Assembly: GCA_949152475.1 (NCBI GenBank)
Contig: OX424563.1
Location: 39,132,120-39,196,119 of the forward strand
Source: Terebella lapidaria
Lineage: Eukaryota > Annelida > Polychaeta > Terebellida > Terebellidae
DNA length: 64,000 nucleotides
Direction of reading: 5' to 3'
This document shows, piece after piece, positions 1-64,000 of the stretch. The position numbers and the translations under genes were made by a program. The notes under the pieces were generated by a model. That model was not told the DNA's origin and made no database searches. It saw only the letters and a program-made list of their open reading frames with translations. How positions within the stretch are numbered: position 1 is the first letter of the stretch; every line of letters begins with the position of its first letter.

Positions 1-630
1 ACGATGGACATACGAGGCTCCACCGTAAGATGGACATGTGACGCTCCACTGTACAATGGACATGTGACGCTCCACCGTATGATGGACATGCAAGGCTCCA
101 CTGTACAATGGACATGGGACGCTCCACCGAATGATGGACATGCGAGGCTCCACCATAAGATGGACATGTGACGCTCCACAGTACGATGGACATCTGACGC
201 TCCACCGTACGATGGACATGTGATGCTCCACTGTACGATGGACATGTGACGCTCCACCGTACGATGGACATGGGACGCTCCAATGTACGATGGACATGCG
301 ACGCTCCACTGTACGATGGACATGCGATGCTCCACTGTACGACGGACATGTGACGCTCCACTGTATGATGGACATGCGAGGTTCCACCGTACGATGGACA
401 TGGGATGCTCCATCGTACGATGGACATGTGACGCTCCACCGTACGATCGACATGCGATGCTCCACCGTACGATGGACATGTGATGCTCCATCGTACGATG
501 GACATCTGACGCTCCACCGTACGATGGACATGCTATGCTCCACCGTACGATGGACATGTGACGCTCCACCGTACGATGGACATGGGACGCTCCACCGTAC
601 AATGGACATGTGACGCTCCATCGTACGATG

Positions 631-656
631 GACATGTGACGCTATACTGAATGATG
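631..656 (+). repeat. Landmark monomer with GCTATACTGAATG
   Basis: A strongly altered 26-bp monomer in which the usual GCTCCACCGTACG is replaced by GCTATACTGAATG. I count 26 copies, the altered part starting near 641, 2,329, 4,407, 6,121, 7,368, 11,888, 13,473, 16,903, 20,567, 21,762, 25,426, 26,622, 28,598, 31,120, 32,316, 37,149, 39,671, 40,867, 44,790, 45,986, 47,962, 49,912, 51,264, 53,784, 57,058 and 61,424. Its CTA gives a minus-strand stop and so marks one end of many spurious open frames. It is the best single marker for comparing block order. Confidence 0.85.
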
Positions 657-1228
657 GACATGCGACGCTCCACCGTATGATGGACATGCGACGCTCAATC
701 GTACGATGGACATGGGATGCTCCACCGTATGATGGACATGTGACGCTCCACCGTACGATGGACATGTGACGCTCCAATGTATGATGGACATGTGACGCTC
801 CACCGTACGATGGACATGTGACGCTCCACTGTATGATGGAAATGCAAAGCTCCACTGTACGATGGACATGTGACGCTCCACCGTACGATGGACATACGAG
901 GCTCCATCGTAAGATGGACATGTGACGCTCCACTGTACAATGGACATGTGACGCTCCACCGTATGATGGACATGCAAGGCTCCACTGTACAATGGACATG
1001 TGACACTCCACCGTACGATGGACATGCGACGCTCTACCGTAGGATGGACTAGCGAAGCTCCACCGTAAGATGGACATGTGACGCTCCACAGTACGATGGA
1101 CATCTGACGCTCCACCGTACGATGGACATGCTATGCTCCAGCGTACGATAGACATGTGACGCTCCACCGTACGATGGACATGGGACGCTCCACCGTATAA
1201 TGGACATGTGACGCTCCACCGTACGATG

Positions 1229-1253
1229 GACATGAGACGCTCCACCGTATATG
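1229..1253 (+). repeat. 25-bp monomer, class 1 (CCGTATATGG)
   Basis: The usual CCGTACGATGG is reduced to CCGTATATGG, one base short. I count 27 copies, near 1,236, 1,921, 2,935, 3,661, 5,038, 5,711, 6,727, 8,000, 9,556, 12,728, 14,106, 14,780, 17,530, 18,209, 21,198, 23,304, 32,948, 34,167, 41,498, 42,718, 51,894, 54,415, 54,937, 57,873, 59,326, 62,030 and 63,301. All sit in similar surroundings after a CATGAGACGC monomer, so they descend from one event. None occurs between 23.4 and 32.9 kb. Confidence 0.9.
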
Positions 1254-1702
1254 GACATGTGACGCTCCACCGTACGATGGACATGTGACGCTCCACTGTA
1301 TGATGGACATGCAAAGCTCCACTGTACGATGGACATGTGACGCTCCACCGTACGATGGACATACGAGGCTCCACCGTAAGATGGACATGTGACGCTCCAC
1401 CGTACGATAGACATGCGATGCTCCACCGTACGATGGACATGTGATGCTCCACTGTACAATGGACATGTGACGCTCCACCGTATGATGGACATGCAAGGCT
1501 CCACTGTACAATGGACATGTGACACTCCACCGTACGATGGACATGCGACGCTCTACCGTAGGATGGACTAGCGAAGCTCCACCGTAAGATGGACATGTGA
1601 CGCTCCACCGTACGATGGACATCTGACGCTCCACCGTACGATGGACCTGCTATGCTCCAGCGTACGATAGACATGTGACGCTCCACCGTACGATGGACAT
1701 GC

Positions 1703-1754
1703 GACGCTCTACCGTAGGATGGACTAGCGAAGCTCCACCGTAAGATGGACATGT
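1703..1754 (+). repeat. Variant dimer TCTACCGTAGG plus GACTAGCGAAG
   Basis: Two adjacent altered monomers, one with GCTCTACCGTAGGATG and the next starting GACTAGCGAAGCTCC, travel together through the window and often mark the ends of 156-bp (six-monomer) tandem runs. Examples of such runs are at 10,851 and 11,007, at 19,270 and 19,426, and at 30,082 and 30,238. The dimer contains minus-strand stop triplets and so bounds many spurious open frames. A related form reads GACTGGCG and occurs only with the CACGTG marker described for 25.3-50.5 kb. Confidence 0.75.
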
Positions 1755-3766
1755 GACGCTCCACCGTACGATGGACATCTGACGCTCCACCGTACGATGG
1801 ACATGCTATGCTCCAGCGTACGATAGACATGTGACGCTCCACCGTACGATGGACATGGGACGCTCCACCGTATAATGGACATGTGACGCTCCACCGTACG
1901 ATGGACATGAGACGCTCCACCGTATATGGACATGTGACGCTATACCGTACGATGGACATGGGACGCTCCAATGTACGATGGACATGCGACGCTCCACTGT
2001 ACGATGGACATGCGATGCTCCACTGTACGACGGACATGTGACGCTCCACTGTATGATGGACATGCAAGGTTCCACCGTACGATGGACATGGGATGCTCCA
2101 TCGTACGATGGACATGTGACGCTCCACCGTACGATCGACATGCGATGCTCCACCGTACGATGGACATGTGATGCTCCATCGTACGATGGACATCTGACGC
2201 TCCACCGTACGATGGACATGCTATGCTCCACCGTACGATGGACATGTGACGCTCCACCGTACGATGGACATGGGACGCTCCACCGTACAATGGACATGTG
2301 ACGCTCCATCGTACGATGGACATGTGACGCTATACTGAATGATGGACATGCGAGGCTCCACCGTAAGATGGACATGTGACGCTCCACCGTATGATGGACA
2401 TGCGACGCTCAATCGTACGATGGACATGTGATGCTCCACCGTATGATGGACATGTGACGCTCCAATGTATGATGGACATGTGACGCTCCACCGTACGATG
2501 GACATGTGACGCTCCACTGTATGATGGAAATGCAAAGCTCCACTGTACGATGGACATGTGACGCTCCACCGTACGTTGGACATACCAGGCTCCATCGTAA
2601 GATGGACATGTGACGCTCCACTGTACAATGGACATGTGACGCTCCACCGTATGATGGACATGCAAGGCTCCACTGTACAATGGACATGTGACACTCCACC
2701 GTACGATGGACATGCGACGCTCTACCGTAGGATGGACTAGCGAAGCTCCACCGTAAGATGGACATGTGACGCTCCACAGTACGATGGACATCTGACGCTC
2801 CACCGTACGATGGACATGCTATGCTCCAGCGTACGATAGACATGTGACGCTCCACCGTACGATGGACATGGGACGCTCCACCGTATAATGGACATGTGAC
2901 GCTCCACCGTACGATGGACATGAGACGCTCCACCGTATATGGACATGTGACGCTCCACCGTACGATGGACATGTGACGCTCCAATGTATGATGGACATGT
3001 GACGCTCCACCGTACGATGGACATGTGACGCTCCACTGTATGATGGAAATGCAAAGCTCCACTGTACGATGGACATGTGACGCTCCACCGTACGATGGAC
3101 ATACGAGGCTCCATCGTAAGATGGACATGTGACGCTCCACCGTACGATAGACATGCGATGCTCCACCGTACGATGGACATGTGATGCTCCACTGTACAAT
3201 GGACATGTGACGCTCCACCGTATGATGGACATGCAAGGCTCCACTGTACAATGGACATGTGACACTCCACCGTACGATGGACATGCGACGCTCTACCGTA
3301 GGATGGACTAGCGAAGCTCCACCGTAAGATGGACATGTGACGCTCCACCGTACGATGGACATCTGACGCTCCACCGTACGATGGACCTGCTATGCTCCAG
3401 CGTACGATAGACATGTGACGCTCCACCGTACGATGGACATGCGACGCTCTACCGTAGGATGCACTAGCGAAGCTCCACCGTAAGATGGACATGTGACGCT
3501 CCACCGTACGATGGACATCTGACGCTCCACCGTACGATGGACATGCTATGCTCCAGCGTACGATAGACATGTGACGCTCCACCGTACGATGGACATGGGA
3601 CGCTCCACCGTATAATGGACATGTGACGCTCCACCGTACGATGGACATGAGACGCTCCACCGTATATGGACATGTGACGCTCCACCGTACGATGGACATG
3701 TGACGCTCCACTGTATGATGGACATGCAAAGCTCCACTGTACGATGGACATGTGACGCTCCACCGT

Positions 3767-6700
3767 ACGATGGACATACGAGGCTCCACCGTAAGATGGA
3801 CATGTGACGCTCCACTGTACAATGGACATGTGACGCTCCACCGTATGATGGACATGCAAGGCTCCACTGTACAATGGACATGGGACGCTCCACCGAATGA
3901 TGGACATGCGAGGCTCCACCATAAGATGGACATGTGACGCTCCACAGTACGATGGACATCTGACGCTCCACCGTACGATGGACATGTGATGCTCCACTGT
4001 ACGATGGACATGTGACGCTCCACCGTACGATGGACATGGGACGCTCCAATGTACGATGGACATGCGACGCTCCACTGTACGATGGACATGCGATGCTCCA
4101 CTGTACGACGGACATGTGACGCTCCACTGTATGATGGACATGCGAGGTTCCACCGTACGATGGACATGGGATGCTCCATCGTACGATGGACATGTGACGC
4201 TCCACCGTACGATCGACATGCGATGCTCCACCGTACGATGGACATGTGATGCTCCATCGTACGATGGACATCTGACGCTCCACCGTACGATGGACATGCT
4301 ATGCTCCACCGTACGATGGACATGTGACGCTCCACCGTACGATGGACATGGGACGCTCCACCGTACAATGGACATGTGACGCTCCATCGTACGATGGACA
4401 TGTGACGCTATACTGAATGATGGACATGCGAGGCTCCACCGTAAGATGGACATGTGACGCTCCACCGTATGATGGACATGCGACGCTCAATCGTACGATG
4501 GACATGGGATGCTCCACCGTATGATGGACATGTGACGCTCCACCGTACGATGGACATGTGACGCTCCAATGTATGATGGACATGTGACGCTCCACCGTAC
4601 GATGGACATGTGACGCTCCACTGTATGATGGAAATGCAAAGCTCCACTGTACGATGGACATGTGACGCTCCACCGTACGATGGACATACGAGGCTCCATC
4701 GTAAGATGGACATGTGACGCTCCACTGTACAATGGACATGTGACGCTCCACCGTATGATGGACATGCAAGGCTCCACTGTACAATGGACATGTGACACTC
4801 CACCGTACGATGGACATGCGACGCTCTACCGTAGGATGGACTAGCGAAGCTCCACCGTAAGATGGACATGTGACGCTCCACAGTACGATGGACATCTGAC
4901 GCTCCACCGTACGATGGACATGCTATGCTCCAGCGTACGATAGACATGTGACGCTCCACCGTACGATGGACATGGGACGCTCCACCGTATAATGGACATG
5001 TGACGCTCCACCGTACGATGGACATGAGACGCTCCACCGTATATGGACATGTGACGCTCCACCGTACGATGGACATGTGACGCTCCACTGTATGATGGAC
5101 ATGCAAAGCTCCACTGTACGATGGACATGTGACGCTCCACCGTACGATGGACATACGAGGCTCCACCGTAAGATGGACATGTGACGCTCCACCGTACGAT
5201 AGACATGCGATGCTCCACCGTACGATGGACATGTGATGCTCCACTGTACAATGGACATGTGACGCTCCACCGTATGATGGACATGCAAGGCTCCACTGTA
5301 CAATGGACATGTGACACTCCACCGTACGATGGACATGCGACGCTCTACCGTAGGATGGACTAGCGAAGCTCCACCGTAAGATGGACATGTGACGCTCCAC
5401 CGTACGATGGACATCTGACGCTCCACCGTACGATGGACCTGCTATGCTCCAGCGTACGATAGACATGTGACGCTCCACCGTACGATGGACATGCGACGCT
5501 CTACCGTAGGATGGACTAGCGAAGCTCCACCGTAAGATGGACATGTGACGCTCCACCGTACGATGGACATCTGACGCTCCACCGTACGATGGACATGCTA
5601 TGCTCCAGCGTACGATAGACATGTGACGCTCCACCGTACGATGGACATGGGACGCTCCACCGTATAATGGACATGTGACGCTCCACCGTACGATGGACAT
5701 GAGACGCTCCACCGTATATGGACATGTGACGCTCCACCGTACGATGGACATGGGACGCTCCAATGTACGATGGACATGCGACGCTCCACTGTACGATGGA
5801 CATGCGATGCTCCACTGTACGACGGACATGTGACGCTCCACTGTATGATGGACATGCAAGGTTCCACCGTACGATGGACATGGGATGCTCCATCGTACGA
5901 TGGACATGTGACGCTCCACCGTACGATCGACATGCGATGCTCCACCGTACGATGGACATGTGATGCTCCATCGTACGATGGACATCTGACGCTCCACCGT
6001 ACGATGGACATGCTATGCTCCACCGTACGATGGACATGTGACGCTCCACCGTACGATGGACATGGGACGCTCCACCGTACAATGGACATGTGACGCTCCA
6101 TCGTACGATGGACATGTGACGCTATACTGAATGATGGACATGCGAGGCTCCACCGTAAGATGGACATGTGACGCTCCACCGTATGATGGACATGCGACGC
6201 TCAATCGTACGATGGACATGTGATGCTCCACCGTATGATGGACATGTGACGCTCCAATGTATGATGGACATGTGACGCTCCACCGTACGATGGACATGTG
6301 ACGCTCCACTGTATGATGGAAATGCAAAGCTCCACTGTACGATGGACATGTGACGCTCCACCGTACGATGGACATACCAGGCTCCATCGTAAGATGGACA
6401 TGTGACGCTCCACTGTACAATGGACATGTGACGCTCCACCGTATGATGGACATGCAAGGCTCCACTGTACAATGGACATGTGACACTCCACCGTACGATG
6501 GACATGCGACGCTCTACCGTAGGATGGACTAGCGAAGCTCCACCGTAAGATGGACATGTGACGCTCCACAGTACGATGGACATCTGACGCTCCACCGTAC
6601 GATGGACATGCTATTCTCCAGCGTACGATAGACATGTGACACTCCACCGTACGATGGACATGGGACGCTCCACCGTATAATGGACATGTGACGCTCCACC

Positions 6701-7122
6701 GTACGATGGACATGAGACGCTCCACCGTATATGGACATGTGACGCTCCACCGTACGATGGACATGTGATGCTCCACTGTATGATGGACATGCAAAGCTCC
6801 ACTGTACGATGGACATGTGACGCTCCACCGTACGATGGACATACGAGGCTCCACCGTAAGATGGACATGTGACGCTCCACCGTACGATAGACATGCGATG
6901 CTCCACCGTACGATGGACATGTGATGCTCCACTGTACAATGGACATGTGACGCTCCACCGTATGATGGACATGCAAGGCTCCACTGTACAATGGACATGT
7001 GACACTCCACCGTACGATGGACATGCGACGCTCTACCGTAGGATGGACTAGCGAAGCTCAACCGTAAGATGGACATGTGACGCTCCACAGTACGATGGAC
7101 ATCTGACGCTCCACCGTACGAT
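3767..7122 (+). repeat. 3.77-kb higher-order unit, copy 2 (right end diverges)
   Basis: This is the second tandem copy of the unit starting at base 1, with the same variant order including the GCTATACTGAATG landmarks at 4,407 and 6,121. Similarity to copy 1 is lost near 7,120, where the order switches to one shared with 32 kb. Most differences between the copies are single substitutions; whole-monomer gains or losses account for the offset steps of 26 and 52 bp. Confidence 0.8.
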
Positions 7123-8428
7123 GGACATGTGATGCTCCACTGTACGATGGACATGTGACGCTCCACCGTACGATGGACATGGGACGCTCCAATGTACGAT
7201 GGACATGCGACGCTCCACTGTACGATGGACATGCGATGCTCCACTGTACGACGGACATGTGACGCTCCACTGTAGGATGGACATGCGAGGTTCCACCGTA
7301 CGATGGACATGGGATGCTCCATCGTACGATGGACATGTGACGCTCCACCGTACGATGGACATGTGACGCTATACTGAATGATGGACATGCGAGGCTCCAC
7401 CGTAAGATGGACATGTGACGCTCCACCGTATGATGGACATGCGACGCTCAATCGTACGATGGACATGGGATGCTCCACCGTATGATGGACATGTGACGCT
7501 CCACCGTACGATGGACATGTGACGCTCCACTGTATGATGGACATGTGACGCTCCACCGTACGATGGACATGTGACGCTCCACTGTATGATGGAAATGCAA
7601 AGCTCCACTGTACGATGGACATGTGATGCTCCACCGTACGATGGACATACGAGGCTCCATCGTAAGATGGACATGTGACGCTCCACTGTACAATGGACAT
7701 GTGACGCTCCACCGTATGATGGACATGCAAGGCTCCACTGTACAATGGACATGTGACACTCCACCGTACGATGGACATGCGACGCTCTACCGTAGGATGG
7801 ACTAGCGAAGCTCCACCGTAAGATGGACATGTGACGCTCCACAGTACGATGGACATCTGACGCTCCACCGTACGATGGACATGCTATGCTCCAGCGTACG
7901 ATAGACATGTGACGCTCCACCGTACGATGGACATGGGACGCTCCACCGTATAATGGACATGTGACGCTCCACCGTACGATGGACATGAGACGCTCCACCG
8001 TATATGGACATGTGACGCTCCACCGTACGATGGACATGTGACGCTCCACTGTATGATGGACATGCAAAGCTCCACTGTACGATGGACATGTGACGCTCCA
8101 CCGTACGATGGACATACGAGGCTCCATTGTAAGATGGACATGTGACACTCCCTGTACGATGGACATGCGACGCTCCACTGTACGATGGACATGTTACGCT
8201 CCACCGTACGATGGACATGCGACGCTCCATCGTACGATGGACATGGGATGCTCCACCGTATGATGGACATGTGACACTCCGCTGTACGATGGACATGCGA
8301 CGCTCCACTGTACGATGGACATGTTACGCTCCACCGTACGATGGACATGCGACGCTCCATCGTACGATGGACATGGGATGCTCCACCGTATGATGGACAT
8401 GTGACACTCCACTGTACGATGGACATGC
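7048..8428 (+). repeat. Block shared with 31,996-33,376
   Basis: The variant order matches the segment 24,948 bp downstream. That distance is 960 monomers less twelve 25-bp monomers, which agrees with the twelve short monomers I can place between the two. The block contains a GCTATACTGAATG landmark at about 7,368 and both kinds of 25-bp monomer (about 8,000 and 8,137). The same block recurs in the second 8.55-kb copy near 40.5-41.9 kb and, slightly altered, near 51.0-52.3 kb. Confidence 0.75.
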
Positions 8429-8765
8429 GACGCTCCACCGTACGATGGACATACGAGGCTCCATTGTAAGATGGACATGTGACACTCCCTGTACGATGGA
8501 CATGCGACGCTCCACTGTACGATGGACATGTTACGCTCCACCGTACGATGGACATGCGACGCTCCATCGTACGATGGACATGGGATGCTCCACCGTATGA
8601 TGGACATGTGACACTCCGCTGTACGATGGACATGCGACGCTCCACTGTACGATGGACATGTTACGCTCCACCGTACGATGGACATGCGACGCTCCATCGT
8701 ACGATGGACATGGGATGCTCCACCGTATGATGGACATGTGACACTCCACTGTACGATGGATATGC
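8092..8765 (+). repeat. 337-bp tandem duplication with nested 130-bp repeat
   Basis: Two direct copies of 337 bp (about 8,092-8,428 and 8,429-8,765) equal 13 monomers, one of them the 25-bp CACTCCCTG form. Inside each copy a five-monomer, 130-bp run carrying the ATGTTACGCTCC variant is itself repeated, so that variant occurs four times here. At the related loci near 22.2, 33.1, 41.6 and 52.0 kb the 337-bp unit is present once, so the doubling is private to this place. Confidence 0.85.
8137..8161 (+). repeat. 25-bp monomer, class 2 (CACTCCCTGTACG)
   Basis: A second one-base-short monomer, with CACTCCCTG in place of CACTCCACTG. There are six copies, near 8,143, 8,480, 22,232, 33,096, 41,647 and 52,044, always followed by the CGACGCTCCACTG and ATGTTACGCTCC variants. 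It marks the block type shared by 8.1, 22.2, 33.1, 41.6 and 52.0 kb. Confidence 0.9.
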
Positions 8766-9809
8766 GATGCTCCACCGTACGATGGACATGTGATGTTCCA
8801 CCGTACGATGGACATCTGACGCTCCACCGTAGGATGGACATGTGACGCTCCACCGTACGATGGACATGTGATGATCCACCGTACGATGGACATGGGATGC
8901 TCCATCGTACGATGGACAGGTGATGCTCCACCATACGATGGACATGCTATGCTCCACCGTACGATGGACATTTGACGCTCCACCGTACGATGGACATGAG
9001 ACGCTCCACCGTACGATCGACATGCGATGCTTCACAGTACGATTGACATGTGATGCTCCACTGTACGATGGACATCTAACGCTCCACCATACGATGGACA
9101 TGAGATGCTCCACCGTACGATGGACATGTGACGCTCCACCGAATGATGGACATGCGAGGTTCCACCGTAAGATGGACATGTGACGCTCCATCGTACGATA
9201 GACATGCGATGCTCCACCGTACGATGGACATGTGATGCTCCACTGTACAATGGACATGTGACGCTCCACCGTATGATGGACATGCAAGGCTCCACTGTAC
9301 CATGGACATGTGACACTCCACCGTACGATGGACATGCGACGCTCTACCGTAGGATGGACTAGCGAAGCTCCACCGTAAGATGGACATGTGACGCTCCACC
9401 GTACGATGGACATCTGACGCTCCACCGTACGATGGACATGCTATGCTCCAGCGTACGATAGACATGTGACGCTCCACCGTACGATGGACATGGGACGCTA
9501 CACCATATAATGGACATGTGACGCTCCACCGTACGATGGACATGAGACGCTCCACCGTATATGGACATGTGACGCTCCACCGTACGATGGACATGTGACG
9601 CTCCACTGTATGATGGACATGCAAAGCTCCACTGTACGATGGACATGTGACGCTCCACTGTACAATGGACATGTGACGCTCCACCGTATGATGGACATGC
9701 AAGGCTCCACTGTACAATGGACATGGGACGCTCCACCGAATGATGGACATGCGAGGCTCCACCATAAGATGGACATGTGACGCTCCACCGTACGATGGAC
9801 ATGCGACAC

Positions 9810-10693
9810 TCCACCGTACGATGGACATGTGACGCTCCACCGAAGGATGGACATGTGATGCTCCACCGAAGGATGGACATGCGAGGCTCCACTGTAAGAT
9901 GGACATGTTATGCTCCACCGTACGATGGACATGTGATGCTCCACCGTACGATGGACATGGGATGCTCCATCGTACGATGGACATGTGATGCTCCACCATA
10001 CGATGGACATGCTATGCTCTACCATACGATGGACATGTGACGCTCCACCGTACGATGGACATGAGACGCTCCACCGTACGATCGACATGCGATGTTTCAC
10101 AGTACGATTGACATGTGATGCTCCACTGTACGATGGACATCTAACGCTCCACCATACGATGGACATGAGATGCTCCACCGTACGATGGACATGTGACGCT
10201 CCACCGAATGATGGACATGCGAGGTTCCACCGTAAGATGGACATGTGACGCTCCACCGTACGATGGACATGTGACGCTCCACCGAAGGATGGACATGTGA
10301 TGCTCCACCGAAGGATGGACATGCGAGGCTCCACTGTAAGATGGACATGTTATGCTCCACCGTACGATGGACATGTGATGCTCCACCGTACGATGGACAT
10401 GGGATGCTCCATCGTACGATGGACATGTGATGCTCCACCATACGATGGACATGCTATGCTCTACCATACGATGGACATGTGACGCTCCACCGTACGATGG
10501 ACATGAGACGCTCCACCGTACGATCGACATGCGATGTTTCACAGTACGATTGACATGTGATGCTCCACTGTACGATGGACATCTAACGCTCCACCATACG
10601 ATGGACATGAGATGCTCCACCGTACGATGGACATGTGACGCTCCACCGAATGATGGACATGCGAGGTTCCACCGTAAGATGGACATGTGACGC
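9810..10693 (+). repeat. 442-bp tandem duplication
   Basis: Two direct copies of 442 bp (17 monomers), at about 9,810-10,251 and 10,252-10,693. The marker runs CCGAAGGATGG, TATGCTCTACC and GATGTTTCACAG each recur at exactly 442 bp. The other blocks with this variant order (around 15.1-15.7, 23.6-24.2 and 59.6-60.2 kb) carry the run once, so this doubling is local and probably recent. Confidence 0.85.
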
Positions 10694-11385
10694 TCCACCG
10701 TACGATAGACATGCGATGCTCCACCGTACGATGGACATGTGACGCTCCACTGTACAATGGACATGTGACGCTCCACCGTATGATGGACATGCAAGGCTCC
10801 ACTGTACAATGGACATGTGACACTCCACCGTACGATGGACATGCGACGCTCTACCGTAGGATGGACTAGCGAAGCTCCACCGTACGATGGACATGTGACG
10901 CTCCACTGTACAATGGACATGTGACGCTCCACCGTATGATGGACATGCAAGGCTCCACTGTACAATGGACATGTGACACTCCACCGTACGATGGACATGC
11001 GACGCTCTACCGTAGGATGGACTAGCGAAGCTCCACCGTAAGATGGACATCTGACGCTCCACCGTACGATGGACATGTGATGCTCCACTGTACGATGGAC
11101 ATGTGACGCTCCAACGTACGATGGACATGGGACGCTCCAATGTACGATGGACATGCGACGCTCCACTGTACGATGGACATGCGATGCTCCACTGTACGAC
11201 GGACATGTGACGCTCCACCTTACGATGGACATCTGATGCTCCACTGTACGATCGGCATGTGATGCTCCACTGTACAATGCACATGTGACGCTCCACCGTA
11301 TGATGGACATGCAAGGCTCCACTGTACAATGGACATGTGACACTCCACCGTACGATGGACATGCGACGCTCTACCGTAGGATGGA

Positions 11386-11946
11386 CTAGCGAAGCTCCAC
11401 CGTAAGATGGACATGTGACGCTCCACAGTACGATGGACATCTGACGCTCCACCGTACGATGGACATGTGATGCTCCACTGTACGATGGACATGTGACGCT
11501 CCACCGTACGATGGACATGGGACGCTCCAATGTACGATGGACATGCGACGCTCCACTGTACGATGGACATGCGATGCTCCACTGTACGACGGACATGTGA
11601 CGCTCCACTGTATGATGGACATGCGAGGTTCCACCGTACGATGGACATGGGATGCTCCATCGTACGATGGACATGTGACGCTCCACCGTACGATCGACAT
11701 GCGATGCTCCACCGTACGATGGACATGTGATGCTCCATCGTACGATGGACATCTGACGCTCCACCGTACGATGGACATGCTATGCTCCACCGTACGATGG
11801 ACATGTGACGCTCCACCGTACGATGGACATGGGACGCTCCACCGTACAATGGACATGTGACGCTCCATCGTACGATGGACATGTGACGCTATACTGAATG
11901 ATGGACATGCGAGGCTCCACCGTAAGATGGACATGTGACGCTCCAC
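11386..11946 (+). repeat. Most recurrent ~560-bp block (first full copy)
   Basis: A run of about 21-22 monomers with a fixed order of variants, ending just after a GCTATACTGAATG monomer. Full copies lie at 11,386-11,946, 16,401-16,961, 20,065-20,625, 24,924-25,484, 28,096-28,656, 30,618-31,178, 36,647-37,207, 39,169-39,729, 47,460-48,020, 49,410-49,970, 53,282-53,842, 56,556-57,116 and 60,922-61,482. Shortened or altered copies occur in the first 7 kb and at 35,789 and 44,340. The spacing is irregular (for example 1,950, 2,522, 3,172, 3,664, 3,872 and 4,859 bp), so this is a shared module, not a regular higher-order period. Confidence 0.8.
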
Positions 11947-12005
11947 CGTATGATGGACATGCGACGCTCAATCGTACGATGGACATGGGATGCTCCACCG
12001 TATGA

Positions 12006-14816
12006 TGGACATGTGACGCTCCACCGTACGATGGACATGTGACGCTCCAATGTATGATGGACATGTGACGCTCCACCGTACGATGGACATGTGACGCTCC
12101 ACTGTATGATGGAAATGCAAAGCTCCACTGTACGATGGACATGTGACGCTCCACCGTACGATGGACATACGAGGCTCCATCGTAAGATGGACATGTGACG
12201 CTCCACCGTACGATAGACATGCGATGCTCCACCGTACGATGGACATGTGATGCTCCACTGTACAATGGACATGTGACGCTCCACCGTATGATGGACATGC
12301 AAGGCTCCACTGTACAATGGACATGTGACACTCCACCGTACGATGGACATGCGACGCTCTACCGTAGGATGGACTAGCGAAGCTCCACCGTAAGATGGAC
12401 ATGTGACGCTCCACCGTACGATGGACATCTGACGCTCCACCGTACGATGGACCTGCTATGCTCCAGCGTACGATAGACATGTGACGCTCCACCGTACGAT
12501 GGACATGCGACGCTCTACCGTAGGATGGACTAGCGAAGCTCCACCGTAAGATGGACATGTGACGCTCCACCGTACGATGGACATCTGACGCTCCACCGTA
12601 CGATGGACATGCTATGCTCCAGCGTACGATAGACATGTGACGCTCCACCGTACGATGGACATGGGACGCTCCACCGTATAATGGACATGTGACGCTCCAC
12701 CGTACGATGGACATGAGACGCTCCACCGTATATGGACATGTGACGCTCCACCGTACGATGGACATGTGACGCTCCACTGTATGATGGACATGCAAAGCTC
12801 CACTGTACGATGGACATGTGACGCTCCACCGTACGATGGACATACGAGGCTCCACCGTAAGATGGACATGTGACGCTCCACTGTACAATGGACATGTGAC
12901 GCTCCACCGTATGATGGACATGCAAGGCTCCACTGTACAATGGACATGGGACGCTCCACCGAATGATGGACATGCGAGGCTCCACCATAAGATGGACATG
13001 TGACGCTCCACAGTACGATGGACATCTGACGCTCCACCGTACGATGGACATGTGATGCTCCACTGTACGATGGACATGTGACGCTCCACCGTACGATGGA
13101 CATGGGACGCTCCAATGTACGATGGACATGCGACGCTCCACTGTACGATGGACATGCGATGCTCCACTGTACGACGGACATGTGACGCTCCACTGTATGA
13201 TGGACATGCGAGGTTCCACCGTACGATGGACATGGGATGCTCCATCGTACGATGGACATGTGACGCTCCACCGTACGATCGACATGCGATGCTCCACCGT
13301 ACGATGGACATGTGATGCTCCATCGTACGATGGACATCTGACGCTCCACCGTACGATGGACATGCTATGCTCCACCGTACGATGGACATGTGACGCTCCA
13401 CCGTACGATGGACATGGGACGCTCCACCGTACAATGGACATGTGACGCTCCATCGTACGATGGACATGTGACGCTATACTGAATGATGGACATGCGAGGC
13501 TCCACCGTAAGATGGACATGTGACGCTCCACCGTATGATGGACATGCGACGCTCAATCGTACGATGGACATGGGATGCTCCACCGTATGATGGACATGTG
13601 ACGCTCCACCGTACGATGGACATGTGACGCTCCAATGTATGATGGACATGTGACGCTCCACCGTACGATGGACATGTGACGCTCCACTGTATGATGGAAA
13701 TGCAAAGCTCCACTGTACGATGGACATGTGACGCTCCACCGTACGATGGACATACGAGGCTCCATCGTAAGATGGACATGTGACGCTCCACTGTACAATG
13801 GACATGTGACGCTCCACCGTATGATGGACATGCAAGGCTCCACTGTACAATGGACATGTGACACTCCACCGTACGATGGACATGCGACGCTCTACCGTAG
13901 GATGGACTAGCGAAGCTCCACCGTAAGATGGACATGTGACGCTCCACAGTACGATGGACATCTGACGCTCCACCGTACGATGGACATGCTATGCTCCAGC
14001 GTACGATAGACATGTGACGCTCCACCGTACGATGGACATGGGACGCTCCACCGTATAATGGACATGTGACGCTCCACCGTACGATGGACATGAGACGCTC
14101 CACCGTATATGGACATGTGACGCTCCACCGTACGATGGACATGTGACGCTCCACTGTATGATGGACATGCAAAGCTCCACTGTACGATGGACATGTGACG
14201 CTCCACCGTACGATGGACATACGAGGCTCCACCGTAAGATGGACATGTGACGCTCCACCGTACGATAGACATGCGATGCTCCACCGTACGATGGACATGT
14301 GATGCTCCACTGTACAATGGACATGTGACGCTCCACCGTATGATGGACATGCAAGGCTCCACTGTACAATGGACATGTGACACTCCACCGTACGATGGAC
14401 ATGCGACGCTCTACCGTAGGATGGACTAGCGAAGCTCCACCGTAAGATGGACATGTGACGCTCCACCGTACGATGGACATCTGACGCTCCACCGTACGAT
14501 GGACCTGCTATGCTCCAGCGTACGATAGACATGTGACGCTCCACCGTACGATGGACATGCGACGCTCTACCGTAGGATGGACTAGCGAAGCTCCACCGTA
14601 AGATGGACATGTGACGCTCCACCGTACGATGGACATCTGACGCTCCACCGTACGATGGACATGCTATGCTCCAGCGTACGATAGACATGTGACGCTCCAC
14701 CGTACGATGGACATGGGACGCTCCACCGTATAATGGACATGTGACGCTCCACCGTACGATGGACATGAGACGCTCCACCGTATATGGACATGTGACGCTC
14801 CACCGTACGATGGACA
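12006..14816 (+). repeat. 2.8-kb copy of 2,940-5,750
   Basis: The variant order matches the segment 9,066 bp upstream from about 12,006 to 14,816. That offset is 349 monomers less eight short ones, and six GTATATGG plus two CACTCCCTG monomers lie between the two copies. At both ends the match stops within a monomer and the array stays in register, as expected for exchange between misaligned repeats. Confidence 0.8.
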
Positions 14817-16551
14817 TGTGACGCTCCACTGTATGATGGACATGCAAAGCTCCACTGTACGATGGACATGTGACGCTCCACCGTACGATGGACATACGAG
14901 GCTCCACCGTAAGATGGACATGTGACGCTCCACTGTACAATGGACATGTGACGCTCCACCGTATGATGGACATGCAAGGCTCCACTGTACAATGAACATG
15001 GGACGCTCCACCGAATGATGGACATGCGAGGCTCCACCATAAGATGGACATGTGACGCTCCACCGTACGATGGACATGCGACGCTCCACCGTACGATGGA
15101 CATGTGACGCTCCACCGAAGGATGGACATGTGATGCTCCACCGAAGGATGGACATGCGAGGCTCCACTGTAAGATGGACATGTTATGCTCCACCGTACGA
15201 TGGACATGCGACGCTCCATCGTACGATGGACATGGGATGCTCCACCGTATGATGGACATGTGACACTCCACTGTACGATGGATATGCGATGCTCCACCGT
15301 ACGATGGACATGTGATGTTCCACCGTACGATGGACATCTGACGCTCCACCGTAGGATGGACATGTGACGCTCCACCGTACGATGGACATGTGATGCTCCA
15401 CCGTACGATGGACATGGGATGCTCCATCGTACGATGGACATGTGATGCTCCACCATACGATGGACATGCTATGCTCTACCATACGATGGACATGTGACGC
15501 TCCACCGTACGATGGACATGAGACGCTCCACCGTACGATCGACATGCGATGTTTCACAGTACGATTGACATGTGATGCTCCACTGTACGATGGACATCTA
15601 ACGCTCCACCATACGATGGACATGAGATGCTCCACCGCACGATGGACATGTGACGCTCCACCGAATGATGGACATGCGAGGTTCCACCGTAAGATGGACA
15701 TGTGACGCTCCACCGTACGATAGACATGCGAGGCTCCACCGTACGATGGACATGTGACGCTCCACTGTACAATGGACATGTGACGCTCCACCGTATGATG
15801 GACATGCAAGGCTCCACTGTACAATGGACATGTGACACTCCACCGTACGATGGACATGCGACGCTCTACCGTAGGATGGACTAGCGAAGCTCCACCGTAC
15901 GATGGACATGTGACGCTCCACTGTACAATGGACATGTGACGCTCCACCGTATGATGGACATGCAAGGCTCCACTGTACAATGGACATGTGACACTCCACC
16001 GTACGATGGACATGCGACGCTCTACCGTAGGATGGACTAGCGAAGCTCCACCGTAAGATGGACATCTGACGCTCCACCGTACGATGGACATGTGATGCTC
16101 CACTGTACGATGGACATGTGACGCTCCACCGTACGATGGACATGGGACGCTCCAATGTACGATGGACATGCGACGCTCCACTGTACGATGGACATGCGAT
16201 GCTCCACTGTACGACGGACATGTGACGCTCCACCTTACGATGGACATCTGACGCTCCACTGTACGATCGGCATGTGATGCTCCACTGTACAATGCACATG
16301 TGACGCTCCACCGTATGATGGACATGCAAGGCTCCACTGTACAATGGACATGTGACACTCCACCGTACGATGGACATGCGACGCTCTACCGTAGGATGGA
16401 CTAGCGAAGCTCCACCGTAAGATGGACATGTGACGCTCCACAGTACGATGGACATCTGACGCTCCACCGTACGATGGACATGTGATGCTCCACTGTACGA
16501 TGGACATGTGACGCTCCACCGTACGATGGACATGGGACGCTCCAATGTACG
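13122..16551 (+). repeat. 3.4-kb higher-order unit, copy 1 of 3
   Basis: Three successive segments share variant order; I phase them on the run that starts GACATGCGACGCTCC at about 13,122, 16,552 and 20,216. The spacing from copy 1 to copy 2 is 3,430 bp at both ends of the copy and dips to 3,378-3,404 bp in the middle; all steps are multiples of 26. This copy is also the closest match I found to 53.4-56.7 kb. Confidence 0.75.
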
Positions 16552-19500
16552 ATGGACATGCGACGCTCCACTGTACGATGGACATGCGATGCTCCACTGT
16601 ACGACGGACATGTGACGCTCCACTGTATGATGGACATGCAAGGTTCCACCGTACGATGGACATGGGATGCTCCATCGTACGATGGACATGTGACGCTCCA
16701 CCGTACGATCGACATGCGATGCTCCACCGTACGATGGACATGTGATGCTCCATCGTACGATGGACATCTGACGCTCCACCGTACGATGGACATGCTATGC
16801 TCCACCGTACGATGGACATGTGACGCTCCACCGTACGATGGACATGGGACGCTCCACCGTACAATGGACATGTGACGCTCCATCGTACGATGGACATGTG
16901 ACGCTATACTGAATGATGGACATGCGAGGCTCCACCGTAAGATGGACATGTGACGCTCCACCGTATGATGGACATGCGACGCTCAATCGTACGATGGACA
17001 TGGGATGCTCCACCGTATGATGGACATGTGACGCTCCACCGTACGATGGACATGTGACGCTCCAATGTATGATGGACATGTGACGCTCCACCGTACGATG
17101 GACATGTGACGCTCCACTGTATGATGGAAATGCAAAGCTCCACTGTACGATGGACATGTGACGCTCCACCGTACGATGGACATACGAGGCTCCATCGTAA
17201 GATGGACATGTGACGCTCCACTGTACAATGGACATGTGACGCTCCACCGTATGATGGACATGCAAGGCTCCACTGTACAATGGACATGTGACACTCCACC
17301 GTACGATGGACATGCGACGCTCTACCGTAGGATGGACTAGCGAAGCTCCACCGTAAGATGGACATGTGACGCTCCACAGTACAATGGACATCTGACGCTC
17401 CACCGTACGATGGACATGCTATTCTCCAGCGTACGATAGACATGTGACACTCCACCGTACGATGGACATGGGACGCTCCACCGTATAATGGACATGTGAC
17501 GCTCCACCGTACGATGGACATGAGACGCTCCACCGTATATGGACATGTGACGCTCCACCGTACGATGGACATGTGACGCTCCACTGTATGATGGACATGC
17601 AAAGCTCCACTGTACGATGGACATGTGACGCTCCACCGTACGATGGACATACGAGGCTCCAGCGTAAGATGGACATGTGACGCTCCACCGTACGATAGAC
17701 ATGCGATGCTCCACCGTACGATGGACATGTGATGCTCCACTGTACAATGGACATGTGACGCTCCACCGTATGATGGACATGCAAGGCTCCACTGTACAAT
17801 GGACATGTGACACTCCACCGTACGATGGACATGCGACGCTCTACCGTAGGATGGACTAGCGAAGCTCCACCGTAAGATGGACATGTGACGCTCCACCGTA
17901 CGATGGACATCTGACGCTCCACCGTACGATGGACCTGCTATGCTCCAGCGTACGATAGACATGTGACGCTCCACCGTACGATGGACATGCGACGCTCTAC
18001 CGTAGGATGGACTAGCGAAGCTCCACCGTAAGATGGACATGTGACGCTCCACCGTACGATGGACATCTGACGCTCCACCGTACGATGGACATGCTATGCT
18101 CCAGCGTACGATAGACATGTGACGCTCCACCGTACGATGGACATGGGACGCTCCACCGTATAATGGACATGTGACGCTCCACCGTACGATGGACATGAGA
18201 TGCTCCACCGTATATGGACATGTGACGCTCCACCGTACGATGGACATGTGACGCTCCACTGTATGATGGACATGCAAAGCTCCACTGTACGATGGACATG
18301 TGACGCTCCACCGTACGATGGACATACGAGGCTCCACCGTAAGATGGACATGTGACGCTCCACTGTACAATGGACATGTGACGCTCCACCGTATGATGGA
18401 CATGCAAGGCTCCACTGTACAATGGACATGTGACGCTCCACCGTACGATGGACATGCGACGCTCCACCATACGATGGACATGTGACGCTCCACCGAAGGA
18501 TGGACATGTGATGCTCCACCGAAGAATGGACATGCGAGGCTCCACTGTAAGATGGACATGTTATGCTCCACCGTACGATGGACATGCGACGCTCCATCGT
18601 ACGATGGACATGGGATGCTCCACCGTATGATGGACATGTGACACTCCACTGTACGATGGATATGCGATGCTCCACCGTACGATGGACATGTGATGTTCCA
18701 CCGTACGATGGACATCTGACGCTCCACCGTAGGATGGACATGTGACGCTCCACCGTACGATGGACATGTGATGCTCCACCGTACGATGGACATGTGATGC
18801 TCCACCGTACGATGGACATGGGATGCTCCATCGTACGATGGACATGTGATGCTCCACCATACGATGGACATGCTATGCTCTACCATACGATGGACATGTG
18901 ACGCTCCACCGTACGATGGACATGAGACGCTCCACCGTACGATCGACATGCGATGTTTCACAGTACGATTGACATGTGATGCTCCACTGTACGATGGACA
19001 TCTAACGCTCCACCATACGATGGACATGAGATGCTCCACCGTACGATGGACATGTGACGCTCCACCGAATGATGGACATGCGAGGTTCCACCGTAAGATG
19101 GACATGTGACGCTCCACCGTACGATAGACATGAGAGGCTCCACCGTACGATGGACATGTGACGCTCCACTGTACAATGGACATGTGACGCTCCACCGTAT
19201 GATGGACATGCAAGGCTCCACTGTACAATGGACATGTGACACTCCACCGTACGATGGACATGCGACGCTCTACCGTAGGATGGACTAGCGAAGCTCCACC
19301 GTACGATGGACATGTGACGCTCCACTGTACAATGGACATGTGACGCTCCACCGTATGATGGACATGCAAGGCTCCACTGTACAATGGACATGTGACACTC
19401 CACCGTACGATGGACATGCGACGCTCTACCGTAGGATGGACTAGCGAAGCTCCACCGTAAGATGGACATCTGACGCTCCACCGTACGATGGACATGTGAT

Positions 19501-20215
19501 GCTCCACTGTACGATGGACATGCGACGCTCTACCGTAGGATGGACTAGCGAAGCTCCACCGTACGATGGACATGTGACGCTCCACTGTACAATGGACATG
19601 TGACGCTCCACCGTATGATGGACATGCAAGGCTCCACTGTACAATGGACATGTGACACTCCACCGTACGATGGACATGCGACGCTCTACCGTAGGATGGA
19701 CTAGCGAAGCTCCACCGTAAGATGGACATCTGACGCTCCACCGTACGATGGACATGTGATGCTCCACTGTACGATGGACATGTGACGCTCCACCGTACGA
19801 TGGACATGGGACGCTCCAATGTACGATGGACATGCGACGCTCCACTGTACGATGGACATGCGATGCTCCACTGTACGACGGACATGTGACGCTCCACCTT
19901 ACGATGGACATCTGACGCTCCACTGTACGATCGGCATGTGATGCTCCACTGTACAATGCACATGTGACGCTCCACCGTATGATGGACATGCAAGGCTCCA
20001 CTGTACAATGGACATGTGATACTCCACCGTACGATGGACATGCGACGCTCTACCTTAGGATGGACTAGCGAAGCTCCACCGTAAGATGGACATGTGACGC
20101 TCCACAGTACGATGGACATCTGACGCTCCACCGTACGATGGACATGTGATGCTCCACTGTACGATGGACATGTGACGCTCCACCGTACGATGGACATGGG
20201 ACGCTCCAATGTACG
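16552..20215 (+). repeat. 3.66-kb higher-order unit, copy 2 of 3
   Basis: Same order as the unit starting at 13,122. It is longer by about ten monomers because six-monomer and four-monomer runs around the TCTACCGTAGG variant are repeated at 19,270-19,700 (occurrences near 19,270, 19,426, 19,530 and 19,686). The longest stop-free minus-strand frame in the window (16,904-20,443) falls here. It only reflects the open repeat and is not a gene. Confidence 0.75.
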
Positions 20216-21559
20216 ATGGACATGCGACGCTCCACTGTACGATGGACATGCGATGCTCCACTGTACGACGGACATGTGACGCTCCACTGTATGATGGACA
20301 TGCAAGGTTCCACCGTACGATGGACATGGGATGCTCCATCGTACGATGGACATGTGACGCTCCACCGTACGATCGACATGCGATGCTCCACCGTACGATG
20401 GACATGTGATGCTCCATCGTACGATGGACATCTGACGCTCCACCGTACGATGGACATGCTATGCTCCACCGTACGATGGACATGTGACGCTCCACCGTAC
20501 GATGGACATGGGACGCTCCACCGTACAATGGACATGTGACGCTCCATCGTACGATGGACATGTGACGCTATACTGAATGATGGACATGCGAGGCTCCACC
20601 GTAAGATGGACATGTGACGCTCCACCGTATGATGGACATGCGACGCTCAATCGTACGATGGACATGGGATGCTCCACCGTATGATGGACATGTGACGCTC
20701 CACCGTACGATGGACATGTGACGCTCCAATGTATGATGGACATGTGACGCTCCACCGTACGATGGACATGTGACGCTCCACTGTATGATGGAAATGCAAA
20801 GCTCCACTGTACGATGGACATGTGACGCTCCACCGTACGATGGACATACGAGGCTCCATCGTAAGATGGACATGTGACGCTCCACTGTACAATGGACATG
20901 TGACGCTCCACCGTATGATGGACATGCAAGGCTCCACTGTACAATGGACATGTGACACTCCACCGTACGATGGACATGCGACGCTCTACCGTAGGATGGA
21001 CTAGCGAAGCTCCACCGTAAGATGGACATGTGACGCTCCACAGTACGATGGACATCTGACGCTCCACCGTACGATGGACATGCTATTCTCCAGCGTACGA
21101 TAGACATGTGACACTCCACCGTACGATGGACATGGGACGCTCCACCGTATAATGGACATGTGACGCTCCACCGTACGATGGACATGAGACGCTCCACCGT
21201 ATATGGACATGTGACGCTCCACCGTACGATGGACATGTGACGCTCCACTGTATGATGGACATGCAAAGCTCCACTGTACGATGGACATGTGACGCTCCAC
21301 CGTACGATGGACATACGAGGCTCCACCGTAAGATGGACATGTGACGCTCCACCGTACGATAGACATGCGATGCTCCACCGTACGATGGACATGTGATGCT
21401 CCACTGTACAATGGACATGTGACGCTCCACCGTATGATGGACATGCAAGGCTCCACTGTACAATGGACATGTGACACTCCACCGTACGATGGACATGCGA
21501 CGCTCTACCGTAGGATGGACTAGCGAAGCTCCACCGTAAGATGGACATGTGACGCTCCA
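20216..21559 (+). repeat. Partial third copy of the 3.4-3.7-kb unit
   Basis: Matches 16,552-17,895 at an offset of 3,664 bp, then diverges near 21,559. To its right, at 21.8-22.2 kb, two-monomer runs with ATGGAAATGCAAAG recur at about 21,907, 21,959 and 22,063. These are small local amplifications before the next block begins. Confidence 0.7.
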
Positions 21560-22199
21560 CAGTACGATGGACATCTGACGCTCCACCGTACGATGGACAT
21601 GTGATGCTCCACTGTACGATGGACATGTGACGCTCCACTGTACGACGGACATGTGACGCTCCACTGTAGGATGGACATGCGAGGTTCCACCGTACGATGG
21701 ACATGGGATGCTCCATCGTACGATGGACATGTGACGCTCCACCGTACGATGGACATGTGACGCTATACTGAATGATGGACATGCGAGGCTCCACCGTAAG
21801 ATGGACATGTGACGCTCCACCGTACGATGGACATGTGACGCTCCACTGTATGATGGACATGTGACGCTCCACCGTACGATGGACATGTGACGCTCCACTG
21901 TATGATGGAAATGCAAAGCTCCACTGTACGATGGACATGTGACGCTCCACTGTATGATGGAAATGCAAAGCTCCACTGTACGATGGACATGTGATGCTCC
22001 ACCGTACGATGGACATGTGACGCTCCACTGTACGATGGACATGTGACGCTCCACTGTATGATGGAAATGCAAAGCTCCACTGTACGATGGACATGTGACG
22101 CTCCACCGTACGATGGACATGTGACGCTCCACTGTATGATGGACATGCAAAGCTCCACTGTACGATGGACATGTGACGCTCCACCGTACGATGGACATA

Positions 22200-25100
22200 C
22201 GAGGCTCCATTGTAAGATGGACATGTGACACTCCCTGTACGATGGACATGCGACGCTCCACTGTACGATGGACATGTTACGCTCCACCGTACGATGGACA
22301 TGCGACGCTCCATCGTACGATGGACATGGGATGCTCCACCGTATGATGGACATGTGACACTCCGCTGTACGATGGACATGCGACGCTCCACTGTACGATG
22401 GACATGTTACGCTCCACCGTACGATGGACATGCGACGCTCCATCGTACGATGGACATGGGATGCTCCACCGTATGATGGACATGTGACACTCCACTGTAC
22501 GATGGATATGCGATGCTCCACCGTACGATGGACATGTGATGTTCCACCGTACGATGGACATCTGACGCTCCACCGTAGGATGGACATGTGACGCTCCACC
22601 GTACGATGGACATGTGATGCTCCACCGTACGATGGACATGGGATGCTCCATCGTACGATGGACAGGTGATGCTCCACCATACGATGGACATGCTATGCTC
22701 CACCGTACGATGGACATTTGACGCTCCACCGTACGATGGACATGAGACGCTCCACCGTACGATCGACATGCGATGCTTCACAGTACGATTGACATGTGAT
22801 GCTCCACTGTACGATGGACATCTAACGCTCCACCATACGATGGACATGAGATGCTCCACCGTACGATGGACATGTGACGCTCCACCGAATGATGGACATG
22901 CGAGGTTCCACCGTAAGATGGACATGTGACGCTCCATCGTACGATAGACATGCGATGCTCCACCGTACGATGGACATGTGATGCTCCACTGTACAATGGA
23001 CATGTGACGCTCCACCGTATGATGGACATGCAAGGCTCCACTGTACCATGGACATGTGACACTCCACCGTACGATGGACATGCGACGCTCTACCGTAGGA
23101 TGGACTAGCGAAGCTCCACCGTAAGATGGACATGTGACGCTCCACCGTACGATGGACATCTGACGCTCCACCGTACGATGGACATGCTATGCTCCAGCGT
23201 ACGATAGACATGTGACGCTCCACCGTACGATGGACATGGGACGCTACACCATATAATGGACATGTGACGCTCCACCGTACGATGGACATGAGACGCTCCA
23301 CCGTATATGGACATGTGACGCTCCACCGTACGATGGACATGTGACGCTCCACTGTATGATGGACATGCAAAGCTCCACTGCACGATGGACATGTGACGCT
23401 CCACCGTACGATGGACATACGAGGCTCCACCGTAAGATGGACATGTGACGCTCCACTGTACAATGGACATGTGACGCTCCACCGTATGATGGACATGCAA
23501 GGCTCCACTGTACAATGGACATGGGACGCTCCACCGAATGATGGACATGCGAGGCTCCACCATAAGATGGACATGTGACGCTCCACCGTACGATGGACAT
23601 GCGACGCTCCACCGTACGATGGACATGTGACGCTCCACCGAAGGATGGACATGTGATGCTCCACCGAAGGATGGACATGCGAGGCTCCACTGTAAGATGG
23701 ACATGTTATGCTCCACCGTACGATGGACATGCGACGCTCCATCGTACGATGGACATGGGATGCTCCACCGTATGATGGACATGTGACACTCCACTGTATG
23801 ATGGATATGCGATGCTCCACTGTACGATGGACATGTGATGTTCCACCGTACGATGGACATCTGACGCTCCACCGTAGGATGGACATGTGACGCTCCACCG
23901 TACGATGGACATGTGATGCTCCACCGTACGATGGACATGGGATGCTCCATCGTACGATGGACATGTGATGCTCCACCATACGATGGACATGCTATGCTCT
24001 ACCATACGATGGACATGTGACGCTCCACCATACGATGGACATGAGACGCTCCACCGTACGATCGACATGCGATGTTTCACAGTACGATTGACATGTGATG
24101 CTCCACTGTACGATGGACATCTAACGCTCCACCATACGATGGACATGAGATGCTCCACCGTACGATGGACATGTGACGCTCCACCGAATGATGGACATGC
24201 GAGGTTCCACCGTAAGATGGACATGTGACGCTCCACCGTACGATAGACATGCGATGCTCCACCGTACGATGGACATGTGACGCTCCACTGTACAATGGAC
24301 ATGTGACGCTCCACCGTATGATGGACATGCAAGGCTCCACTGTACAATGGACATGTGACACTCCACCGTACGATGGACATGCGACGCTCTACCGTAGGAT
24401 GGACTAGCGAAGCTCCACCGTACGATGGACATGTGACGCTCCACTGTACAATGGACATGTGACGCTCCACCGTATGATGGACATGCAAGGCTCCACTGTA
24501 CAATGGACATGTGACACTCCACCGTACGATGGACATGCGACGCTCTACCGTAGGATGGACTAGCGAAGCTCCACCGTAAGATGGACATCTGACGCTCCAC
24601 CGTACGATGGACATGTGATGCTCCACTGTACGATGGACATGTGACGCTCCACCGTACGATGGACATGGGACGCTCCAATGTACGATGGACATGCGACGCT
24701 CCACTGTACGATGGACATGCGATGCTCCACTGTACGACGGACATGTGACGCTCCACCTTACGATGGACATCTGACGCTCCACTGTACGATCGGCATGTGA
24801 TGCTCCACTGTACAATGCACATGTGACGCTCCACCGTATGATGGACATGCAAGGCTCCACTGTACAATGGACATGTGACACTCCACCGTACGATGGACAT
24901 GCGACGCTCTACCGTAGGATGGACTAGCGAAGCTCCACCGTAAGATGGACATGTGACGCTCCACAGTACGATGGACATCTGACGCTCCACCGTACGATGG
25001 ACATGTGATGCTCCACTGTACGATGGACATGTGACGCTCCACCGTACGATGGACATGGGACGCTCCAATGTACGATGGACATGCGACGCTCCACTGTACG

Positions 25101-25480
25101 ATGGACATGCGATGCTCCACTGTACGACGGACATGTGACGCTCCACTGTATGATGGACATGCGAGGTTCCACCGTACGATGGACATGGGATGCTCCATCG
25201 TACGATGGACATGTGACGCTCCACCGTACGATCGACATGCGATGCTCCACCGTACGATGGACATGTGATGCTCCATCGTACGATGGACATCTGACGCTCC
25301 ACCGTACGATGGACATGCTATGCTCCACCGTACGATGGACATGTGACGCTCCACCGTACGATGGACATGGGACGCTCCACCGTACAATGGACATGTGACG
25401 CTCCATCGTACGATGGACATGTGACGCTATACTGAATGATGGACATGCGAGGCTCCACCGTAAGATGGACATGTGACGCT
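22200..25480 (+). repeat. Block related to 8.45-11.95 kb
   Basis: This is the second occurrence of the block seen at 8.45-11.95 kb, with one CACTCCCTG short monomer (at about 22,233) and a single 337-bp unit. Its part from about 22,490 to 23,730 also matches 62,490-63,730, and its part from about 23,105 to 25,480 matches 59.1-61.5 kb. It therefore sits at the centre of a family of four related segments. Confidence 0.75.
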
Positions 25481-27609
25481 CCACCGTATGATGGACATGC
25501 GACGCTCAATCGTACGATGGACATGGGATGCTCCACCGTATGATGGACATGTGACGCTCCACCGTACGATGGACATGTGACGCTCCAATGTATGATGGAC
25601 ATGTGACGCTCCACCGTACGATGGACATGTGACGCTCCACTGTATGATGGAAATGCAAAGCTCCACTGTACGATGGACATGTGACGCTCCACCGTACGAT
25701 GGACATACGAGGCTCCATCGTAAGATGGACATGTGACGCTCCACTGTACAATGGACATGTGACGCTCCACCATATGATGGACATGCAAGGCTCCACTGTA
25801 CAATGGACATGTGACACTCCACCGTACGATGGACATGCGACGCTCTACCGTAGGATGGACTGGCGAAGCTCCACCGTAAGATGGACATGTGACGCTCCAC
25901 AGTACGATGGACATCTGACGCTCCACCGTACGATGGACATGCTATGCTCCAGCGTACGATAAACACGTGACACTCTACCGTACGATGGACATGGTACGCT
26001 CCACCGTATAATGGACATGTGACGCTCCACCGTACGATGGACATGAGACGCTCCACTGTACGATGGACATGTGACGCTCCACCGTACGATGGACATACGA
26101 GGCTCCACCGTAAGATGGACATGTGACGCTCCACCGTACGATAGACATGCGATGCTCCACCGTACGATGGACATGTGATGCTCCACTGTACAATGGACAT
26201 GTGACGCTCCACCGTATGATGGACATGCAAGGCTCCACTGTACAATGGACATGTGACACTCCACCGTACGATGGACATGCGACGCTCTACCGTAGGATGG
26301 ACTAGCGTAGCTCCACCGTAAGATGGACATGTGACGCTCCACAGTATGATGGACATCTGACGCTCCACCGTACGATGGACATGTGATGCTCCACTGTACG
26401 ATGGACATGTGACGCTCCACCGTACGATGGACATGGGATGCTCCAATGTACGATGGACATGCGACGCTCCACTGTACGATGGACATGCGATGCTCCACTG
26501 TACGACGGACATGTGACGCTCCACTGTAGGATGGACATGCGAGGTTCCACCGTACGATGGACATGGGATGCTCCATCGTACGATGGACATGTGACGCTCC
26601 ACCGTACGATGGACATGTGACGCTATACTGAATGATGGACATGCGAGGCTCCACCGTAAGATGGACATGTGACGCTCCACCGTATGATGGACATGCGACG
26701 CTCAATCGTACGATGGACATGGGATGCTCCACCGTATGATGGACATGTGACGCTCCACCGTACGATGGACATGTGACGCTCCACTGTATGATGGACATGT
26801 GACGCTCCACCGTACGATGGACATGTGACGCTCCACCGAAGGATGGACATGTGATGCTCCACCGAAGGATGGACATGCGAGGCTCCACTGTAAGATGGAC
26901 ATGTTATGCTCCACCGTACGATGGACATGCGACGCTCCATCGTACGATGGACATGGGATGCTCCACCGTATGATGGACATGTGACACTCCACTGTATGAT
27001 GGATATGCGATGCTCCACTGTACGATGGACATGTGATGTTCCACCGTACGATGGACATCTGACGCTCCACCGTAGGATGGACATGTGACGCTCCACCGTA
27101 CGATGGACATGTGATGCTCCACCGTACGATGGACATGGGATGCTCCATCGTACGATGGACATGTGATGCTCCACCATACGATGGACATGCTATGCTCTAC
27201 CATACGATGGACATGTGATGCTCCACCGTACGATGGACATGAGACGCTCCACCGTACGATCGACATGCGATGTTTCACAGTACGATTGACATGTGATGCT
27301 CCACTGTACGATGGACATCTAACGCTCCACCATACGATGGACATGAGATGCTCCACCGTACGATGGACATGTGACGCTCCACCGAATGATGGACATGCGA
27401 GGTTCCACCGTAAGATGGACATGTGACGCTCCACCGTACGATAGACATGCGATGCTCCACCGTACGATGGACATGTGACGCTCCACTGTACAATGGACAT
27501 GTGACGCTCCACCGTATGATGGACATGCAAGGCTCCACTGTACAATGGACATGTGACACTCCACCGTACGATGGACATGCGACGCTCTACCGTAGGATGG
27601 ACTAGCGAA
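25318..27609 (+). repeat. Left flank of the 8.55-kb duplication, repeated at 44.68-46.97 kb
   Basis: The order of variants here recurs 19,364 bp downstream at 44,682-46,973 with, as far as I could compare, almost no change. It carries the rare CACGTG-bearing monomer (25,964-25,969) and the GACTGGCG variant near 25,857. Two GCTATACTGAATG landmarks lie 1,196 bp (46 monomers) apart at about 25,426 and 26,622; this pair recurs in four other places, once widened by 156 bp. Confidence 0.8.
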
Positions 27610-30600
27610 GCTCCACCGTACGATGGACATGTGACGCTCCACCGTATGATGGACATGCAAGGCTCCACTGTACAATGGACATGTGACACTCCACCGTACG
27701 ATGGACATGCGACGCTCTACCGTAGGATGGACTAGCGAAGCTCCACCGTAAGATGGACATCTGACGCTCCACCGTACGATGGACATGTGATGCTCCACTG
27801 TACGATGGACATGTGACGCTCCACCGTACGATGGACATGGGACGCTCCAATGTACGATGGACATGCGACGCTCCACTGTACGATGGACATGCGATGCTCC
27901 ACTGTACGACGGACATGTGACGCTCCACCTTACGATGGACATCTGACGCTCCACTGTACGATCGGCATGTGATGCTCCACTGTACAATGCACATGTGACG
28001 CTCCACCGTATGATGGACATGCAAGGCTCCACTGTACAATGGACATGTGACACTCCACCGTACGATGGACATGCGACGCTCTACCGTAGGATGGACTAGC
28101 GAAGCTCCACCGTAAGATGGACATGTGACGCTCCACAGTACGATGGACATCTGACGCTCCACCGTACGATGGACATGTGATGCTCCACTGTACGATGGAC
28201 ATGTGACGCTCCACCGTACGATGGACATGGGACGCTCCAATGTACGATGGACATGCGACGCTCCACTGTACGATGGACATGCGATGCTCCACTGTACGAC
28301 GGACATGTGACGCTCCACTGTATGATGGACATGCGAGGTTCCACCGTACGATGGACATGGGATGCTCCATCGTACGATGGACATGTGACGCTCCACCGTA
28401 CGATCGACATGCGATGCTCCACCGTACGATGGACATGTGATGCTCCATCGTACGATGGACATCTGACGCTCCACCGTACGATGGACATGCTATGCTCCAC
28501 CGTACGATGGACATGTGACGCTCCACCGTACGATGGACATGGGACGCTCCACCGTACAATGGACATGTGACGCTCCATCGTACGATGGACATGTGACGCT
28601 ATACTGAATGATGGACATGCGAGGCTCCACCGTAAGATGGACATGTGACGCTCCACCGTATGATGGACATGCGACGCTCAATCGTACGATGGACATGGGA
28701 TGCTCCACCGTATGATGGACATGTGACGCTCCACCGTACGATGGACATGTGACGCTCCAATGTATGATGGACATGTGACGCTCCACCGTACGATGGACAT
28801 GTGACGCTCCACTGTATGATGGAAATGCAAAGCTCCACTGTACGATGGACATGTGACGCTCCACCGTACGATGGACATACGAGGCTCCATCGTAAGATGG
28901 ACATGTGACGCTCCACTGTACAATGGACATGTGACGCTCCACCGTATGATGGACATGCGAGGCTCCACTGTAAGATGGACATGTTATGCTCCACCGTACG
29001 ATGGACATGCGACGCTCCATCGTACGATGGACATGGGATGCTCCACCGTATGATGGACATGTGACACTCCACTGTATGATGGATATGCGATGCTCCACTG
29101 TACGATGGACATGTGATGTTCCACCGTACGATGGACATCTGACGCTCCACCGTAGGATGGACATGTGACGCTCCACCGTACGATGGACATGTGATGCTCC
29201 ACCGTACGATGGACATGGGATGCTCCATCGTACGATGGACATGTGATGCTCCACCATACGATGGACATGCTATGCTCTACCATACGATGGACATGTGACG
29301 CTCCACCATACGATGGACATGAGACGCTCCACCGTACGATCGACATGCGATGTTTCACAGTACGATTGACATGTGATGCTCCACTGTACGATGGACATCT
29401 AACGCTCCACCATACGATGGACATGAGATGCTCCACCGTACGATGGACATGTGACGCTCCACCGAATGATGGACATGCGAGGTTCCACCGTAAGATGGAC
29501 ATGTGACGCTCCACCGTACGATAGACATGCGATGCTCCACCGTACGATGGACATGTGACGCTCCACTGTACAATGGACATGTGACGCTCCACCGTATGAT
29601 GGACATGCAAGGCTCCACTGTACAATGGACATGTGACACTCCACCGTACGATGGACATGCGACGCTCTACCGCAGGATGGACTAGCGAAGCTCCACCGTA
29701 CGATGGACATGTGACACTCCACCGTACGATGGACATGCGACGCTCTACCGTAGGATGGACTAGCGAAGCTCCACCGTAAGATGGACATCTGACGCTCCAC
29801 CGTACGATGGACATGTGATGCTCCACCGTATGATGGACATGCAAGGCTCCACTGTACAATGGACATGTGACACTCCACCGTACGATGGACATGCGACGCT
29901 CTACCGTAGGATGGACTAGCGAAGCTCCACCGTAAGATGGACATCTGACGCTCCACCGTACGATGGACATGTGATGCTCCACTGTACGATGGACATGTGA
30001 CGCTCCACCGTACGATGGACATGGGACGCTCCAATGTACGATGGACATGCGACGCTCCACTGTACGATGGACATGCGATGCTCTACCGTAGGATGGACTA
30101 GCGAAGCTCCACCGTAAGATGGACATCTGACGCTCCACCGTACGATGGACATGTGACGCTCCACCGTATGATGGACATGCAAGGCTCCACTGTACAATGG
30201 ACATGTGACACTCCACCGTACGATGGACATGCGACGCTCTACCGTAGGATGGACTAGCGAAGCTCCACCGTAAGATGGACATCTGACGCTCCACCGTACG
30301 ATGGACATGTGATGCTCCACTGTACGATGGACATGTGACGCTCCACCGTACGATGGACATGGGACGCTCCAATGTACGATGGACATGCGACGCTCCACTG
30401 TACGATGGACATGCGATGCTCCACTGTACGACGGACATGTGACGCTCCACCTTACGATGGACATCTGACGCTCCACTGTACGATCGGCATGTGATGCTCC
30501 ACTGTACAATGCACATGTGACGCTCCACCGTATGATGGACATGCAAGGCTCCACTGTACAATGGACATGTGACACTCCACCGTACGATGGACATGCGACG

Positions 30601-33600
30601 CTCTACCGTAGGATGGACTAGCGAAGCTCCACCGTAAGATGGACATGTGACGCTCCACAGTACGATGGACATCTGACGCTCCACCGTACGATGGACATGT
30701 GATGCTCCACTGTACGATGGACATGTGACGCTCCACCGTACGATGGACATGGGACGCTCCAATGTACGATGGACATGCGACGCTCCACTGTACGATGGAC
30801 ATGCGATGCTCCACTGTACGACGGACATGTGACGCTCCACTGTATGATGGACATGCGAGGTTCCACCGTACGATGGACATGGGATGCTCCATCGTACGAT
30901 GGACATGGGACGCTCCACCGTACGATCGACATGCGATGCTCCACCGTACGATGGACATGTGATGCTCCATCGTACGATGGACATCTGACGCTCCACCGTA
31001 CGATGGACATGCTATGCTCCACCGTACGATGGACATGTGACGCTCCACCGTACGATGGACATGGGACGCTCCACCGTACAATGGACATGTGACGCTCCAT
31101 CGTACGATGGACATGTGACGCTATACTGAATGATGGACATGCGAGGCTCCACCGTAAGATGGACATGTGACGCTCCACCGTATGATGGACATGCGACGCT
31201 CAATCGTACGATGGACATGGGATGCTCCACCGTATGATGGACATGTGACGCTCCACCGTACGATGGACATGTGACGCTCCAATGTATGATGGACATGTGA
31301 CGCTCCACCGTACGATGGACATGTGACGCTCCACTGTATGATGGAAATGCAAAGCTCCACTGTACGATGGACATGTGACGCTCCACCGTACGATGGACAT
31401 ACGAGGCTCCATCGTAAGATGGACATGTGACGCTCCACTGTACAATGGACATGTGACGCTCCACCATATGATGGACATGCAAGGCTCCACTGTACAATGG
31501 ACATGTGACACTCCACCGTACGATGGACATGCGACGCTCTACCGTAGGATGGACTGGCGAAGCTCCACCGTAAGATGGACATGTGACGCTCCACAGTACG
31601 ATGGACATCTGACGCTCCACCGTACGATGGACATGCTATGCTCCAGCGTACGATAAACACGTGACACTCTACCGTACGATGGACATGGTACGCTCCACCG
31701 TATAATGGACATGTGACGCTCCACCGTACGATGGACATGAGACGCTCCACTGTACGATGGACATGTGACGCTCCACCGTACGATGGACATACGAGGCTCC
31801 ACCGTAAGATGGACATGTGACGCTCCACCGTACGATAGACATGCGATGCTCCACCGTACGATGGACATGTGATGCTCCACTGTACAATGGACATGTGACG
31901 CTCCACCGTATGATGGACATGCAAGGCTCCACTGTACAATGGACATGTGACACTCCACCGTACGATGGACATGCGACGCTCTACCGTAGGATGGACTAGC
32001 GAAGCTCCACCGTAAGATGGACATGTGACGCTCCACAGTATGATGGACATCTGACGCTCCACCGTACGATGGACATGTGATGCTCCACTGTACGATGGAC
32101 ATGTGACGCTCCACCGTACGATGGACATGGGATGCTCCAATGTACGATGGACATGCGACGCTCCACTGTACGATGGACATGCGATGCTCCACTGTACGAC
32201 GGACATGTGACGCTCCACTGTAGGATGGACATGCGAGGTTCCACCGTACGATGGACATGGGATGCTCCATCGTACGATGGACATGTGACGCTCCACCGTA
32301 CGATGGACATGTGACGCTATACTGAATGATGGACATGCGAGGCTCCACCGTAAGATGGACATGTGACGCTCCACCGTATGATGGACATGCGACGCTCAAT
32401 CGTACGATGGACATGGGATGCTCCACCGTATGATGGACATGTGACGCTCCACCGTACGATGGACATGTGACGCTCCACTGTATGATGGACATGTGACGCT
32501 CCACCGTACGATGGACATGTGACGCTCCACTGTATGATGGAAATGCAAAGCTCCACTGTACGATGGACATGTGATGCTCCACCGTACGATGGACATACGA
32601 GGCTCCATCGTAAGATGGACATGTGACGCTCCACTGTACAATGGACATGTGACGCTCCACCGTATGATGGACATGCAAGGCTCCACTGTACAATGGACAT
32701 GTGACACTCCACCGTACGATGGACATGCGACGCTCTACCGTAGGATGGACTAGCGAAGCTCCACCGTAAGATGGACATGTGACGCTCCACAGTACGATGG
32801 ACATCTGACGCTCCACCGTACGATGGACATGCTATGCTCCAGCGTACGATAGACATGTGACGCTCCACCGTACGATGGACATGGGACGCTCCACCGTATA
32901 ATGGACATGTGACGCTCCACCGTATGATGGACATGAGACGCTCCACCGTATATGGACATGTGACGCTCCACCGTACGATGGACATGTGACGCTCCACTGT
33001 ATGATGGACATGCAAAGCTCCACTGTACGATGGACATGTGACGCTCCACCGTACGATGGACATACGAGGCTCCATTGTAAGATGGACATGTGACACTCCC
33101 TGTACGATGGACATGCGACGCTCCACTGTACGATGGACATGTTACGCTCCACCGTACGATGGACATGCGACGCTCCATCGTACGATGGACATGGGATGCT
33201 CCACCGTATGATGGACATGTGACACTCCGCTGTACGATGGACATGCGACGCTCCACTGTACGATGGACATGTTACGCTCCACCGTACGATGGACATGCGA
33301 CGCTCCATCGTACGATGGACATGGGATGCTCCACCGTATGATGGACATGTGACACTCCACTGTACGATGGATATGCGATGCTCCACCGTACGATGGACAT
33401 GTGATGTTCCACCGTACGATGGACATCTGACGCTCCACCGTAGGATGGACATGTGACGCTCCACCGTACGATGGACATGTGATGCTCCACCGTACGATGG
33501 ACATGGGATGCTCCATCGTACGATGGACAGGTGATGCTCCACCATACGATGGACATGCTATGCTCCACCGTACGATGGACATTTGACGCTCCACCGTACG

Positions 33601-36160
33601 ATGGACATGAGACGCTCCACCGTACGATCGACATGCGATGCTTCACAGTACGATTGACATGTGATGCTCCACTGTACGATGGACATCTAACGCTCCACCA
33701 TACGATGGACATGAGATGCTCCACCTTACGATGGACATGTGACGCTCCACCGAATGATGGACATGCGAGGTTCCACCGTAAGATGGACATGTGACGCTCC
33801 ATCGTACGATAGACATGCGATGCTCCACCGTACGATGGACATGTGATGCTCCACTGTACAATGGACATGTGACGCTCCACCGTATGATGGACATGCAAGG
33901 CTCCACTGTACCATGGACATGTGACACTCCACCGTACGATGGACATGCGACGCTCTACCGTAGGATGGACTAGCGAAGCTCCACCGTAAGATGGACATGT
34001 GACGCTCCACCGTACGATGGACATCTGACGCTCCACCGTACGATGGACATGCTATGCTCCAGCGTACGATAGACATGTGACGCTCCACCGTACGATGGAC
34101 ATGGGACGCTACACCATATAATGGACATGTGACGCTCCACCGTACGATGGACATGAGACGCTCCACCGTATATGGACATGTGACGCTCCACCGTACGATG
34201 GACATGTGACGCTCCACTGTATGATGGACATGCAAAGCTCCACTGCACGATGGACATGTGACGCTCCACCGTACGATGGACATACGAGGCTCCACCGTAA
34301 GATGGACATGTGACGCTCCACTGTACAATGGACATGTGACGCTCCACCGTATGATGGACATGCAAGGCTCCACTGTACAATGGACATGGGACGCTCCACC
34401 GAATGATGGACATGCGAGGCTCCACCATAAGATGGACATGTGACGCTCCACTGTACGATGGACATGCGACGCTCCACCGTACGATGGACATGTGACGCTC
34501 CACCGAAGGATGGACATGTGATGCTCCACCGAAGGATGGACATGCGAGGCTCCACTGTAAGATGGACATGTTATGCTCCACCGTACGATGGACATGCGAC
34601 GCTCCATCGTACGATGGACATGGGATGCTCCACCGTATGATGGACATGTGACACTCCACTGTATGATGGATATGCGATGCTCCACTGTACGATGGACATG
34701 TGATGTTCCACCGTACGATGGACATCTGACGCTCCACCGTAGGATGGACATGTGACGCTCCACCATACGATGGACATGTGATGCTCCACCGTACGATGGA
34801 CATGGGATGCTCCATCGTACGATGGACATGTGATGCTCCACCATACGATGGACATGCTATGCTCTACCATACGATGGACATGTGACGCTCCACCATACGA
34901 TGGACATGAGACGCTCCACCGTACGATCGACATGCGATGTTTCACAGTACGATTGACATGTGATGCTCCACTGTACGATGGACATCTAACGCTCCACCAT
35001 ACGATGGACATGAGATGCTCCACCGTACGATGGACATGTGACGCTCCACCGAATGATGGACATGCGAGGTTCCACCGTAAGATGGACATGTGACGCTCCA
35101 CCGTACGATAGACATGCGATGCTCCACCGTACGATGGACATGTGACGCTCCACTGTACAATGGACATGTGACGCTCCACCGTATGATGGACATGCAAGGC
35201 TCCACTGTACAATGGACATGTGACACTCCACCGTACGATGGACATGCGACGCTCTACCGTAGGATGGACTAGCGAAGCTCCACCGTACGATGGACATGTG
35301 ACGCTCCACTGTACAATGGACATGTGACGCTCCACCGTATGATGGACATGCAAGGCTCCACTGTACAATGGACATGTGACACTCCACCGTACGATGGACA
35401 TGCGACGCTCTACCGTAGGATGGACTAGCGAAGCTCCACCGTAAGATGGACATCTGACGCTCCACCGTACGATGGACATGTGATGCTCCACTGTACGATG
35501 GACATGTGACGCTCCACCGTACGATGGACATGGGACGCTCCAATGTACGATGGACATGCGACGCTCCACTGTACGATGGACATGCGATGCTCCACTGTAC
35601 GACGGACATGTGACGCTCCACCTTACGATGGACATCTGACGCTCCACTGTACGATCGGCATGTGATGCTCCACTGTACAATGCACATGTGACGCTCCACC
35701 GTATGATGGACATGCAAGGCTCCACTGTACAATGGACATGTGACACTCCACCGTACGATGGACATGCGACGCTCTACCGTAGGATGGACTAGCGAAGCTC
35801 CACCGTAAGATGGACATGTGACGCTCCACAGTACGATGGACATCTGACGCTCCACCGTACGATGGACATGTGATGCTCCAATGTACGATGGACATGCGAC
35901 GCTCCACTGTACGATGGACATGCGATGCTCCACTGTACGACGGACATGTGACGCTCCACTGTATGATGGACATGCGAGGTTCCACCGTACGATGGACATG
36001 GGATGCTCCATCGTACGATGGACATGTGACGCTCCACCGTACGATCGACATGCGATGCTCCACCGTACGATGGACATGTGATGCTCCATCGTACGATGGA
36101 CATCTGACGCTCCACCGTACGATGGACATGCTATGCTCCACCGTACGATGGACATGTGAC
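27610..36160 (+). repeat. 8,551-bp tandem duplication, copy A
   Basis: This segment is followed directly by a second copy at an offset of exactly 8,551 bp, which is 329 monomers, three of them 25 bp (about 32,948, 33,100 and 34,167). Rare variants seen only in the two copies confirm the pairing: CCGCAGGATGG at 29,670 and 38,221, and a GGGACGCTCCACCG monomer before a GATCGAC at 30,906 and 39,457. I found no difference between copies in the stretches I compared. The breakpoint lies in a 22-bp identical stretch at 27,610-27,631, 36,161-36,182 and 44,712-44,733. Confidence 0.9.
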
Positions 36161-39100
36161 GCTCCACCGTACGATGGACATGTGACGCTCCACCGTATGA
36201 TGGACATGCAAGGCTCCACTGTACAATGGACATGTGACACTCCACCGTACGATGGACATGCGACGCTCTACCGTAGGATGGACTAGCGAAGCTCCACCGT
36301 AAGATGGACATCTGACGCTCCACCGTACGATGGACATGTGATGCTCCACTGTACGATGGACATGTGACGCTCCACCGTACGATGGACATGGGACGCTCCA
36401 ATGTACGATGGACATGCGACGCTCCACTGTACGATGGACATGCGATGCTCCACTGTACGACGGACATGTGACGCTCCACCTTACGATGGACATCTGACGC
36501 TCCACTGTACGATCGGCATGTGATGCTCCACTGTACAATGCACATGTGACGCTCCACCGTATGATGGACATGCAAGGCTCCACTGTACAATGGACATGTG
36601 ACACTCCACCGTACGATGGACATGCGACGCTCTACCGTAGGATGGACTAGCGAAGCTCCACCGTAAGATGGACATGTGACGCTCCACAGTACGATGGACA
36701 TCTGACGCTCCACCGTACGATGGACATGTGATGCTCCACTGTACGATGGACATGTGACGCTCCACCGTACGATGGACATGGGACGCTCCAATGTACGATG
36801 GACATGCGACGCTCCACTGTACGATGGACATGCGATGCTCCACTGTACGACGGACATGTGACGCTCCACTGTATGATGGACATGCGAGGTTCCACCGTAC
36901 GATGGACATGGGATGCTCCATCGTACGATGGACATGTGACGCTCCACCGTACGATCGACATGCGATGCTCCACCGTACGATGGACATGTGATGCTCCATC
37001 GTACGATGGACATCTGACGCTCCACCGTACGATGGACATGCTATGCTCCACCGTACGATGGACATGTGACGCTCCACCGTACGATGGACATGGGACGCTC
37101 CACCGTACAATGGACATGTGACGCTCCATCGTACGATGGACATGTGACGCTATACTGAATGATGGACATGCGAGGCTCCACCGTAAGATGGACATGTGAC
37201 GCTCCACCGTATGATGGACATGCGACGCTCAATCGTACGATGGACATGGGATGCTCCACCGTATGATGGACATGTGACGCTCCACCGTACGATGGACATG
37301 TGACGCTCCAATGTATGATGGACATGTGACGCTCCACCGTACGATGGACATGTGACGCTCCACTGTATGATGGAAATGCAAAGCTCCACTGTACGATGGA
37401 CATGTGACGCTCCACCGTACGATGGACATACGAGGCTCCATCGTAAGATGGACATGTGACGCTCCACTGTACAATGGACATGTGACGCTCCACCGTATGA
37501 TGGACATGCGAGGCTCCACTGTAAGATGGACATGTTATGCTCCACCGTACGATGGACATGCGACGCTCCATCGTACGATGGACATGGGATGCTCCACCGT
37601 ATGATGGACATGTGACACTCCACTGTATGATGGATATGCGATGCTCCACTGTACGATGGACATGTGATGTTCCACCGTACGATGGACATCTGACGCTCCA
37701 CCGTAGGATGGACATGTGACGCTCCACCGTACGATGGACATGTGATGCTCCACCGTACGATGGACATGGGATGCTCCATCGTACGATGGACATGTGATGC
37801 TCCACCATACGATGGACATGCTATGCTCTACCATACGATGGACATGTGACGCTCCACCATACGATGGACATGAGACGCTCCACCGTACGATCGACATGCG
37901 ATGTTTCACAGTACGATTGACATGTGATGCTCCACTGTACGATGGACATCTAACGCTCCACCATACGATGGACATGAGATGCTCCACCGTACGATGGACA
38001 TGTGACGCTCCACCGAATGATGGACATGCGAGGTTCCACCGTAAGATGGACATGTGACGCTCCACCGTACGATAGACATGCGATGCTCCACCGTACGATG
38101 GACATGTGACGCTCCACTGTACAATGGACATGTGACGCTCCACCGTATGATGGACATGCAAGGCTCCACTGTACAATGGACATGTGACACTCCACCGTAC
38201 GATGGACATGCGACGCTCTACCGCAGGATGGACTAGCGAAGCTCCACCGTACGATGGACATGTGACACTCCACCGTACGATGGACATGCGACGCTCTACC
38301 GTAGGATGGACTAGCGAAGCTCCACCGTAAGATGGACATCTGACGCTCCACCGTACGATGGACATGTGATGCTCCACCGTATGATGGACATGCAAGGCTC
38401 CACTGTACAATGGACATGTGACACTCCACCGTACGATGGACATGCGACGCTCTACCGTAGGATGGACTAGCGAAGCTCCACCGTAAGATGGACATCTGAC
38501 GCTCCACCGTACGATGGACATGTGATGCTCCACTGTACGATGGACATGTGACGCTCCACCGTACGATGGACATGGGACGCTCCAATGTACGATGGACATG
38601 CGACGCTCCACTGTACGATGGACATGCGATGCTCTACCGTAGGATGGACTAGCGAAGCTCCACCGTAAGATGGACATCTGACGCTCCACCGTACGATGGA
38701 CATGTGACGCTCCACCGTATGATGGACATGCAAGGCTCCACTGTACAATGGACATGTGACACTCCACCGTACGATGGACATGCGACGCTCTACCGTAGGA
38801 TGGACTAGCGAAGCTCCACCGTAAGATGGACATCTGACGCTCCACCGTACGATGGACATGTGATGCTCCACTGTACGATGGACATGTGACGCTCCACCGT
38901 ACGATGGACATGGGACGCTCCAATGTACGATGGACATGCGACGCTCCACTGTACGATGGACATGCGATGCTCCACTGTACGACGGACATGTGACGCTCCA
39001 CCTTACGATGGACATCTGACGCTCCACTGTACGATCGGCATGTGATGCTCCACTGTACAATGCACATGTGACGCTCCACCGTATGATGGACATGCAAGGC

Positions 39101-42100
39101 TCCACTGTACAATGGACATGTGACACTCCACCGTACGATGGACATGCGACGCTCTACCGTAGGATGGACTAGCGAAGCTCCACCGTAAGATGGACATGTG
39201 ACGCTCCACAGTACGATGGACATCTGACGCTCCACCGTACGATGGACATGTGATGCTCCACTGTACGATGGACATGTGACGCTCCACCGTACGATGGACA
39301 TGGGACGCTCCAATGTACGATGGACATGCGACGCTCCACTGTACGATGGACATGCGATGCTCCACTGTACGACGGACATGTGACGCTCCACTGTATGATG
39401 GACATGCGAGGTTCCACCGTACGATGGACATGGGATGCTCCATCGTACGATGGACATGGGACGCTCCACCGTACGATCGACATGCGATGCTCCACCGTAC
39501 GATGGACATGTGATGCTCCATCGTACGATGGACATCTGACGCTCCACCGTACGATGGACATGCTATGCTCCACCGTACGATGGACATGTGACGCTCCACC
39601 GTACGATGGACATGGGACGCTCCACCGTACAATGGACATGTGACGCTCCATCGTACGATGGACATGTGACGCTATACTGAATGATGGACATGCGAGGCTC
39701 CACCGTAAGATGGACATGTGACGCTCCACCGTATGATGGACATGCGACGCTCAATCGTACGATGGACATGGGATGCTCCACCGTATGATGGACATGTGAC
39801 GCTCCACCGTACGATGGACATGTGACGCTCCAATGTATGATGGACATGTGACGCTCCACCGTACGATGGACATGTGACGCTCCACTGTATGATGGAAATG
39901 CAAAGCTCCACTGTACGATGGACATGTGACGCTCCACCGTACGATGGACATACGAGGCTCCATCGTAAGATGGACATGTGACGCTCCACTGTACAATGGA
40001 CATGTGACGCTCCACCATATGATGGACATGCAAGGCTCCACTGTACAATGGACATGTGACACTCCACCGTACGATGGACATGCGACGCTCTACCGTAGGA
40101 TGGACTGGCGAAGCTCCACCGTAAGATGGACATGTGACGCTCCACAGTACGATGGACATCTGACGCTCCACCGTACGATGGACATGCTATGCTCCAGCGT
40201 ACGATAAACACGTGACACTCTACCGTACGATGGACATGGTACGCTCCACCGTATAATGGACATGTGACGCTCCACCGTACGATGGACATGAGACGCTCCA
40301 CTGTACGATGGACATGTGACGCTCCACCGTACGATGGACATACGAGGCTCCACCGTAAGATGGACATGTGACGCTCCACCGTACGATAGACATGCGATGC
40401 TCCACCGTACGATGGACATGTGATGCTCCACTGTACAATGGACATGTGACGCTCCACCGTATGATGGACATGCAAGGCTCCACTGTACAATGGACATGTG
40501 ACACTCCACCGTACGATGGACATGCGACGCTCTACCGTAGGATGGACTAGCGAAGCTCCACCGTAAGATGGACATGTGACGCTCCACAGTATGATGGACA
40601 TCTGACGCTCCACCGTACGATGGACATGTGATGCTCCACTGTACGATGGACATGTGACGCTCCACCGTACGATGGACATGGGATGCTCCAATGTACGATG
40701 GACATGCGACGCTCCACTGTACGATGGACATGCGATGCTCCACTGTACGACGGACATGTGACGCTCCACTGTAGGATGGACATGCGAGGTTCCACCGTAC
40801 GATGGACATGGGATGCTCCATCGTACGATGGACATGTGACGCTCCACCGTACGATGGACATGTGACGCTATACTGAATGATGGACATGCGAGGCTCCACC
40901 GTAAGATGGACATGTGACGCTCCACCGTATGATGGACATGCGACGCTCAATCGTACGATGGACATGGGATGCTCCACCGTATGATGGACATGTGACGCTC
41001 CACCGTACGATGGACATGTGACGCTCCACTGTATGATGGACATGTGACGCTCCACCGTACGATGGACATGTGACGCTCCACTGTATGATGGAAATGCAAA
41101 GCTCCACTGTACGATGGACATGTGATGCTCCACCGTACGATGGACATACGAGGCTCCATCGTAAGATGGACATGTGACGCTCCACTGTACAATGGACATG
41201 TGACGCTCCACCGTATGATGGACATGCAAGGCTCCACTGTACAATGGACATGTGACACTCCACCGTACGATGGACATGCGACGCTCTACCGTAGGATGGA
41301 CTAGCGAAGCTCCACCGTAAGATGGACATGTGACGCTCCACAGTACGATGGACATCTGACGCTCCACCGTACGATGGACATGCTATGCTCCAGCGTACGA
41401 TAGACATGTGACGCTCCACCGTACGATGGACATGGGACGCTCCACCGTATAATGGACATGTGACGCTCCACCGTATGATGGACATGAGACGCTCCACCGT
41501 ATATGGACATGTGACGCTCCACCGTACGATGGACATGTGACGCTCCACTGTATGATGGACATGCAAAGCTCCACTGTACGATGGACATGTGACGCTCCAC
41601 CGTACGATGGACATACGAGGCTCCATTGTAAGATGGACATGTGACACTCCCTGTACGATGGACATGCGACGCTCCACTGTACGATGGACATGTTACGCTC
41701 CACCGTACGATGGACATGCGACGCTCCATCGTACGATGGACATGGGATGCTCCACCGTATGATGGACATGTGACACTCCGCTGTACGATGGACATGCGAC
41801 GCTCCACTGTACGATGGACATGTTACGCTCCACCGTACGATGGACATGCGACGCTCCATCGTACGATGGACATGGGATGCTCCACCGTATGATGGACATG
41901 TGACACTCCACTGTACGATGGATATGCGATGCTCCACCGTACGATGGACATGTGATGTTCCACCGTACGATGGACATCTGACGCTCCACCGTAGGATGGA
42001 CATGTGACGCTCCACCGTACGATGGACATGTGATGCTCCACCGTACGATGGACATGGGATGCTCCATCGTACGATGGACAGGTGATGCTCCACCATACGA

Positions 42101-44711
42101 TGGACATGCTATGCTCCACCGTACGATGGACATTTGACGCTCCACCGTACGATGGACATGAGACGCTCCACCGTACGATCGACATGCGATGCTTCACAGT
42201 ACGATTGACATGTGATGCTCCACTGTACGATGGACATCTAACGCTCCACCATACGATGGACATGAGATGCTCCACCTTACGATGGACATGTGACGCTCCA
42301 CCGAATGATGGACATGCGAGGTTCCACCGTAAGATGGACATGTGACGCTCCATCGTACGATAGACATGCGATGCTCCACCGTACGATGGACATGTGATGC
42401 TCCACTGTACAATGGACATGTGACGCTCCACCGTATGATGGACATGCAAGGCTCCACTGTACCATGGACATGTGACACTCCACCGTACGATGGACATGCG
42501 ACGCTCTACCGTAGGATGGACTAGCGAAGCTCCACCGTAAGATGGACATGTGACGCTCCACCGTACGATGGACATCTGACGCTCCACCGTACGATGGACA
42601 TGCTATGCTCCAGCGTACGATAGACATGTGACGCTCCACCGTACGATGGACATGGGACGCTACACCATATAATGGACATGTGACGCTCCACCGTACGATG
42701 GACATGAGACGCTCCACCGTATATGGACATGTGACGCTCCACCGTACGATGGACATGTGACGCTCCACTGTATGATGGACATGCAAAGCTCCACTGCACG
42801 ATGGACATGTGACGCTCCACCGTACGATGGACATACGAGGCTCCACCGTAAGATGGACATGTGACGCTCCACTGTACAATGGACATGTGACGCTCCACCG
42901 TATGATGGACATGCAAGGCTCCACTGTACAATGGACATGGGACGCTCCACCGAATGATGGACATGCGAGGCTCCACCATAAGATGGACATGTGACGCTCC
43001 ACTGTACGATGGACATGCGACGCTCCACCGTACGATGGACATGTGACGCTCCACCGAAGGATGGACATGTGATGCTCCACCGAAGGATGGACATGCGAGG
43101 CTCCACTGTAAGATGGACATGTTATGCTCCACCGTACGATGGACATGCGACGCTCCATCGTACGATGGACATGGGATGCTCCACCGTATGATGGACATGT
43201 GACACTCCACTGTATGATGGATATGCGATGCTCCACTGTACGATGGACATGTGATGTTCCACCGTACGATGGACATCTGACGCTCCACCGTAGGATGGAC
43301 ATGTGACGCTCCACCATACGATGGACATGTGATGCTCCACCGTACGATGGACATGGGATGCTCCATCGTACGATGGACATGTGATGCTCCACCATACGAT
43401 GGACATGCTATGCTCTACCATACGATGGACATGTGACGCTCCACCATACGATGGACATGAGACGCTCCACCGTACGATCGACATGCGATGTTTCACAGTA
43501 CGATTGACATGTGATGCTCCACTGTACGATGGACATCTAACGCTCCACCATACGATGGACATGAGATGCTCCACCGTACGATGGACATGTGACGCTCCAC
43601 CGAATGATGGACATGCGAGGTTCCACCGTAAGATGGACATGTGACGCTCCACCGTACGATAGACATGCGATGCTCCACCGTACGATGGACATGTGACGCT
43701 CCACTGTACAATGGACATGTGACGCTCCACCGTATGATGGACATGCAAGGCTCCACTGTACAATGGACATGTGACACTCCACCGTACGATGGACATGCGA
43801 CGCTCTACCGTAGGATGGACTAGCGAAGCTCCACCGTACGATGGACATGTGACGCTCCACTGTACAATGGACATGTGACGCTCCACCGTATGATGGACAT
43901 GCAAGGCTCCACTGTACAATGGACATGTGACACTCCACCGTACGATGGACATGCGACGCTCTACCGTAGGATGGACTAGCGAAGCTCCACCGTAAGATGG
44001 ACATCTGACGCTCCACCGTACGATGGACATGTGATGCTCCACTGTACGATGGACATGTGACGCTCCACCGTACGATGGACATGGGACGCTCCAATGTACG
44101 ATGGACATGCGACGCTCCACTGTACGATGGACATGCGATGCTCCACTGTACGACGGACATGTGACGCTCCACCTTACGATGGACATCTGACGCTCCACTG
44201 TACGATCGGCATGTGATGCTCCACTGTACAATGCACATGTGACGCTCCACCGTATGATGGACATGCAAGGCTCCACTGTACAATGGACATGTGACACTCC
44301 ACCGTACGATGGACATGCGACGCTCTACCGTAGGATGGACTAGCGAAGCTCCACCGTAAGATGGACATGTGACGCTCCACAGTACGATGGACATCTGACG
44401 CTCCACCGTACGATGGACATGTGATGCTCCAATGTACGATGGACATGCGACGCTCCACTGTACGATGGACATGCGATGCTCCACTGTACGACGGACATGT
44501 GACGCTCCACTGTATGATGGACATGCGAGGTTCCACCGTACGATGGACATGGGATGCTCCATCGTACGATGGACATGTGACGCTCCACCGTACGATCGAC
44601 ATGCGATGCTCCACCGTACGATGGACATGTGATGCTCCATCGTACGATGGACATCTGACGCTCCACCGTACGATGGACATGCTATGCTCCACCGTACGAT
44701 GGACATGTGAC
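36161..44711 (+). repeat. 8,551-bp tandem duplication, copy B
   Basis: This is the second copy of 27,610-36,160. Both copies include a shortened form of the common 560-bp block (35,789 onward and 44,340 onward) that lacks three monomers, 78 bp. This shows that the shortening came before the duplication. The lack of visible divergence means either a very recent unequal exchange or an assembly error that doubled the segment. Confidence 0.9.
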
Positions 44712-47700
44712 GCTCCACCGTACGATGGACATGGGACGCTCCACCGTACAATGGACATGTGACGCTCCATCGTACGATGGACATGTGACGCTATACTGAA
44801 TGATGGACATGCGAGGCTCCACCGTAAGATGGACATGTGACGCTCCACCGTATGATGGACATGCGACGCTCAATCGTACGATGGACATGGGATGCTCCAC
44901 CGTATGATGGACATGTGACGCTCCACCGTACGATGGACATGTGACGCTCCAATGTATGATGGACATGTGACGCTCCACCGTACGATGGACATGTGACGCT
45001 CCACTGTATGATGGAAATGCAAAGCTCCACTGTACGATGGACATGTGACGCTCCACCGTACGATGGACATACGAGGCTCCATCGTAAGATGGACATGTGA
45101 CGCTCCACTGTACAATGGACATGTGACGCTCCACCATATGATGGACATGCAAGGCTCCACTGTACAATGGACATGTGACACTCCACCGTACGATGGACAT
45201 GCGACGCTCTACCGTAGGATGGACTGGCGAAGCTCCACCGTAAGATGGACATGTGACGCTCCACAGTACGATGGACATCTGACGCTCCACCGTACGATGG
45301 ACATGCTATGCTCCAGCGTACGATAAACACGTGACACTCTACCGTACGATGGACATGGTACGCTCCACCGTATAATGGACATGTGACGCTCCACCGTACG
45401 ATGGACATGAGACGCTCCACTGTACGATGGACATGTGACGCTCCACCGTACGATGGACATACGAGGCTCCACCGTAAGATGGACATGTGACGCTCCACCG
45501 TACGATAGACATGCGATGCTCCACCGTACGATGGACATGTGATGCTCCACTGTACAATGGACATGTGACGCTCCACCGTATGATGGACATGCAAGGCTCC
45601 ACTGTACAATGGACATGTGACACTCCACCGTACGATGGACATGCGACGCTCTACCGTAGGATGGACTAGCGTAGCTCCACCGTAAGATGGACATGTGACG
45701 CTCCACAGTATGATGGACATCTGACGCTCCACCGTACGATGGACATGTGATGCTCCACTGTACGATGGACATGTGACGCTCCACCGTACGATGGACATGG
45801 GATGCTCCAATGTACGATGGACATGCGACGCTCCACTGTACGATGGACATGCGATGCTCCACTGTACGACGGACATGTGACGCTCCACTGTAGGATGGAC
45901 ATGCGAGGTTCCACCGTACGATGGACATGGGATGCTCCATCGTACGATGGACATGTGACGCTCCACCGTACGATGGACATGTGACGCTATACTGAATGAT
46001 GGACATGCGAGGCTCCACCGTAAGATGGACATGTGACGCTCCACCGTATGATGGACATGCGACGCTCAATCGTACGATGGACATGGGATGCTCCACCGTA
46101 TGATGGACATGTGACGCTCCACCGTACGATGGACATGTGACGCTCCACTGTATGATGGACATGTGACGCTCCACCGTACGATGGACATGTGACGCTCCAC
46201 CGAAGGATGGACATGTGATGCTCCACCGAAGGATGGACATGCGAGGCTCCACTGTAAGATGGACATGTTATGCTCCACCGTACGATGGACATGCGACGCT
46301 CCATCGTACGATGGACATGGGATGCTCCACCGTATGATGGACATGTGACACTCCACTGTATGATGGATATGCGATGCTCCACTGTACGATGGACATGTGA
46401 TGTTCCACCGTACGATGGACATCTGACGCTCCACCGTAGGATGGACATGTGACGCTCCACCGTACGATGGACATGTGATGCTCCACCGTACGATGGACAT
46501 GGGATGCTCCATCGTACGATGGACATGTGATGCTCCACCATACGATGGACATGCTATGCTCTACCATACGATGGACATGTGATGCTCCACCGTACGATGG
46601 ACATGAGACGCTCCACCGTACGATCGACATGCGATGTTTCACAGTACGATTGACATGTGATGCTCCACTGTACGATGGACATCTAACGCTCCACCATACG
46701 ATGGACATGAGATGCTCCACCGTACGATGGACATGTGACGCTCCACCGAATGATGGACATGCGAGGTTCCACCGTAAGATGGACATGTGACGCTCCACCG
46801 TACGATAGACATGCGATGCTCCACCGTACGATGGACATGTGACGCTCCACTGTACAATGGACATGTGACGCTCCACCGTATGATGGACATGCAAGGCTCC
46901 ACTGTACAATGGACATGTGACACTCCACCGTACGATGGACATGCGACGCTCTACCGTAGGATGGACTAGCGAAGCTCCACCGTACGATGGACATGTGACG
47001 CTCCACCGTATGATGGACATGCAAGGCTCCACTGTACAATGGACATGTGACACTCCACCGTACGATGGACATGCGACGCTCTACCGTAGGATGGACTAGC
47101 GAAGCTCCACCGTAAGATGGACATCTGACGCTCCACCGTACGATGGACATGTGATGCTCCACTGTACGATGGACATGTGACGCTCCACCGTACGATGGAC
47201 ATGGGACGCTCCAATGTACGATGGACATGCGACGCTCCACTGTACGATGGACATGCGATGCTCCACTGTACGACGGACATGTGACGCTCCACCTTACGAT
47301 GGACATCTGACGCTCCACTGTACGATCGGCATGTGATGCTCCACTGTACAATGCACATGTGACGCTCCACCGTATGATGGACATGCAAGGCTCCACTGTA
47401 CAATGGACATGTGACACTCCACCGTAGGATGGACATGCGACGCTCTACCGTAGGATGGACTAGCGAAGCTCCACCGTAAGATGGACATGTGACGCTCCAC
47501 AGTACGATGGACATCTGACGCTCCACCGTACGATGGACATGTGATGCTCCACTGTACGATGGACATGTGACGCTCCACCGTACGATGGACATGGGACGCT
47601 CCAATGTACGATGGACATGCGACGCTCCACTGTACGATGGACATGCGATGCTCCACTGTACGACGGACATGTGACGCTCCACTGTATGATGGACATGCGA

Positions 47701-50700
47701 GGTTCCACCGTACGATGGACATGGGATGCTCCATCGTACGATGGACATGTGACGCTCCACCGTACGATCGACATGCGATGCTCCACCGTACGATGGACAT
47801 GTGATGCTCCATCGTACGATGGACATCTGACGCTCCACCGTACGATGGACATGCTATGCTCCACCGTACGATGGACATGTGACGCTCCACCGTACGATGG
47901 ACATGGGACGCTCCACCGTACAATGGACATGTGACGCTCCATCGTACGATGGACATGTGACGCTATACTGAATGATGGACATGCGAGGCTCCACCGTAAG
48001 ATGGACATGTGACGCTCCACCGTATGATGGACATGCGACGCTCAATCGTACGATGGACATGGGATGCTCCACCGTATGATGGACATGTGACGCTCCACCG
48101 TACGATGGACATGTGACGCTCCAATGTATGATGGACATGTGACGCTCCACCGTACGATGGACATGTGACGCTCCACTGTATGATGGAAATGCAAAGCTCC
48201 ACTGTACGATGGACATGTGACGCTCCACCGTACGATGGACATACGAGGCTCCATCGTAAGATGGACATGTGACGCTCCACTGTACAATGGACATGTGACG
48301 CTCCACCGTATGATGGACATGCGAGGCTCCACTGTAAGATGGACATGTTATGCTCCACCGTACGATGGACATGCGACGCTCCATCGTACGATGGACATGG
48401 GATGCTCCACCGTATGATGGACATGTGACACTCCACTGTATGATGGATATGCGATGCTCCACTGTACGATGGACATGTGATGTTCCACCGTACGATGGAC
48501 ATCTGACGCTCCACCGTAGGATGGACATGTGACGCTCCACCGTACGATGGACATGTGATGCTCCACCGTACGATGGACATGGGATGCTCCATCGTATGAT
48601 GGACATGTGATGCTCCACCATACGATGGACATGCTATGCTCTACCATACGATGGACATGTGACGCTCCACCATACGATGGACATGAGACGCTCCACCGTA
48701 CGATCGACATGCGATGTTTCACAGTACGATTGACATGTGATGCTCCACTGTACGATGGACATCTAACGCTCCACCATACGATGGACATGAGATGCTCCAC
48801 CGTACGATGGACATGTGACGCTCCACCGAATGATGGACATGCGAGGTTCCACCGTAAGATGGACATGTGACGCTCCACCGTACGATAGACATGCGATGCT
48901 CCACCGTACGATGGACATGTGACGCTCCACTGTACAATGGACATGTGACGCTCCACCGTATGATGGACATGCAAGGCTCCACTGTACAATGGACATGTGA
49001 CACTCCACCGTACGATGGACATGCGACGCTCTACCGTAGGATGGACTAGCGAAGCTCCACCGTAAGATGGACATCTGACGCTCCACCGTACGATGGACAT
49101 GTGATGCTCCACTGTACGATGGACATGTGACGCTCCACCGTACGATGGACATGGGACGCTCCAATGTACGATGGACATGCGACGCTCCACTGTACGATGG
49201 ACATGCGATGCTCCACTGTACGACGGACATGTGACGCTCCACCTTACGATGGACATCTGACGCTCCACTGTACGATCGGCATGTGATGCTCCACTGTACA
49301 ATGCACATGTGACGCTCCACCGTATGATGGACATGCAAGGCTCCACTGTACAATGGACATGTGACACTCCACCGTACGATGGACATGCGACGCTCTACCG
49401 TAGGATGGACTAGCGAAGCTCCACCGTAAGATGGACATGTGACGCTCCACAGTACGATGGACATCTGACGCTCCACCGTACGATGGACATGTGATGCTCC
49501 ACTGTACGATGGACATGTGACGCTCCACCGTACGATGGACATGGGACGCTCCAATGTACGATGGACATGCGACGCTCCACTGTACGATGGACATGCGATG
49601 CTCCACTGTACGACGGACATGTGACGCTCCACTGTATGATGGACATGCGAGGTTCCACCGTACGATGGACATGGGATGCTCCATCGTACGATGGACATGT
49701 GACGCTCCACCGTACGATCGACATGCGATGCTCCACCGTACGATGGACATGTGATGCTCCATCGTACGATGGACATCTGACGCTCCACCGTACGATGGAC
49801 ATGCTATGCTCCACCGTACGATGGACATGTGACGCTCCACCGTACGATGGACATGGGACGCTCCACCGTACAATGGACATGTGACGCTCCATCGTACGAT
49901 GGACATGTGACGCTATACTGAATGATGGACATGCGAGGCTCCACCGTAAGATGGACATGTGACGCTCCACCGTATGATGGACATGCGACGCTCAATCGTA
50001 CGATGGACATGGGATGCTCCACCGTATGATGGACATGTGACGCTCCACCGTACGATGGACATGTGACGCTCCAATGTATGATGGACATGTGACGCTCCAC
50101 CGTACGATGGACATGTGACGCTCCACTGTATGATGGAAATGCAAAGCTCCACTGTACGATGGACATGTGACGCTCCACCGTACGATGGACATACGAGGCT
50201 CCATCGTAAGATGGACATGTGACGCTCCACTGTACAATGGACATGTGACGCTCCACCATATGATGGACATGCAAGGCTCCACTGTACAATGGACATGTGA
50301 CACTCCACCGTACGATGGACATGCGACGCTCTACCGTAGGATGGACTGGCGAAGCTCCACCGTAAGATGGACATGTGACGCTCCACAGTACGATGGACAT
50401 CTGACGCTCCACCGTACGATGGACATGCTATGCTCCAGCGTACGATAAACACGTGACACTCTACCGTACGATGGACATGGTACGCTCCACCGTATAATGG
50501 ACATGTGACGCTCCACCGTACGATGGACATGAGACGCTCCACTGTACGATGGACATGTGACGCTCCACCGTACGATGGACATACGAGGCTCCACCGTAAG
50601 ATGGACATGTGACGCTCCACCGTACGATAGACATGCGATGCTCCACCGTACGATGGACATGTGATGCTCCACTGTACAATGGACATGTGACGCTCCACTG

Positions 50701-52946
50701 TACGATGGACATGTGACGCTCCACCGTACGATGGACATACGAGGCTCCACCGTAAGATGGACATGTGACGCTCCACCGTACGATAGACATGCGATGCTCC
50801 ACCGTACGATGGACATGTGATGCTCCACTGTACAATGGACATGTGACGCTCCACCGTATGATGGACATGCAAGGCTCCACTGTACAATGGACATGTGACA
50901 CTCCACCGTACGATGGACATGCGACGCTCTACCGTAGGATGGACTAGCGAAGCTCCACCGTAAGATGGACATGTGACGCTCCACAGTATGATGGACATCT
51001 GACGCTCCACCGTACGATGGACATGTGATGCTCCACTGTACGATGGACATGTGACGCTCCACCGTACGATGGACATGGGATGCTCCAATGTACGATGGAC
51101 ATGCGACGCTCCACTGTACGATGGACATGCGATGCTCCACTGTACGACGGACATGTGACGCTCCACTGTAGGATGGACATGCGAGGTTCCACCGTACGAT
51201 GGACATGGGATGCTCCATCGTACGATGGACATGTGACGCTCCACCGTACGATGGACATGTGACGCTATACTGAATGATGGACATGCGAGGCTCCACCGTA
51301 AGATGGACATGTGACGCTCCACCGTATGATGGACATGCGACGCTCAATCGTACGATGGACATGGGATGCTCCACCGTATGATGGACATGTGACGCTCCAC
51401 CGTACGATGGACATGTGACGCTCCACTGTATGATGGACATGTGACGCTCCACCGTACGATGGACATGTGACGCTCCACTGTATGATGGAAATGCAAAGCT
51501 CCACTGTACGATGGACATGTGATGCTCCACCGTACGATGGACATACGAGGCTCCATCGTAAGATGGACATGTGACGCTCCACTGTACAATGGACATGTGA
51601 CGCTCCACCGTATGATGGACATGCAAGGCTCCACTGTACAATGGACATGTGACACTCCACCGTACGATGGACATGCGACGCTCTACCGTAGGATGGACTA
51701 GCGAAGCTCCACCGTAAGATGGACATGTGACGCTCCACAGTACGATGGACATCTGACGCTCCACCGTACGATGGACATGCTATGCTCCAGCGTACGATAG
51801 ACATGTGACGCTCCACCGTACGATGGACATGGGACGCTCCACCGTATAATGGACATGTGACGCTCCACCGTATGATGGACATGAGACGCTCCACCGTATA
51901 TGGACATGTGACGCTCCACCGTACGATGGACATGTGACGCTCCACTGTATGATGGACATGCAAAGCTCCACTGTACGATGGACATGTGACGCTCCACCGT
52001 ACGATGGACATACGAGGCTCCATTGTAAGATGGACATGTGACACTCCCTGTACGATGGACATGCGACGCTCCACTGTACGATGGACATGTTACGCTCCAC
52101 CGTACGATGGACATGCGACGCTCCATCGTACGATGGACATGGGATGCTCCACCGTATGATGGACATGTGACACTCCGCTGTACGATGGACATGCGACGCT
52201 CCACTGTACGATGGACATGTTACGCTCCACCGTACGATGGACATGCGACGCTCCATCGTACGATGGACATGGGATGCTCCACCGTATGATGGACATGTGA
52301 CACTCCACTGTACGATGGATATGCGATGCTCCACCGTACGATGGACATGTGATGTTCCACCGTACGATGGACATCTGACGCTCCACCGTAGGATGGACAT
52401 GTGACGCTCCACCGTACGATGGACATGTGATGCTCCACCGTACGATGGACATGGGATGCTCCATCGTACGATGGACAGGTGATGCTCCACCATACGATGG
52501 ACATGCTATGCTCCACCGTACGATGGACATTTGACGCTCCACCGTACGATGGACATGAGACGCTCCACCGTACGATCGACATGCGATGCTTCACAGTACG
52601 ATTGACATGTGATGCTCCACTGTACGATGGACATCTAACGCTCCACCATACGATGGACATGAGATGCTCCACCGTACGATGGACATGTGACGCTCCACCG
52701 AATGATGGACATGCGAGGTTCCACCGTAAGATGGACATGTGACGCTCCATCGTACGATAGACATGCGATGCTCCACCGTACGATGGACATGTGATGCTCC
52801 ACTGTACAATGGACATGTGACGCTCCACCGTATGATGGACATGCAAGGCTCCACTGTACCATGGACATGTGACACTCCACCGTACGATGGACATGCGACG
52901 CTCTACCGTAGGATGGACTAGCGAAGCTCCACCGTAAGATGGACAT
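44712..52946 (+). repeat. Third, diverged relative of 25.3-34 kb
   Basis: Collinear with copy A and its left flank: offset 19,364 bp to about 49,060, then 18,792 bp to about 50,690, then 18,948 bp to about 52,946. The first step is a run of 22 monomers (572 bp, around 29,697-30,268 in copy A) that is absent here; the second is a 156-bp local duplication. Scattered single substitutions, such as a CCGTAGGATGG monomer near 47,423, separate it from copies A and B. It is therefore older than the A/B split. Confidence 0.85.
50537..50848 (+). repeat. 156-bp (six-monomer) tandem duplication
   Basis: Two identical-looking six-monomer runs, 50,537-50,692 and 50,693-50,848, each begin CTCCACTGTACGATGG and contain the CATACGAGG and CGATAGACATGCG variants. 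The matching places in copies A and B, and in the 25.4-kb and 44.8-kb segments, have a single run. This is therefore a private event in the third copy. Confidence 0.88.
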
Positions 52947-53299
52947 CTGACGCTCCACCGTACGATGGACATGTGATGCTCCACTGTACGATGGACATGT
53001 GACGCTCCACCGTACGATGGACATGGGACGCTCCAATGTACGATGGACATGCGACGCTCCACTGTACGATGGACATGCGATGCTCCACTGTACGACGGAC
53101 ATGTGACGCTCCACCTTACGATGGACATCTGACGCTCCACTGTACGATCGGCATGTGATGCTCCACTGTACAATGCACATGTGACGCTCCACCGTATGAT
53201 GGACATGCAAGGCTCCACTGTACAATGGACATGTGACACTCCACCGTACGATGGACATGCGACGCTCTACCGTAGGATGGACTAGCGAAGCTCCACCGT

Positions 53300-56200
53300 A
53301 AGATGGACATGTGACGCTCCACAGTACGATGGACATCTGACGCTCCACCGTACGATGGACATGTGATGCTCCACTGTACGATGGACATGTGACGCTCCAC
53401 CGTACGATGGACATGGGACGCTCCAATGTACGATGGACATGCGACGCACCACTGTACGATGGACATGCGATGCTCCACTGTACGACGGACATGTGACGCT
53501 CCACTGTATGATGGACATGCGAGGTTCCACCGTACGATGGACATGGGATGCTCCATCGTACGATGGACATGTGACGCTCCACCGTACGATCGACATGCGA
53601 TGCTCCACCGTACGATGGACATGTGATGCTCCATCGTACGATGGACATCTGACGCTCCACCGTACGATGGACATGCTATGCTCCACCGTACGATGGACAT
53701 GTGACGCTCCACCGTACGATGGACATGGGACGCTCCACCGTACAATGGACATGTGACGCTCCATCGTACGATGGACATGTGACGCTATACTGAATGATGG
53801 ACATGCGAGGCTCCACCGTAAGATGGACATGTGACGCTCCACCGTATGATGGACATGCGACGCTCAATCGTACGATGGACATGGGATGCTCCACCGTATG
53901 ATGGACATGTGACGCTCCACCGTACGATGGACATGTGACGCTCCAATGTATGATGGACATGTGACGCTCCACCGTACGATGGACATGTGACGCTCCACTG
54001 TATGATGGAAATGCAAAGCTCCACTGTACGATGGACATGTGACGCTCCACCGTACGATGGACATACGAGGCTCCATCGTAAGATGGACATGTGACGCTCC
54101 ACTGTACAATGGACATGTGACGCTCCACCGTATGATGGACATGCAAGGCTCCACTGTACAATGGACATGTGACACTCCACCGTACGATGGACATGCGACG
54201 CTCTACCGTAGGATGGACTAGCGAAGCTCCACCGTAAGATGGACATGTGACGCTCCACAGTACGATGGACATCTGACGCTCCACCGTACGATGGACATGC
54301 TATGCTCCAGCGTACGATAGACATGTGACGCTCCACCGTACGATGGACATGGGACGCTCCACCGTATAATGGACATGTGACGCTCCACCGTACGATGGAC
54401 ATGAGACGCTCCACCGTATATGGACATGTGACGCTCCACCGTACGATGGACATGTGACGCTCCACTGTATGATGGACATGCAAAGCTCCACTGTACGATG
54501 GACATGTGACGCTCCACCGTACGATGGACATACGAGGCTCCACCGTAAGATGGACATGTGACGCTCCACCGTACGATAGACATGCGATGCTCCACCGTAC
54601 GATGGACATGTGATGCTCCACTGTACAATGGACATGTGACGCTCCACCGTATGATGGACATGCAAGGCTCCACTGTACAATGGACATGTGACACTCCACC
54701 GTACGATGGACATGCGACGCTCTACCGTAGGATGGACTAGCGAAGCTCCACCGTAAGATGGACATGTGACGCTCCACCGTACGATGGACATCTGACGCTC
54801 CACCGTACGATGGACATGCTATGCTCCAGCGTACGATAGACATGTGACGCTCCACCGTACGATGGACATGGGACGCTCCACCGTATAATGGACATGTGAC
54901 GCTCCACCGTACGATGGACATGAGACGCTCCACCGTATATGGACATGTGACGCTCCACCGTACGATGGACATGTGACGCTCCACTGTATGATGGACATGC
55001 AAAGCTCCACTGTACGATGGACATGTGACGCTCCACCGTACGATGGACATACGAGGCTCCACCGTAAGATGGACATGTGACGCTCCACTGTACAATGGAC
55101 ATGTGACGCTCCACCGTATGATGGACATGCAAGGCTCCACTGTACAATGGACATGGGACGCTCCACCGAATGATGGACATGCGAGGCTCCACCATAAGAT
55201 GGACATGTGACGCTCCACCGTACGATGGACATGCGACGCTCCACCGTACGATGGACATGTGACGCTCCACCGAAGGATGGACATGTGATGCTCCACCGAA
55301 GGATGGACATGCGAGGCTCCACTGTAAGATGGACATGTTATGCTCCACCGTACGATGGACATGCGACGCTCCATCGTACGATGGACATGGGATGCTCCAC
55401 CGTATGATGGACATGTGACACTCCACTGTACGATGGATATGCGATGCTCCACCGTACGATGGACATGTGATGTTCCACCGTACGATGGACATCTGACGCT
55501 CCACCGTAGGATGGACATGTGACGCTCCACCATACGATGGACATGTGATGCTCCACCGTACGATGGACATGGGATGCTCCATCGTACGATGGACATGTGA
55601 TGCTCCACCATACGATGGACATGCTATGCTCTACCATACGATGGACATGTGACGCTCCACCGTACGATGGACATGAGACGCTCCACCGTACGATCGACAT
55701 GCGATGTTTCACAGTACGATTGACATGTGATGCTCCACTGTACGATGGACATCTAACGCTCCACCATACGATGGACATGAGATGCTCCACCGTACGATGG
55801 ACATGTGACGCTCCACCGAATGGTGGACATGCGAGGTTCCACCGTAAGATGGACATGTGACGCTCCACCGTACGATAGACATGCGAGGCTCCACCGTACG
55901 ATGGACATGTGACGCTCCACTGTACAATGGACATGTGACGCTCCACCGTATGATGGACATGCAAGGCTCCACTGTACAATGGACATGTGACACTCCACCG
56001 TACGATGGACATGCGACGCTCTACCGTAGGATGGACTAGCGAAGCTCCACCGTACGATGGACATGTGACGCTCCACTGTACAATGGACATGTGACGCTCC
56101 ACCGTATGATGGACATGCAAGGCTCCACTGTACAATGGACATGTGACACTCCACCGTACGATGGACATGCGACGCTCTACCGTAGGATGGACTAGCGAAG

Positions 56201-57150
56201 CTCCACCGTAAGATGGACATCTGACGCTCCACCGTACGATGGACATGTGATGCTCCACTGTACGATGGACATGTGACGCTCCACCGTACGATGGACATGG
56301 GACGCTCCAATGTACGATGGACATGCGACGCTCCACTGTACGATGGACATGCGATGCTCCACTGTACGACGGACATGTGACGCTCCACCTTACGATGGAC
56401 ATCTGACGCTCCACTGTACGATCGGCATGTGATGCTCCACTGTACAATGCACATGTGACGCTCCACCGTATGATGGACATGCAAGGCTCCACTGTACAAT
56501 GGACATGTGACACTCCACCGTACGATGGACATGCGACGCTCTACCGTAGGATGGACTAGCGAAGCTCCACCGTAAGATGGACATGTGACGCTCCACAGTA
56601 CGATGGACATCTGACGCTCCACCGTACGATGGACATGTGATGCTCCACTGTACGATGGACATGTGACGCTCCACCGTACGATGGACATGGGACGCTCCAA
56701 TGTACGATGGACATGCGACGCTCCACTGTACGATGGACATGCGATGCTCCACTGTACGACGGACATGTGACGCTCCACTGTATGATGGACATGCGAGGTT
56801 CCACCGTACGATGGACATGGGATGCTCCATCGTACGATGGACATGTGACGCTCCACCGTACGATCGACATGCGATGCTCCACCGTACGATGGACATGTGA
56901 TGCTCCATCGTACGATGGACATCTGACGCTCCACCGTATGATGGACATGCTATGCTCCACCGTACGATGGACATGTGACGCTCCACCGTACGATGGACAT
57001 GGGACGCTCCACCGTACAATGGACATGTGACGCTCCATCGTACGATGGACATGTGACGCTATACTGAATGATGGACATGCGAGGCTCCACCGTAAGATGG
57101 ACATGTGACGCTCCACCGTATGATGGACATGCGACGCTCAATCGTACGAT
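53300..57150 (+). repeat. Block collinear with 13.0-17.0 kb
   Basis: Variant order matches 13.0-14.5 kb at an offset of 40,311 bp and 14.66-17.0 kb at 40,155 bp. The 156-bp step is a six-monomer run, beginning GGACCTGCTATGCTCC at about 14,502, that is absent here near 54,805. Two rare substitutions are private to this copy: GACGCACC near 53,444 and AATGGTGGAC near 55,819. Confidence 0.8.
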
Positions 57151-57673
57151 GGACATGTGATGCTCCACCGTATGATGGACATGTGACGCTCCAATGTATG
57201 ATGGACATGTGACGCTCCACCGTACGATGGACATGTGACGCTCCACTGTATGATGGACATGCAAAGCTCCACTGTACGATGGACATGTGACGCTCCACCG
57301 TACGATGGACATACGACGCTCCACCGTAAGATGGACATGTGACGCTCCACCGTACGATAGACATGCGATGCTCCACCGTACGATGGACATGTGATGCTCC
57401 ACTGTACAATGGACATGTGACGCTCCACCGTATGATGGACATGCAAGGCTCCACTGTACAATGGACATGTGACACTCCACCGTACGATGGACATGCGACG
57501 CTCTACCGTAGGATGGACTAGCGAAGCTCCACCGTAAGATGGACATGTGACGCTCCACCGTACGATGGACATCTGACGCTCCACCGTACGATGGACCTGC
57601 TATGCTCCAGCGTACGATAGACATGTGACGCTCCACCGTACGATGGACATGCGACGCTCTACCGTAGGATGGA

Positions 57674-59128
57674 CTAGCGAAGCTCCACCGTAAGATGGAC
57701 ATGTGACGCTCCACCGTACGATGGACATCTGACGCTCCACCGTACGATGGACATGCTATGCTCCAGCGTACGATAGACATGTGACGCTCCACCGTACGAT
57801 GGACATGGGACGCTCCACCGTATAATGGACATGTGACGCTCCACCGTACGATGGACATGAGACGCTCCACCGTATATGGACATGTGACGCTCCACCGTAC
57901 GATGGACATGTGACGCTCCACTGTATGATGGACATGCAAAGCTCCACTGTACGATGGACATGTGACGCTCCACCGTACGATGGACATACGAGGCTCCACC
58001 GTAAGATGGACATGTGACGCTCCACTGTACAATGGACATGTGACGCTCCACCGTATGATGGACATGCAAGGCTCCACTGTACAATGGACATGGGACGCTC
58101 CACCGAATGATGGACATGCGAGGCTCCACCATAAGATGGACATGTGACGCTCCACCGTACGATGGACATGCGACGCTCCACCGTACGATGGACATGTGAC
58201 GCTCCACCGAAGGATGGACATGTGATGCTCCACCGAAGGATGGACATGCGAGGCTCCACTGTAAGATGGACATGTTATGCTCCACCGTACGATGGACATG
58301 CGACGCTCCATCGTACGATGGACATGGGATGCTCCACCGTATGATGGACATGTGACACTCCACTGTACGATGGATATGCGATGCTCCACCGTACGATGGA
58401 CATGTGATGTTCCACCGTACGATGGACATCTGACGCTCCACCGTAGGATGGACATGTGACGCTCCACCGTACGATGGACATGTGATGCTCCACCGTACGA
58501 TGGACATGGGATGCTCCATCGTACGATGGACATGTGATGCTCCACCATACGATGGACATGCTATGCTCTACCATACGATGGACATGTGACGCTCCACCGT
58601 ACGATGGACATGAGACGCTCCACCGTACGATCGACATGCGATGTTTCACAGTACGATTGACATGTGATGCTCCACTGTACGATGGACATCTAACGCTCCA
58701 CCATACGATGGACATGAGATGCTCCACCGTACGATGGACATGTGACGCTCCACCGAATGATGGACATGCGAGGTTCCACCGTAAGATGGACATGTGACGC
58801 TCCACCGTACGATAGACATGCGAGGCTCCACCGTACGATGGACATGTGACGCTCCACTGTACAATGGACATGTGACGCTCCACCGTATGATGGACATGCA
58901 AGGCTCCACTGTACAATGGACATGTGACACTCCACCGTACGATGGACATGCGACGCTCTACCGTAGGATGGACTAGCGAAGCTCCACCGTACGATGGACA
59001 TGTGACGCTCCACTGTACAATGGACATGTGACGCTCCACCGTATGATGGACATGCAAGGCTCCACTGTACAATGGACATGTGACACTCCACCGTACGATG
59101 GACATGCGACGCTCTACCGTAGGATGGA
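57674..59128 (+). repeat. Tandem partial copy of 54.74-56.19 kb
   Basis: The order of variants matches the segment 2,937 bp upstream (113 monomers less one short one), from about 57,674 to 59,128. It then switches to a different block that matches 23.1 kb. The switch lies within a monomer and keeps phase. Confidence 0.75.
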
Positions 59129-61650
59129 CTAGCGAAGCTCCACCGTAAGATGGACATGTGACGCTCCACCGTACGATGGACATCTGACGCTCCACCGTAC
59201 GATGGACATGCTATGCTCCAGCGTACGATAGACATGTGACGCTCCACCGTACGATGGACATGGGACGCTACACCATATAATGGACATGTGACGCTCCACC
59301 GTACGATGGACATGAGACGCTCCACCGTATATGGACATGTGACGCTCCACCGTACGATGGACATGTGACGCTCCACTGTATGATGGACATGCAAAGCTCC
59401 ACTGTACGATGGACATGTGACGCTCCACCGTACGATGGACATACGAGGCTCCACCGTAAGATGGACATGTGACGCTCCACTGTACAATGGACATGTGACG
59501 CTCCACCGTATGATGGACATGCAAGGCTCCACTGTACAATGGACATGGGACGCTCCACCGAATGATGGACATGCGAGGCTCCACCATAAGATGGACATGT
59601 GACGCTCCACCGTACGATGGACATGCGACGCTCCACCGTACGATGGACATGTGACGCTCCACCGAAGGATGGACATGTGATGCTCCACCGAAGGATGGAC
59701 ATGCGAGGCTCCACTGTAAGATGGACATGTTATGCTCCACCGTACGATGGACATGCGACGCTCCATCGTACGATGGACATGGGATGCTCCACCGTATGAT
59801 GGACATGTGACACTCCACTGTATGATGGATATGCGATGCTCCACTGTACGATGGACATGTGATGTTCCACCGTACGATGGACATCTGACGCTCCACCGTA
59901 CGATGGACATGTGATGCTCCACCGTACGATGGACATGGGATGCTCCATCGTACGATGGACATGTGATGCTCCACCATACGATGGACATGCTATGCTCTAC
60001 CATACGATGGACATGTGACGCTCCACCGTACGATGGACATGAGACGCTCCACCGTACGATCGACATGCGATGTTTCACAGTACGATTGACATGTGATGCT
60101 CCACTGTACGATGGACATCTAACGCTCCACCATACGATGGACATGAGATGCTCCACCGTACGATGGACATGTGACGCTCCACCGAATGATGGACATGCGA
60201 GGTTCCACCGTAAGATGGACATGTGACGCTCCACCGTACGATAGACATGCGAGGCTCCACCGTACGATGGACATGTGACGCTCCACTGTACAATGGACAT
60301 GTGACGCTCCACCGTATGATGGACATGCAAGGCTCCACTGTACAATGGACATGTGACACTCCACCGTACGATGGACATGCGACGCTCTACCGTAGGATGG
60401 ACTAGCGAAGCTCCACCGTACGATGGACATGTGACGCTCCACTGTACAATGGACATGTGACGCTCCACCGTATGATGGACATGCAAGGCTCCACTGTACA
60501 ATGGACATGTGACACTCCACCGTACGATGGACATGCGACGCTCTACCGTAGGATGGACTAGCGAAGCTCCACTGTAAGATGGACATCTGACGCTCCACCG
60601 TACGATGGACATGTGATGCTCCACTGTACGATGGACATGTGACGCTCCACCGTACGATGGACATGGGACGCTCCAATGTACGATGGACATGCGACGCTCC
60701 ACTGTACGATGGACATGCGATGCTCCACTGTACGACGGACATGTGACGCTCCACCTTACGATGGACATCTGACGCTCCACTGTACGATCGGCATGTGATG
60801 CTCCACTGTACAATGCACATGTGACGCTCCACCGTATGATGGACATGCAAGGCTCCACTGTACAATGGACATGTGACACTCCACCGTACGATGGACATGC
60901 GACGCTCTACCGTAGGATGGACTAGCGAAGCTCCACCGTAAGATGGACATGTGACGCTCCACAGTACGATGGACATCTGACGCTCCACCGTACGATGGAC
61001 ATGTGATGCTCCACTGTACGATGGACATGTGACGCTCCACCGTACGATGGACATGGGACGCTCCAATGTACGATGGACATGCGACGCTCCACTGTACGAT
61101 GGACATGCGATGCTCCACTGTACGACGGACATGTGACGCTCCACTGTATGATGGACATGCAAGGTTCCACCGTACGATGGACATGGGATGCTCCATCGTA
61201 CGATGGACATGTGACGCTCCACCGTACGATTGACATGCGATGCTCCACCGTACGATGGACATGTGATGCTCCATCGTACGATGGACATCTGACGCTCCAC
61301 CGTACGATGGACATGCTATGCTCCACCGTACGATGGACATGTGACGCTCCACCGTACGATGGACATGGGACGCTCCACCGTACAATGGACATGTGACGCT
61401 CCATCGTACGATGGACATGTGACGCTATACTGAATGATGGACATGCGAGGCTCCACCGTAAGATGGACATGTGACGCTCCACCGTATGATGGACATGCGA
61501 CGCTCAATCGTACGATGGACATGGGATGCTCCACCGTATGATGGACATGTGACGCTCCAATGTATGATGGACATGTGACGCTCCACCGTACGATGGACAT
61601 GTGACGCTCCACTGTATGATGGAAATGCAAAGCTCCACTGTACGATGGAC
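59129..61650 (+). repeat. Block collinear with 23.1-25.65 kb
   Basis: The offset is 36,024 bp up to about 59,880 and 35,998 bp afterwards; the step is one monomer lost near 59,900. It holds one full copy of the common 560-bp block (60,922-61,482) and a GCTATACTGAATG landmark at about 61,424. After this point the order matches 6.1-6.8 kb at an offset of 55,303 bp, as far as about 62,150. Confidence 0.75.
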
Positions 61651-62489
61651 ATGTGACGCTCCACCGTACGATGGACATACCAGGCTCCATCGTAAGATGG
61701 ACATGTGACGCTCCACTGTACAATGGACATGTGACGCTCCACCGTATGATGGACATGCAAGGCTCCACTGTACAATGGACATGTGACACTCCACCGTACG
61801 ATGGACATGCGACGCTCTACCGTAGGATGGACTAGCGAAGCTCCACCGTAAGATGGACATGTGACGCTCCACAGTACGATGGACATCTGACGCTCCACCG
61901 TACGATGGACATGCTATTCTCCAGCGTACGATAGACATGTGACACTCCACCGTACGATGGACATGGGACGCTCCACCGTATAATGGACATGTGACGCTCC
62001 ACCGTACGATGGACATGAGACGCTCCACCGTATATGGACATGTGACGCTCCACCGTACGATGGACATGTGACGCTCCACTGTATGATGGACATGCAAAGC
62101 TCCACTGTACGATGGACATGTGACGCTCCACCGTACGATGGACATACGAGGCTCCACCGTAAGATGGACATGTGACGCTCCACCGTATGATGGACATGCA
62201 AGGCTCCACTGTACAATGGACATGTGACACTCCACCGTACGATGGACATGCGACGCTCTACCGTAGGATGGACTAGCGAAGCTCCACCGTAAGATGGACA
62301 TGTGACGCTCCACAGTACGATGGACATCTGACGCTCCACCGTACGATGGACATGTGATGCTCCACTGTACGATGGACATGCGATGCTCCACTGTACGACG
62401 GACATGTGACGCTCCACTGTAGGATGGACATGCGAGGTTCCACCGTACGATGGACATGGGATGCTCCATCGTATGATGGACATGTGACA

Positions 62490-64000
62490 CTCCACTGTAC
62501 GATGGATATGCGATGCTCCACCGTACGATGGACATGTGATGTTCCACCGTACGATGGACATCTGACGCTCCACCGTAGGATGGACATGTGACGCTCCACC
62601 GTACGATGGACATGTGATGCTCCACCGTACGATGGACATGGGATGCTCCACCATACGATGGACATGAGATGCTCCACCATACGATGGACATGCTATGCTC
62701 CACCGTACGATGGACATTTGACGCTCCACCGTACGATGGACATGAGACGCTCCACCGTACGATCGACATGCGATGCTTCACAGTACGATTGACATGTGAT
62801 GCTCCACTGTACGATGGACATCTAACGCTCCACCATACGATGGACATGAGATGCTCCACCGTACGATGGACATGTGACGCTCCACCGAATGATGGACATG
62901 CGAGGTTCCACCGTAAGATGGACATGTGACGCTCCATCGTACGATAGACATGCGATGCTCCACCGTACGATGGACATGTGATGCTCCACTGTACAATGGA
63001 CATGTGACGCTCCACCGTATGATGGACATGCAAGGCTCCACTGTACCATGGACATGTGACACTCCACCGTACGATGGACATGCGACGCTCTACCGTAGAA
63101 TGGACTAGCGAAGCTCCACCGTAAGATGGACATGTGACGCTCCACCGTACGATGGACATCTGACGCTCCACCGTACGATGGACATGCTATGCTCCAGCGT
63201 ACGATAGACATGTGACGCTCCACCGTACGATGGACATGGGACGCTACACCATATAATGGACATGTGACGCTCCACCGTACGATGGACATGAGACGCTCCA
63301 CCGTATATGGACATGTGACGCTCCACCGTACGATGGACATGTGACGCTCCACTGTATGATGGACATGCAAAGCTCCACTGTACGATGGACATGTGACGCT
63401 CCACCGTACGATGGACATACGAGGCTCCACCGTAAGATGGACATGTGACGCTCCACTGTACAATGGACATGTGACGCTCCACCGTATGATGGACATGCAA
63501 GGCTCCACTGTACAATGGACATGGGACGCTCCACCGAATGATGGACATGCGAGGCACCACCATAAGATGGACATGTGACGCTCCACCGTACGATGGACAT
63601 GCGACACTCCACCGTACGATGGACATGTGACGCTCCACCGAAGGATGGACATGTGATGCCCCACCGAAGGATGGACATGCGAGGCTCCACTGTAAGATGG
63701 ACATGTTATGCTCCACCGTACGATGGACATGTGATGCTCCACCGTACGATGGACATGGGATGCTCCATCGTACGATGGACATGTGATGCTCCACCATACG
63801 ATGGACATGCTATGCTCTACCATACGATGGACATGTGACGCTCCACCGTACGATGGACATGAGACGCTCCACCGTACGATCGACATGCGATGTTTCACAG
63901 TACGATTGACATGTGATGCTCCACTGTACGATGGACATCTAACGCTCCACCATACGATGGACATGAGATGCTCCACCGTACGATGGACATGTGACGCTCC
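62490..64000 (+). repeat. Block collinear with 22.49-23.73 kb, then 9.9 kb type
   Basis: Matches 22,490-23,730 at an offset of exactly 40,000 bp. That equals 1,539 monomers less fourteen 25-bp monomers, the number I can place between the two. From about 63,730 the order follows the 9.9-10.1-kb type instead. The block runs off the window end in mid-monomer. Confidence 0.75.

Follow-up and report, generated by a model that had tools for sequence, protein, structure and literature searches.

A probable recent tandem duplication of 329 monomers in a 26-bp satellite array of Terebella lapidaria

The locus analyzed here raises the question whether two identical segments of about 8.5 kb, which directly follow each other inside a satellite array of the polychaete Terebella lapidaria, represent a real duplication, and by which route such a duplication might have been made. 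The window, i.e. the whole stretch of DNA that was analyzed, comprises 64,000 bp (assembly GCA_949152475.1, contig OX424563.1, positions 39,132,120 to 39,196,119 of the forward strand).

The satellite array and its monomers

The array fills the window from end to end:

1-64,000: 26-bp satellite array, head to tail, consensus ACGATGGACATGTGACGCTCCACCGT (Tandem Repeats Finder and monomer decomposition)

Tandem Repeats Finder reported the whole 64 kb as a single row with a 26-bp unit, 2,462.8 copies and 84% matches. The decomposition of the window yielded 2,462 monomers of 132 types, of which 2,429 have 26 bp and 33 have 25 bp. Indels relative to the consensus consist of 33 one-base deletions only, which are confined to two monomer positions, and the 25-bp monomers belong to three monomer types that occur 26, 6 and 1 times. 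The scattered indels that noisy reads would leave were not seen, which speaks for a good assembly consensus, and the window contains 0 N. It has one 16-mer in common with its own reverse complement, hence a long inverted segment is absent. Throughout the window, the monomer types are shuffled into kb-scale paralogous blocks. No tRNA was found in the window, and Rfam gave no match at the gathering score.

A blastn search with 2 kb of the array (27,500-29,500) found no match among plasmids and a lone 31-bp match with E = 7 among phages. An exact 25-base piece of the consensus had 0 matches in genome contigs and 0 in viral contigs, while a degenerate 20-mer was found at 17 places in genome contigs and 2 in viral contigs, with a single match each; these 19 places are taken as chance, the 17 in genome contigs exceeding our own rough estimate of about 7 expected. 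Three monomer strings were not found in a text search of the literature, and a literature search for long 26-bp minisatellites found nothing. The longest of the 291 listed stop-to-stop frames of at least 100 aa has 1,184 codons (16,904-20,458, minus strand); it is attributed to the consensus being free of stops and is not taken as a gene. A coding reading of the minus-strand frames, along which the consensus is read as stop-free, was likewise rejected, because 26 is not divisible by 3 and the 25-bp monomers would shift the frame.

Two features of the monomer itself were also recorded. The monomer boundary of the consensus is near-palindromic (TCCAYCGTACGATGGA), with 857 matches among the approximately 2,460 boundaries of the window and 111 perfect palindromes; the dyad of the consensus boundary has 14 of 16 bases paired, which was equalled by 325 of 20,000 shuffled monomers. 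Speculatively, it might be a candidate dimer binding site or a place of hairpin extrusion. The three CpG cytosines of the consensus (columns 1-2, 15-16 and 23-24, 0-based) are changed from C to T in 387, 573 and 666 of 2,429 monomers, compared to 19 to 173 at the five remaining C columns, these counts being monomers and not mutation events. Such an excess is the pattern that cytosine methylation would give. The matching G-to-A changes, again counted as monomers and not as mutation events, are less clear, with 242, 125 and 94 at the CpG positions while other G columns reach 178, and the observed/expected ratio of CpG in the window is 1.11.

Two identical copies and the join between them

The repeated segments and one of their diagnostic monomers are located as follows:

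27,610-36,160, plus strand: copy A, 8,551 bp, 329 monomers, 0 differences to copy B
36,161-44,711, plus strand: copy B, 8,551 bp, 329 monomers, 0 differences to copy A
29,648-29,673, plus strand: monomer variant private to A and B, one of five such variants

The initial annotation had seen no difference between the copies and proposed that they be counted base by base; the count gave 0 mismatches among 8,551 aligned bases at an offset of 8,551. Abutting, in the same orientation and with 0 of 8,551 bases differing, A and B look as a recent tandem duplication should. Their exact match extends over 8,573 bp (27,610-36,182 versus 36,161-44,733, offset 8,551) and overruns the 8,551-bp unit by 22 bp, which agrees with the 22-bp identity in which the junction had been placed and makes the placement of the join ambiguous by 22 bp. 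The other particulars of that annotation hold as well: the two matching stretches part just outside the identity, with GAAG versus GACG on the left and CATGT versus CATGG on the right, three of the 329 monomers are short ones of 25 bp (329 x 26 - 3 = 8,551), and the rare private marker CCGCAGGATGG has exactly two occurrences, at 29,670 and 38,221.

Five monomer types are found once in A, once in B and nowhere else in the window. Besides the variant listed above, they start at 29,700, 30,064, 33,702 and 35,859, and all five are repeated 8,551 bp further on, in B. The ancestor of A carried private variants at 0.58 per kb against 0.66 per kb in the rest of the window, and hence gathered them at about the array-wide rate, whereas new variants since the copying of A and B number none. 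Monomer types with a single occurrence count 31 in the window, all outside A and B, where 11.3 would be expected in 17.1 kb (P = 1.2e-5); the singleton rate, the expectation and the P value are rough, because types near the window ends may have partners beyond the window. The zero singletons in A and B restate the identity of the two copies and are therefore not independent evidence.

The direction of the event can be read from three joins:

36,161-36,182: join of A end and B start, most likely derived, 22 bp, GCTCCACCGTACGATGGACATG, crossover point not placeable more finely
27,610-27,631: left outer join (left flank / A start), most likely ancestral, second occurrence at 46,974 (offset +19,364)
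44,712-44,733: right outer join (B end / right flank), most likely ancestral, second occurrence at 25,348-25,369 (offset -19,364)

All seven windows of 58 to 230 bp that were tested across the A-end/B-start join occur once in the 64 kb, while its shorter cores are common in the window (30-bp core 85 times, 42-bp core 76 times). The 22-mer itself is present 517 times, which rules out a special recombination site. Among k-mers spanning the join, those occurring once are 0 of 1 at k = 31, 19 of 21 at 51, 70 of 71 at 101, 470 of 471 at 501 and 971 of 971 at 1,001, and all examined at larger k likewise. At the second occurrence of the left outer join, the identical context covers 2,548 bp on the left and 400 bp on the right; for the right outer join the corresponding values are 280 and 2,548 bp. 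Both recurrences lie within a 3,001-bp exact repeat (25,062-28,062 = 44,426-47,426). Since the middle join is unique and both outer joins recur, the middle join is regarded as derived and made by the duplication event. Judged from the sequence, the outer joins most likely pre-existed and the A-end/B-start join is new, so that the internal join is derived and the outer ones ancestral, the arrangement that a tandem duplication leaves.

Homology around the event and its probable route

A and B form the longest exact direct repeat in the window, followed by repeats of 3,001, 2,290 and 1,985 bp. A listing of paralogous segments in 20-monomer windows contained 363 of them, 88 of which are 50 or more monomers long and have 0.37% as their median divergence, those involving A mostly being counted again for B. 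A/B is the least diverged and longest of the 88 and the only one among the 363 with a length/offset ratio of 1.00, the next being 0.73 for a 24-monomer segment; it is also the only abutting kb-scale pair found in the window. The listing extends segment edges, which gives 1 difference in the A/B row and zero in none of the 363 rows; for A/B the base-level count of 0 is the correct one. Smaller exact tandem copies comprise 1, 2, 6, 10 and 17 monomers (periods up to 1,199 monomers examined). Paralogous blocks of kb scale are widely distributed in length and divergence, and A/B marks the extreme end; the initial annotation of this segment had mentioned neither this nor that one satellite fills the whole window.

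Other young copies are visible beside it. A further large block (25,020-29,699 versus 44,384-49,063, offset 19,364) covers 180 monomers with 6 differences (0.13%), and corresponds to a register of about 10.8 kb after removal of one 8,551-bp copy. A shorter pair at 24,422 and 48,908 has 1 difference over 69 monomers. Exact tandem doublets of six monomers occur eight times, at 10,728, 15,743, 19,147, 24,266, 35,131, 43,682, 55,898 and 58,835, including one in A and one in B; later large duplications may have spread a single old small one. A regular higher-order array with a single dominant multi-monomer period was not found in the window. The best 50 offsets above 600 bp (26 to 39,999 scanned) include 49 multiples of 26, all below 1,900 and with an identity that declines slowly, and, as the remaining one, 10,865 with 47% identity, ungapped; the offsets of the blocks vary widely.

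The similarity of the partners that were joined bears directly on the route. When in-register positions were drawn at random in unrelated context, 12% lay in runs of at least 22 bp (14% in a looser control), hence a 22-bp run alone is unremarkable. Compared with their partners, the 90 monomers to the left of the break differ by 15.6% per base and the 90 to the right by 15.0%, against 14.5% in 50,000 random pairs. These distances are about those of random monomers, which indicates that higher-order homology did not guide the event, and the extended near-identity past the crossover that characterizes homology-driven unequal crossing-over was not found on either side. Such homology was on offer: with copy B omitted, the best register is 416 monomers (about 10.8 kb), with 181 aligned monomers at 0.19% divergence. 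As read from the sequence, the event kept the 26-bp register and a 22-bp identity and ignored the available register of about 10.8 kb.

The identity at other joins was examined in 11 cases including A/B, filtered from 278 candidate intervals such that the 160-bp window over the join is seen once and each parent at least twice; candidates up to 100 bp apart were grouped and the longest-supported kept, many of the 278 being alternative readings of one place. The shared identities are 0, 2, 10, 14, 15, 20, 22, 24, 35, 45 and 86 bp, with a median of 20 bp; the median of 20,000 control draws is 9 bp (Mann-Whitney P = 0.008, and 0.018 when A/B is left out and ten joins remain). This excess is suggestive of annealing-type repair, with few joins, 11 of 278 candidates, entering the comparison. 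For the A/B join, copy A was taken as right-hand parent because A matches B throughout; alternative right-hand parents have 26 bp (offset 2,522, 780-bp match) or 9 bp (offset -11,723, 1,321-bp match). Where in the monomer the block edges lie was left out as evidence, because exact-match edges fall on variable columns by construction.

Collectively, we regard it as probable that A/B is a recent, real tandem duplication made by short-identity, out-of-register repair. In a single recent event, 329 consecutive monomers (8,551 bp) would have been copied and the copy placed immediately behind the original. A replication fork that had stalled or broken may have resumed on the sister chromatid at a similar yet non-equivalent monomer some 8.5 kb back, by break-induced replication or template switching on short identity. 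The product has the form that growth by break-induced replication should leave, namely an out-of-register duplication of whole monomers (329) on short identity (22 bp). The initial annotation had named unequal exchange between misaligned sister repeats as a source. Its recent tandem duplication in monomer register was borne out and could be polarized, while "misaligned sister repeats" proved too loose a wording. Classical unequal crossing-over, with higher-order repeats aligned out of step by at least one higher-order unit, would also give a tandem duplication in whole monomers; it is, however, very improbable, as beyond the 22 bp both sides look like random monomers and the register of about 10.8 kb was left unused. 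Because the event made no use of higher-order homology, repair by replication on short identity is at least as good an explanation as the classical process. An unequal sister-chromatid exchange at the same 22-bp identity would yield an identical product, which cannot separate these two routes.

Elsewhere in the window, the patchwork of kb-scale blocks looks like what earlier events of a similar kind would leave behind. A far more general reading, that the array owes most of its growth to template switching on short identity at the kb scale, keeps its 26-bp register, ignores higher-order homology, and so becomes a patchwork that never settles into regular higher-order repeats, with A/B as its newest product, caught before mutation, is tentative and in our judgment rather doubtful.

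Assembly alternatives and known satellite systems

It might be that the chromosome carries one copy only, and that a chimeric read or an excised circle of 8,551 bp supplied the join, with the assembler walking the resulting loop twice. We consider this unlikely. Every repeated 3,002-mer (5,572 of 5,572) belongs to A/B, the sole exact repeat of at least 3,002 bp in the window, so overlaps of 3 to 8.6 kb would leave one unresolvable graph loop in the window, and extrachromosomal circles are named among the recognized satellite routes in PMC12321929. A loop, on the other hand, requires the join as an edge, and a linear single-copy array would contain no such sequence; almost all k-mers spanning the join are unique at k = 51, and all of those examined are from 1,001 upwards, and a 22-bp identity in a context of about 85% similarity would be implausible as an overlap for a long-read assembler. 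Excised circles are seldom abundant enough to determine the path of an assembly. The loop walked twice, which had been suggested previously, thus fails by itself for a single-copy locus, since the join would be missing from the linear array and is unique at long k; a wrong copy number, an excised circle or a chimeric read may nevertheless be involved. The amplification may also be real with a copy number other than two, either three or more copies collapsed to two or a duplication on one haplotype only. Two copies would be the shortest walk that uses the join once, and an 8,573-mer is still repeated exactly in the window while no 8,574-mer is, so that reads shorter than about 8.6 kb cannot count the copies. 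The sequence holds no positive sign of another copy number, however, and we judge this quite unlikely. Concatenated alleles, i.e. a false duplication, were thought unlikely given the absence of N and only 22 bp of identity at the join.

The Arabidopsis centromere monomer has about 178 bp, and human HSATII is built on an ATTCC-type repeat, unlike the consensus monomer here, which is without one. In monomer length the present array resembles HSATII, described as a satellite of approximately 26 bp (PMC5615363). Reviews contrast out-of-register duplication of satellites by break-induced replication, its microhomology form included, with unequal exchange (PMC8997354, PMC12321929). The Rice model of break-induced replication in centromeric satellites, as presented in these two reviews, shares with A/B the duplication of whole monomers, the presumed out-of-register initiation on the sister chromatid and a complex nested structure; it differs in that the monomer here has 26 bp and the event comprises 329 monomers. 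The unequal exchange of Smith (1976), as described in PMC8997354, likewise produces tandem duplications in monomer register; unlike there, no reciprocal deletion product is visible here and higher-order homology is unused. According to the same source, the founding duplication needs no extensive homology. In mutation accumulation lines of Arabidopsis, in-frame indels of 1-31 centromeric monomers have been reported (Dong et al. 2025, cited in PMC12321929). These resemble A/B, as far as described in PMC12321929, in being precise in-register insertions derived from adjacent sequence; the A/B event is larger in monomers and of the same order in bases, as 31 monomers would be about 5.5 kb.

For the biology of such arrays, A/B is ordinary for satellites and an unusually clean example. 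Being the sole repeat of the window that overlaps of 3 to 8.6 kb leave unresolved, it also provides a concrete test case for checking assemblies. If real, it is a freshly made, polarized duplication whose breakpoint is placed to within 22 bp, and part of the older history of the array can be read as well. It bears on the question whether satellites grow through homology-aligned crossing-over or through replication-based repair at short identities. Most likely, the duplication goes back to an accident of copying, a known way in which satellite arrays grow.
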